Below, piece after piece: positions 1-64,000 of a stretch of 64,000 nt of DNA. Every line of letters starts with the position of its first letter. Positions within the stretch are counted from its first letter, which is position 1. This DNA comes from Rhodamnia argentea. Lineage: Eukaryota; Streptophyta; Magnoliopsida; Myrtales; Myrtaceae. Where the stretch lies: positions 19,309,095 to 19,373,094 of the forward strand of contig NC_063160.1 of NCBI RefSeq assembly GCF_020921035.1. The letters are read 5' to 3'. The position numbers were made by a program, and so were the translations under genes. The notes beneath the pieces are model-generated. The model had not been told where the DNA came from and did no database searches. It worked only from the letters and a program-made list of their open reading frames with translations.

Positions 1-140
1 GAACCATCAACTTTTCCCAGATTTCTGGGCTTTCCCGTCTCAAGAACTAGCGATCAAAGCACTCAAAAAACCTAAAAACGAAAACTTTTTTCATATGATG
101 TGCACACAGGGAACCTACAGGCTATAGCAAGAATACCCAC

Positions 141-313
141 CTTGCAAGTCCTTCGAGTTTTGGTTGCAGAAAACTCTTCTTCTTCTTGGAAGTCAGGGCG
201 TAGCCCACTACCACCTTGTAATCGACGTTGAGTGAACTCGGACAGATGTGTGAATTTGCTTGTTTCTCCTTCTCTTCCTCGTCTTCGCTCGAGATCGCTC
301 CACTTAACCTCAT
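141..313 (-). CDS. Inositol-tetrakisphosphate/1,3,4-trisphosphate 5/6-kinase (ITPK2/3-like), first coding exon, partial
   Basis: Seen: on the minus strand an ATG at 313-311 opens 57 codons plus two bases, ending at a good donor (exon base 141, then GTGGGT). The N-terminus is acidic (DEEEKEKQ), followed by the segment VVVGYALTSKKKKSFLQPKL. Known: plant ITPK proteins begin their kinase region with this 'VGYAL..KK..SFLQP.L..LA' block, and the variant here resembles the ITPK2/ITPK3 group. These enzymes phosphorylate inositol phosphates on the route to phytate and inositol pyrophosphates, in cytosol and nucleus. Inferred: this is exon 1, and the rest of the gene lies beyond the left window edge, since no further exon is visible in 1-140. 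It is divergent from the pyruvate kinase gene, with about 4 kb between the two starts. The N-terminus alone cannot separate ITPK subgroups. Confidence 0.72.
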
Positions 314-750
314 GCCCACCGTCGAATATAATATCGCCGCCGAATCCTAAATGCAAATGAAGGACCAGGATTTGGTCTTCGTGCTAGTTTCTTGGATCTC
401 TCCCGCGCGAATACAAAGAAAATGAGGCCCACCCAGATTGTTCTTTCTCGAGTTTTTACTGGATTCCCTCTGTTTCTACCAATAAGCTCTCCAATCTATC
501 TAGATGTGCAAGAATTGCATCACAGAGAGAAAGAGAGAGAGAGAGAGAGAGCGTTTGCATGTAAGCTCGTCGTATATAAAGAGAGAGAGAGAGAGAGAGA
601 GGGGTAAAGGAGGCATTTTCCTACAGCGGAGTGAATTGCGGTGCCGGGGGAATATTCACAATCCAGAAGAGAAAGGTTCGATTTTGACTGTGGTTTTAAG
701 GAAAAATAAAAAAAGGAGAAATCATCATAGTCTTTGCAAGTTAAAATTGT

Positions 751-1208
751 AACCAGGGTCGATCAAAAGATTAGTGGGTCTGCCCAAAATATTTAATAAG
801 ATTAGGCAGCTCAATTTCCTATATTGCCCTTACATTCCTGGTACTTTATCAATTGTTTCTTTGCCGGACATGTCCTCTTCCTTTCTAGCTAGTTTAAGGA
901 TATCCACAAGATTATCCAATTAATCAAATCTTGTTTTGAGAAAAACTTCTTATTCATTACAGAATTATTATATCTTGTGTGAGTATTATGTCCTAACCAG
1001 AGTCAATAAAAAAGATTAGTCGGACCGGCCAAAAAAAAAAAAATCATTAAAATTGGGAAGCCCAACTTCCTATTTTGTCCTTACATTTCGGGTACTCTAT
1101 TAATTGTTTATATCTTCTTCCTTTCTGGCTAGCTTAATGACATCCTCGATATTATCCAATTAATCTAATCCATATCTGTTTTGTTCTGAGAAAAGTTCTT
1201 ATTCATTA
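751..1208. repeat. Imperfect tandem duplication, about 210 bp per copy
   Basis: Copy 1 is about 751-960 and copy 2 about 997-1208. Both run in the same order: a CCAG(G/A)GTC start, GATTAGT near the start, a CCTTACATT block, CTTCCTTTCT(A/G)GCTAG, ATTATCCAATTAATC and TTCTTATTCATTA. The copies differ by scattered substitutions and small indels (an A-run in copy 2), so the duplication is old. Confidence 0.7.
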
Positions 1209-1873
1209 GGCCAAATAGGTATTTGCAAAGGACAACTCCATCAAAGATTAAATTGTAGTCCAACATTGACTTAATTTCTGAAGGAAAAGAAATAACAACA
1301 ACATGATTTACTTGCATAAAAATCTGTCATTTGACTCCAAATCCTGAACTTGGACTGTGTCCCTTTCGTCGCTCCATAAATTCAAGACATCAGAGCTTGA
1401 ATCATTTCAGATTTTAGCCCATTTGAATATATGAAGCAGACGGCAACTTCGGATACCAAAATTATTAGCCTTTTCTGTTTGGGAATATGCCCGGAATCAT
1501 GCCTCAATCGATTCTTGGCTGGTCATTTTGGTAGGTTAATGCCCATTTCCTAAACCACCTCGACCAGAAATCCGCCGAATTAACCATTTTTATTAGTTTA
1601 ACGCTCCTAAGGCAACGTAAAATCTTCTAACAAAAGAATATAATCATGTCATTTTACGTCAGTAGCTTTGAATATGACAAATAGCATGACAAGTTCTATC
1701 GGTCCAACAAAAGATAACGGAAGCTGCAATTTTGTCTCGGGGTGAAACGAGAGAAAGCAAGAAACGTGACGAAACGTGATCCGCGGGGTTTCTCGTTTTT
1801 ATGATGATTTGAATAGAAGTTGACATGTTTTTCATTCAATTATCGTCAATTGCGCATGCGCGTGAGTTGACAA

Positions 1874-1981
1874 TTTACACACATCGTAGATTAGAACATC
1901 GTTCAGCGAGATGGTACCCCAATTCTTTACACACATCGTAGATTAGAACATCGTTCAGCGAGATGGTACCCCAATTCTTTA
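1874..1981. repeat. Perfect two-copy 52-bp tandem repeat
   Basis: A 52-bp unit beginning TTTACACACATCGTAGATTA occurs at 1874-1925 and again at 1926-1977 without a difference; TTTAC then starts a third copy that breaks off. The identity of the two copies points to a very recent duplication or to a sequencing/assembly slip. Confidence 0.9.
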
Positions 1982-2389
1982 CCTAATACAATTTAGTGGG
2001 TGACATTTCAATGTTTCAAAAGCGACTAACTTTCAAGTCTTGATTTCCAAATTTACCACAACCTACTATTTCCATTGCCCCAAAGCAAAAGTGTTGAATA
2101 TCAAATTAAGTAATAAAATTAATTTTTTTTAAATTAAATTAAGAAAGTATATCTTTTTTTTTTCTTTATTCAGTATTTCTTGGTGGCGCTACATCGATTC
2201 TTAACCACGCAGTAAGATTTCTCCAAATGGGCAATATTCTAGAACGCATGAAATGACATATTAAAAAGTCACATAGGGGGGAGAATGGGACGATTCAAAC
2301 TCGGTAAGTATGGAGGGACAAAGCACCGCAATGCCTTGGCAAGACGCGAGCGAGGCTAAGTGCATGTCTTCTATCTAGACATGATCGGG

Positions 2390-2685
2390 GGTTGTGAACC
2401 ATCGGTTCCGATTCCGGTTCGGCTCAATTTTGGGCTCTTCCAGTTATTCCACCGACCGGGCTTGTTTCGGTTTGGAACCGGCGATCTCGGTCAACGGGCC
2501 TATTCCGGTTATTCCACCGGGCCGGTTCCGGCCCAAATGGCCCCCGGCCATGTCTACTTCTATCCCACATCGCTTAGGGGGGAATCTTGAGCTAGTTGAT
2601 AAGGCTTGGAATTCTCTATTCTGTATAACGCATTTTAAAGCGGTGAGGGCCAGTAGGTTCAAAGTGGACAATATTACGTAATAGT
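2390..2685. mobile_element. LTR-like dispersed repeat fragment
   Basis: The segment has a GGTTCCGG-rich stretch (about 2400-2540), followed by a TCCCACATCG-type motif near 2562, 'ATCTTGAGCTAGTT', a GTGAGGGCCAGTAGG motif near 2643 and 'GTGGACAATATTACG'. These phrases are typical of short plant LTR/TRIM-type repeats by general knowledge. No open reading frame or clear terminal repeats are visible. The GGTTCCGG-type stretch has a loosely similar partner at about 57190-57500. Confidence 0.4.
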
Positions 2686-2740
2686 AGCCTCCCGAGTCAG
2701 CCAGGGCGCCATGCCCGTAAGTACGATTGACAGGCTAGTG

Positions 2741-2852
2741 CCATAGGCCATAGGGGGAGTACAGATGGACAGGCTAGGGCTAGTGCAATGCCTTGGCCAT
2801 AGGCCATAGGGGGAGTACAGATGGACAGGCTAGGGCCAGTGCAATGCCTTGG
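2741..2852. repeat. 56-bp tandem repeat, two copies
   Basis: A unit beginning CCATAGGCCATAGGGGGAGT occurs at 2741-2796 and 2797-2852, differing by one base (CTAGTG versus CCAGTG). A partial, older piece (GATTGACAGGCTAGTG) precedes the first copy near 2725. Confidence 0.85.
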
Positions 2853-4271
2853 CAGTACACGTGCGAGACGACTAAGTCCTGGGCTAGTTCATGTATAGAG
2901 CCATGCATAATGGAGGAATGTAAAAGATAATAAACACATGAACTCAAAAAAAAAAAAAAAAATTCGGGCTCGGACAAATAAATAAAAGAAAATTACAGGT
3001 TGACATGGATGAAGAGGAATATAATATGTCGGAAAACATCAGCCCAACTCTACCAGATATGGAATAACTATGCAGAAATGCCACGTTGCTCGATCCGAAA
3101 CGCGTCTGAACTGCGAAAATATTTCCAGGACAGATGCCATCTGGTCTGTTACTTGTCTCTATAGTGACCTCAAGCTGGCTAGATTTGGCGGAAACCCTTC
3201 CTTCTCTGCAATTTTGCTGGTTGGTCCCAACTCCAATCCTACTGTGCTGAAGAGAATATGCCTTCCATGCACGTGCATATTCTCAAATCCTCTCCCTCCA
3301 TTTTCTTCTCCGATCCAACTTTTGACAAAACATTGTTGCCTTCTAAGGAATGCGAGTAGGACTTGCTTTGCCTTCCACGAAATGTCATATTTCCTAGCAT
3401 CGCCAACATCTTGTCAGAATGGGGTTCCTCCATCGTGCTATTCGGGTCAAGATAAGGTTTGATACAGGGGGCAAAAGATTCGTCTTTGCAAGAATCTATT
3501 CCATCGAAAATACACGACGGTCTCACATCACACCACAGTTCACAGACAACCCAAGTTCGATTTTTGTGTAGGGAGGGAAGAAAGGCTGTCCGTCCATTTG
3601 GGTCGGGGCAACTTGGGACCATCTGACATGAGACCGCGACAGAATCATCGGATTCGAGATCTGTTCTCTGTCTTTGTTGTCATGTCCGAGTCCGTACGAC
3701 AGAACGCAGGAGAAAATGGGAGCCGACCCGTGATTGCTATTGGTTACGCAAAAGAGAGAAACAACTCAGAGAGATCATGGAGATTATTCGCTTCCGCGCA
3801 GTCATGAGGTTGAAGACAAAGCGTACAACTAGCCCAGCTAATAATGATAGTGAACGGTAGTGGTTGACCGTTAATGTTGGAAGACCTTTTAAAAGTTCCC
3901 AACGCCAGTTAACTACTCCGTCCTTTGAACTCATCTCCAGTTTTTTATAATGCATTTGTTAAAATCCTAAACAAATAGCAGCACCAGTTGCTCCAGAGTC
4001 TGCAACAAAGTTGGTTTCTTTGACCTTTTGTGGTCACCTTCTTGCTTTAAACATTTGGTACTCTCTCAAATAGATCGGACCCTTGTTGGAATCTTCACTC
4101 TTCGTTAAAAATTCCACATCTTGACGAACTCTACGGTCCAAGGCCGAAATCTGTCTCTACTCAGTACTTTTTTCACCGGTGCTTGTCCAAGACTTCGTCG
4201 AAAGCCGATTCTTGAACTTGGTCCCCAGATTATTATCTGCAAGTAATCGATAATAATCGATCGCCAGAAAC

Positions 4272-7200
4272 ATGGCAGTCGCAGGGGAATTAACTGTTCC
4301 TCGTGGTCAGATCAGTTCAAAGATCCCGACTTTCAATTCCAAGAGCCAGATTTTCGGTGTGCCCATGATTTCTTGCTCTAGAGGGAGAAAGAAGAGTAGT
4401 ATTTCTACTGGAGTTAGAGCTGTATTGCAAGTGGGAGTGGAAGCAGCTGAGAGTGTGAGCAAGGTTGGGGGTGCTTTAGGGTTTGATGTGGTGGCAGAGG
4501 AAGAGTTGAGAGAGAAGGGGTTTCTGGGGATGAGGAAGACAAAGCTCGTGTGCACTATTGGCCCTGCTTGTTCCTCCTTGGAGGATTTGGAGAGATTGGC
4601 ATTGGGAGGGATGAATGTGGTGAGGCTCAACATGTGTCACAACTCGAGGGAGTGGCATTGGGATGTGATTAGGAAGATCAAGAAGCTGAATGAAGAAAAG
4701 GGATTTTGTGTTTCGGTCATGATTGATACCGAGGGCAGTCAGATTCATGTCGTTGATCATGGTGCTCCTTCCTCTGTCAAAGTAGAGGTCAGTGAACCAC
4801 AGAGGGATCACTTAATGGTTCATAAATTAGGAAGGGTCGATAATTCCGGACTTACTTTTTCGTGAAATTTTGTCTGGTCTGGTCTGCATTCATGTTTAAA
4901 CTTCATCTTAATTGAAGATACATTAATTTGCTTAATCCTATTCTCATGGTGCTTTGATTTGATATGAGAAAAATAGGAAGGATCAATCTGGTTATTTACT
5001 ACAAAAAAGTTTGAGGGTTCCCGCCCTTTCACTGTCCAAGCAAACCACTCCGGTTTTTCTGAAGGTATGAGTTACTGCATAGACAATGGAGTCTTTTAAT
5101 GTAATTGATATGTTTCGATGTCTAACCATCACTCTGTATGCTAAACGGGAACTTTCTCAGGTATCAAGGTTGGTGATGAGCTCGTTATTGATGGAGGCAT
5201 GGCGAGTTTTGAAGTCATTGAAAAGATTGGGAATGATTTGAAGTGTAAGTGCACGGATTCTGGTTTGTTTCTTCCTTGCGCCAAGTTCAGCTTTTGGAGA
5301 GATGGGAAGCTTGTTGAGAGGAATTACAAATTGCCTACTTTGTCAAGAAAGGTGGAATTTACAGTTCTGGCGTCTTGTTCTTATTCTTCCTCAGGCTTGG
5401 GACGTTACTGCTTTTAGTAGTTCTTTGACGATTTAAGTGTGTCATTTTTGCTTCGATGTGGAAATTCTGTGTGGTGTTTATTCATTGCTGGGTCGTTGCA
5501 TTTTATAGCGGACAGCAAGGAAACGTGAGAAAAGGAGAAACCTAGATTCTCATGCATTACCATTTGTGCTAAACATTTGCAAGAAATAAGGGGCAAAAGT
5601 TGGTTCTGGCAATTCGTAAAATTTCGTGGCTGCCCCTTATTTCCTTTCTTCTGAAGTAGGCGATTTCTGATTTGTAATATTGTATGTCGAATCTGACCCC
5701 TTCCTTTCTTTTTAAGTTGGGTGATGGGTAAGTATCGGATTTACCCCATGACCTCAGCACTTCATTGTAATGTACTGATACCATTACCATCTAAATCATT
5801 CATACTTCCGCCTTTGATGGAAACGGTGGTGAACATAAAACTGAGAAGTGAGCTTTATCCATCGATATGTAAAACGACTCTTCCGCTGGGAAGTGTAGTA
5901 CTGGAGATGAGGGGATTATCAAGCTGGTTTAGGTTCTCTGTTCTTGATTCCCGCTAATTAAACGTAACAGAGTACATATAACAGAATTCTAATTCGATGC
6001 TCCTGGATCCTCTCATTGTCATTACATAATCAGATTGGTTTGCTTAGATGGTGAAATTGCACAGCAAACCTACAATAAATGATCTCAATAATTAAAAATC
6101 CTGGAATTGCTTTCAAGCTTGTTACTTCACCTTATTATATGGTTGATTTGCAGGATTGGGCTGACATAGACTTTGGAATTGCTGAAGGTGTAGACCTCAT
6201 TGCAATGTCATTTGTTAATGATGCTGATGCAGTCCGCAACCTTAAGGATTACATTTCCACCAAATCATCCAAGTAAGTTGAAGTGGTGCATAAAGTTCAC
6301 AAGAAAGGAAGTTCTGGAGTTTCCATTTGTGCAATCTAATATCACCTCTAGTTACTGGAGTCTAAAACATAAGTTCTTTCTTTTGTACCAGATCTATTAG
6401 AGTATTGGCAAAGATAGAGAGCCTAGAGTCTCTTCAGAAACTGGGGGAGATTGTCGAAGCTTCCGATGGTATCATGATTGCTCGGGGTGATCTTGGTGTG
6501 GAAATCCCACTGGAGCAGATTCCGGCAGTGCAAGAGGAAATAACTTACGTCTGCAGGCAAATGAATAAGCCTGTGATTGTAGCTTCACAACTTCTTGAGT
6601 CCATGGTCGAATTTCCTACTCCCACCCGTGCCGAGGTACTATTACTAGGAATGAATTTTGTCATATAGGCAGGCCAGTTACATTCACTGAGAAGGATACA
6701 TCTAGTGATTGGCAGATTTTTACAGTTAGTTTCGTACGTCTGTCCTGTGCAGATTTACTGCGCTTGTCCTCTTTCTTTATCCTCTGTCCATTCAGAAAAA
6801 CCCATAACTTTTCTTGGTAATAGCACAATGAATGAAATATTCAGCTGAATTGGCTCAGAGCATAATTAGTTGCCTATTTCATCCAATGGTCTAAGTCATT
6901 GACGAGATGCTCGGTTCATAAGGTTGCAGATGTGTCTGAAGCTGTTAGACAGTATGCCGATGCTTTGATGTTATCTGGTGAATCTGCGATAGGAACACAT
7001 GGACAGAAAGCTCTGTCTGTCTTGCGAATGGCAAGCAGTCGGATGGAAACATGGAGCCGGCAGGAGAACCAACAGAGCATCCTCCGTCATCGCAAACTAG
7101 GAGCGTCATTGCCTGACCGTATTGCTGAGCAAATCTGTGATTGTGCTGCTGAAATGGGTAATATTCCTTTTCCCTTCAGCATCCTAATATTCTTACATGT

Positions 7201-7745
7201 AGTTTTAATCATGCAAGATATCTCATAAACTGCTAGCCCGCATTAGATACTCCACTATAATATGCTTTGTGCTTTTGAAGCCAGGAATGAAGGACCCTCT
7301 GTTAACATATTACGTGAAAACTGTGATGAGTTATGATATATTGCTGGACAAAACGTCTATCCTGGTCGAAGTTAACATGGATTTTGTGCGCTTATTTGTT
7401 CACTTCGCAGCTAACAACCTCGGGGTCGATGCCATTTTTGTGTACACAAAGCATGGACACATGGCATCTCTTCTTTCACGGAATCGCCCGTGCTCTCCCA
7501 TATTTGCGTTCACGAACGACAAAAGCACCAGGATGGCTCTCAATTTGCAGTGGGGAGTTATTCCCCTCTTTGTCGACTTGACAGACGACATGGAAGCCAA
7601 CATCGCGAAGTCGGTTGATCTGATGAAGGTAAAAGGGTTGGCGAGGGAGAAAGACGCTGTACTGGTGGTCTCGGACATCACTCCCACCGCCGCACCCTCT
7701 ACCTCCGTAGCTTTCCAGTCAATCCAGGTGAAGACCATTTCTTAA
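4272..7745 (+). CDS. Plastidial pyruvate kinase, alpha-type subunit (PKp1-like)
   Basis: Converts phosphoenolpyruvate and ADP to pyruvate and ATP in the plastid stroma, feeding fatty-acid synthesis; in plants the alpha subunit works in a complex with beta subunits. Exons by splice-site reading: 4272-4787, 4977-5064, 5161-5351, 6154-6272, 6392-6635, 6923-7157, 7411-7745. Together they give one 575-residue frame, close to the roughly 600 residues usual for the family. Residues 1-80 look like a plastid transit peptide (Ser/Lys/Val-rich, few acids). Pyruvate kinase marks follow in order: [12 protein letters not shown] (88-99), RLNMCHN (118-124), AKIES with catalytic-type Lys312, ARGDLGVE (335-342) and MLSGESA (402-408). 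The NMCHN form, instead of cytosolic NMSHG, and 'FGIAEGVD' match the alpha plastid type. All exon phases agree. The last intron acceptor and all donors are GT-AG. A broken partial copy lies at 16291-16880. Confidence 0.93.
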
Positions 7746-9181
7746 GGACTTAGGAACCACAAAATAAGTCAGAAGATGCGCAGAATTCTCCTCATATCAA
7801 GTGCAGCAGAAGTCTTCTTCACATGATGCCACTCGTCTATCACCGGTCGCTACAGGGTCAAGACCCAACAATGAACATTCTAAACAGGTCATATATTAAC
7901 CTTAATGGGTGATGCACGATTGCTTTTAACTTTTTGAGGATGCGTAAAACCTCACTTTGTGGTGTGATGCAATGCCCTCAAGCTCAATCTTGCACTGTTA
8001 GCTAGTAGTGATTATATATAATCACAATTGTTCCAAAGTTGGCTACTTCAAAGTTTTGATCGCTTCCATCTGTTGGCAAGACAAGAACGCAAAGGGACCG
8101 CTTAAGTAGCATAGATGCAAACACTAATCATGCTTTTGCCTCTGTTCAAAATCACTTGTACCGGAAACGCTATGCATCTTGAGCAGGGAGATTCGACATT
8201 TACATATTTCCGAGGCTTACACTTACGCTCCACTGCACGCCACATCTAAATTTTGTGACGAAAAAGCAATCAATGTAAGAGATCAAGAGGCAGAAGGCAA
8301 GGAGGAAATGAAAAACAGGGAGAAACTGATGCGTACATACCAAGTTATGCAATGCAGGTGGTAGGTCAAGGTCTTCGTAAAATCTGTATCCTGCTTGTCC
8401 CATTTGAACCCCAAAGGCGTGCGGGGAAGAGGTTGAAGAGTTCTGTACGTGCATGGGTGTCGTGTCGTCACGTGGACTCAGGAGGTAATGGAGGCAAAGC
8501 CACTCTTGTCCGAGAGAGAGAGAGAGAGAGAGAGACTTTTCTAAATCTAATCAGCTTTGACGTTTCTTGAATGACGTTTTCCTGTGAAACCGGTTTGGTG
8601 CATGTTGATGAACCAATTTGGACTTTCTGCTCACCTTCGATTCAATTGCGCAAAAACAAACACTTTTTGTTTCCCATCGAACAACATTTCCAACGTGATC
8701 TTCCACCGAATCCTTCTCCCGGAGATTGCGAGCTTAACGATTGTTGTAATAACCATAATAACGACAAATAACGATTATTTTTCTCATTTCATGCCAACAT
8801 CTAAATGTGACATGCCCCCCTAGACCTTGCGTCTCTGGAAGCTTCGACCTTGGGCAGCCTCCTATTCCCACGTCGCCATCTCTGTCGATCTCTCGAAGCG
8901 CAGTCGCGTATACCCACAGCCACAAAACAAGACCGCGCACGTTAGCCCTTGCATCAGCCGCCTCGCTAAAGTGCGCCCACCTGAATGAGAACTGAGGCGC
9001 GCCACCACCCCCCGCGTTTTGTCGCCACTGGATCCTTGTCCCTCTGGAGAGAAGGAGAATCGCCCCACGCTTCCTGCTTCCTTCTACGCAACTCGTTTTT
9101 CGTTCTGTCACATACTAACATGAAATTCTTCCTTGGCTGACGCAAATAGTCGGAACCCAGAACTGTAAGAGTCTGCAACTG
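7746..9181. other. Intergenic region: pyruvate kinase 3' flank and promoter of the plastid membrane-protein gene
   Basis: No supported gene. 7746-8100 is probable 3' UTR and terminator DNA of the pyruvate kinase gene. A GA microsatellite lies at 8511-8534. From about 8476 onward the DNA is the template for the five-unit array at 16895-20790, so 8476-9181 is probably the promoter and 5' UTR of the next gene. Confidence 0.6.
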
Positions 9182-11900
9182 ATGGCTTCGCTGCAGATTG
9201 CGAAACCCGCTTTCGCCTCGGCCTCTATCCCCCGATCGAAATTTAGCGGGAGCTCGAGGTGGTTTAAGGAATCGGAATCGAGGAGGAGGATTTTGAGATT
9301 GAGGAATTGTGGGTACTCGAGGAATGATTTGGAAAGGAGGCCTTTTGTTTCGTGTAAAGTCCAGGACCGCGACGGGAAAGGCAATGGAAATGGCAAGTTC
9401 CCTTCTTTTTCTCTTCCTCTTCCTCTTTTGCTTCTCGCACTGAAACAGACGTCCTTTTGTTTTTGGTGGTTTCCTCGCGCGGATTGATTCGTGGGTTGCC
9501 TAGATGATCAAATGCTTCTTTTCTTCTACGGTTGATGTTTTGCTTTTTGTGGGTATGCTTTGCAATTTCATCTTTCAAGCTACACTTACGAGACATGCAT
9601 CTCAAGGGCAACGGAGATTACCCAGTTGGATGAATTGAGACTATATGGGACGAATATTTTGTTGCATGTTTCTTTTTCCTTTGTTCCTCTCAATCGATTT
9701 GAACGTTACAGTGAGAAGCTCTGTTTGCTTTCTTGCTCTGCAAGTGCAGAGTCTCTCCTGAAACCTCCATGTTGTGTGTGTTGGTAGGAGCCACTACTCA
9801 TACAACGTCCCGCGACGCTTAATGATTGTGAACCAAGTCAATCTTGTAGTCTACGGGGATGCGTGAACCTGGATGCGAGCGGTGCTGGTGGATTGAATGG
9901 TGCTAGTGTTAATTCATTCTCGAGCGGATTCATTTGTTGGAATTAGTTTGTTTGAATGGTATGGTTCACTTTTGGCGGCTCATTTGTGGATCTTAAAAAA
10001 AAATTGCTTATAGAACCACAGACTAGGGGCGAAGGGGGTCTTGGGTACTCCAGATTAAGGAGGATTTCTTGTCACCACTACTCACGAAGGAACTCTCTTG
10101 GGATTTATCGAGTGTCTCCCCTTGTACTGATAGCTTTTCTTGCGGATGATTCCCCCAAGCCCGTCGGTTCCCTTTCAATTTTCATTTACCTGTCCAAAAT
10201 TCCCTTGCTCCATTTACTTTCTTAAGCTAAAAAAGGACAGCTGGAGACCAAGGTTTCCTTCTTTAATCTTGTTAGTGAAGGCTGATTATTTGTGATGCCT
10301 TAGTGAGATGCGTTGATCCCTGATCAGTACTAATCCTCTACACATTACTTTTTCTTAGGTTTAGATTTAGTATAATCTCCATCCTCTGCATAGTCTGATT
10401 TTTTTGCCTAGTACTAAGCGTGAACATATTCATTAGGAAGGCAAATAGGGCCTTGGAAAGGTTTGAACTCAGAACTTCTTGCTTTGATACCATGAAAGAT
10501 TTTATAAGACCACAACCAACTATTCTAAAAGCTTAAGCTGATAGAAAAAGGCGTGGTTTAATATTTATATATCCCAACAAAATACATAAGAGTTGAGCTG
10601 TTCTAGTTTTTAATAGTGACGTTATCAAATTACCGCAGGTGAAGAACCTCCCGAATCGTTGTTTATGAAAGAATTAAAGAGGAGGGGCATGACTCCCACT
10701 TCATTGCTTGAGGACACAAAAAAGAGCACCTATGGCAACGAATTAGAAGAAGAGAGGGGTTTCTCAAAAAGAAATGCAGTCTCTACTGAACCAGGAAATA
10801 GTTTAACCAACCAAAGGGAGCAGTCGATGGCATTGAACAGTGAGGGCCTTGAGGTTGGCAAATACTTGCTCTTTTCTTTTTGTTGTCAAGTTCCAACTTT
10901 TATAGCTGAAGGCGGCTTAATAAACGAGTTTTGACTGTTTTTCTTTCCTTTGCTCTGGCATATGCGACGCACATTCGAGAAACTGAGAGAAATTTATTCT
11001 TGGCAGGGTCTGATTCCACGGGCCAAACTTCTGTTAACACTTGGAGGGACTTTCTTCTTGGGGTTTTGGCCACTGATTCTTATAACTGTGGCATCCTTTT
11101 GTGCTCTGTACCTCGTAAGCTACCTTCCTTGGCCTTCCTGCTGTACATGAAACTTCTGTTAGATTGTCACTGGCCAGACACTTCTTATACTATGAGGACC
11201 ATTTTTGTGGAATATTGTTCTCTGACTGACTTGTCAGTGCCAAATACATAGCAATTTGCCAGACACTTGTTATGCTTTTGAGAACCAATTTTGTCGAATG
11301 TCATTTTCTCGCCGACTTGTCAGTGCCTAACATTGGAGGAATTTAGCACATTTGATGTTCTGTAATGAAGTTCGCTAATGAAGTTCGCGTATAATATTTT
11401 AAACTTCACCTTGATTTAATGCCTAGGACATGGTCTGAGTCTAAAAACGCTGTGGACTTTTGTTTGTTCGAGTTGCGGGGAAATATGATGTAACACGTTC
11501 CAGCGTGAAATGAATTGTTACTTGCTTTAAATTCTATCATTTGTGGTCATTTTTTGTCCTTTCAATAATTTTTTTTTTTTGCATGTATAAGTAGATTGTA
11601 CAAAGGTAAGGACTCGACAATGTCTTAGCGTCATTTAAATTCTACAGCATTTCCTCAGGCATATTCCTTTTCGATTTTCATCTGGTTCCGTCTCTTCGGT
11701 GCTCTTGACTACATGTTGGTGTGGAAGCTCTTTGCAGATTTCATGATTTAAATGGTAAACCCTTGTTTCTTTGACAGTATTTTGGACCGACTTTTGTCCA
11801 CGATGCAAGCAAGGTGCAAGTGTCACCACCCCAGTACGTCGATCCGTATGCGCTTCTCGAAGACGAAAGGATATCCCAAACAGCTCCTCGAGTTAATTGA
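9182..11900 (+). CDS. Uncharacterised plastid-targeted single-span membrane protein
   Basis: Exons 9182-9392, 10639-10853, 11007-11114 and 11778-11900 join in phase to a 218-residue protein. Residues 1-55 are rich in Ser, Arg and Ala with few acids, like a plastid transit peptide. The middle (71-142) is hydrophilic and begins GEEPPESLFMKELKRRGMTP. Exon 3 encodes one strong membrane span (about 148-178, LLLTLGGTFFLGFWPLILIT). The tail reads YFGPTFVHDASKVQVSPPQY and ends near VDPYALLEDERISQ. I do not recognise a named family; the pattern is that of a conserved plastid membrane protein of unknown role. Intron 1 uses a GC donor (AATG|GCAAGT), the only reading that joins GNGNG to GEEPPE, and it carries a TRIM-like insertion. 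The start ATG is the first in frame. The promoter and exon 1 have been copied into the array at 16895-20790. Confidence 0.78.
10380..10579 (-). mobile_element. TRIM-like retrotransposon fragment in intron 1
   Basis: Read on the minus strand, a short LTR (10579 down to 10493) starts TGTTGGGATATATAAATATT and ends TTTCA. It is followed at once by TGGTATCAAAGC (10492-10481), a primer-binding site of the initiator-methionine-tRNA type. The internal part then matches the related copy at 50780-51009. The second LTR is missing. It sits in an intron, in antisense orientation to the gene. Confidence 0.65.
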
Positions 11901-13439
11901 AGCAGAAAATGTCATCGCTCAAGCCAATTCAGCGAAGATCTATATTGCAATTTGCTATGCTGACTTCTGTTTATCTCCCCCATAAATCCTTAATCAGAAA
12001 GAACCTTCGTTGTTCTTGTGTTGGTTGCCGGTTGGCTTGTTATCTTCATGCCATTGCTTGAAAGATGTAAATTGCTACTCGTACTGCTGTGTTCAATTGG
12101 TTATATGTCCCGGATGAAGCGGGCTGCTCAGTCAGGTTTCTTGTAAATACGTACTTTCAATCACTTTAAAATATGCAACGTCTTGCCACTAGGCAGAACA
12201 ACTGGTCTCTGATGCCTAAACTTACTTCAGTAATTTTTGTTCTGCCAAGAGAGCCTCTAATCTAACTTTGTTGAAACAAGAAATCAGATGTCAAGAACAT
12301 AACTTAAGAGAGAGACGATTTTTCATATATATATATATAGTATGACAATTATTACAATTTAAATTTGTGATCACAAATTTATTTCCTTTTTTTTTTTTTT
12401 CGATATCTATGTATGATCTACTTACCATAATTAAGAATTTAATTTATTCATTTTTTTATTTTTTGTGAAAGTTTCATGTATATTAAAGGCATTATTTTTT
12501 TTCTATTATTTTCTTGAAAAGAGAAATTTCCAAAAAAATCTAGTTCTTTTTCTTGGTTGTTGTTCGAATTTATGGATAGATTGCTAACTATGTAAACTTT
12601 AATTAAATTAAAACGCTGCACATAGTAAGGATTTAATTATTTCAAAGATGCTGAAAAAAATATCACTACTTTAGATTGACAAAAGTTAATATGATCTGTC
12701 AACTGTTTACGAAAAAATATCAATATACCTCTTTTTTTTTTGTCGAAATCAATATACCTCATTGTGCATAAAGTTTTTAATGTACTTCGACATATTACTC
12801 TAACGTCTTGCATTTTCTGTATAAAAGTATCTTGCCAATATAGTATGGAGAAAATATAAATTTTTTGATATAGTAAATAAACAAACTTGATATATTTTAG
12901 ACTAGTGAAATTTTAAAAAAGAAAAAGAAAGTGAGCTTTCAAGATAAGAGGAACCAAAAACAAAAAAATTATAAGATCAATGATGATAAAGAGATTTTTC
13001 AGTTCTATACTGCATTAAAGAACGTCCTTTTTCCTTATTATCGGTGAGATACTTTTATGCGGAGCATGTAAACCATTATAGGATATATGAGTATGTATTT
13101 TTCTTTAATATGCCGGAAACAAAATTAGTGAAAACTAGTGAAATGCTTAAAAAATTTTACCAAAAAAAATGCATAAAATTCTTGTAATTATCCTAATCAG
13201 AAAAAGAGAAACAGGAAAAATGAGGAGTAGAGCTATCATTTTGAATTGCAATTGAAAAATTGGGGGCAGTTTTACATATTTAGTGTAAATGTGGTGGATT
13301 TAGTCATTTAGGGAGTGGAAATAACGCCGTCCTTTCTTTTTGGTCGAAAGTTTAGATGTAAGTTACTGCTAATCTAAGTGTTGTGAAGGGTGGTGTCCGG
13401 ATCTGAAGACGCGCTATTTACTTAGCCGGAGGGACTAAG
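11901..13439. other. AT-rich intergenic DNA
   Basis: The first few hundred bases are probable 3' UTR of the upstream gene. From 12300 the DNA is very AT-rich, with T-runs and a short AT tract (about 12327-12341). I see no gene, repeat boundary or regulatory site that can be supported. Confidence 0.6.
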
Positions 13440-13459
13440 AAGAAGAGTGCTGTTGTTGC

Positions 13460-14010
13460 TAAGCTCGAAAGGGTGATGAAGTTGCTTATCCTGCTTCCCC
13501 GCGAAAATTTGGGGAGGAACATTTGCAGATGGTTCTAAGGGTCTTGAACAAGGACTATGGTCATGAACCAGATAGTGGATGCAATCAGGGAAGAAGAAAT
13601 TTGTACAGTTGGAGTTTACGGGATGGGGTGTATGTAAAACAACCATGAACATGATGAATGAAGTGATCGAGACAGTGGAGAAAGAGAACCTTTTCCATTA
13701 AGTGGTGATGACGTTGTGTCCCAGAACCAAAACTTTATAAAGACACAATATGAGATGGCAGACATGCTAGGTATTGACCTGGGTAAGAGAGGAGAACTTG
13801 GAAGAGCCGGTCAGCTATGTGCAGGACTGCTGAAGAGCAAAGAGTACACTAGTTGTATTGGATGACGTCTGGGGGGTAGCTTGATCTCGAGGCAATGGGT
13901 ATTCCTTCTGGTATTTCTTGCAAGATTCTATTGACTTCACGACGTGAAGATGTGTGCAAGAAGATGAGAAGTCAGAGGATCTTCTCAGTCTTGTCAGATA
14001 CAAATCTAAA
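13460..14010 (+). pseudogene. NB-ARC (CNL-type disease-resistance) gene relic
   Basis: Translating in shifting frames on the plus strand gives the ordered marks of an NB-ARC domain. A P-loop lies at about 13613-13640, where GMGGVGKTT is reduced to a frameshifted GMG/VCKTT (Gly to Cys, one base lost). Kinase-2 LVVLDDVW is at 13849-13872, and CKILLTSRREDVC, an RNBS-B-type motif, is at about 13919-13957. Stops and frameshifts lie between these blocks and neither coiled-coil nor leucine-rich repeats remain. Known: intact NB-ARC proteins are ATP-dependent immune receptors. This is a dead fragment. The 'VLDDVW' ending with Trp favours the CNL class. Confidence 0.82.
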
Positions 14011-14595
14011 ATACATAGAGGATCTTCTCAGTTTTGTGGTCCAGCAACTATCAGTCCCCGAGGAATGACTTATCTGACTTATCAAGGGATTGTAGAAGCA
14101 TACGCCAGGGTATACCAGAATATTATGATCCTATCTCTCTCTATGCCTTAGTCCAAAATCCAAATAAATTTCCATACCGGATGACATTGCTTCACCTGGC
14201 ATGAATCCATGCGGACATCATGTTCACGTGAGAATAACACCAACTCAGTAAAAAGCCTGGATAATTACATTACCTCCAACGATAGCAACCAACAACTAGT
14301 GATAGTAAGAAATGCAGGTCAGGTTTCATCAACTTCATTGTAAGTTCTCAAAAGACTGGACAAGGAAAGGGCGAGATAGCAGCATGGTGGATTAGGGAGA
14401 ACTCCGGCACACCAAAAAAGTAAAAAAGCAACAGTCAAATATTCAACCTTTACATTATTGTACTGACAACACACGTTTATCTTGCCAAAAACCTAGATCT
14501 GTACACAATTGTGGCCATTACAGATGCCTCGAGAGCCATCATATCTCAGCAGCCATCGGCCGACATCATCCTGATCCGTACAAAACGAACTCACC
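14010..14595. other. Intergenic DNA between NB-ARC relic and F-box gene
   Basis: No gene seen. The 14400-14595 part is probably the 3' UTR of the minus-strand F-box gene. A repeated phrase (AGAGGATCTTCTCAGT, near 13974 and 14018) shows a small local duplication at the end of the NB-ARC relic. Confidence 0.45.
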
Positions 14596-16119
14596 TCAGC
14601 CATTCAATCCTCCCAGATTGCAGTTGGGGGTAAAGTTACGCCGGAATGGAACTCGACGAAATGGCTGGCCAAAAGGAGAAGGAACCCCAAACCCAGGTAG
14701 GCGGTCATAGTCTCCACCTATCATTGCTGGAAAAACAAACGGGTTTGGATCCCTCCTGATCCTGAAGTAGAAAGGCCTGTCCACACGAGAAGGCGTCTGC
14801 CACCAACTACTCTCCCTCTTTGTCTTCTTCTTCGCCTCCCAGGACCATGCGAAACTTTGCTTCCAATTGATCATCCCTCGCCTTTCTGTCCGCTCTGCAA
14901 ACTCCTCCACATACTTTTGCTTCCATAAGTCATTATTGGATGTCAAATATCGAAGTTCCGAACACACACCTCCTACCCTCGCAAGGTCAATTCCGGGAAG
15001 CAATTCAAAAATCTTGAGCTTCAGTTCCGTGGGAAGGCATGTGAAACAAGATGGGAGCGGCAAACCAACCCTTTCGGTTAGGTCTATTAACAGCGGCAAT
15101 GCCAAACCATCTTTCACAATCTTCCAAAACTCAAACACATCTTTTTCAGAATATGAAATCGGACCACCATCCTCATTCACTTCAACATTATTATGGCCTT
15201 TTGCCAACATCACGTCTATAGTAGGTGCAAACCTTCGCTCATCCAAACAGATTCTACGCAGTCCTGACTTGACTTTAGCGAGATATCCATAGATAGTTAT
15301 AAAGTGACCTAAGCTTTGAAATTTCAAAACAACACTCTCAGGCATATTGACGCTCTGCCTAGACACAAGGACAGGCAGACTGTACCGCAATGACATGGTG
15401 AATGCAGACGACGGCCATTGATCGGGCAGATGGAAACGATCAGCAGGAATTCCAGTCACCGGATCAACAGCGACAAAACCGGATTCCTGCATAACCGCGT
15501 GCACCGCTATGACTAGAAGTCTATGGTCACCACCGTCACCACCCAATTCCTCCCTCAAAACCCTCCTCAGAAAGTAAGGCTCAGAGAACTTACTGCGAAC
15601 CACAACCGACCCATCCACAGCGACAAAGCCATCGCCATCAAAATCATCACTTTCAGGAACAGAATTACCTCGATCTTCAGTGTTTCCCGAAACTTCGACT
15701 TTCTGCACATCTTCAGGAACCAAATCGGCCATCTCCGAATCCGCGACCTCCCGAGGCCGCCCTGCTAAATTGGGCAAATCTTCAGAATCCATGTCCGCGT
15801 GCCCTTGAGAAACCTGATTCGATGCGCCTGCTGAGAAATTGGGGTCCGAGGAGCTATTATCTCCCCGGGAAGCGAAACCATCAGGGTCGAGGGTGTAATA
15901 GACGAGGTCGCCAGATGCGAGGCCGAGAGATTGGAGAGAATCGGCGGGATTCGGCGACTGAAGCTCGTCCGTGCGGTTAAGAGAGAGGCGGAAGGAGGAG
16001 CCAGGAGCAGGAGAGAGGCGATCGGCGAGGATCTGGCGGAGCTGGGGGAGTGAGCAGGGATTGGGGACGTCGAGCTTGAGGGTATCGTTGGATTCCAGAG
16101 ATCGGAGCCTGAGCTTCAT
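14596..16119 (-). CDS. F-box protein, SKIP22-like (UBL + PI31-like + F-box)
   Basis: A single-exon gene; the chosen ATG (16119-16117) gives 507 residues starting MKLRLRSLE. The frame stays open to 16236, but the extra 40 residues do not look like the family, whose ubiquitin-like domain starts at MKLRLRSL. Domains: ubiquitin-like region at 1-75, acidic linker to about 180, a PI31-like N-terminal domain (about 180-340, including FLRRVLREELG and FHLPDQWPSSAFTMSLRY), and an F-box at 362-407 (LPTELKLKIFELLPGIDLAR). The basic and aromatic tail ends in a Gly/Phe/Arg-rich PI31-type stretch (GGDYDRLPGFG). Known: SKIP22 and animal FBXO7 share this layout and act as substrate receptors of SCF ubiquitin ligases. 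It is intact and lies between the two related pyruvate kinase/plastid-protein blocks. Confidence 0.9.
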   Translation of the reverse strand: MKLRLRSLESNDTLKLDVPNPCSLPQLRQILADRLSPAPGSSFRLSLNRTDELQSPNPADSLQSLGLASGDLVYYTLDPDGFASRGDNSSSDPNFSAGASNQVSQGHADMDSEDLPNLAGRPREVADSEMADLVPEDVQKVEVSGNTEDRGNSVPESDDFDGDGFVAVDGSVVVRSKFSEPYFLRRVLREELGGDGGDHRLLVIAVHAVMQESGFVAVDPVTGIPADRFHLPDQWPSSAFTMSLRYSLPVLVSRQSVNMPESVVLKFQSLGHFITIYGYLAKVKSGLRRICLDERRFAPTIDVMLAKGHNNVEVNEDGGPISYSEKDVFEFWKIVKDGLALPLLIDLTERVGLPLPSCFTCLPTELKLKIFELLPGIDLARVGGVCSELRYLTSNNDLWKQKYVEEFAERTERRGMINWKQSFAWSWEAKKKTKRESSWWQTPSRVDRPFYFRIRRDPNPFVFPAMIGGDYDRLPGFGVPSPFGQPFRRVPFRRNFTPNCNLGGLNG

Positions 16120-16290
16120 GATGATCAACACCGATGTTAATCTGCCGAAGGTAGGGACACGAGTCGACATTCCCATCTTTAAGAGGAAGACCAAGTCACC
16201 GTCAGCCTTCAGGCCCGTTACAAGTTTTAGGCCCAATAATCATCACAACCAGAGATTTTTTTTATAGTTTCACCCATGAGAGAGCGCCCA

Positions 16291-16880
16291 CATTCTCACG
16301 CATTACCATTCATTGGTTTGCCAGAACTACATCATTATGAAATTTTGTTGCTGACCCTCATTTCCTTAGGCGATTGCAACATTGTATGTCGAAGACTTAT
16401 CCGGACATTACACATGCTATATTGCGACGTGCTGATGATCATCTAAATAATCGATTCTATCATATATGATGGAGACGGCGGCGAATCTAAAACTGAGAAG
16501 TGAGCTTTAACTTTCGAGGATGGATATGAAAAGGGAGTCTTTTCTGCTGTGAGGTGTATTACTGGAGAAGAGTGGATTATCAAGCTGTTATAGGTTCTCT
16601 CTTCTTCATTTCCGCTAACTTATGTTGTCTGCAGGCAAATGAATAAGCCTGTGATTGTAGTTTCTCAACTTCTGGAGCCCATGTTCGAATTTCCTACTCC
16701 AACCCGTGCCGAGGAGCTACTAGAAGGAATGAGTTTTGTCATATAGACAGGCCAGTTACATCCACTGAGAAGGACATATCTAGTTGTCAGCAGATTTTTA
16801 ACTCATAGTTTTGTCTCTGTCCTGTGCAGATGTAGTGCACTTGTCCTCTTTCTTTCCGCTGTCCCATTAATATAAAGCCA
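16291..16880 (+). pseudogene. Pyruvate kinase gene relic (intron 3 + exon 5 pieces)
   Basis: 16291-16615 follows the plastid pyruvate kinase intron 3 (about 5540-5955): the CATTACCATT start, TATGTCGAA, GAGACGG.GGCGAA and AACTGAGAAGTGAGCTTTA are shared. 16620-16745 then jumps to exon 5 (about 6545-6668), still reading [20 protein letters not shown], and continues into intron 5 (to about 6790). Exon 4 and its flanks are deleted and no other pyruvate kinase exon is present, so this is a dead fragment. It has the same orientation as the parent and is followed directly by the promoter-exon array, in parental gene order. Confidence 0.85.
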
Positions 16881-16903
16881 TAAAATTACGAACATGGACT
16901 AGG

Positions 16904-17103
16904 AGGTAATAGGGGCAAAACATTTTTGTCCAAGAGACTTACTTGCTTAAGCAACAGGTCAATGTCCATCTAATTCATAAATCTAATCAATTTTGATGTT
17001 TTTGAATTACATTTTCCTGATTGATTTCTCTTAGAAATGTGATCGGTCTACTAAATTTGGATCTCTAATAACTTCTCCCTTAAGCAAGCTCCTGATTCCA
17101 CGT

Positions 17104-17153
<50 letters not shown>

Positions 17154-17706
17154 GCAGCCACGTCCCCATCGGCACAAAGAAAAAAAAAATGGGTTTGCCC
17201 CGGTTCCCAAAATGATCCAATTACCATCCTTCCTTTCGAAGCAGTTCATAGCGGGGCCCTTTTCTAATAACAATGGAATTGGAATGAAGGGGATAATCCA
17301 TGAATATTGATATGTATATTCCATAAATAAATAAATAAAAACATACCTGCAATGGGCAAAAGCCCTAAGCTTGCTGCTTCCTTCTACACAACTCATTTTC
17401 TATTCTTCAAATACGAACATGAAATGGTTCCTACTCCGATGCAAATAGTCCAAACACGGAACTACTGAAAAGTTACTGCAATTGATGGCTTCCTGCAGAT
17501 TGTAAAACCCGCTTTCGCTTCAGCTTCTAACCCTCGGTCGAAATTTAGCGGGAGCTCAAGGTGGTTTAAGAAATTGGAATCGGAAAGGAGGATTTTGAGA
17601 TTGATGGATCGTGGTTATTCGAGGAACAATTTGAAAAGGAGGTCTTTTGTGGAAATGACAAGTTCCCTTCTTGCCAATGTCCATCAATCTCCTGATCAAT
17701 TTTGGC
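16904..17706 (+). pseudogene. Array unit A (truncated 5' gene copy)
   Basis: The start-like ATG is at 17486. One base is lost after ATGGCTTC, so the frame hits a stop at codon 7. Exon 1 similarity runs to about 17660 and ends GAAATGACAAG, losing the GC splice donor of the parent. It contains a long CT tract (17106-17150). Confidence 0.85.
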
Positions 17707-18082
17707 GGTAATAGAGGCAAACATTTTTGTCCAAGAGAGACTTACTTGCTTAAGCAACAGGTCAATGTCCATCTAATTCATAAATCTAATCAATTTTGGC
17801 GTTCCTGAATTACATTCTCCTAATTGATTTCTCTCGGGAATGTGATTGGTCCGCAAAACTTGGGTCTCTCATAACTTCTCCCTTAGGCAAACTCCCGATT
17901 CCACGTCACCGTCTCTCTCTCTCTTAAAGCACAGTCACATCCCCACAGCCACAAAAGAAAGAAAAAGGTTTGCCCTAGTTCCCCAAATGATCCAATTACC
18001 ATCCTTCCTTTCGGAGCAGTTCATAGCGGGGTCCTTTTCTAATAAGAATGGAATTGGAATTAAGGGGATAATCCATGAATAT

Positions 18083-18122
<40 letters not shown>

Positions 18123-18496
18123 CATAAAAAAAAAATCGCAATGGGCAAAAGCTCTACGCTTGCTGCTTCCTTCCACGCAACTCATTTTTTGTTCTTCAAA
18201 TACAAACATGAAATTCTTCCTACTCTGATGCAAATAGTCTAAACACGGAACTACCGAAAAGTTACTGCAATTGATGGCTTCCTGCAGAATGCGAAACCCG
18301 CTTTTGCTTCAGCTTCTAACCCTCGGTTGAAATTTAGTGGGAGCTCGAGGTGGTTTAAGAAATTGGAATCGGAAAGGAGGATTTTGAGATTGATGGATCG
18401 TGGGTATTCGAGGAACAATTTGAAAAGGAGATCTTTTGTGGAAATGACAAGTTCCCTTCTTGCCAATGTCCATCGATCTCCCGATCAATTTTGGCG
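17707..18496 (+). pseudogene. Array unit B
   Basis: ATG at 18274 with the same one-base loss as unit A. The CT tract is short, but an (AT)n microsatellite has grown at about 18083-18120, where other units read GATATGTATATTCC. The exon 1 remnant again lacks the donor (GAAATGACAAG). Confidence 0.85.
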
Positions 18497-19253
18497 GTTA
18501 TAGAAGCAAAACATTTTTGTCCAAGAGAGACTTACTAGCTTAAGCAACAGGTCAATGTCCATCTAATTCATAAATCTAATCAATTTTGGCGTTTTTGAAT
18601 TACATTCTCCCGATTGATTTCTCTCGGGAATTTGATTGGTTTGCGAAACTTGGGTCTCTCGTAACTTCTCTCTTAGGCGAACTACCGATTCCAAGTCACC
18701 GTCTCTCTCTCTCTCTTGAATCGCAATCACCTCCCCACAACCACAAAAGAAAGAAAAAGGTTTGCCCCAGTTCCCCAAATGATCCAATTACCATCCTTCC
18801 TTTCGAGCAAGCGGGGCCCCCTTTTCTAATGAGAATGGAATTGGAATGAAGGGGATAATTCATGAATATTGATATGTATATTCCATAAAAAATATCGCAA
18901 TGGGCAAAAGCCCTACGCTTCTTGCTTCCTTCTACGCAACTCATTTTTTGTTCTTCGAATACGAACATGAAATTCTTCCTACTTTGATGCAAATAGTCTA
19001 AACACAAAACTATTGAAAATTACTGCAATTGATGGCTTCCTGCAGATTGAGAAACCCGCTTTCGCTTCAGCTTCTAACCCCTGGTTGAAATTTAGTGGGA
19101 GCTTGAGGTGGTTTAAGAAATTGGAATCGGAAAGGAGGATTTTGAGATTGATGGATCGTGGGTATTCGAGGAACAATTTGAAAAGGAGGTCTTTTGTGGA
19201 AATGACAAGTTCCCTTCTTGCCAATGTCCATCAATCTCCTGATCAATTTTGGC
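18497..19253 (+). pseudogene. Array unit C
   Basis: ATG at 19032, same frameshift after ATGGCTTC. A short deletion removes part of the segment after TTTCGAGCA (near 18805), making this a short unit. The exon 1 remnant ends GAAATGACAAG. Confidence 0.85.
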
Positions 19254-19455
19254 GGTAATAGAGGCAAAGCATTTTTGTCCAAGAGGGACTTACTTGCTTA
19301 AGCAATAGGTCAATGTCCATCTAATTCATAAATCTAATCAATTTTGGCGTTCCTGAATTACATTCTCCTAATTGATTTCTCTCGGGAATGTGATTAGTCT
19401 ACAAAACTTGGGTCTCTCGTAACTTCTCCCTTTGGCAAACTCCCGATTCCACGTC

Positions 19456-19502
<47 letters not shown>

Positions 19503-20048
19503 GCGCTGTCACATCCCCACAGCCACAAAAGAAAGAAAATGGTTTGCCCCGGTTTCCCAAATGATCAAATTACCATCCTTCCTTTCGGAGCGGTTCATAG
19601 CGGGGCCCTTTTATAATAAGAACGGAATTGGAATTAAGGGGATAATCCATGAATATTGATATGTATATTCCATAAAAAAAAATCGCAATAGGCAAAAGCC
19701 CTATGCTTGTTGCTTCCTTCTACGCAACTCGTTTTCTATTCTTCTAATACGAACATGAAATTCTTCCTACTCTGATGCAAATAGGCTAAACACGGAACTA
19801 CCGAAATGTTACTGCAATTGATGGCTTCCTATAAATTGTGAAACCCGCGTTCGCTTCAGCTTCTAACCCTCGGTCGAAATTTAGCGGGAGCTTGAGGTGT
19901 TTTAAGAAATTGGAATTGGAATTGGAAAGGAGGATTTAGAGATTGATGGATCATGGGTATTCGCAGAACAATTTGAAAAGGAGGTCTTTTGTGGAAATGA
20001 CAAGTTCCCTTCTTCCCAATGTCCATCAATCTCCTGATCAATTTTGGC
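19254..20048 (+). pseudogene. Array unit D
   Basis: ATG at 19821, followed by ATGGCTTCCTATAAATTG, the shared frameshift plus a further substitution. It has a long CT tract (about 19459-19499). Exon 1 carries an extra 6-bp repeat (TTGGAATTGGAATTGGAA). Confidence 0.85.
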
Positions 20049-20790
20049 GGTTATAGAGGCAAAATATTTTTGTCCAAGAGAGACTTACTTGCTTAAGCAA
20101 CAGGTCCATGTCCATCTAATTCATAAATCTAATCAATTTTGGCGTTCCTGAATGACATTCTCCTAATTGATTTCTCTCGGGAATATGATTGGTCCGCAAA
20201 ACTTGGGTCTTTCGTAACTTCTCCCTTAGGCAAACTCCCGATTCCACGTCATCGTCTCTCTCTCTCTTGAAGCGCAGTCACATTCCCACAGCCACAAAAG
20301 AAAGAAAAAGGTTTGCCCTAGTTCCCGAAATGATCCAATTACCATCCTTCTTTTTGAAGCAGTTCATAGCGGGGCCCTTTTCTAATAGGAATGGAATTAG
20401 AATGAAGGGGATAATCTATAAATATTGATATGTACATTCCATAAAAAAAAACCGCAATGGGCAAAAGGCCTATGCTTGCTGCTTCCTTCTACGCAACTCG
20501 TTTTCTGTTCTTAGAATACGAACATGAAATTCTTCCTGCTCCGATGCAAATAATCTAAACACGGAACTACTGAAAAGTTACTACAATTGATGGCTTCCCT
20601 GCAGATTGCGTTTCGAATTGATGGCTTCCTTTGAAAAGTTACTACAATTGATGACTTCCTTTGAGATTGATGGATCGTGGGTATTCGAGGAACGATTTGA
20701 AAATGAGGTCTTTTGTGGAAATGGCAAGTTCCCTTCTTTTTATCTCCGTCTTCCGTTTCTCGCATTGAAACGGTTTCATGGGATATTTTC
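20049..20790 (+). pseudogene. Array unit E, the terminal unit that still reaches intron 1
   Basis: ATG at 20590. Here ATGGCTTCCCTGCAGATTGCG keeps the parental length, without the one-base loss of units A-D. The middle of exon 1 is scrambled by small repeats of 'TTGATGGCTTCCTTTG'. Only this unit keeps the parental GC donor context (GAAATGGCAAGTTCCC) and runs on into intron 1 sequence (TCTCGCATTGAAAC), ending about 20775. Confidence 0.85.
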
Positions 20791-21032
20791 TTACATTAGA
20801 TATAGTTATGATGTTTCTGCTGATTATTCGTATATCTCAAGACTGCATGTATATCTCATTTTGATTATACATATCTTGATTGAGATATTATCACATAATA
20901 GTTATTTAATAAAGCCTACAAATAAGCTTATGTGTTATTAACTGATGTAGACATCGAAATATATAGAAAATTCCACATTTCTTTCTTCTGCATCTTATTA
21001 TTCTTAACTATTTCAATTGCCTTCTCACTCGG

Positions 21033-21071
<39 letters not shown>

Positions 21072-21429
21072 GTTTTTGCGCTATGAAACTTTCTTCCTGC
21101 AACGGGGACCGCTTTGAGCTAGCCGAGCAAGCACTCGGATGCTGGGAAGCTAAACGTCAGGTTGTACACAAGAAGTATTTCGAGGATCGGCAAGTACCTG
21201 TTGCGATCGTCCTTCCAAAGGAGACACCCATGTATGGCAATTTATTTACTGTTGACCTTCCTTAAAGTTCGGAATTTGCGTTGCAAAGGAAGGATATGAT
21301 GCGACCGTCCTTACAAGTCGTTTATTTTCCGCGAAATAAATATAGCCTTAGTTCGATTGTGAATTAGGTTATTGAACCATGTCAACTGGCTTCTCTAAAC
21401 TAGGATAATTATCCAAAAAAAAAATCTTA

Positions 21430-21890
21430 AAATTATTGGCAGATGCCTTTTAAAACCTACACCTTTCAATTTAGTTCTAAATTTTTTACAATAATTCAGC
21501 TAATTTTGATCGAAAATAGTAGGATATCAACTGTCCTATGTGACATAACCAATGATGTATATAATTTTTACAATTTTTTTAAAAAAATTCTTAAATTTTT
21601 ATTTTACTATATATATATTTTTTTGGGGGGTGGGGGAGGGGGAATCATGGCCCCGTCAGCCTATCGAAAAAAAAAAAAGAAACAATTCAGGAATTTTCTT
21701 AAAGCATGCAAAATTCATCAATTACGGAGATTTTCGGTCAAAATTGGGCAGAATGACTATATTGACAAGTCATCAAAATATCTAAAACTAAAACGGCTGA
21801 ATTAAAAGGTCCATGACCGAATCAAAATCCATAAAATGAATTCAGAACGAAATCGACCGAATTAAAAGATTTTTGACTTAGAATTGGAAT
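21430..21890. mobile_element. Foldback repeat of the recurrent non-autonomous family (family 1)
   Basis: The element shows the family pattern: AATCTTAAAATTATTGG at the left, AATTTTGATCGAAAATAG near 21507, a low-complexity A/T and G-run core, then TTTTCGGTCAAAATTGG and the inverted phrase 'GACTATATTGACAAGTCATC ... CTGAATTAAAAGG' on the right. The ends are ragged and no target duplication is clear. Confidence 0.55.
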
Positions 21891-22379
21891 TCAGCATAAC
21901 AAGTAGGTAATTTTCCAACTTGAAAATGGAGCACCCACATGCGTCAGTGGCTTCCCAACCCTGTCCGAAAGATCGAATCTCGTGATGATCGTTCGAGAAA
22001 GTAAAGGGGGAACAGGCCTAAACTTGTCGCAAAAGTCGCGACCCAAAAATCTGACCGAGAAGAAGCTTCTCGTCAAAACCAAAAACCACGGTGGCCATCG
22101 CATGCTTATCTCCCGCTGGAGCATAAATTCAAGCCAACCCAACTCCGCCATAAAGAAAAAATTGGCGTTTCGTTAGTTTGTGCCACGAAAATGACGGTCC
22201 GTGCCTATCGCCCCTTCTAGAGGTTGACATTACTGCGCCAGTATCTCATGAGTCTCTATGACCATTATGCTTTTCGCGAATTCCTATGATTACGCGCAAT
22301 TTTCTACTCAGCATTGTCTAGAAGTACGTGTGGTCCGTGAACCGCTCCACTGGAGTTTTGCTTTTCACCGATCCGTTTA

Positions 22380-22570
22380 GATTTGAAAAATATTTTCCTA
22401 AAAATGATCTCATATATCGCTCGAAATAACCATTCAATCGCAAATGTATTCATTGCCGACGATAATTTGTGTCTGGATATTTTCTTGGACGATAAAATTA
22501 TTATTTTTTTCTTTAATCATTTTTGTGAGCGATACAAGCGATCATCTTTAAGAAAAATGTATGCGAAGTC
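22380..22570. mobile_element. MITE-type repeat (family 2)
   Basis: Shares ATTTTCCTAAAAA.GAT, GAAATAACCATTCAATCG, GCGATACAAGCGATC and a final AAAATGTAT with sequences at 26985-27200, 33120-33245 and 52265-52495. The two halves are roughly inverted copies of each other. It is non-coding. Confidence 0.5.
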
Positions 22571-23617
22571 TCCATTTACCGTGCGGTGTCCTTCTCCCAA
22601 GAATAATGTTATATAACACGGGCAATGATGGACCGGCGAACTTGTTTACCCCCGATTTGTGTCTGAATACTTTAGCAATATACCTAACTTCCCAAAAAAA
22701 AAAAATAATTTGTCCCCGCGGTTTAATGTGACTAACAATCCGGATTATCTTATGAAGACTGAGAAAACCATGGAGAAATCCAACCGACTTAACTAACATA
22801 TGATCTGACCAAAAAAATAAAATTAATATATGTTGCAGGCCACCCAATATTGTCACATGTTTGCATTGGAAGATCTTCATGGCATGTTTTATTTTGAAAT
22901 ATAGAACAACATAAAGTAAGATAAAACACGCAGAAAAAACCGCGTGCTATGGTTTGACTATGCTCAACAAATTGCTACCGTATTTGTTTCTAGATAAATG
23001 TTAAGATGAGAATGTCCGGCGATAAAACGGCGCCGCTTTGTCACGGGGGGGCCACTGCGAAACGCGTTGACAAGTAAGTGGGAATGCTTCTTCTGTGTTG
23101 GTTGTGACTTGTGACAAATTGTCAAATTCCAGTGATCAAATTAATTGAATATTTTGTCCCCCATCTGTCACGAAGAAGCGCATCTTAATACGAAAAATTC
23201 ACGTCGACAGAAGTACCTCGATAAGCGCTCTAACTAATAATGGACTCCGTCTATTAAACAGGATACTAGGACAACAAATTGGTTAATAGACACTGTGTAA
23301 AGCACAAATTGTCCTAATGGAAAGCCGAAACTTCCCTTCTATAACTCCAGGCATGGGAGGCTACTGTACTTGCCTATCCAGCAGTTGTCAATCGAAGTTG
23401 ACATGAGATCTACTTACCCCAGCTAAAGACCCTTAAGCTCCATCTATATCATTTTCTTCCCTGAAAAAAGGGAATACGGAGAGAACTCACAGGTAGATCC
23501 CTCCATCATACTGGGGATTTCCTTCTTCTGTCTCCCCTTAAGCCTTTTAAAGACCGGCTCAGGCCCAGAAGTACCTCAATAAGCGCTCTATCTAATAATG
23601 AACTTTCTTCTAGAGAG

Positions 23618-23620
<3 letters not shown>

Positions 23621-23657
<37 letters not shown>
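23621..23657. repeat. AT microsatellite
   Basis: An uninterrupted (AT)n tract of about 18 repeats, in the upstream region of the phytosulfokine gene. Confidence 0.9.
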
Positions 23658-23660
<3 letters not shown>

Positions 23661-24146
23661 AATAATATCATAAATCGGACAAAACCTATGACAGCCTTGA
23701 ATTCGAAATAATTTATGCACAATATTGTGGGGGAATCGATCTTGCGTCGCATAATCCGCACAAATCCATTTGCCAATCACTAAGGTGGCGAAGGTGTTAT
23801 TTTAACATAAGATGGTGTGGTTATTTTCATCAACGAAATGATTTAGGTTGTTGCCCTATTATGATTTTGGACTCCGCTATCTAACTTGAAGATTACATGT
23901 ACTTGATATGCAGGAGGGAAGTTAATTTCCTATTGAATTATTCAATTTGATCTCCCCAATCGCAAGGGATCTGGAACTTAATTATATTTTCAAGATGACA
24001 TAATCATGGTTCTAGAATCATTGCATCGTTCTGTAATATTCAACGACAAAGATGGTCTGAGCCTCTGAGGTCCTATGATTCTATCCTCACGCACCAAGAG
24101 GAAGATTCCCGTTTTGCCCATTCCATGCAACCTCCCCTGTCTCTCC

Positions 24147-24153
24147 TATAAAT
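24147..24153 (+). promoter_or_regulatory. Probable TATA box of the phytosulfokine gene
   Basis: TATAAAT lies 46 bases upstream of the start codon. If used at the usual 30-bp spacing, transcription would start near 24180, giving a 5' leader of only about 20 bases. Confidence 0.55.
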
Positions 24154-24198
24154 TATGGCGTGTCTCCAATTCCAAGCAAATTCTGGAGAGAGCTGAGA

Positions 24199-24557
24199 AT
24201 GATGAAGGCTTCTAGAGTAGTCATCGTTTTTTCTTTGCTAACCCTCCTCTTGATCTCCAACGTGTCTCGAGCTGCTCGGCCGGCGCCGGCTGGTGGCGAT
24301 GCGTCGGGAACTCGACCTGAGGTGCGTTATCTCACGTTTCTTGGAAACAAAAACCCTTCTTTCCCCTCTTGTCATGTGTTTCTGGATTGAAAAGTAAGAA
24401 GCTTAAGGTGGTAAAATTTTTGCAGGGTGTTGATCGTGAAGCAGAGAAGGTGGAGGCGGAGCAGAGCTGTGAAGGAGTTGGAGAAGATGAGTGCCTGATG
24501 AGAAGAACCCTCGAAGCTCACCTCGATTACATCTACACTCAGAAGCAAAAACCCTGA
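24199..24557 (+). CDS. Phytosulfokine (PSK) peptide hormone precursor
   Basis: Exons 24199-24321 and 24426-24557 join in phase to an 84-residue preproprotein. Residues 1-25 form a signal peptide ([20 protein letters not shown]). The C-terminus carries the hallmark [24 protein letters not shown] (residues 76-80) is the mature pentapeptide, followed by KQKP. Known: in the Golgi and apoplast the two Tyr are sulfated and a subtilase frees the peptide, which acts through PSK receptor kinases in cell growth and defence balance. The Cys-Glu...Asp-Glu-Cys spacing (CEGVGEDEC) and the Asp before the pentapeptide fit the family, and the length of about 80 residues is typical. Two ATGs stand in tandem at the start (24199 and 24202); the first was used. 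Confidence 0.95.
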
Positions 24558-26053
24558 TGAACACACACACACAAAGAACACCCTCATTTAGTTGGATCAT
24601 TCCCTATTCTTGTTCATCATTTGTGCTTTCGTTCGATGTGATTCTGCAGGATTTTGTATCTAGATTCAATACGGATGGCCTAGGCTCTGTCAAATGTCCT
24701 TGCTTTGCTCTGTTTTGGGTGGAACATTGGTCAGGTTCTGGTCCTGGATAGAGAGCTTGAGTTCTCGCGGGGATCTTGTAAACTATTACTGATATCACAC
24801 CACATGATGTATTCATTACCTTAGCCTCCTCAATTTTTCGCCTCATTCTATAAGTCTTGTGGTTATCTGGAGTCCTCGAATCATTGAATGGAGAGAAATG
24901 GCCCAACCCACTTCCAGATAGGTCATCAAATTCAAAGTCCTGATCTGTGCCTTGGTCTTCGGGGAACGAGGGGCGGCTGCCAGGGTTGACCAGAAAGGCG
25001 AATTGCGTGCGTGCTCCTTTCTCTCGCCCTGTCTTAACCTCGACCACACTTTGGTTGACTCTGTCAAACCCTGTCCTTTTCGTGGTTGACTCCTCCTTGC
25101 TTTCTGTTTCTCTGCGGCCGGTCAATATCCATTTACAAGATGTAGTTGTTATCTTCCCACAAATCCCAGTTCCCACGTCAATTTGTCCGCAGATCAAGTA
25201 AATGAGAACCCAAGTCGGTTAAAGTTCAAACCTCCAGGTCTCAGGTGCTTGCTTTCTTCATCTGGAGACCAGAGGTCTGAGTAACAGCCCAGCAAGAAAT
25301 ATTGCGATAGTATTGCCCTTTCCTCAGGACTGCATCACGGATGCTGATCCACACATACCCTTGCCAATCTCAATGTTCAGCTTAATGTGCCCTTAAGGTT
25401 TGCAGCAACAGAACCTTGTCATAAGCTCGGAGACAATCTTTTCGCGAACAAACTCTCGGTGTGTATATTCCTTTTCCAAAGCATGTAAAACGTTTATCTC
25501 GCGACATCCGGTTCCTCGTTTGAACAAAATCAAACTAGCGTGCAGCTCCTGATCCTGCCTGTATATCCTCACACATTTGGATGAAAGATCCCGTGTTCCC
25601 CTCAATGTGTCTCGACACCGTAAAAAGACCCGCATCGCGAATCATTGAAAGGATGCAGGCAAAGAAGACATGCATTCGAATTCTGCACGCATTGACAAGA
25701 AGTGAGACCCATCAAGAAAAGAGAGGAACCCATGTCCATCACATGTTACGCCTCAAGCTTATTATTGAGATCACAAACCATGATACGATAGCTAAACATT
25801 ATAGGCGCACGTACCATGATGCCGGTCGGCGCACGCCGGAAGTCCTTTGATCATTATCATCATGTGCCTCTCATTACGTGCCTCTTTCTGTAGTTTTATG
25901 TGTGATTATTGCCACTGGTGCTCTCACAAGTTAATGATTCACTATGCTCCCCCACGAAGCGCCTTATTCCCAGTGAGTGAAATGGGTGAATAGAACCTCC
26001 TTTTTTCCCTCTCTAAACTCGTATACAACTTGATATGGTCATCCAATATCCAA

Positions 26054-26555
26054 GACAAAATTATCAAAAAAGTCCTAAACTTATTACACGTGTCAATTCA
26101 GTTGTAAACTTTTTTGATAACTTGCCTATTTAATTCTTTTAGTCAATTTTGATAGGAAAGCGCTAATGTGGATGTTGGCCGTTTTACATGGTATGGACGA
26201 CACCGACATGGACAATTTATATATATATATTTTTTAAAATAAATTTTGAATATTTCTATTGCTTTTTTTTTCTTTTCCTTTTTTTTTTCTACCAAGTCCG
26301 GTGAGGGCCGCAAGGAAAAGAAAAAAAAAAAAAAAAAAAAAAAATCACAAATTATATATAAAAAAATCATGTCAACGCTGGGTCCTATGTGACATTGCCA
26401 ATATCCACATTAGGTGTTTTCGATCAAAATTGACACGAAAGACTAAATTAGCAAATCGTTAAAATGTTTATGATTAAATTATCCAAATTAAAAGGTTTAT
26501 GACTGAATTGGTACATATATAATGAATTCATTAATTTTTTGTTTGGAATTTTTCT
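26054..26555. mobile_element. Family 1 foldback element with a 10-bp flanking direct repeat
   Basis: CAATATCCAA flanks the element at 26044-26053 and 26556-26565. The left end (GACAAAATTATCAAAAAAGT) and the reverse complement of the right end (GAGAAAAATTCCAAACAAAA) are imperfect inverted repeats, and both continue into inverted 'CAATTCAGT.(G/A)TAAAC' phrases. A 9-10 bp target duplication with long terminal inverted repeats suggests a Mutator-like non-autonomous element. The core is A/T low complexity. Confidence 0.65.
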
Positions 26556-26984
26556 CAATATCCAACATTAACATAAGCCCCCTGAATTTTGTAATAGCGA
26601 GGTTACTGCAAGTTTCGTTCGTAGAGTCATAAGGAAGCTAGCCCTCGGATTTTCACATTCTATGCATAGGTCCGAACCTAAGATGAATGATTTAATCCGC
26701 AGAGAGAGATTGATTGATAAGGAAGCAATTGGGGATTGCCAGTGTTATCGAGTCATCATCAAGAAAACTGTGTAAAACCTTGGATGCAATTAGGAGATTT
26801 AAGTTGGTTTGACCTCGATCACCGTATTCGAAATTTAAGTGTCTCTCTCTTTTTTTCTCTCTGACCAACTTTTTTGTTTGGTCGAAATCTTTGACCAACT
26901 TAAAAGAGGCATTTTTTGTTGCAAAAAAATAACGGATTTCTCGATCCAGGGTCACCGAATCGAACGAACATAATGATTTAGAAG

Positions 26985-27200
26985 ATATTTTATTAAAAAT
27001 GATCGCTTTTATCGTTCATAACAATGAACGAAACAAATGAACGAAAAATGTTTGCATTATTCGCAGAATTATATAGATCTGCATTGTTGTTGGCAACGAA
27101 ATCCTTTTATATTAATTGATTATTTTGGGCGACGTAAACAATTAGTTTTAAAAAAAATATTTTTCATGTCATTTATTTTTCGCGAAACAAACGGAGCTTG
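26985..27200. mobile_element. MITE-type repeat (family 2)
   Basis: Contains AAAAATGATCGCTTTTATCGTT, ATTGATTATTTTGGGCGACG and the terminal TTTTTCGCGAAACAAACGGAGC. The same elements recur at 22380-22570, 33120-33245 and 52265-52495. It is non-coding. Confidence 0.5.
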
Positions 27201-27833
27201 GATTAGAAATTAAGTTGAATAGATGGGAAGAAAGGAATAGAAACTCTTCTCAGGCACCAATAACACGGGGTTATAAATAATGTAACCTAAACTTCTGCCA
27301 TCGAATTATGCTATGAGGGAATATCGTAATGGAACTTTCAACTTCTCTTTTAAGGCGGTTGTAATGGCTCGTTCGTAATCATGCTCAAGACCCGTATTAA
27401 GGTCCCTAACCTTTCTAATAATCTTTTGAATTTTTGTTGTATTAAAAAAAGAAAATTGATTATGTAACGGTCCATTTTGGACCATAAAAAATAAATATTA
27501 ATTGATTAAAATTTATTGTGAAGTCCATTCTTTTAAAATTTATCAATATATTATTGTCCTCACGGTCGCTCAAAAATTGCTATGCCACTAAAATATAAAA
27601 CCCTTCTAGAAACTTCAATTTCCTTGAGTATATCTTAATATAAAACAACAACAAAAATTCGAATTATTATGGATTTTTTTAAGTAAAAGGTTTGTTTTTC
27701 TTTGATTGTAAAAAACAAAGGAAAAATCTCTCATGACTTTTCACCTCACTAGCTAGGGGCGGTGCATTCCGAGACTCCATCGAGTTTTCATGGCGAATCT
27801 TTACATTCCGTACTTTCAGTTTCGTTGACCAGA

Positions 27834-28448
27834 ATGCTCCTTGGCCGCCATCCTTGGCGCCAGAATCTTGCAATTCCCGCCATAAAAGCCACAACTTTCC
27901 GACTCCAAAGCCTGCCGCACTCAAACCCTTCAGTCCACTTCGCCGTCAGAAACAGCGAACCTCGCTCTTTCACCACCGAAGAGATGGGCAAGCCCAAACA
28001 GTACTGGCTCCTGAAAACCGAGCCGGGCGAGTGGTCCTGGGACGAGCAGGCGGCCTCTGACGGCGGCGTCGCCAAGTGGGACGGCGTCAAGAACAAGCAG
28101 GCCCAGAAGAACCTCAAGTCCATGCGCCTCCGCGACCTCTGCCTCTTCTACCACTCCGGGGCCAAGGCCCGCCGCGTCGTCGGCGTCGTCGAGGTGGCGC
28201 GCCAGTGGTACGACGACGGGGACGGCGGCGACGGGGCGGTGGACGTGAGGGCGGTGGGGGAGATGAGGAGGCACGTGGAGCTGGCGGAGCTTAAGGGGGA
28301 CGGCGCGCTCAAGGGGTTCGCCCTGCTGAGGCAGCCGAGGCTGTCGGTGGTGCCGGTGGCGGCGGATGTCTGGGATAGGATCTGCGAGCTGGGCGGTGGG
28401 TACGAAGGGGATGGCAAAGATGCGGACGACGGCGATGGTGAGGGCTGA
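27834..28448 (+). CDS. EVE-domain protein (thymocyte nuclear protein 1-like)
   Basis: An intronless gene. The first in-frame ATG (27834) gives 204 residues; an internal ATG (27984) gives a 154-residue form starting exactly at the domain. The 50-residue N-terminal extension is rich in Arg, Ser and His with few acids and may be an organelle-targeting peptide. The EVE/THYN1 domain begins KQYWLLKTEPGEWSWDEQ, then KWDGVKNKQAQKNLKSMRL, LCLFYHSGAKARRVVGVVEV, and LKGFALLRQPRLSVVPV. Known: the EVE fold is related to YTH and PUA domains, and some members bind modified cytosine in DNA; the plant role is not settled. The coding part is strongly GC-rich against AT-rich flanks. An acidic Asp/Gly tail (DGKDADDGDGEG) ends the protein. 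The extended long frame to 27762 has no ATG. Confidence 0.88.
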   Translation: MLLGRHPWRQNLAIPAIKATTFRLQSLPHSNPSVHFAVRNSEPRSFTTEEMGKPKQYWLLKTEPGEWSWDEQAASDGGVAKWDGVKNKQAQKNLKSMRLRDLCLFYHSGAKARRVVGVVEVARQWYDDGDGGDGAVDVRAVGEMRRHVELAELKGDGALKGFALLRQPRLSVVPVAADVWDRICELGGGYEGDGKDADDGDGEG

Positions 28449-29082
28449 GGAGTGAGGGCAAGTGTTGCCTTGTAGGTGTTTGCGGAAATGTGGCAGTGGG
28501 AAGTGGTTTTTGAGGTTGTGGTGGGATATGTCCCCTTTTTTTGTTGATTGTAAATATCAGGGGATGTTTAGTTGTGAAAGTCGTCGTCCCCTTCCTTTTG
28601 GTAATCCTGTAAATCGTCGCTCGATATGCAGCAGACTTCCATGGAGAAGATGAAATGCTGTCTGCCTTCGTTAAGAATTCCTCCCTGTTGTCCTTTGTTT
28701 TGAATGAGCCACGTTTCACCAAAGTTCTTGACAAAAACAACGAGTCGACCATCAAGCAAATTCCAGCAAAAAGCACACAAAAATGGAACGAACAAAAGTA
28801 AGCGCGGTTGATTTTTTTCTTTTTTTCGGTCGAAGATGAAAGGTTCGATTGATTCGGGGGTAAATCCACGCGAACGTGTTCTGATGTCACTGTCGATTTA
28901 TTAATGAGGAGGTGTTTAATCAAATAAAGGGATTTCATTAATTTTGAAGTAATAAATGATGTGAAGAGTTAAAAGAGCAATGAAGATGAATTGGGCGGAG
29001 CATTGGAGTGAGTCGCCCACTCCCAGATAGAAGCAGAACTGCATTGGAGCTTGAGAACTGTGTGAAACGAAAGAAGCTCCGA
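28449..29082. other. Intergenic DNA between EVE-domain and RsmE genes
   Basis: 634 bp. The first half is probable 3' UTR of the EVE-domain gene. The rest presumably holds the promoter of the next gene; no clear TATA box or other site is visible. Confidence 0.5.
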
Positions 29083-31372
29083 ATGCAAGCTCATCAACCA
29101 ACGTTCCACCATTTTGTCGCCCTCTCGAACCGGTGGTGGCGCCGAACATCATGCAAGTTTCGAGCTTTTTGCAGCTCCTCACCTTCTTCGGATTACTCCA
29201 ACCAGTCTCGCGGTGGACTCCCTCGGTTCTTCTCCGACGTCCTCCCTCCTTCCAAGGTTAAACTCTCTCGCCATGTGCCCTGCCCGTGCGGGTGGTGGAC
29301 GGCTCGTATCGTGTCTTCTGGTGTTAATGGGTTTTCTCTCGTCTACTTACTGTGGAACTCCAGGGTGGGGTTATTCGGGTGCAGGGAGATGAATTCTGGC
29401 ATATGACCAAAGTGTTGAGGTTGAGCACAAACGACAGGTATCTTCGACCTTCCTCTTTTCTCACGTATCGTTGCTTGATTTTGTTGTACTTTGTACGGTT
29501 GACTTCGCAATTGGGGTGTGAGGACTCGCGGTGATTTTAAGCAGTTCGAAATGAGTTACTTGCATTGCCTGCTTGGGCTATGATCTGCTGAACTTTTGGT
29601 CTCTCTACGTATCCTGCGAAACATTACTTGCACACCAAGTGTTCGACAAAATCTCCCTAAGTAATTTTGTTGTCTAGCTTTGCACACTTGGATTGACAAT
29701 GGCGTTTATGTACTTGTTTTAATATTCCTGCAAGGGTAGAGCTCTTCAATGGGAAGGGAGGATTAGTTAGGGGGAACATTCAGAGTGTTGACCGTGCTGG
29801 ATTGGACTTTGTCTCTCTGGAAGACCCGAAATTGGTCCCTCCTCAGAGGCCGCTGTGGCATGTATTTGCTGCTTTTGGTGAGTTATTACAGATCTAAGCA
29901 ATTATTCACAAGTAGTTTGTCCTTTAAGGCTCAGGACATAATCCCTTTTTTAGCCCATAATTTTTTTCCAACTTTGCTTAGGAACTCTAAAGGGTGGCCG
30001 AGCTGATTGGCTTGTTGAGAAATGTACGGTATGTGTCCATGCAATTATGTCTTCTGCTTTCCACATCTGATAATTGAATTGTCTGTTTGTGCTATGCTTG
30101 TTACTACTGATTCGTTCTTTGATTCCCATAGGAGCTGGGGGCTAGCAGTGTAACTCCTCTGTTGACGGACCGATCTCCTTCAGTCTCAGAAAATAGGTTC
30201 GACAGGCTGCAACGGCTCATCTTAGCTGCATCAAAGCAATGTCAGTTGTTCATCGCCGCATGAGTAGTCTTCATTCATAGAAGTCTTCGTTCATAACAGT
30301 TATTCTTTTCCTTTCATGGGACTAATATAGTTTGTATTTTTCTAGATAAAATGACATAGGAGGTTCCTTTGACTTGGTTGAGTAGTTGTTTCAACTTACC
30401 ATCTTGTATTGCTCTTCAGGTCAGCGGCTTCATGAAATGGTACTTAATCCTCCACAAAAGATCGGTGACATTCTACCTTGTGTGAGTTAATATTCCTTGA
30501 CTGCGAGCCAGCACGTTCGAAAAATTTCACATTTTCATTCTCGATTATGTGCTTATGTTTGGTATTGTGATTGGATTTTATAGGTTCGAAAGTCAAAGCT
30601 ATCTTTACTCGCTGTTGCAGAAGCTCCTTCTCTCATGAGTGCATTGACTTCATGCAGAATGGAACCTGATGGGATTATGATTATTGGACCTGAAGGAGGT
30701 TAGTCCTGGTTTTCTATTGCTGATTTTCCGGCATATAATTGAGAAAATGCCGATCCTTTATGTTTGTGGGGTAGGGTGGGTGGGTGGGTTTGGCACTTGT
30801 GCAGATGTGTGGACTGGTGGGAGAGTGTGCAGGTGAACTTGAGTGGCCACTTTAGTTTTTATCCAGGTTAATGGTACGTCCTTCCTCTAGGAAGGCAACC
30901 CCCACCCTCTTGTGCACATCCCTATTTTTAAGCTAATAGAAAAGGGAAACCATGGAACTCTTCAAAATCTAACTTGTCATATTGGATGATAAGCTATACA
31001 GGGCTCGGGTAGTACTTGATAATAATGTGAATTTGGATGGTTCTACTTTCCACAAATAAGTACAGCTGCTTGCCGTCTTGGCTGGCATTTCTTTTGTTCT
31101 TCGAGATTCTTGTCTTCTGATTTAATTCCGTTTCTCCTAACATCTTCAGCGTGCAATGCTCATCTCCATTTCCCTTGTGACTAACAATCACATGTTTTTA
31201 TGCTTCTGTTCGTTGTATGTCAGATTTTACTGAGAAAGAAGTGAGTATACTGATGGAAGCAGGTGCTACTGCTGTTGGCCTAGGGCCACATCGCTTACGG
31301 GTAGAAACTGCCACAATTGCCCTTCTGGCAACACTCATGTTATGGTCTGATCATCAAGTGACCAAAAATTGA
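29083..31372 (+). CDS. RsmE-family 16S rRNA (uracil-N3)-methyltransferase, organellar
   Basis: Eight exons, all in phase: 29083-29256, 29364-29437, 29735-29877, 29982-30028, 30132-30240, 30420-30481, 30584-30698 and 31224-31372, encoding 290 residues. Residues 1-45 resemble a plastid or mitochondrial transit peptide (RRTSCKFRAFCSSSPSS). The N-terminal PUA-like part includes DEFWHMTKVLRLSTNDRVELF. The SPOUT methyltransferase part has KGGRADWLVEKCTELGASSV, RFDRLQRLILAASKQCQRLH, the SAM-binding knot loop MIIGPEGDFTEKE, and LGPHRLRVETATIALL. Known: RsmE methylates U1498 (E. coli numbering) of small-subunit rRNA using S-adenosylmethionine, so the target is probably plastid or mitochondrial 16S/18S-type rRNA. 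The length is a little above the bacterial 243 residues because of the transit peptide. No damage is seen. Confidence 0.93.
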
Positions 31373-33919
31373 TTGATTTTTCATGGCCGGTAAGTTGTCT
31401 TAGTGCTTTGGCTTATGCTATTATAATCAGCAATTGTGCTCCATATATTCTTTTCTCGGGAATGGGCACATGGCGAGGCAGGGCTGGGCTCATCCTCGAG
31501 GGGCACCGTCCCCCATGTGAGGAAATCTCATTAATTTTTAAAATCATATATTGCAAATATATCTTATTGGTATTATTAACTTAATAGCATATGTTTTTTA
31601 TTTTCTCTTCACGTTAAATTGGGTGGGTCATACATTAGAATGAGTTATGTATAGATTAATATAACAAATATAACCGCTGGGCACAGATGCCCATTTCTCT
31701 TCTCTTATCATTATAACCAAGATGAGGCTGATGTTCTGAGTTTGACTTTTTTCCCTTCAAGATCTGTGCTTGTCTGCACGTGAGAGACAGATTCACACAT
31801 GCTCCGAAATGGGCTTTAGAATCGAAAGATGCACTTTACTGGGGAAGGTCGAGCACGGCCCTATTGGTTTCGAGAACTGACATGCGACTTCTCTTCTTGG
31901 TCTTCCTTATGAAATTGATTAAAAGTTGACTTGACTTGAACAGCATTATGAAACCAAATATCGGGGTACCTGCTGCAGATTGCAATATTTGCATTAAAAT
32001 TCAGCTGCTCTTGTTTTAATAAATTAACCATATTAATTATTTGTGACTTGCAGCATCTTCCTCCAGCCTGGTGCTTATATCACGTAAGCACGGAGGGTGC
32101 ATGTTGCAGGCAATGCTCCACTTATCGAATCGCATTTTCAACTTGTACTGGCAATTGGTGTAAAAGAAGACTTACTCGGAGATGCAGCATCCCAACTGCA
32201 GCTGCACTGCTGAGGTGATTAGAACTCAGCTTACCGTTCAGTGGACACGAAAGAAAGACAGCGTTGTCGGTTTAATAAGAGATAATTAGCTCTTCTTTTT
32301 TTCTTTCTCTTCTTTTTTTTCTGGAAGAAGGAAGCCCATTTGATGGGGCACTGATCTAGAACTAGAAGTCCAGAACAACAAATAAAAAAACAAAAAGAAG
32401 CAAAAACCCGGGTCAAAGCTCAGGCCAGTATTGTCGTCGATGTTGCTTTTGTTTGGGGATTGTTTGGGGATGGGGAATTCAAAGTGTTTGACTCACGTTT
32501 TGCAGGCGGAGAGTGTGAATGTTGGTGCTTTTTGTGGAGAATTATGAGAGCAGCAGCATTATGCGGTCCAAGGGTCATTCATATTGGCGCATGATGTTGG
32601 TCGACGGTGGTTTTGATGAACCGAGCGGGTGTAGATAAGGTCGTTTGGTCAGCATCATCCCTCGTTTTCCGTCGAGAGCGACTTTGGATATGTTCAAACC
32701 AGTGTCATTGCTGCCGTTCACTCTCGGTTGCAAGTTGAATGGTACTGCTACCACACATAGACACTTTGACCAATTAACGTAAGCCTCTTCTTAATCTCTA
32801 ATTTCCAGGATGTGGGGGCGTTCATATTCAAGGGATAGGAAATTGTTCTTTCACTGCCCGTATCATTTGCACCATTTACTCTTACTACTAAGTATGTAAG
32901 TCTGGCTTGTTTACCTATCCAGTTAAACGCAGCAATCGGAAAATGGCAAAAGGAATTGACATGATGATTGCACAAAGTATAATTTTTTCGATTGCGATGT
33001 GTCCTTAAACTATTCGTGTTTTTTTTTTAATTAATTCCAATCACCATTACAAGCAAATTAGTCGAGTGCACTTACCATTCTAAAGTCTTCCATGCAATTG
33101 TCGCCACATTTATTGTCCCTCTATCCGTTTGTCTTGTTCCTCAACTCGTTTATAATTTTCTCTCGTTCGTTCGAACGATACAAGCGATCGTTTTTTAGAA
33201 AATGTATTTTCCAAAATTTTTGTTTTGTTGCGAAACAAATGAAGTCTTAATGCCAAATCTTTTTTTTTTTTTTTTTTTACTTTTATGTGTTTTTACTTCA
33301 CATTCTATCTGTATGAATGCACCACGTATCTACGTGACATGTTTGTCGGCCAAAAGTCTACGTCCGACATATACGCACCACATATCCGCGTGATATTCTT
33401 GTAAATCAAAAGTTCACGTCTGACATGAACGTACCAAATATTCGGATGATATGCTTGTCGGCTAAAAGTCTATGTCTGACATGTATGCATCACATATCCG
33501 CATGATATGCTTGTCATCCAAAAGTCCACGTCTGACACAAATGCATCACATATTCACGTGATATGTTTGTCGGCTAAAAATTCACGTCTAACATGTACGC
33601 ACCACATATTCGCGTGATATGCTTGTCAATTGGATATGTTTCATTAGAACTTTGATTGTGTGGGCCATCTTATATTTTTGTCTTCTAATTTTAGCTTGCA
33701 ATAAAAACACATAAAAAAAAAAAAGAATGTGAAGTGAAATCGGATTAACAAGTGATCTGGTTTCAGCAAACAATGTAAATAGTTGACCGTCCCACCGTCT
33801 GACTTGGTGGAACGATCAGCTTAGCCGATTTCATTAAGCGCTGAATTTTTAGTTTTTGGCACTTTATTGAGTTATGAAACATACTCTTAGTTTTTCAACC
33901 ACCAACCCCCCACCCTCCC

Positions 33920-33950
<31 letters not shown>

Positions 33951-34092
33951 GAAAGGAAAGAAGCATGCTCCTAGTTTTACACAAAACAGGCCGTTAGTCT
34001 TATACCAAATTTTCTTGATATGCAAAGCGAGGCAAGTGGCAAAATCGTTATATTTACCCAAATACGTGTCGACATTCACACGTTTGGCTCGC
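31373..34092. other. Intergenic DNA between RsmE and the small basic protein gene
   Basis: No supported gene. The region holds probable 3' UTR (to about 31700), a fragment of MITE family 2 (about 33120-33245), a T-run and the 56-bp minisatellite at 33319-33632. The 32000-32750 stretch is unique-looking DNA without a convincing frame. Confidence 0.5.
33319..33632. repeat. Minisatellite of 56-bp units, about 5.5 copies
   Basis: The repeated start (G)CACCACATAT or its variants falls at about 33321, 33377, 33433, 33489, 33545 and 33601, an exact 56-bp spacing. Each unit holds CGTGATATGCTTGTCGGC, AAAAGTC(T/C)ACGTC and a CTGACATG phrase. Units differ by about 10-20 percent, but no length change is seen, so the array is old yet free of indels. 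Confidence 0.92.
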
Positions 34093-34098
34093 TATAAG
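34093..34098 (+). promoter_or_regulatory. Possible TATA box (TATAAG)
   Basis: TATAAG within GCTATAAGAACG lies about 155 bases upstream of the start codon of the small basic protein. At usual spacing it would give a leader of about 120 bases. Confidence 0.35.
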
Positions 34099-34248
34099 AA
34101 CGCCACACTCCAGACGCAAACTCGAGAGAGCCCCACGTATTTGTGAGGTGAGAGTGACGACTCCGAGATCACAACCCGCAAATTGCACTCCCCCCAACCC
34201 AGCTGAATCGCGCAGCGAGAAGAAGATCGGACGCCGATTAACCTGGCG

Positions 34249-34443
34249 ATGGCGAACCATCTGGAGGGCTTGGTGGAGACGATAAAGTCGAAGGTGCGAG
34301 CGCTGAAGAAGACGAAGAAGCCGTACGTGAAGATGGACAAGAGCTCGAGCGTGAAGGTGGAGATCCGTAGCCGAAAGGCCCGCAACCTCATCGACAAGAC
34401 GCTCAAGCTCGCCGATCGCCCCGGCAAGCGCAGCCACTTCTAG
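34249..34443 (+). CDS. Small basic 64-residue plant protein, unknown function
   Basis: An intronless ATG-to-stop frame in a GC-rich island. The protein is very basic (runs KKTKKPY and SRKARN, many Lys/Arg), has no signal peptide or membrane span, and starts MANHLEGLVETIKSKVRALK. The middle YVKMDKSSSVKVEIRSRKAR could form one short beta-strand and helix pattern. The tail is DRPGKRSHF. I have an impression of near-identical short proteins in other plants but cannot name a family. In favour of a real gene are the strong GC and codon contrast with the flanks, a possible TATA box at 34093, and a start context GGCGATGGCG that fits plant starts. Ribosomal or nucleic-acid association is only suggested by charge. 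Confidence 0.72.
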   Translation: MANHLEGLVETIKSKVRALKKTKKPYVKMDKSSSVKVEIRSRKARNLIDKTLKLADRPGKRSHF

Positions 34444-35589
34444 ACCTCGCCCAATCTCTCAATAAAAGAAATCGAAGAGAGATCTGTCAGGTAAAGGGAG
34501 ACGATGAAGATGGAGATGAAGATGATGTGTTCGTGCTCCGTTTGAAGTTGGCCTCTTTTCTTTGGTTTTCGTATTGCTATCGTCGTTTTTCGAGTCTGTT
34601 GTACCACCCGTTTCTGGGTTTCTGATTAGGTTTTAGGGCGACATAGGAATGGAACCGTTCCGGTCTGTGGCTTGAGAAAGACGTGGTTTTTCCAAAAGTT
34701 CGGATTGTACAGAGAAAAGGGTTCCATCGAAACATATCGTCCCATAAAGCAATCTGCTGTATATCGTTCAAAGCAAAAACTCAATGGAAACAAATTCATC
34801 AGAAGGAAGAGGAAACGAAAGAAGTTTGTTTTGAACACTAACTACAACACCGTGCCTACGTACGAAACTGGTCTTTAGCATCCATCTTCTCGTTCCGTCG
34901 CATGTAGGAAATAGGTTTTTTTTTTTTTTTTCATGAGCCGAGGGATGTAACGTGACGAGAGAGCTCCTGGGGAATGAGAAAGGAGAGCTGGGCTTTGTAG
35001 TCAAAGTAATGCGGACGGTGGAGTGAATTCAATTCAATGGCATTAAGTATTCTTCTTCTTGGTCAGATTAAACAAGTTCATGTGGGATGATGATGGGTCG
35101 TTTATTAATTTCCACAGTGCTTGGAGATCACAAGATGATGATGATGATGATGTTGGGGTTGGACGGCCGATTTCCAAAATGACTTTGCTCGACATAGATC
35201 TGCCCTCTTTTTCGAAAGCCCAGGGAGGGGAATGATCTGGTCTTGAGGCGAAGCCAAAGGATGAGGAAGAGAGATTTTTTCTGGTGTGATCCTCTCAAGT
35301 TTGTCCCCATGGTCGAGACCTGAGAATGGCGGATTTTGCAGATTCACATTGAGTTGGGACTGAGCTCCACGCGACTCGGGAATGCATGGAAGGAACTATT
35401 TGGATGCAAATTCATGGCCACCCCTTCAATGGCCTTAATTTCCTAGAATATCTCCGGCTTTTGGTTCAGTTCCAATTTTGTGCCGAGAATTTTTCTCTCG
35501 TCATATAATAATCTCCAACTTTTAATTTAGTTTCATATCCGTCTACAGGCCCAAAAATCACCATTAGTTTATATGAAATTATCAACACT

Positions 35590-36300
35590 AAGGTCAATTA
35601 GAGGTTCATCATCAGAACCCGGGTCTTCGAGAATACCCTCACTTTTGTACATAACAATAGCAACCTCTTGCTTATGGTAAAATCGCGTGAGCAAATCTGG
35701 GACTAAAGCGAAAGTTGGAGATTTTGTTAGGCCAACCAAAAAAAAAAAAGAAAATTTGGGGCAAAATTGAAGAGTTTTTTTTTTCTAAGATCCAATATTG
35801 GAGACTTTTGTTATAGTGAGAGTTTCCTTTTTTCCCTTTTTTTTTAAATCTTTTTTAGAGTGTGAAAGTATCGGTATTTAGCGTCGACTTGGTGGAAAAG
35901 TACGATGCAAATAATTTGGAAAAGTCAATCAAATGTGAAGATCCATCGCTTTTTTCCACCGGATTTTGAAGGATGGCGTGAGCAAAGATATAATCCGAAA
36001 ACGACGACTTTGAGGTTGCTGGTGTCGAGCTAACATCCTCAATTCAGACATCCTTATTTCATGCGACGACTGGCCCACGGATTTGATTGGACTAATTATC
36101 CAAACGTTAATCCCTCAAATTTGGAGGCTGGACTGGTGAAGGCCGAAGCTGAGGTAATGCAAGCTCATACAACTCGTGAGTATTAACAACAGAAAGCAAC
36201 ATTGAGGATGTTTGACTAATAATTTGTGGAATTCTTGATATCATCATCTCCTTTTCTATTTGGATATACATACGTCCATCTAACCTCAAAACATTTCATA
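35590..36300. repeat. Direct duplication, left copy
   Basis: Shares with 37205-37850, in order: ATTAGAGGTTCATCATC, ACCCTCACTTTTGTACA, GGATTTTGAAGGAT, GACGACTTTGAGGTTGC, CTAACATCCTCAATTC, CAGACATCCTTATTT and GAGGCTGGACTGGTGAAGGC. Both copies are non-coding and carry separate small indels. Confidence 0.75.
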
Positions 36301-36835
36301 TAATTGCGATTTCGATGAATGGAAGCCGTCTTAGCGATCTATGGCCAATAGGACCAAATTGACAAAAGTTGAAAATGTTTAGGATTGAATTGGAAAAAAA
36401 AGTGTAAAAGATCTATGACTTTTTTTTTTTACAATATTTCGTGTGTGTAACTATTTATGTATAAGGAAGGGAGAGATTCTCCGACATCACGAGCGCTCTT
36501 TCCAATCTCTCCCGAGGTTTGCATTTTGATGATGAACCATACAGATTGGTCGGATGGCATTAAAATGACATAATAGGCTGTATTATGACACCTGTATTTT
36601 CGTCGACAAATTGCATAAGCATTTTTATAACTTTTTTTTTAAATAGAACAAGAAGAATACAGACAAGAAGAGAATATACACATTTCCGGCCTTGCTTTGC
36701 AGAAAATAAGAAAATTGGATACTTTCAGCCCATGAAGACAAGCCCATACACGAAGCCCACAGCCCACTAAAGATCCATAAAAAAAGACACGTCGCCCTTT
36801 CTTGTTCTTCTCATCTCTTCCGTTGGTGACAGAAA

Positions 36836-37204
36836 ATAAGCGGCACTAGCTTAGAGCTGGGCGAGGGCCCGTCACCCTTGCCTGCAGGCCCTTGCCTAAT
36901 AGCCGGCAGCAGGCCTCGGCCGATGGCAGGCAATCCCCCGCTGCTTAACAATAAAAAAATTAAAAAAATATTAAAAATAAAAATAATGAAAAAAAAAAAA
37001 AAATTTCCATGTCGGCACCGACCATGCCACGTAGAACGGTCAACGCCCATGTCAACGATTTTTTTTTTATCAAACTTTGTCGGATATACTATATTGACAA
37101 ATTGTCAAAAGGTTGTTTGAGATTTGATTGGCCAAATTGAAAGATTTATGACTGAATTGACAACAAGGTAATAAGTTTATGACTTTTTTTGATAATTTTT
37201 CCAT
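36836..37204. mobile_element. Family 1 foldback element, right half
   Basis: A GC-rich core ('GGCGAGGGCCCGTCACCC', Gly/Ala-rich if translated), an A-rich stretch, then TTGACAAATTGTCAAAAGG and ATGACTGAATTGACAACAAG. The end, TAAGTTTATGACTTTTTTTG, is the reverse complement of the left end of the 26054 element. A further end piece of the same family lies at 36350-36450. The insertion sits between the two direct copies. Confidence 0.6.
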
Positions 37205-37850
37205 TAGAGGTTCATTATCGGAACCTACTTCTTCATGAACACCCTTACTTTCGTACAAAACAATAACAACATCCCGATATTGGTAATTTTGAAGAAATTG
37301 ATGGCGATTTTTGGACGCGTGGGTAAATTTAGGACTAGAGGGAAAGTCAAAGGATTTTTTATGAGGCAAAAAAGAAAAAAAAAATTGCGGAGCAGAGTTG
37401 GGATTGAAGCTAAAGTTGGGAGTCTTTTAAAAGATTGGCCCATTCTTAAATATATGGAGGTCTAAATTGGCAATTTTGGGTCAGACCACGAGAACAATCT
37501 GGAAAAGTTCGAAGATTCATCGATTTCTTTCCATCGGGTTTTGAAGGATAGCCTGAACAGAGATTACATTAGCAAACCGAGCTCGCAATGAAAGCCGAGG
37601 AACAATCGATACATGATGTCGTTCGGAAAGCGAAGGGTCGAGTGTACGGCAAATAATACATAAAACGATGACTTTGAGATTGCCAGTGTCAAAGCTAACA
37701 TCCTCAATTCAAAGTTCAGACATCCTTATTTTTTGCGAGAATTGGGACAAGGATTAGATTATCAGCCTAAAGTTACTCTTGAAAATTGGAGAGGCTGGAC
37801 TGGTGAAGGCCGAAGCTGAGATTGCAGCTTGTTCACAGCTAGAATTACGG
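37205..37850. repeat. Direct duplication, right copy
   Basis: Partner of 35590-36300. It is longer in the middle, with an extra segment about 37570-37660 (GAGCTCGCAATGAAAGCCG onward), and ends at about 37850, beyond the shared GAAGGCCGAAGCTGAG motif. Confidence 0.75.
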
Positions 37851-39031
37851 TCAAAGGTACTTCGTCGCCGTGGCAATTCCGGCGAAACACGTCTTATACA
37901 ATTCGCGAGCATGAATTTCCACCGATCAACTTGAAGAACGAATGATCAGGGCTGAAACATAAACGACATGAAGGATTGTTTGGCAACTAATCTTTGGAAT
38001 ACTTGGTGTCGTGTCTTTTTGAATTCGGCTTTCGCTCGTGTAAACACTTTACTTGTAAGGCTAGGTCCAGTCTAATTGACCTGAGCAAGCCCCATCCAGT
38101 CCAAAACATGATGTATTCTTCTTCTTTCTTGTCAATGATGGGTTTTGGCAATGAGTTACGCTCCGCTCGGGGCCACAGCCCGAGCCCACCCAATGATCCA
38201 CCTCCGTTTCATTGACCTTGTTTGCAATATGCATCTCAAAATTTGTACAATCAAGAGGAAAGCTGCGGAAGCATATGAAGATTAAATAGTGGTTCATTTG
38301 ATTATTTTTATCGGATTTTATATATATGTCTAGGTATTCGAAAGATAAGTAAGGCAAAAACCCTCATCTCTAAGACATACTTCATTGTATATATCAAAAT
38401 TTCTGTATCCCCATCGTTGGTTTTTCCATGTCCACCGAGGAAAGCAGGCAAGAGTCAAGTCATTCGGTCTGTTTATGCCAAAAGTTATTCTATATATCCA
38501 ATTCCTACTAATAAGCGCCAGATACGACGAGCTCGAGCTTGGCCGCCATTTTCTATGGTTTGACTATGTCGTATCTATCCATCGTATACGTGTATATTTC
38601 ATTTGGCCAGCTTCATAATGTTTATATATACAGCACAAGAGGAGGTCAACTGTTGAACCTCCGCTGCATACGCAAAAGTATGCCTGGAGATTAAGAACAT
38701 TTCAAAGCAGCATATGATTAAAGGGGTCAAGCAGGAATCGCTTTCTCTGTCTCTCTCTTATTACACTTGGTTTCTGATTTCTTCCGTTCAAATTTGGCCT
38801 CCTGACGTCGCTCTCTCATCCTCTTCACGTATTCGTGGAAGTCATCAATTTGGTCTTAATTTTAATGCCGGTTTTGAAAAAGTCCACACGTTCCATGCAT
38901 TACATTACACTTTCAATGACGTCTTCCTTCTCAACTTGTTCGTGTTCAAACCGCTCATGCTAACCCTGATTCCAGGAAAGAAACCCCACAAGCCAAAACC
39001 CTAATTTATAAACCCCATCCAGCCACCCCTT

Positions 39032-39037
39032 TATATA
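39032..39037 (+). promoter_or_regulatory. Probable TATA box of paralogue 1
   Basis: TATATA within CCTTTATATACTTATC, about 155 bases upstream of the start codon. It leaves room for a leader with a (CCT)n tract (about 39099-39123). Confidence 0.5.
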
Positions 39038-39188
39038 CTTATCAAATCTTTCTTGAGAAACTCACACCCATAACGTGTTCCGAAGAAAAAGAAAAGTTCC
39101 TCCTCCTCCTCCTCCTCCTCCTCCTTGTTTCTTGTTTACATACCACTCTTTCCAACAATTGCTCACAATTGTGCAATTTGAAGAAGCC

Positions 39189-39686
39189 ATGAGGAACACC
39201 AAAGTGGCCAGCAAGCAAAGCAAGATCAAGCACTTGATGTCGGCGCCCCTGAGGATCATGAGCAAGGCGAAGAACTTCTACATGAGGAACATGGAGGACT
39301 TCGCCGGCAGGGTGGGCCAGAACGGCGGAGTTGGCGGCCCTGCCGCTGCTCAGGTCACGACGCTGCCCAAGAGCTTCAGCGTGAACTCATCCAAGGAGAG
39401 GGACGAGGACGAGGACTTCCGGGAGCTCGTGCGGGCCGTTTCTAAGAGGAGAGGCTTGGACATGACCGGTTTCGAGTCGCGGAACGGGTACGGTTCCAGT
39501 AGCGGTACCAATAATGTTTACGGCGTGGGGAGGAGCCAAAGCGTGGGGTTGGGGAAGATAGGGAGGATTGATGAGAACATCCCTGCTGATGAGTTTGAGG
39601 AAGATAGGTTGAATCTGAAGGCCGATTCGGCGTATCCAAGGAGCAGAAGCCATGCTGTTGGCCGGAGAAACGTTGGGCTCTATTAA
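39189..39686 (+). CDS. Uncharacterised plant protein, paralogue 1 of 3
   Basis: An intronless gene; the ATG at 39189 gives 165 residues aligned with its two neighbours, while the longer upstream frame (from 39075) is the CCT-tract leader. Shared blocks: SKQSKIKHLMSAPLRIMSKA (residues 7-26), NFYMRNMEDFAGRV, LPKSFSVNSS, and a GKIGRIDEN..EFEED element. The Arg-rich tail is YPRSRSHAVGRRN. No signal peptide, membrane span or known catalytic motif is visible; it is Ser- and Arg-rich and probably largely disordered. The layout reminds me of a plant family of which some members are labelled Avr9/Cf-9 rapidly elicited, but that recollection is uncertain. It is the most diverged of the three and the best kept in composition (GC-rich codons). 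Confidence 0.82.
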   Translation: MRNTKVASKQSKIKHLMSAPLRIMSKAKNFYMRNMEDFAGRVGQNGGVGGPAAAQVTTLPKSFSVNSSKERDEDEDFRELVRAVSKRRGLDMTGFESRNGYGSSSGTNNVYGVGRSQSVGLGKIGRIDENIPADEFEEDRLNLKADSAYPRSRSHAVGRRNVGLY

Positions 39687-41457
39687 ATGCTAAAGGCAAA
39701 GAAACTTTGGTGGATTATAAGATGTTTGAATTGGGGAAGATCAAGATGTAAATAATAAGAGTTTGAGGGCGTGTCCATTTCGACTTATGTACCTTCTTGG
39801 ATTGTATCAAATTGGTGATTGTTTAGTTCAGGTCTTCTCTTTTTTTTTTTTTTTTTTTTTTTTGTTTTTTTTTTTTTTTTTATGGTTGTCGTTCGAGAGT
39901 TGTAGCTATAAATGCTACTCGATCGATGGTGTCTTGGATCATACTGCACAAAAATAATCAAACATGTATTTGATGATAATTCAGAGAATATTTGGTAACA
40001 TGTTTCCGTCAAGCTCTGTTCATTCTTGCACAGATAAATTCTGGTCATTGATCTTGTTGTGGTCAATCGATGTGAATTATAGTAAGCCCTTTCTTTCTAA
40101 ATGACAATGTCGGCACGTTAAATCCGATGAGCTTGAAGCTTCCGCAATGGCATTCAAGGGTTTTCTTGGTGTGTATAAGGCAAGTATTGAGAGAGAAGAT
40201 TTGCCATCTTGAAAATACTTTTCTCTTGATAATTGGCAGAATATTCATACCCAATGTATGAACAACCGACTATTCACTATAGATTGGCAAGTTTAGCAAT
40301 TTGCTCTCTTCTAATTGCGGATTCGATTACACGTACAGCTCCGACGAACTATATGAAATTGCTCTGCATCGAATAGGCGATCTTCGATTGGGGATTGCCC
40401 CATCATCATGGCCATTGTCGTCGTCATCTAGAATAAAATAAGAAAAAGGGCCACACAATTAAGAACAGTAATAATCTTGTTATTACTGCAGCTATGTCTT
40501 AAGCTTATGAGCGATTGAAATCATTCGGAATTTCTTGCTTCTCGAGAGTTTTCTATTTCCAAATTCCAAAGTACGTATCACGAACCTGCAATTGAGCGTG
40601 TGCTCCGCTACTTCGTCACCAGTTTTCTTTGGCGGGTGGCTGCTAATTAATCATTAATTAGTCAGTTTAATTTTTAGATTCTATTGGTCTCTTGGTCAAA
40701 GCCAATGCAAAAGGACGTAAAGTCTATAACCTAGACAACCGGCCGTCCTGAAAAGTTACGGAACTTCCAAAGGAGTTAAAGGCCGGAATAATTTCCTACC
40801 ATAATAGAAAAGCTCTCTCTATAGTTTTCATCTTCATAATATTTCAACATGGAAGGCGCTAGCCTGACAGTCCGACAGATCTGTCATTATTTCTAACCCC
40901 ACGATATTTCAATTAATTAGTGCTTTATGCAAAATACGCGATGATGATGTGTGAATTTATAGTCAGAAATAATCGACAATCTTGTCATACTTCCAGAAAA
41001 ACATTCTCCTTTGACCATATTAGAAAAAACACGTATATAATAGTCGTGGTTTTCTGTTGCGCCAAATTAATAGTAAACATTTCGGATAAGACCGCTGATT
41101 GGTTCTGTTTGTTTTCTTGTGTTTTTTTTTCAATTTTGCCAGCTTTACGTTATTCTGTGAACAGCGTTCTTGAAGTCTCATTTGACATTTCATATGTTGA
41201 AACTTTTGAAAAAGTCATAGACACGCCACGTCAACGTTCCTATTCCACTAGTCATGGAAATCATTGCCGTTATGTCTAATCTACGTTGATATTAACCTTG
41301 TGAGGCCATATACTCCAAGACCCAAAACGCCTTCATATTGAACTTTCTCTTCAAGCTACGCTCTCATAGCTTGAACAATAAAACCCTAATCTCGTGCTCC
41401 AATCTCACTCCGTCTCTAAGTTATAGTTTCTCTATGCTTGAGTGCGAGCGAGCAGAA
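39687..41457. other. Spacer between paralogues 1 and 2
   Basis: Contains the probable 3' UTR of paralogue 1, a T-rich tract (39839-39881) and unique DNA. About 41090-41340 is similar to 43690-43960 upstream of paralogue 3, so the promoter was duplicated with the gene. Confidence 0.55.
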
Positions 41458-41931
41458 ATGGCGGCGTCTAAGCAAAGTAAGTTCAAGCACGTGATAGGAG
41501 CACCCATTAGAGTTTTAAACAAGGTTAGGAGTCTCTACATGAATAGTTTGATGGATTGCACAACTAGGGTTGATTGCAGTGGACCTGTTGTCGGAGGTCC
41601 AATCCCTCCAGTGTCGACTCGGTCGCCCAAAAGTTTTAGCGTCGACTCTTCGGTGAATGATCATGAATTACAATGCATGAGTTTATCTCAATCGGTTTCT
41701 AGGACCAATCCACGGAGGGAAGTCGAGAAATCGAGAATCACGAGCAAGGTTCGGCCAGCAAATGCTATGCAATCTAATTGTGCAATGGGAATGAGGAGTT
41801 ACAGTGTTGCGGTCGGTTTGATAGGAAGGATTGATGAAGATAACTCTTGTTCTTTTGAAGAGGATAAGGGGGATGTCTTGTACCCCAAATGCAGAAGTTA
41901 TGCTCCTAAGAGAAAGTTTGTGTCCTACTAA
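41458..41931 (+). CDS. Uncharacterised plant protein, paralogue 2 of 3
   Basis: An intronless gene of 157 residues starting MAASKQSKFKHVIGAPIRVL. The same frame is open upstream to 41338, but homology with paralogue 3 begins at this ATG. Blocks match paralogue 3 closely (LYMNSLMD, MRSYSVAVGLIGRIDED, SCSFEEDKGD) and paralogue 1 more loosely (PKSFSVDSS, GRIDED). It ends KRKFVSY and a TAA stop. It uses AT-rich codons, unlike paralogue 1. The function is not known; see paralogue 1 for the tentative family. Confidence 0.8.
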   Translation: MAASKQSKFKHVIGAPIRVLNKVRSLYMNSLMDCTTRVDCSGPVVGGPIPPVSTRSPKSFSVDSSVNDHELQCMSLSQSVSRTNPRREVEKSRITSKVRPANAMQSNCAMGMRSYSVAVGLIGRIDEDNSCSFEEDKGDVLYPKCRSYAPKRKFVSY

Positions 41932-44060
41932 CATACACATATGCATGGCTCAACATGCATACAATGTGTCGATGATATATATGACACGATTTGGCGGTTT
42001 AAAGCTCGAGCGATTTTGTAATTGCGAATTGGGATTGCGCTATACTATCTATTTTTACCTTCTTGTGGGTTGGAATATGATTAGCAAAACAGTGACGGTC
42101 GTTCGAGATAGCTCTTTTTATCTCCCGATGTTGGAGGGCAAATAGTCATGTTTAAAAGGTGTAACCGAGTTAGCTCTTGAGGAGCTTTCCAAGTCTAATC
42201 ATACACACAAGGCCATCTTTTCCAATTCTCTTTGAGCAAAATAAGTGTCCTACAGCAATAATGATAAGGAATGAAAGCAATGTTGTGTTTTTCATATTTC
42301 TCGAAAGCGATCTTTGATTGAGTCAATTCTGAGCATTCACATTTGAAATGCGAAAGAAGTTCTGATTCAATAGTTGCTGGTATAGATTTGATTTATGTGG
42401 CCCACTCACATCCAAGTAATCATCAGTCAAACCTCATTATGGGAAAAATTGCCAGAAAAGTGATGAACATATTGTAATCATATCAATTTAGTCTTAATTC
42501 TCTTTTTTTAGCCAATTTAGTCTTATATCTTTTACATTTATGCTAATTCAGCCATTCTTTCTTAACGATCTTTAATAAATAAATAAAAAATGAGTTAAAG
42601 GCCAAAATAGTTCTCTATAATAATAACAAAATTCTTTCTATAGTATTGACCTTCATAAATTTATAAAATCCAGGAAAAATGTATACATTAGACGTGGTCC
42701 TCTTAAAAAAGAACTATATTTTTCTTTATCGGGTCTCAATTCTAGCGCAAATATCATTTTTTTTGTCTTGAAAGAAATCACAAACTTTCGGTCGGTAATC
42801 AAATATAGCCCTCATTAGGTTTCGGTCCCGATTATAAGTCCAACGTACCATTCCAAATGCACACAATCTCTAGGTCGCTATGGATTTATGGCACTGAAAC
42901 GACGTCATCTTGATCTTCTTGAACCGAGGGGAAATTAAGGAAATTAGGGCCATCTCTCTGGGCGCATCTTCTGTAGCCTCATCGTCATGATACAAAGATT
43001 TGGAACTTTTCTTCATTGCCAAACGCTGCCCCAGATCGGCCATACCCACAGGCTTTGATCTTGATTATCAGATCAATGAGTGACAGCCCATCAAAGTCAG
43101 TACCATCAAAGGATCGAAGCACAGCATATTACGCAGGAATCACCGTAGTGGTATCAACTGTGCAGCTGTAGAGAGGAACGATCCAAAGGAGTCTTCTATC
43201 CATTTCTCGGATTCAACGAGGCCTCATTATAGATTGTTTTCCCCTCTCTCACACCTCAATTTGTCTTCCACACTGCAGATGCGGTCTCTGTGCTTCGCTG
43301 TTGTTGGAGTTGTTGTTGTTGTCCAACATCGATTGTGAATGGGTCATGTATGGTCTTTATATTCATGTAGTCTCCCTCCATTAAGCTTAAATTTTTGGAT
43401 TGGACTTTCTAACATGGTATCGAGCCAGGTGTTATTTCTTTCCGCGTATGTTGGCCCACTCTCCATTAGTCAATTTCTACGTGCTGCTCCAAATCGGTTT
43501 GCACGTGAGAGGAGGTGTGGTTTGGTGCCTTAAATCACGTTAACAAGCGACGTGTAGGTAATGTGTGCCTGTAATGATTACATCGTACTTTTAACGGTAT
43601 CATTCGACGAAAATTTTCTGGGTCGGATTTGGTACTATTGAAAGTTCGTGAACGTTTGTGAGGAAAAAAATGACATAGTTGGACAAAAATTGATGCTATT
43701 CCAAAGCATTTTTGTGCGATCTCTCGTGTTCTTTTCGTTTCTGCCAGCTTTATATTCTTCTATCAATAGCATTCTTGAAATCGCATTTGACGTTTTATAC
43801 GTTGCAAATTGTGAAATAGTCATGCATAGGCCCCGTCAAATGTTCCTATTCCTTGCTGTTTTATCTGAGCTGCATTCATGTTAACATCATGAGGCTATAT
43901 AGATCAAAAAACCCAACACACTTTGATTTGTACCATCATCATATTGGATTCTCTCTTCAACCTCTCATAGCTTGAACCAAAAATTCCCTCATCTTATGCT
44001 CAGGTTATTCCCTCTCCAAATTATAATTTCCATATTCAGCGTGCCCTTGGGTGAGCAAAA
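41932..44060. other. Spacer between paralogues 2 and 3
   Basis: Holds a fragment of family 1 foldback DNA (about 42455-42610), unique DNA with no convincing frame (42650-43290), a short LTR/TRIM-like element (about 43300-43520) and the duplicated promoter region (43690-43960). Confidence 0.5.
43300..43520 (+). mobile_element. Short LTR/TRIM-like retrotransposon remnant
   Basis: Reads as the 3' part of an LTR (GTCCAACATCGATTGTGAAT onward, ending TTTCTAACA at about 43412) followed at once by TGGTATCGAGCC, a primer-binding site of the initiator-methionine-tRNA type. About 90 bases further, GTGAGAGGAGGTGT looks like a polypurine tract. No coding region lies between, so this would be a miniature element with a missing right LTR. 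Confidence 0.6.
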
Positions 44061-44573
44061 ATGGCGACGTCTAAGCAAAGCAAGTTCAAGCACGTAATAG
44101 GAGCACTCATTAGGGTTTTAAGCGAGGCTAGAAATCTCTATATGAACAGCTTGATGGATCGCGCGACTGGGATTGATTACAGGGGAACAATTGTCGGGGG
44201 TCCGGTTGCTCAAGTGCCGACTCTATTGCCCACAAATTTCTATGTCTACTCTTCCATGAATGATCATGACGCGCAAAGTATGAGTTCGTCTCAATTGGTT
44301 TCGAGGACCGATTCGAGGAGTGAAGCTGAGAAATCGGGAATCCCGAGCAAGATTCGGCGGGCAAACTATATGCAATCTAATTATGCAAGGGGGATGAGGA
44401 GTTACAGCGTTAGGGTAGGTGTGATAGGAAGAGTTGATAAAGATGAGTGTTGCTCCTTCGAAGACGATAAAGGTGATTTCTTGTATACTAAAAGCAGAAG
44501 TTATCCTACTAAAAGAAAGGTTGTATACTACTCACTCTTCAGATATGACCTGATTTGGCGATTAAAAGCTTGA
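44061..44573 (+). CDS. Uncharacterised plant protein, paralogue 3 of 3, with extended C-terminus
   Basis: An intronless gene of 170 residues starting MATSKQSKFKHVIGALIRVL. It is collinear with paralogue 2 throughout (LYMNSLMD, VIGRVDKDE, CSFEDDKGD). At the position of the paralogue 2 TAA stop it has TCA, and the frame runs on for 13 codons into DNA that is 3' UTR in paralogue 2, ending at TGA. It therefore has a new tail, SLFRYDLIWRLKA. Otherwise there is no frameshift. Substitutions at residues conserved between copies 1 and 2 (for example PKSFSV has become PTNFYV) suggest relaxed constraint, so it may be heading to pseudogene status. Confidence 0.75.
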   Translation: MATSKQSKFKHVIGALIRVLSEARNLYMNSLMDRATGIDYRGTIVGGPVAQVPTLLPTNFYVYSSMNDHDAQSMSSSQLVSRTDSRSEAEKSGIPSKIRRANYMQSNYARGMRSYSVRVGVIGRVDKDECCSFEDDKGDFLYTKSRSYPTKRKVVYYSLFRYDLIWRLKA

Positions 44574-45262
44574 GTAAATATTTAATTTACTACTAAAAAA
44601 AGGTCTTAAACCTATTGTAATTATGTTAATTCAATCTTAGAGGTGTCAATATGGGTCTTTGACCCACTTTTATTCACTTGGGTCGCATATAGATTGAGTA
44701 GTTTTAAAAATGAGTCAAATATGTGTTTAGACTTATAAAGCCTTTTTAAATATGGATTTTTAACTCAACCCATATTATACTCATGGCTTCTAGCTTCCCA
44801 AGCATCACTTGTAAACAAGCCTTAATTATATTACTTTATATTTTTTTTATTTTTTATATTTGTTTTGGAACCTCCCCACCTGCCTCCGCCGCCGTTGCGC
44901 GCAGCCCGCCGCTCCTCCACCACCACTGCCCACTGCGACCGCTGGCCGCCGCCCAAACCAATGCAAGCTCTTACGCCAAGAATCACGAACTCTATGTCCT
45001 CATTTTGCCTTTCTCCGCATAATTTTTTATATCTCCTGACACCATCCTTGTCACTCCTTAGTTACCTCCGAATCATCCACTCAGTAGCGTCCAGGTTCAA
45101 TCGTGCATCAGCCGCCACCATTTCCAATATAATTGTGCTCCCCCTATAACAGCTTCAATGTCGCCCACGGCACAAGAAAAAGATAAGATCAAATGTTTTC
45201 CTGATCAGTCTTACTCACATTGACCCAAGATCACATTCACGATCTTTATCAACAAAAAGAAA
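44574..45262. other. Spacer between paralogue 3 and the dioxygenase relic
   Basis: Contains a hAT-like end phrase (AGAGGTGTCAATATGGGT at about 44640) with a short AT-rich repeat to about 44780, and a GC-rich segment (44880-44960) with short frames I cannot assign. Confidence 0.4.
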
Positions 45263-45460
45263 ATGAGAGAGGTCGATCCGGCCTTCATACAAGACGTCGA
45301 GCACAGGCCCGAGCTTGCAGCCACTCAAGCCGATGGTGCGGTCGCTGACTCCGCCGCCGTCAAAAGTGCTCGTGGCGGAGATAGGGGAGGCGTGCAAGAA
45401 GTGAGGGTTCCTCGCAGTGGTTTAACCACGGGGTGGAGGCAGAGAAGAGGGAGAGGATAG
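45263..45460 (+). pseudogene. 2-oxoglutarate/Fe(II) dioxygenase exon 1 relic
   Basis: The ATG at 45263 opens MREVDPAFIQDVEHRPELA, the typical N-terminus (EVDPAFIQ..EHRP.L) of plant 2-oxoglutarate-dependent dioxygenases of the LBO/DMR6-like group. The frame is then broken: the next conserved block, LVAEIGEACKK, is in the +1 frame and is followed by TGA where the family has Trp (W of KKWGF), then GFLAVV and TAA. The Fe-binding and 2-oxoglutarate-binding parts are absent. Known: intact members hydroxylate or demethylate hormones and specialised metabolites. This is a truncated, dead copy. Confidence 0.82.
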
Positions 45461-45469
45461 GGCGGGAGA

Positions 45470-45920
45470 ATACAGTAAGCATGTTGAACACTGGCTCCTA
45501 TATTTTCATTGATGAGCTCGATACAAAAGGAGCGGATACAAAGACATTTACCGAAAGCATTTGCGTCAATTGACTTCATGTAATATTTGATGGTGAAATG
45601 TAGTCGAATTTTTCAATTTCAAATGTAGTTGAGCACAGGCAAATCATTTATTGCCTGCCCTCTTTCTCTCTCCCTCCTTCTCTCCTCTTGTACCTTTTCA
45701 CCGCTTCTTCTGCAATAATGCTTTTCACCCTCTCATCCTCTCCCTCGTTCACCCCGGGCCCTCCCCCTTGTCCTCGACTCGTCCTTCCATTCACCAATTT
45801 ACGGGACGAGTGATACATACCAGAGGTGCTCTTTTACCAAACTACAAGCAGCGCAGGAATTGGTTGGTCGAACCACGTGAAAACCTACCGACGTGGTACG
45901 ACCTGGAAAGAACAGACACC
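45470..45920. other. Spacer between dioxygenase relic and Mutator-type element
   Basis: No gene that I can support. A CT-rich stretch spans about 45655-45790. A phrase near 45870 (ACCACGTGAAAACCTACCGACGTGG) is loosely similar to one near 58058. Confidence 0.4.
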
Positions 45921-45929
45921 CAGGTTGAC

Positions 45930-46820
45930 GAGAAAATATTGGGTACCCACGGGGTGCCAGCGCATTTTTACCCCCATCCATTCAGTGAAGGACACGTGTC
46001 TCATGGCCCACAACTCAGATTTTTTCAGCACACTCTCCCCAACTCACTTTCCTTTTTCCATAAACACCCCTTTCTCTTTCTTTCAGAAAGAGAAAGGCCG
46101 TCGCCTGCGACCCCGCCCTGCTCTCTCGTCGGCGAACCACGCTGCCCCTCCGCCGTCGCCTCCTGCGAATCACCAAGCGAGGGCGAAGAAGAAGCCCTAA
46201 AAGAACTGGGAAATAGTGTCTTTTAAGATCATTGTCGCATATACACCTTAGAGATAGAGAGAGACAAAGAGAGGCCAGCAATTTTTTCTTTTATTTGCTT
46301 CTAAATGGTTCATGAAAGAAGAAACTGTGCTAATTCAGAGATCTTTTCTTTGATTGTTGCTGCCCTTGTTCATATTTCCGCCGCGATTCAATTTTGGGTT
46401 TATACGGGCGATGGAAGTTGGTGTTTGCTTCACTCCAGGATCTTGGCCTCAGCGACGAGCCGGCGATGGATTGGTCCACGGACGCGGAGATGTTGGTGCG
46501 GGGGAGCAAAGCGGCGACGTGCTGGAGATTGAGCATCTCGCCGTGAAGCTTGTCTTACTCGGCATGGATGAGGACCAGCTCGTCGGCAGGGTCGTGGGCG
46601 AGCAAGACCAAGGAAGAAGAAAGAGGGGAGAGGGGGGTCGTGGCCCGTGGGTGAGGAAGAAGGGAAGAAGAAAGAGGGAGGGGTGTTTATGGAAAAAGGA
46701 AAGTGAGTTGGGAAGAGTATGCTGAAAAATCTGAATTGTGGGCCCATTAGACACGTGTCCTTCGCTGAATGGATGTGAGTAAAAATGAGGTGGCACCCCG
46801 TGGGTACCCAATATTTTCTC
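45930..46820. mobile_element. Non-autonomous Mutator-like element (MULE), 891 bp
   Basis: CAGGTTGAC flanks the element on both sides (45921-45929 and 46821-46829), a perfect 9-bp target-site duplication. The terminal inverted repeats begin GAGAAAATATTGGGTACCCA and extend about 150 bp with roughly 90 percent identity. Long inverted repeats plus a 9-bp duplication are the signature of Mutator-type transposons. The interior has no transposase. It holds GC-rich sequence (about 46090-46200 and 46430-46640) with open frames on both strands that could be captured host DNA (Pack-MULE), which I could not trace to a gene. Confidence 0.88.
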
Positions 46821-46829
46821 CAGGTTGAC

Positions 46830-48208
46830 ACTTTGTTTTTTGGAGGGCCCCGATTTGACAGTTCGAAACGGCGCAAAGGACTGATTTCGACATTATTATT
46901 TATTACGGCCATTTAAATTCATTACAAACTTGGACCAAAAAAAAAAAAAATTCATTCAAAACTCTTTTTCACCTTTTTTAATATTTTATCATTTCATTGA
47001 GAGTAAATTGATACCATCCTTAATGACGCCCCTTTGAATGACACCTCGTCAAATCAGCTCACAGTTACAATTTCGCAAATTTTAAGTACTAAAAATTGTT
47101 GACATGACAATCTAGTTAGCGTCGACAATGTTACGTAATACGATTAGAGCTGACGTTGATAGTTTTTATACATAAAATTTTGAATTTTTTGTTCTTTACT
47201 CTTTTCATTTTTCTTTTTCATTTTTCCAACTTTGGGCCAACGAGGGGATCAGGCCCTTGCTGGCCACGGGAGAGGGCCTTCGAGCCCTCACTTGGATCCG
47301 GGTGAGGATCATGACGCCTTCTCACAAATCAAGCGAGGATTGTTGGCTCTCGCCTGTAGCTAACGTGGGTCGTTTGGCAACCTCACCTGGTCGGGGTTGG
47401 AAAAAAAGAAACTAAAACAAGGAAAAAAGTAAATAAATATGAAAATTCAGAAAAAAATTTAAAAAAATTACAAATTTGTCCGGATCACTGGTTTTGCCAT
47501 ATAGGACGACGGTAGATGCTAACTAGGCTATCATGTTATCAATTTATACCCAAAATTAACCGAAATTACTAAATTGATAAATCGTCAAAAGGTTTATGGC
47601 TAATTGGTACAATTGAAAGTTTATAGCTAAATTAAAAATTAATTAAGATATTTAACACTAAATTAGCCAAATTAACAAATTTAAGACTAAATTGGCTCAA
47701 TCGAAAGGTGTAGGACTAGATTAGGAAATTATTAAAAATTTTAAGATTAAATTAGTCAAATTGAAAGGTTTAAGACTTTTTTTAAGTAATTTCTCCCTAA
47801 TCGATCACATCTGACCCATTTGACATTCGGCCCAAAAAATAGTTAGATACACCTACGAGGGAATTAAGGTTATCGCTTATTGAGTACTTTAGAATAGGGT
47901 GCGGAACGATTTGGGTGTTGCTTACTACAATTTTGTACCTGCTTCTATAGGGCTAGGTGGGGAACATGAATATATAATTAAACCGGTCAGAATTCAGTTC
48001 TAATCATCACATTAGTTGATTTCTAGATTTGAAATTGCTCTTTTTTTTCAAGGGAGAACATAAACAGAAGAGGTAACGTGAAGGCGAAGACTTTTATCTT
48101 CATTATTTTATCATATTTTTCTAACTAACGTGTTCTTGTTTCCAGATTGATTTATCATATAATCTTTTTGGTTAAATATACCTAAAAATGTTCGGACTAT
48201 TACTAAAA
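46830..48208. other. Intergenic DNA with a family 1 foldback element
   Basis: No gene. A family 1 element spans about 47035-47800. From about 47815 the DNA resembles 58690-59070, upstream of the second carboxypeptidase-like gene. Confidence 0.5.
47035..47800. mobile_element. Family 1 foldback element with GC-rich core
   Basis: Has the family core (AACGAGGGGATCAGGCCC..., GAGGGCCTTCGAGCCC) flanked by A/T-rich DNA, and repeated phrases of the type GACTAAATTGG...AAAGG/TTTATGAC on the right. The right side repeats the motif ATTAGTCAAATTGAAAGGTTTAAG several times. Ends and target duplication are unclear. Confidence 0.5.
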
Positions 48209-49167
48209 CTTGGGGTGTCAGAACTAAACTGAAAATTGAACCGAATCTTGAATTGAATTGAGCTGAACCGAATTGAAATTTTCGTGTATTTTCAATGAAG
48301 TTCAGTTTTCGGTTCGATGGATTTAAATTTGTCTATTTCCTTCCCGCGTGCTTTCTCTCCTCTCTCCTTGTTCACTTCTATGCGCGCTCTCTTATTCTCT
48401 CTCTTCTCCTATCTTCGTGCTCTCTCTGTCTTTCTTTTTCTGCTGAATTCTCTCTCTCTCTCTCCTGCTTTGCTCTTTCTTCTCTCCCCCTTTTCCTCTT
48501 GGTGCTATCTCTCATCAGAGCAGCAAACGAATTTTCTCCTCATTTTCTCTCTCCTCCTCTTCATCGTATTGTCTGTCATCATAGCAGTAGACGGCTTTCT
48601 CTCTCCCCCCTTTCATCTCTGCTTCTCTCTCGTCTTCTACATGATTGTTTTCTGTCTCGGTCGCATCTCGTGACACAGCAAAACCCCACACTTTCAATCC
48701 ATGGATATTCTGTTGAGTGGTGGAAGAAGAGACCAACTTCGGCCATGGATGAGTTCTGACCAAATCCAGTCCCTTAGCGGCAGACCTAGAAGTGAGGCAT
48801 TGGGCGGAGGAGACGGTCGAGCTGGAGAGATGCGATGCCGACGGGTCAGGTGGCAATGGCAGAACAAAGCGCCGAGGTTGGGCTCGTGGTGGCTGATGAA
48901 GGAAAGGCTGGCTTTCATCTTAACCATCACTAACATTCTTTATTGGAGAACTCGAACCAATATACGCACAACAAAGAAGCAGAGATCTCAAACAAAAGAA
49001 AAAAAAAGAAAAATAAAAATAAAAATCTTAAAATCGAACCAAACCAAATTGAACGAAACTGAATAGCTCGGTTAGCTCAAGGGGAGTTTTGATTCAGTTC
49101 AAGCATATTCCATAAAGGTTCAGTTCAATTCGTTATTTTGAAAAATTGATAACCATTGACACCCTTG
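48209..49167. mobile_element. hAT-like non-autonomous insertion
   Basis: ACTAAAA flanks the insert (48202-48208 and 49168-49174; 7 clean bases, an eighth differs), close to the 8-bp duplication of hAT elements. The ends are inverted: CTTGGGGTGTCAG at the left, and the reverse complement of the right is CAAGGGTGTCAAT, like hAT GGGTGTCAA ends. The core has Glu/Asn/Ser-like CT-rich frames (48330-48660), which I read as low complexity. The matching DNA near 59066 (TTACTAAAGCCATCTGG) lacks the insert. Confidence 0.72.
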
Positions 49168-49377
49168 ACTAAAATCATTTCAACAGTGAAAACTATTTCT
49201 TCTCTCAAAATGATATCCAGTTGGTGAAAGAATTCCAAAGAATTCTCAACTTATAGAAATAGATGAATGTAGCTCTGAATCATTTGAGACGGTAACATAA
49301 TTACTTTTTATCTGTTTTATCCTTGAAATTCAACATATTTGGTCAAGAAGTACTCTTAGATACATTATAGGGGGAAA

Positions 49378-49845
49378 TTATTAAAAAAATCCTAAAATCT
49401 TTTGTAATTTGCTTATTTAGTTATTCATACCAATTTTGACCATAAAGCTGTTCTACGTAGCATTGTTAGCGCTTACATAGACAATGTCTGCAATTTCTTT
49501 GGACAAATTTTGAAGCCTTTCTAACTTTTTTTCTTCTACTTTTTTTGTAAGCTCGATGAGGGTCGCCTGACCAACCCTCCTCGTTGCTAGATAGGGCTTC
49601 GCAGCCTTCATTGGAATTAGAAGATAAAAAATGAAAAAGAAAGAAACAAAATGACAATAAATAAAATAAATACTTCATAAAAAGTGTTCACATCGGCGTC
49701 AAGAGTCTTATGTAGCACTGCCGACATTCACGTATTGATTTTCACCCAAAATTGATTGGAATGACTAAATTGGTAAATCGTCAATAGATTTTGGCCACAA
49801 TGGGTTTAAAACCTTTTTTTTGGTGGGGGGGGGGGAATTTTCCCA
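49378..49845. mobile_element. Family 1 foldback element
   Basis: The left end AAATTATTAAAAAAATCCTA and the phrase ACCAATTTTGACCATAAAG match other family members, while the right shows GACTAAATTGGTAAATCGTC and a G-run. The paralogous DNA (about 59220-59260) lacks it: both copies share a threonine-neutral AT region (GTACTCTTAGAT) just before and TACTTTTGCTTTCCGAA-type DNA after. Inserted after the promoter duplication. Confidence 0.6.
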
Positions 49846-50779
49846 ACGTTATACGAATCATTACTTTTGCTTTCCGAACGTTGTCTTTACATCGGGGAAG
49901 ATACCATAATAAGAATAGTTTTTCAAAATAAAAACTCCATTATATATCTTTCTCATATACATTCTCTCTCTAAACAGATCCTCTTAACCAATGTTTTTGG
50001 AGTACTTGTTAAAGTATACTTTAGTTGAAATAATATAGCTTTTCTTGTAAAGAGGGGGAGGGGGGGGAGAGATATTGTAAAAATATGCAATCATGGGGGA
50101 CACTGTTAAAGATAACAATAAAATGAAATTGCATTACAATACATTGGCAATTTTTATCCTTCCAGAAAAGGCAAAATTTTGCCTTTTGTAGTTACAATTT
50201 CACGCATTTTCTAATTAATTCCATGTACTTTCAATTTGTCTAGTCAAGTCTTTTACTTTTATAAATTCTCTAATCAAGCTCCTTTGACACTGAATTTGAT
50301 AAAAATTTAGCTGACAATGCCGTAACGTGAAATTGTGGGTGACATGGATAATTTTTTTTCTAATGTAGACATCAAACGATAATCCGAACTTGTCTAGTAT
50401 GTCTAAATTTTTCCACATATATCCAGCTAGGCAACTATATGTTTTACCAACATCATACTTTCGATTGTTGACGATCACGCCAGTTTAAATTTTGGTCGAA
50501 TTTGTTGTTCGGGAGACTTAATTAGAAAATTTGCAAAAATAAAAAAATTTATTTCGGTATAATAAAATATTATAGATAAGAAAAAAATGTTCAATATTAA
50601 AAAGAGCCATGTCAATCGCTGCTGTGGAGCGCATTTTTTTTAAATATTTTTTTACCTCATGTCCAATAACAAATCGAAACGTGTCAGTTGTGTTGGAATA
50701 AAAAGGGAAATTCTAAGTTTATCCTCCTCCACCCACTTTTCTCTCAAGATCTGGTTGTTGTTCAAGGCGTCGGTGCGAC

Positions 50780-51009
50780 ATGGTTTAATATTTATATATT
50801 CCAACACTCCCTCTCACGCTTAATCTAGTCTTTTTGCCTATAACTAAGCGTTGAAATATTCATTGGGAAGGCAAATAGAGGCCTGTAAAGATTTGAACTC
50901 ATGACTTCCCGCTCCGATACCATGAAAGATTTTATGAAATCACAGCCAACTGCTCTAAAAGCTTAAGCCGATAGAAGAAGGCGTGATTTAATATTTATAT
51001 ATTCCAACA
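50780..51009 (-). mobile_element. TRIM-like retrotransposon, minus strand
   Basis: On the minus strand the order is: LTR 51009-50933 (TGTTGGAATATATAAATATT ... TTTCA), primer-binding site TGGTATCGGAGC (50932-50921), about 100 bp non-coding interior, polypurine tract GTGAGAGGGAG (50817-50807), and the first 24 bases of the second LTR (50806-50783). The same element, lacking the second LTR, is in intron 1 of the plastid membrane-protein gene (10380-10579). It lies in the 5' region of carboxypeptidase-like gene 1. Confidence 0.75.
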
Positions 51010-51464
51010 GAGGCATCTTTTGGGCTGGCTGGCTCTTCAGAACTGGTCATTCATCGCTGCTGGTGCCAAAGGAGTCGTGGTTGGTCGCAGACATGGCTCC
51101 AAATCTAATCTTTGGAGCACACTCAAACCTTTAGGTGCACGCGCGTGTATATATATATGTGTGTGTGTAGAGTCGCGAGGAGCTTTGCCATCCTCTATAT
51201 ATATTTGTGTGTGTGTATTGTCGCGGGGAGCTTTGCCATCCGTGAATATTCGCTCAAAACATAGGGGCTTTTAATTGAAACACCGTCGAAGCACACGGAG
51301 GAAAAGTAGATATTTGACTTAAAATGGAGGAAGTGATGTTCCCTTGGGCCCGAATCCCCTACGGACTGTTCAAGGCAACTCCACGCTTTTTTGCAAACTC
51401 GAGGGGCCACTCAACAGTCAACCCCCTCTTCTCTTCTCTTCTCTTCATGATCTTCTGCACTCCA

Positions 51465-51470
51465 TATGAA
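51465..51470 (+). promoter_or_regulatory. Decayed TATA box of SCPL gene 1
   Basis: TATGAA occupies the position where the otherwise similar promoter of gene 2 has TATAAA (59726-59731). It lies about 65 bases upstream of the start codon. Confidence 0.45.
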
Positions 51471-51532
51471 CTCACTTCAAGTCCCCCCAACTTTGCAAAG
51501 AAGGGACGAAAGAGCCCGTGCTCTGCTCAGTG

Positions 51533-54500
51533 ATGTCGAACATGGCGAGGGCTGTGCACTCAAAATCATCGCTTTCCACGAAGCCATTTTCGAGGGTGCT
51601 CTTGTTTTCGCTTGTGATGCTGCTGTTGGGTGCAAGTTCGGTCCTTTCTGGTTCCATTGTGAAGTATCTTCCTGGCTATGAAGGAGGAGAGCTTCCGTTC
51701 AAGCTCGAAACCGGGTAAAATTCTTGAGCCACTAGATGGTTCCTTCTGGTGGGTTCTTGAATTTGTAGCCGTGCGTCGTGTCGGCCTTTTGCCTTTCTTG
51801 AATTGCTGGTGGTCGTGCCGTCGTGATCTGTCAGGTACGTGACTGTGGGCAGTTTGGAGCTGTTCTACTACTTCATAGAATCGCAAGGGAACCCAGAAGA
51901 GGATCCTATTTTCCTGTGGCTCACTGGAGGCCCTGGTTGCTCCTCCTTCAATGGCGTCATCTACGAGATAGGCACGTCTTCACATTCTATCTCTTTCTAT
52001 ATTATAAACGGAATATGTTTCTCGTGTCAATTATAATGTTTTAAGTGTGCTTCACAAATGTAAATACTTGCTAACACGATCCACTATATAAAACAAAAAT
52101 TGCTCTTTCCATTTTGACCCACTTTTTTTTTTTTTTTTGTGGAAACGACCCACTTTGATAGTTTGACAACATTTACTTATTTCGTTTGCAATTTAGTATA
52201 TAAGTGCGCGGTAATAATGAAATGCGTTCTTGAAGGCCAAGCCGAATGTTAATTTCGACTCGGGTTATTTTGCAATAAATGAATAATTTAAAAAAACATT
52301 TTCCTAAAAACAACCGTTTGTATCGTTTACACAAATAGATAAATAAAAAATATTTTCACCATTCACGAAAACGTTTACACATAAATTGTTATCGATAATG
52401 AAAATATTTTTTGTTAACTAGTTATTTTGGCTGATACAAGCGATTTTTTTTTAGGAAAATGTATTACATTTCATTTGTTTTTTGGGAAAACAAAGTGACC
52501 GCCAAAGTACTTTGCCGGTTTGCCCCTCCGCCCATTCATCCGAGAGCCTAGCTATGCTCAGCAGGCTACTGAGCTGAGCCCATGACCAAGTCCATAAGAA
52601 AAAACCAGCATAGTACGGAACTGGTTTCCAAAGGCTGTTATTGCGTTCTCTCGCTGGATGCACAAGAGGATCTGCACTATTTGTACACTGGCTTCCCTAC
52701 CTGGAAAATAACCATAATTACCTTATCCATCAATGCAGGTCCATTGGAGTTTGATATTGACAATTACGTTGGAGGATTACCGAAATTGCGACCTTATGAG
52801 TACTCATGGACGAAGGTCTCATCACTCACGCATGCCGTCAATTTCTGCTTGCATTTTTATCCGAATAACGTGATAAATCGAGTTTTGTGCTCTTCAGACA
52901 GCCAGCGTCCTATTTGTGGATTCGCCGGTTGGTACTGGTTTTTCATATTCCACGACAGAAGAAGGATGGTATACTTCAGACTCAAGTTCAGCAGAGCAAG
53001 CATATGAGTTTCTCAGGAAGGTTAGTGATACAGGATCAGCAACAATATGATGCTTCCGACCAAGTGAATACAAAATTTGTTATCTGTTCTTATGAAGGAT
53101 TCCGTCACATTGAATTGAATTGAGTTGAATTAACTCTTCGAATCATCAACTCGCTTAAAAAATGCAATGCTCCCGTGCACAGTGGCTGGTCGAGCACCCG
53201 CAATATCTCGCTCTTCAACTAGTCATTGGCGGCGATTCTTACTCTGGCATGGTGGTTCCCGTTGTCACCAAATATGTAGCGGATGGTATATCTTTCACCT
53301 GAATTTATATCTTTTTTTGTGTCCATGCAAGATTCGGTCTAAGTAAGTTTGGCTTTTTTCCTATGGACTTTCAGCTAACAAGGATGGTGTCGTGCCACGC
53401 CTGAATCTCAAGGTAAAATCCTAATTTTGGAGCTCCAGTGCTCACATCTGCATGATCCAGCTTCAATGTGGCATTGAGGTCTTAAGCTGCTGATGGCATG
53501 TTGATCTTCAGGGCTATCTAGTTGGAAGTCCAAGAACAGATTCGGTCCTTGATGAAAACTCGAAGATTGTATTCGCTCACAGGATGGCACTTATCTCTGA
53601 TGAACTCTATGAGGTGATTTAACCTTCTCTCCTTGAAGTCGCTTTCATTTTCTCCTAGATTGATGCAGTCTTGAAGTGACACTTTGGTTCAAAATTTCTA
53701 TGTGCATTCTCAAAAGCTTCAAAACATAGCTTGGCTTTTAGTTATTAATTCAGTTCTCAGGATGTCTTATTCCTACATATGTTCTCCCCTTCTTTGCCAC
53801 CTGTTATCTGATCTAAACTATTCGGTTATGTATGCTTTCCAGGCAGCAAAAACAAGTTGTAATGAGACCTATGTTAATGTGGATCCATCAAATACAGAGT
53901 GCTGGACTGCTCTTGGGGCAATCAAAAGGGTAATACCAATCAAGACCTTCAGTATGGAGACTTTCTCAAGGTTTAATAAGGCCTCAGACTGAATCATATT
54001 CTCAAATTGCAGTGTGTTAAAGATCTATACGCCAACGACGTTTTGGAGCCAAAGTGTGTCTACGCATCCCCTAAAATGAACCCAGAAATTGGTCGTCGAT
54101 CAGTACAAGAGGATACGACAGAGTTCATTCTTTCACCCCCGAGAATTCCTGAATATTGGTGTCGCGTAAGATGGCCTTTTTTCGTTATTAGTTAACTACA
54201 TGTTATGGGAAACGACTCTTTCTTTCTGTTTACAAATCACGAGTGCCTTATCTATTACTTTTCATTCTTTTTGCAGAACTTTAACTACGCTTTGTCATAT
54301 ACGTGGTCAAATGATCTTACCGTCCAGAAAGCTTTACATGTCCGACCGGTAAGTTGAAATAATTCGTTGGGTGATTACTCTTTAAGGGTATTGACAATGC
54401 GATTCTTGCAAATTATCAACACGTCTCTCTAATAATGAGCACAGGAGACAGTAATGGACTGGAAGAGGTGCAACAAAAGCTTAGCATACACAAAAGACGT

Positions 54501-55229
54501 TCAGAGCGTTGTTGAAGTTCATAGAAACCTCAGCACACTTGGTTTGGAGGTCTTGGTGGAGTGGTAATTACTAGCATCCGTTTGAGTTGCCAATCTACTG
54601 ATAAATTTTGTCTGGTACGCTTGCTAAGTATCGAGGCACCACTATACCATACCGAAGTTATCTATCACTTTCGTCGTGTAATGAGGAAACCGGCCTTCGT
54701 CACAATGCATAGTTTACAGCTTAACGAACATTTGGCTTGACAAGGAGGTACCTGTGGCTTCTCACCTCCTTATACACCCTTTTGATGCAGCGGTGATCGG
54801 GACATGGTTGTTCCGTTTGTGGGCACGGTTGAATGGATAAAACGTCTCAATTTGACGGTTGTAAATGACTGGCGGCCGTGGTTTGTGGATGGCCAAGTTG
54901 CCGGGTGAGTTCTCTCTGTCAATGTAGTCTTTGCCGCCTTAACGTGTTTGAAGCTGAATTCCTAGATCACTGAACTGCAGATACACGAAGAAATACTCAG
55001 AACATGGATATCGATTGACTTATGCTACAGTCAAGGTATGCAAATTTTATGTTGCTTTCTCATTTTGCCGTTCAGATGCCTGTCATTTACTTTCACAAGC
55101 GAATGGAGTAATTTGAAGCAAGGTGGTTTTTCGCGTCCTTTGTAGGGTGCTGGACACGTAGCTCCAGAATACCGTCGAAGAGAATGCTACGAAATGTTCA
55201 CGAGATGGATCCATTATTATCCTCTCTAG
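51533..55229 (+). CDS. Serine carboxypeptidase-like protein (SCPL, clade I type), gene 1
   Basis: Fourteen exons in phase: 51533-51714, 51835-51971, 52739-52815, 52898-53020, 53183-53285, 53375-53412, 53512-53613, 53843-53929, 54013-54165, 54277-54348, 54445-54563, 54791-54904, 54981-55035 and 55146-55229, encoding 481 residues (family about 470). Residues 20-40 are a secretory signal ([20 protein letters not shown]). Landmarks: [13 protein letters not shown] near residue 87 (oxyanion region); [17 protein letters not shown] with nucleophile Ser192; GDRDMVVPF with Asp402; and GAGHVAPEY with His458. The triad is complete. Known: this subgroup includes acyltransferases that use 1-O-glucose esters (sinapoylglucose-type) in specialised metabolism, in the vacuole; substrate cannot be read from sequence. 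The residue before GDRD is Cys where Ser or Asn is usual. Intron 2 uses a GC donor (ATAG|GCACG). Confidence 0.93.
52265..52495. mobile_element. MITE-type repeat (family 2) in intron 2
   Basis: Contains ATTTTCCTAAAAACAACCG, CGATAATGAAAATATTTTTT, GCTGATACAAGCGATTTTTT and a final AAAATGTATTACATTTC, shared with 22380-22570 and 26985-27200. Intron 2 of the second gene has no such segment at the equivalent place. Confidence 0.6.
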
Positions 55230-56064
55230 TTGACTGTCGGGATTTTGGACGGTATCATTATCGTAATGTGCTCTCTCTCCTTGTCTCATCAGAGCTAGCA
55301 ATCTGTATCGTTTAAACTATCGCAATGACAAACATTAAGGAGCTGTAATAACGAGTAGCACATTTTATGAAGCCCTTTGTCATTGAGCACACAAGCTTCC
55401 TTTCATTTTTAGTGATCCGGTCGCTCCAACCGTCGCGACAGTCTGCCGAAATCTAAAAAGACTGTTAGCATCCGGAATTTCTGACTGTCTTCTCATTGTA
55501 CACATAACGAGCGCCTTGTGCAGCCGCCGCAGCACTGTTTCGCGAAGTTGTCACCGCAGTTTTGACAGCTCCGCCGGTTTCATTTAACACCGTCAATGGG
55601 AGAGTTTAGGAACCCGTTCGTTTTGAGCTAAAATTGTTATCTCCTCTATCTGCTTTTCGGGCGCGGCCAGGCTGTTAGGAGGCCGAGCCCTTCAAGCAGG
55701 GGACATCCGGTTGCAACATGGGCTTACATGCCAATGCAATAGTCGACATGAAAAGGCCAATTCTCTCACTTTTCGCCGTTAGTGGATTCGCATGGTGCAA
55801 AGTTCGTTCGTTGATTTCATAGATATCATGGTAAGATCTATGGAGATATGCAAGACTAGTTCCTCCTTCCCAAGTTTTTCCCCCCCACATTTTTTGGACA
55901 AGTTGACACATGCGAATTCATAATACAAGTACCCATAAAAAAGAAAATTTCCCAAAATGTTAACTATGTGACCAACCATTGCATTTTCAAACCGTATAGT
56001 TAGACTGACAGGTTACATGACACGTGTCTCACATTCTAGTTGTATGTTATAAGGACGATACGTT
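55230..56064. other. 3' flank of SCPL gene 1
   Basis: Probable 3' UTR and terminator DNA (to about 55400), then unique DNA. No gene, repeat or site that can be supported. Confidence 0.5.
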
Positions 56065-56068
56065 GGGA

Positions 56069-56785
56069 AAAATGACCAAAAAGCTTTGAATTTATTGTAT
56101 TTGTGCCGATTTAGTCATAAATATTTCAATTATGCCAATTTAATTCTAAACCTTGATAATGTAGTCCATTCGGCTAATTGTGGCCGGAAATTGCTGACGT
56201 GTACGCCAAACATTCTACGTAGCACGGCTACGGCTAATCGGAACAAAATTTACTAATTTTCCTTTTATATTTTATCGAAGTTTTTTATAATTTCATTTTA
56301 TTTTCCTTCTTCCTCCGCCGGTCGCCAAGCCTCAACGGTGGCTGGCGATTGGCCAAAGGTAACTACCGGCAAGGGTGATCCTAGCCGAAGGCCAACAAGA
56401 CCAACCCTCGCCTTGAGCTCGCAAGGGCGAGCCTTGTCGAAGGCCAACAAGGGTCACCCTCGCCGAAGGCCGGTGAGGGCTAGCCTCTAATGCGGTCATC
56501 CCTCTTGCCAAATCCTGGCGGGGGTTGCCCTCTCTAATTGTAGCCGGTGGCTAGTCACCGACCATTGCTCGAGCCCGGCGATTGGCAAGGGAAGAAGGGA
56601 AAAGAACAGAAAAAAGAAACTAAAATATAAAAATTCAAAAATATAAAAAAAAAAACTTAGTAAATTTTTTCCACGCCAGCGCTTTTTAGCCAAAGATTTG
56701 TCGGATGAATTATATTGGTAAAGTGTGAAAATGTTTAGGATTGAATTGATACGAACACAATAAATTTATGATTTTTTTGGTAATT
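56069..56785. mobile_element. Family 1 foldback element with duplicated GC-rich core
   Basis: The ends are inverted: GAAAAATGACCAAAAAGCTT at the left and the reverse complement of GATTTTTTTGGTAATTTTC at the right. Flanking GACGATACGT and GACAATACAT may be a diverged 10-bp target duplication. The core repeats phrases such as GCCAACAAG and CGCCGAAGGCC (about 56380-56490). Confidence 0.65.
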
Positions 56786-56908
56786 TTCGACAATACATGG
56801 AGACATGGAGAAAAGGAAAGCTGTTAAGACATTGTTTTCAATGATGCCAAGATATGAATCATGCTAAGGTTCCAGCTTTCTGAAAATCCAAAAATTCAGT
56901 CTCCAAGC

Positions 56909-57130
56909 TGAACGACATCAAACATGGCAAAATCATATATTCACAAGGAGGTTATTACCGTGGGTGTTCTCGCATTTGCTTTTGATCCCTGCTCTCTTCT
57001 GCAAGTTCAGTCCCTTCTAAGTAACTTCCGGGGTATGATGGAGAACTCCCTTCCAAGCTTGAGACTGGGTAAACTCTTGAAATCTTGATGCTTCCCTAAT
57101 TGGTTCTTGCTCAATTCTTGAGTATAGTAC
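56909..57130 (+). pseudogene. SCPL exon 1 relic
   Basis: Aligns with the exon 1 and intron 1 start of the two genes: CATCAAACATGGC at the left, TCTGCAAGTTCAGTCCCTTCT, GGGGTATGATGGAGAACTCC (the GYEGGELP segment) and CTTGAGACTGGGTAAACTC, which keeps the exon 1 donor. The reading frame is broken by several indels. No later exon is present; from about 57180 unrelated repeat DNA begins. It lies between the two genes and in the same orientation. Confidence 0.8.
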
Positions 57131-58685
57131 GTGTGCAGGCTCATTGCATTTCTTGACAATTAGGGTGCCTCCGTCATCATGTTCCCGATTTCTCTGAGAA
57201 CTGGCCGATCGGACCGAATTGGTAGAACCGGCCCACAGCATATTAATTTTTTAGTCTTTTCGATATATTTAGGAACTTTTGGAGAAAGAAAATAAAACAT
57301 TTATAAAATAAATGGCATATGAAATATATCTTAAAGCCAGTTTCAATGACAGCCCGAGAATTGGGCCGGGATTGGCCGATCCTGTCTGGTCCGGTTTCGG
57401 GGTGGATACATCCGGTTCCCAAATCCACAAATTGGGAGTCGACTTTATTTGATTCGGACGCCGGTTTCAATGTGAGAATTTGATTCACCCTGGAACCGAT
57501 CACGTCTATCGCGGACCAATTAGCATGTGCGCCTGTCGAATTAAAGAGAAGTTTCGATCATGTCCATTTCCTATCACTTAATCGACTCAGATCAGCCAAA
57601 AATGCGCTGAATTGCATGAAGGAGTGGAATCTTTCCTTCTGCAGAATCGGCAGTTGCATCCCAAGGTTCCTTCCACTTTACTTAGCCATCAGTACCAAAG
57701 TGAAAGTTTTTCGAAAAACGTGATGGCAGGAACAGATTTTTATACAGGTACACTACCCTCTTCCACTCATTTGTCCGGACTAAAGTAAAAAAATAAAATA
57801 AAATCCAGCAGGATGCCAAATTCGATTTTGACTGATGTAAACGGTTGACAGTTACGTCACTCTGACGCGACGGCTTGTGGACGGTGATTTCTGATCATGC
57901 ATTCTTTATATTCGTTTATGTATACAGTGTACTAAACGCCTACCAAACCGCAAGCTCTCCAAGTCCAAGCACGTGATGACCAGCGAAGCTTCGATTCCCG
58001 AGAACGTCGCTGTATCTACCAGTTATGGCATGAGCCCCAAAGGATCTGGTGGAACGACCACGTGAAAAAAACCTACCAACGTGATCCGGACACGACCGGC
58101 GGTACGGCCCACGAAGACAGAAAGACCGAAGTCGACATTCGGATACGCTCTCGCGCTTTTAACGGGACGCCCCTTTGGACACCCTTGTTGAAGCACCCCA
58201 CAGTTACACTTACAAGGAGAAAAGGCCACCATAATCTTCAAATTATATCTATCGTGACACATTTAGCCTAAAGCTTTTTCGTGATACGAAAAATCCTAAA
58301 CTTGTACCCGCATGATATATTTATCTTCTGTCAAGATTTTTTTTTTTCCTCAATGGGCATTGTTAAAAATCTGTTTACATTGACGACGGAAAGCAAACGG
58401 TGTTGACATAGCGTCCGCGTGGCTCAAGTGAAATAGAGGTGACGTCGTTTTGACTCACACATGGTACAAGTTTGAAGTTTTTGATGTCACGAGAAAAAAA
58501 TTTGGAGTAATGTGTTACATCGAGTATAGTTTGAAGCATTTGACGTCACAAATAAAAGTTTAAGATAGAGTGTCATAGTCACGAATGATAAGGTTTCGGA
58601 TTGTTGGTGACTTTTTTTTTTTTCCGATTACGATTTGAAAAACTTTTGAGGATTAAATTTAAATAAACAAGTGCAAGGTGAGGGC
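57131..58685. other. Intergenic DNA
   Basis: Holds a CCGG/CCGGTTTC-rich repeat (57190-57500) like the one near 2400, and unique DNA to about 58680. No gene is seen. Confidence 0.45.
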
Positions 58686-58689
58686 CCGT

Positions 58690-59720
58690 TCTACATATAT
58701 AATTATCAGTCATTTGGCCTTCGTCCCAAGAAATGGTTAGATGCACCTTCGAGGTAATTAAGGTTATCATTCATTGGATAAATTGGAATAAGGTGGGGAA
58801 TGATGCGAGGGTTGCTTACCAAGCTCCTGTACCTGCTTCTTTAGGGGTAGGTGGGGAAGACGAATTTGAATTTTGTTCTTTCTTCCGAGGGAGAATGTAA
58901 CTAGAAGAGGTAACATGAGGACCAAAGACTGTCATCCTCATTCTCTACTCATGTTTTTATTTGATCTTTACTAATTTACTCGGCATTATAGCTTCCTCGA
59001 TTGGTTTATCATATAACCCGCCCGATCAAACACACCCTAAAATTGTTCGAGCTCTTACTAAAGCCATCTGGTTAATGAAAACTCTTTCTTTCTTTCCACG
59101 AATAATGTTGGATCGGTGATAAGAATTCTCAACTTACAAAAATAGATTTATTTAGCTTTGAATTACTTTAGCTGATGAAATAATTAATTGAAGTTCATGA
59201 GTTGATTAAAACGTACTCTTAGATGCTTTGTACTGATTAATTACTCATGCTTTCCGAATACTAATCTTCACTTTAGGCAAGATACCAAAATAAGAATAGT
59301 TTTTCAAAGTAAAAACCCTGTTATGAATTTTTTTTTTATAGAGAGTACATTAGATAATACGTTAACTCGATTCACGATAATTCCACAAAGTAATGTGACG
59401 AGATTGCTAGCTAACATTATGATGTGATGCCGATAAATTTTTCTAATGTAGATGTCACGTAACCTTGTTTAAGGTGTTTAAATTTTTCCACACATATCCA
59501 ATCGAGCGTTTGTATGTTCTATCGACATCATGTTTTAAAGTCGTCCACGATCAGATCAGTTTAATTTTTGGTTAAATTTGGTGCTCAAGGGGACTTGATT
59601 AGAAAATTTTTAAAAGTAAAAGTAGTTGATTTGATAAATTAAAATATGGGGATTTAAATCCAATTTTCCAGTGCGGCAATAATTTAACTATCATTTTGTT
59701 TAAACTGAAGCGCCACTGAG
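58690..59720. repeat. Duplicated promoter region upstream of SCPL gene 2
   Basis: Follows the same order as 47815-50530: TTAGAT.CACCT(A/T)CGAGG, GTACCTGCTTCT, AGGTGGGGAA, CATATAA(C/T)C, GAATTCTCAACTTA, TTTTTCCACA(C/T)ATATCCA, GATCA. It is shorter than the partner because it lacks at least the hAT-like, family 1 and TRIM-like insertions. Confidence 0.7.
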
Positions 59721-59725
59721 CTCCA

Positions 59726-59731
59726 TATAAA
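59726..59731 (+). promoter_or_regulatory. TATA box of SCPL gene 2
   Basis: TATAAA within CTCCATATAAACTCCC, 67 bases upstream of the start codon; compatible with a leader of about 35-40 bases. The equivalent in gene 1 is altered to TATGAA. Confidence 0.6.
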
Positions 59732-59792
59732 CTCCCTCCCAGCTTTGCAGAAACCCGAAGAAGCGAAGAAAGAGCCCGTGCTCTGCTCAGTG

Positions 59793-62700
59793 ATGTCGAA
59801 CATGGCGAGGGCTGTGAACTCAAAATCATCGCTTTCCGCGAAGCCATTTTCGAGGGTGCTCTTGCTTTCGCTTGTGATGCTGCTGTTGGGTGCAAGTTCG
59901 GTCCTTTCTGGTTCCATTGTGAAGTATCTTCCTGGGTATGAAGGAGGAGAGCTTCCGTTCAAGCTCGAAACCGGGTAAAATTCTTGAGCTACTAGATGCT
60001 TCCTTCTGGTGGGTTCTTGAATTTTGTAGCCGTGCGTCGTGTCAGCATTTTGCCTTTCTTGAATTGCTGGTGATCGTGCCGTCGTGATCTGTCAGGTACG
60101 TGACTGTGGGCAGTTCGGAGATGTTCTACTACTTCATAGAATCGCAAGGGAACCCAGAAGAGGATCCTATTTTCCTGTGGCTCACTGGAGGCCCTGGTTG
60201 CTCCTCCTTCAATGGCCTCATCTACGAGATAGGCACGTCTTCATATTCCGTCTCTTTCCTCATCGTTAACGCTTTTTTTCTTTTTCGTTTTGACGAGCGC
60301 CCTTCAGGTTCCAGAGGAAGCCGCATTTTCTTGTGTCATGTACAGTGAGATCTTTTGGAACTTGCAAATTTTAAGTGTGCTTTGCGAGTGCGAATACTCG
60401 TTAACACTATCCATTCTGCAAATTAATCTGTCTTTTCCGTTTACACCCACTTTCTCATGGAAATGATCCATTTTGCCTGATTGGATGACTGTTCAGTTTC
60501 GAAGTTGAAAGTAGATGGGCGTCATATATATACACACATGTCTAAGTTTAGGTAGCACCTTCCTAGTTAGGAGGAGCGTAAAGAATGTTAAGTATGGTTG
60601 GACTTGCAGTTAGGTGAGGTCGGATCACAGGATACTAGATACTTTTGTCTTTATGTTGAGAATTGGAAAAAACTCCAATTCATAGAAGAAGACCGTTCAT
60701 CCTTGCCCAAAGATTAGTTGGTAGACTGACCTATTTAAATCCTCGTAAGTTAGAGAGAAGTTCCGCTCGAAATTTGTAATTCAGACATTTTCTTTTCTTT
60801 TTTTTCCTTAACTTGAGTTAGGTTCAGGATCGATGTTTGGTTATGGACAATAAGACGGCTGTAGATGAGCGCAATTTCCTAGTGACATCTCTGCCATTAT
60901 ACTTTTAATTTGGACTGGCTCTCTCGGTCATTATATTACAGAACAACCTATCTATTTGTTTTTCCGATAAGACTTCTTGGAGTAAGTAAGCAGTTTTGAG
61001 TGAAGCTACAGTTAACCATCCAAACTAGGAGGGAAATGAAGGAAATAGAGTAAGAGAGATAATCGAAGCAAGTGAAGAGAAATGAATTGCAATTCCCCTT
61101 GCTTGTGTGGATATATCATGAGATAGTTGACAGAATATCACAGTTCCTTAATTTATTCGCACTTTAGAATGTAACAGAGCGCTAATTAGGAAATACATTC
61201 TTGGGATTTTAATTGCCAGTAGTGATTGCTGTATCTAGTCTGTAGAGCTCAGTGAAGTAGCCTTGACTGAGGACCAAACTTGTCACACAATCCCACTCCA
61301 TCACAAAAAAGAAAGATGTTGATTTTGGGTTGGATTTTTACATGTAGAATACTTTCCAAGGGCGTAGCTATGGCCTGCAAGCTACTGAGCCCATGACCAA
61401 GTCTATAAGAAGGGATGTTGTCCGGACTTGATACTTGAAGCTGATCTAGTATTTTGTTTTTCATGAATGGTGAGAAGTGTGAAACCTGACATGATATCAA
61501 GAAGGTTTGTAACAGCTTTAGACTGCTGAAGCAAATATACAACTGTTTGTGAAATACCTGACTAGTGACAAAATAAAGTGAAGTTAAAGGGAAAAAAGAG
61601 AGAGTAGCAATCGAGGTGTTAGATGGACTAGATCATGTTTGTGGTCTTTAAGAAGTTTCAATAGCACGTAGACATCATCAAGCAGGTTTTAGCTCCATTT
61701 CGATTATTCTTGTGCTACAGGGCCTAGAAAATATTAGCTAGGATACAATGATTGGATTAGCTAAGCTGTCAGATCTTCACTATGCTTTTGTACTAAACTC
61801 TGTGGAAGAAGCGAATTTCTAAAATTCAACAGTTTGGATCTGAGACATGGCTGATGTGGTTCTAATCTGATTTTTAAGCAGCATGTATCTTGCTAACATG
61901 GTAATGACACACTTGAGCATTCATTATCTGCAAACATTTGAGTGAGATCTTTAGCAAAATGTATTGGCAAAGTACGGATTGTGGGCTGCCCAATGTCCGT
62001 TTTATGCTCAAGAACTTATTGGACAAAAACATTATTTAGCTTTCACTGGATTCTTTACGAACTATTTGCAAAGAAGAATCAGCTAGATATGAAACAGGTT
62101 TTCAAGGACATTGCATTCTCATGATGGATGCACAACAGCATATGCACTACACTGGCTTCCTCTCTGGAAATAGCCTTAATTACCTTATCCATAAATGCAG
62201 GTCCAATGGAGTTTGATATCGAGAATTATAAAGGAGGATTGCCGAAATTGCGACCTTATGAATATGCATGGACAAAGGTCTCGTCACTCACACAAGCTAT
62301 TCGTTTTCCCTTGCATTTTTGTGAACAATGCCATAAATCTATTTTTTTTTTTCACTTCAGACGGCTAGCATCATATTTGTAGATTCGCCAGTTGGTACTG
62401 GTTTTTCTTACTCAACGACAGATGAAGGTTGGTATTCTTCGGACTCAAGTTCAGCAGAGCAAGCATATGAGTTTCTCAGAAAGGTTGGTAATAAAGGATC
62501 TGCAACAATATAATGCTTCTGTCAAATTAAATTGAATTGAGTTAAATTTACTCTCTAATCATCAACTGACTTAAGAAATGCAATGCTTATGCACAAAGTG
62601 GATGGTCGAGCACCCGCAATATCTCGCTCTTCAACTATTCATTGGCGGTGATTCTTACTCTGGCATGATGGTTCCCCTTGTCACCAAATATGTGGTGGAC

Positions 62701-63996
62701 GGTATATCTTTCACCTAAGTTGATATCTTCCTTTGTCCATGCAAGATTCAGTCTAAATATTTTTGGCTTTTTTCTATGGACTTCAGCTAACAAGGATCTT
62801 GTAGTGCCGCGCCTGAATCTCAAGGTAAAATTTAATTTTGGAGTTCCAGTGTTCACTTCTGCATGATCCAGTTTCAATATGGCATTGAGGTCTTAAGCTG
62901 TTGATGGAATGTTGATCTCCAGGGTTATTTAGTTGGAAGTCCAAGAACAGATTCAGTTGTTGATGAAAACTCGAAGATTGTATTTGCTCACAGATTGGCA
63001 CTTATCTCTGATGAACTCTATGAGGTGATTTAACCTTCTCTCCTTTAAGTCGCTTTCTTTTTCTCCTAGATCGATGCAGTCTTAAAGTGACTCTTTGGTT
63101 CGAATTTCTATGAACATTCTCAAAAGCTACATATCGTAGCTTGGTTTTTATTAATTCAGTTACCAGGATGTCTTATTCCCACATATGTTCCCTTCTTTGC
63201 CACACGGTATGGACTATAGTTATCTTGTTGACAGTGAAGTCATCTGTTAGCTTATCTAAGCTATTCTGTTTTCTATGCTTTCCAGGCAGCAAAAACAAGT
63301 TGTAATGAGACCTATGTTAATGTGGATCCATCAAACACAGATTGCTGGACTGCTCTTGGGGCAATTAAAAGGGTAAGACGAATCAAGACCTTCAATATGC
63401 TCAAGGTTAATCAGGCATCAGACTGAATCGTATTCTCGAATTGCAGTGTGTTAAAGATATTTGGAGCAATGACATTTTGGAACCAAAGTGTGTCTTCGCA
63501 TCCCCTAAGATGAACCCTGACATTGGTCGTCGATCTGTACAAGAGGATACGACAGAGTTTCTTCTTTCTCCCCCGAGAATTCCTGAATATTGGTGCCGGG
63601 TAAGATCGCCGTTCTGTTTATTAGTTAATTGCATGTTACGGGAAATGACTTTCTCTTTCTGTTCGCAAATCACGAGTGCGCTTAGCTATAACAATGATTC
63701 TTTTTGCAGACCTTTAACTATGCTTTGTCCTATACGTGGTCAAATGATCTTAGGGTCCAGAAAGCTTTACATGTTCGACCGGTAAGTCAAAATAGTCGGT
63801 TGGGTGATTACTTTTAAGGGTAGTGACAATTTGATTCTTGCAAAATTATCGATACATCTCTGTGATAATGAACACAGGAGACAGTAATGGACTGGAAGAG
63901 GTGCAACAAAAGCTTAGCATACACAAAAGACATTCAGAGCGTTGTTGAAGTTCATAAAAACCTCAGCACACTGGGTTTAGAGGTCTTGGTGGAGTG
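59793..63996 (+). CDS. Serine carboxypeptidase-like protein, gene 2 (partial, cut by window end)
   Basis: Eleven exons are visible, each the same length as in gene 1: 59793-59974, 60096-60232, 62201-62277, 62361-62483, 62599-62701, 62787-62824, 62923-63024, 63286-63372, 63447-63599, 63710-63781 and 63878-63996. They give 397 residues plus two bases; the last three exons with the Asp/His part of the triad lie past the right edge. It is very similar to gene 1: signal segment, [23 protein letters not shown] and GGDSYSGM with the Ser present. Amino-acid changes are scattered (for example [10 protein letters not shown] versus [10 protein letters not shown]). Intron 2 is about 2 kb, against 0.8 kb in gene 1, and again starts with GC (ATAG|GCACG). 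No frame break is seen. Confidence 0.92.
60350..62180. other. Enlarged intron 2 of SCPL gene 2
   Basis: The end of this intron (61370-62200) shows patches alike to gene 1 intron 2 (GCTACTGAGCCCATGACCAAG near 61382, and the run into the acceptor). About 60480-61350 has no partner in gene 1, so an insertion of about 0.9-1.2 kb is likely. Its ends and type could not be recognised. Confidence 0.5.
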
Positions 63997-64000
63997 GTAA

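Follow-up and report, generated by a model that had tools for sequence, protein, structure and literature searches.

Genes and repeats at the locus

The window (the whole stretch of 64,000 nucleotides analysed here, apparently from a flowering-plant chromosome to judge by its genes) contains a pyruvate-kinase-like gene, whose product we take to be located in the plastid, its downstream neighbor, which we call the parent gene, an F-box gene, and two pyruvate-kinase-like fragments followed by an array of five units (Table 1). An Rfam scan of the window gave no match at the gathering score. A Pfam scan of the parent model identified no family; its putative product, a plastid membrane protein, is named on the basis of the earlier note and of a hydrophobic stretch judged by eye. 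The sequence before the parent ATG includes a short upstream reading frame at 9120-9140 (ATGAAATTCTTC...), the ATG of which is retained in all five units while its stop varies among them, as judged by eye. A repeat in parent intron 1 (10388-10579) is found again at 50818-51009, with 83% identity and C>T at 6 of 10 CHG sites.

Table 1. Coordinates of the features at the locus, numbered from the first base of the window
Feature	Position	Strand	Remarks
Pyruvate-kinase-like gene (source of the two fragments below)	4257..7745	+	Pfam PK 6.1e-18 and PK_C 1.6e-20 on first and last ORFs
Template region of parent (exon 1 with upstream sequence and intron 1 start)	8470..9446	+	Colinear BLAST matches to array
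Parent gene	9182..11900	+	Four-exon model by exon joining, 218 aa, GC-AG first intron
F-box gene	14596..16122	-	Pfam F-box-like 4.8e-10
Two pyruvate-kinase-like gene fragments	16435..16883	+	Copies of 5783-5957 (76.1%) and 6541-6807 (84.2%)
Unit A	16892..17703	+	Keeps original 5' edge
A/B junction filler	17674..17705	+	Resembles the unit's own 16960-16995; local alignment score 18.5
Unit B	17704..18492	+	Tandem unit
Unit C	18493..19250	+	Tandem unit
Unit D	19251..20045	+	Tandem unit
Unit E	20046..20771	+	GC donor kept; homology extends into intron 1; separate rearrangement near 20571-20664

The array, with a homology span of about 16892 to 20771, is made up of five units lying head to tail at spacings of 803, 790, 758, and 795, which upholds the five-unit tandem amplification described in the earlier note. 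Counted from 16902, the units are 802, 789, 758, 795, and 726 bp long; in the comparison of column variation unit B was taken as 791 bp, with a two-base overlap into unit C. Pairwise identity among the five units is 81.4 to 92.1%, and BLAST between multi-unit blocks gave E-values of 0.0 to 1.8e-168, far beyond chance.

Other repeats lie elsewhere in the window. Tandem gene copies at 41121-41932 and 43726-44535 are 73.7% alike by BLAST, with ORFs of ∼160 to 170 aa, and an ORF at 39189-39686 appears related to them by eye; Pfam scans of the ORFs at 39189 and 41455 gave no match. A long direct repeat (50355-54567 and 59438-64000, ∼8 to 9.5 kb apart, 72 to 96% identical in pieces) reaches the window end, and a Pfam scan of selected ORFs in it gave no match either. 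An inverted repeat of ∼153 bp (45930-46082 and 46668-46820, 91.6% identity) possibly represents the ends of a small element, and 33319-33627 is a tandem repeat of 5.5 copies of a 56-bp unit.

Units match the 5' part of the parent gene and are broken

The template that the earlier note had placed upstream of and around 9182 was recovered as a series of colinear BLAST matches. Units A to D each align to parent 9062-9348 (unit B from 9067) with 77.8 to 83.4% identity, and unit E aligns in three pieces (79.7%, 86.0%, and 82.3%); overall, unit-parent identity is 78 to 85%, a divergence of 15 to 22%. The homology of unit E continues into intron 1, again as the note had stated, and reaches parent 9446. 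The 120 bp directly before the ATG are recognizable in all five units; beyond about -120, similarity to the parent is discontinuous, in pieces of 66 to 83%. Parent 8930-9062 is covered by a single long weak match, in unit E only (61.4% over 420 columns), and parent 8585-8803 has no match in any unit. As read from these alignments, part, not all, of the parental promoter is recognizable in the units, where either side may have changed, and the proposal that each holds the whole of it is not supported.

The alignment directly reveals lesions common to units A to D. A single base after ATGGCTTC is missing from all four and present in unit E, and the splice donor reads AC instead of GC in all four, whereas E retains GC. 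The broken founder proposed for A to D is borne out, as is the placing of unit E at the parental, 3' edge of the array (unit A forms the 5' edge). Unit E is not undamaged, however, as had been supposed: its start-codon context is present in triplicate at 20571-20664, and the subsequent portion of exon 1 is absent. In addition, 37 bp near the end of parent exon 1 are absent from all five units, a result that was the same when C and E were realigned. If this is a loss in the units, it would be older than the amplification; it could alternatively be a gain in the parent. Translation from the homologous ATG ends after 6, 18, 18, 6, and 14 aa in units A to E, the frame being broken in each. The units, E included, are dead as protein genes.

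A probable decayed copy of a two-gene region

The pyruvate-kinase-like fragments, which the earlier note does not mention, lie directly 5' of unit A, keep the order and orientation of their source, and include non-coding sequence. In their alignment the source reads GAGGTACTA and the copy GAGGAGCTA; a splice donor was likely lost here. The colinear order is a direct observation, with source positions 5783, 6541, 8470, 9062, and 9446 corresponding to 16435, 16616, 16892, 17362, and 20771 in the copy. Because the kinase fragments stand in parental order, the array belongs to a decayed copy of the two-gene region, and on the simplest reading it sits in a genomic copy of about 5783-9446 with internal losses, 6808-8469 among them. 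The copies hold intron 1 homology (unit E) as well as upstream and non-coding kinase sequence, as duplicated, non-processed pseudogenes do. The comparison covered the 64-kb window, and the source of both copies could alternatively be elsewhere in the genome, where further copies may also occur.

One filler, likewise absent from the earlier note, is directly visible at all four junctions (A/B, B/C, C/D, and D/E), with point differences; it separates the beginning of intron 1 from the unit that follows. The A/B filler scored 18.5 against the 5' part of its own unit, compared with a best score of 14.0 from 1,000 base shuffles of the target, none of which reached it; the D/E filler aligned with a score of 18.0, the shuffles covering the A/B filler only. 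Since the filler is the same at every junction, we infer one founding rearrangement followed by unequal crossing-over; the founding junction itself may have been made by template switching during repair.

Transversion distances are 0.093 between kinase remnant and source, 0.040 to 0.076 between units A to D and the parent, and 0.016 to 0.036 among A to D. The smaller distances among A to D make the amplification look younger than the segmental duplication; the distance from the parent to A to D is probably reduced by constraint on the parent. Trees of the five units with the parent, a check that the earlier note had proposed, had no branch at the support threshold, and all 10 possible 2:3 splits are present among the units, so the order of amplification is not readable from them. 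Exchange between units may have mixed their relationships.

C>T changes in the array

Methylated CHG sites, like methylated CG sites, are lost through deamination. With the majority base as reference, C>T changes occur at 23/187 CHG, 21/174 CG, and 30/989 CHH unit-sites when microsatellites and unit E after column 17500 (the exon part of E) are excluded, and at 27/208, 25/226, and 47/1130 when they are included; 17/39 CHG, 17/38 CG, and 29/211 CHH sites are variable. By dinucleotide, CHG exceeds CHH for CA (8/15 versus 8/72) and CT (8/15 versus 10/71), with no excess for CC (1/9 versus 11/68), and the CHG excess is absent from transversions (1 CHG, 5 CG, and 21 CHH columns). The three possible pairings of units A to D gave CHG:CHH odds of 3.4, 2.3, and 4.5 (p = 0.0005, 0.028, and 0.00001), and an unpolarized count in the array gave 13/35 for CHG and 31/205 for CHH (p = 0.004). 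The pair of units A and B alone showed no CHG signal (4/38 versus 21/225), and from parent to unit there was little CHG excess (5, 5, 7, and 8 of 24, versus CHH 14/77, 16/79, 14/79, and 16/79).

Controls were 25 non-array self-matches of the window, 13 chosen first and then the other 12, with some overlap (the 33313-33630 repeat). Mantel-Haenszel CHG:CHH odds were 0.92 for the 13 pairs (0.66 without 41121/43726) and 0.89 for all 25. The CHG fraction was above the CHH fraction in eight of the 25, namely, 41121 (17/39 versus 57/241), 35998 (4/16 versus 4/37), 35594 (1/4 versus 4/25), 10388 (6/10 versus 15/60), 33313, 40769, 48027, and 49238. It was not in excess in the two kinase-remnant pairs adjoining the array (1/27 versus 11/70 and 1/13 versus 8/41) or in the long repeat pair 52600/62074 (9/133 versus 67/525). 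CG sites also change fast in many of the controls, and the CG component of the scar is therefore not specific to the array. Ten ORFs chosen for a Pfam scan for transposon domains gave no match, and the CHG test therefore has no proven methylated transposon as a positive control. For gene bodies, the loss of methylated CG through deamination has been described (PMC5175322). The clustering of C>T at CG sites and, to a lesser degree, at CHG sites makes it probable that the array was once methylated, and the methylation-like scar fits silencing of the array.

Weighing other explanations

Tandem repeats are prone to assembly mistakes, but the units are 81 to 92% alike and every one has private differences (9 to 65 singletons per unit), a pattern that would not arise from a single sequence falsely duplicated; we dismissed assembly error on these grounds as scarcely credible. 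Pack-MULEs favor the 5' ends of genes as cargo, and capture of such ends by a Pack-MULE or Helitron, with amplification inside the transposon, is a further alternative. The fragments, however, come from a single neighboring locus in parental order and orientation, and between the flanks (16300-16900 versus 20650-21200) the best inverted match reaches 8 bp, less than the mean of the shuffles and equaled in 200 of 200 of them. Capture with terminal inverted repeats was dismissed on this account, although ends could lie farther out, and transposon capture as a whole appears very improbable.

For a working role of the array, the nearest systems in form come from Arabidopsis and maize. In Arabidopsis thaliana, truncated FOLT2 copies (FOLT2tr) located near FOLT2 are reported to silence FOLT1 by producing siRNAs and inducing methylation (PMC8042742), and small RNAs from the array might silence its parent in trans in the same manner. 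Like FOLT2tr, the array consists of additional, truncated copies of a functional gene, here with promoter-near sequence; it bears a methylation-like scar, and 18 of its 3,860 21-mers (pure CT or AG words dropped from the matches) have an exact counterpart in the parent gene. When the comparison is confined to parent 9120-9430, 7 of the 21-mers match exactly, 71 with one mismatch, and 110 with two. Of 3,857 24-mers, 8 match the parent gene exactly. Yet the CpG observed/expected ratio is 1.02 in the parent 5' region and 1.25 in parent exon 1; this lack of depletion argues against long-term trans-silencing and leaves recent methylation untouched. The count of 18 exact 21-mer matches likewise tells against an effect on the parent. 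Unit-parent identity is just 78 to 85%, and BLAST found no inverted copies of units in the window except microsatellites; the five reverse-complement 20-mers recovered are microsatellite edges. The FOLT2tr target, moreover, lies on another chromosome and the copies are described as recent, whereas the array copies are local and 15 to 22% diverged. Trans-silencing of the parent is unlikely, and it is just as doubtful that the array draws CG and CHG methylation and that small RNAs from near-identical 21- to 24-nt stretches modulate the parent or the F-box gene, which would make it a cis-linked natural counterpart of FOLT2tr. The repeats might also control the parent or the neighboring F-box gene as an enhancer or epiallele, in the manner of the hepta-repeat of maize b1, the units of which are near-identical. 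Maize b1 has seven 853-bp tandem units and pl1 five of 2,092 bp, outside the coding sequence, with a repressed state tied to methylation or small RNAs; the pl1 units are identical and mostly transposable element fragments, and the b1 unit is "otherwise unique" (PMC3798267, PMC11166354). Tandem regulatory elements are described as silencing-prone in transgenes (PMC11500991). The array resembles b1 and pl1 in unit size, copy number, and tandem arrangement. The F-box gene, which faces away, starts ∼0.3 kb from the kinase remnant, and the array is ∼0.8 kb upstream of that start. But its units are 81 to 92% alike (8 to 19% different) rather than near-identical, and they are diverged pseudogene pieces, whereas the b1 and pl1 units are described as other than pieces of the controlled gene. 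Among A to D, 12% of exon columns are variable compared with 17 to 30% in four upstream segments, a pattern that does not suggest selection on the regulatory sequence; the exons may vary less because the units exchanged them more recently. An enhancer or epiallele is decidedly improbable, and a FOLT2-like or b1-like role in general is unlikely.

Origin and meaning of the array

The locus is most likely an ordinary duplicated pseudogene array, an inert repair relic rather than a working control element. The kinase-like gene, together with the 5' end of the parent gene, would have been copied to a site ∼8 to 11 kb downstream, as genomic DNA because non-coding sequence is included, and then decayed. 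Later repair inside the copy would have linked the beginning of intron 1 back to sequence lying 5' of the promoter, leaving the filler and producing an initial tandem duplication. Its 5' copy would then have acquired the frameshift and the donor loss, and unequal crossing-over would have expanded it to units A to D, with E remaining as the 3' edge. We consider this whole scenario, from local segmental copy through repair junction and crossing-over to dead and probably silent units, to be likely; which segment was copied from which, how the repair proceeded, in what order the final steps took place, the past methylation, and the want of present function are what we infer.

Tandemly amplified truncated duplicates with junction filler are a known kind of pseudogene array, with disabled frames and one junction common to head-to-tail copies, as found here in all five frames and at all four junctions. 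The array has in common with this kind the colinear genomic copy, the lesions, the junction, and the dead frames, and differs in detail only, the unit being promoter-near sequence plus exon 1. Among the literature matches listed, there was no account of this locus.

The locus offers a clear fossil of how a gene-fragment array can originate, by local copying, a single repair junction with filler, and expansion. The C>T pattern suggests that methylation of such an array can be long-lasting without extending to the parent in cis. Should small RNAs turn up, the array would allow a test of whether such old fragments continue to influence the gene from which they came.
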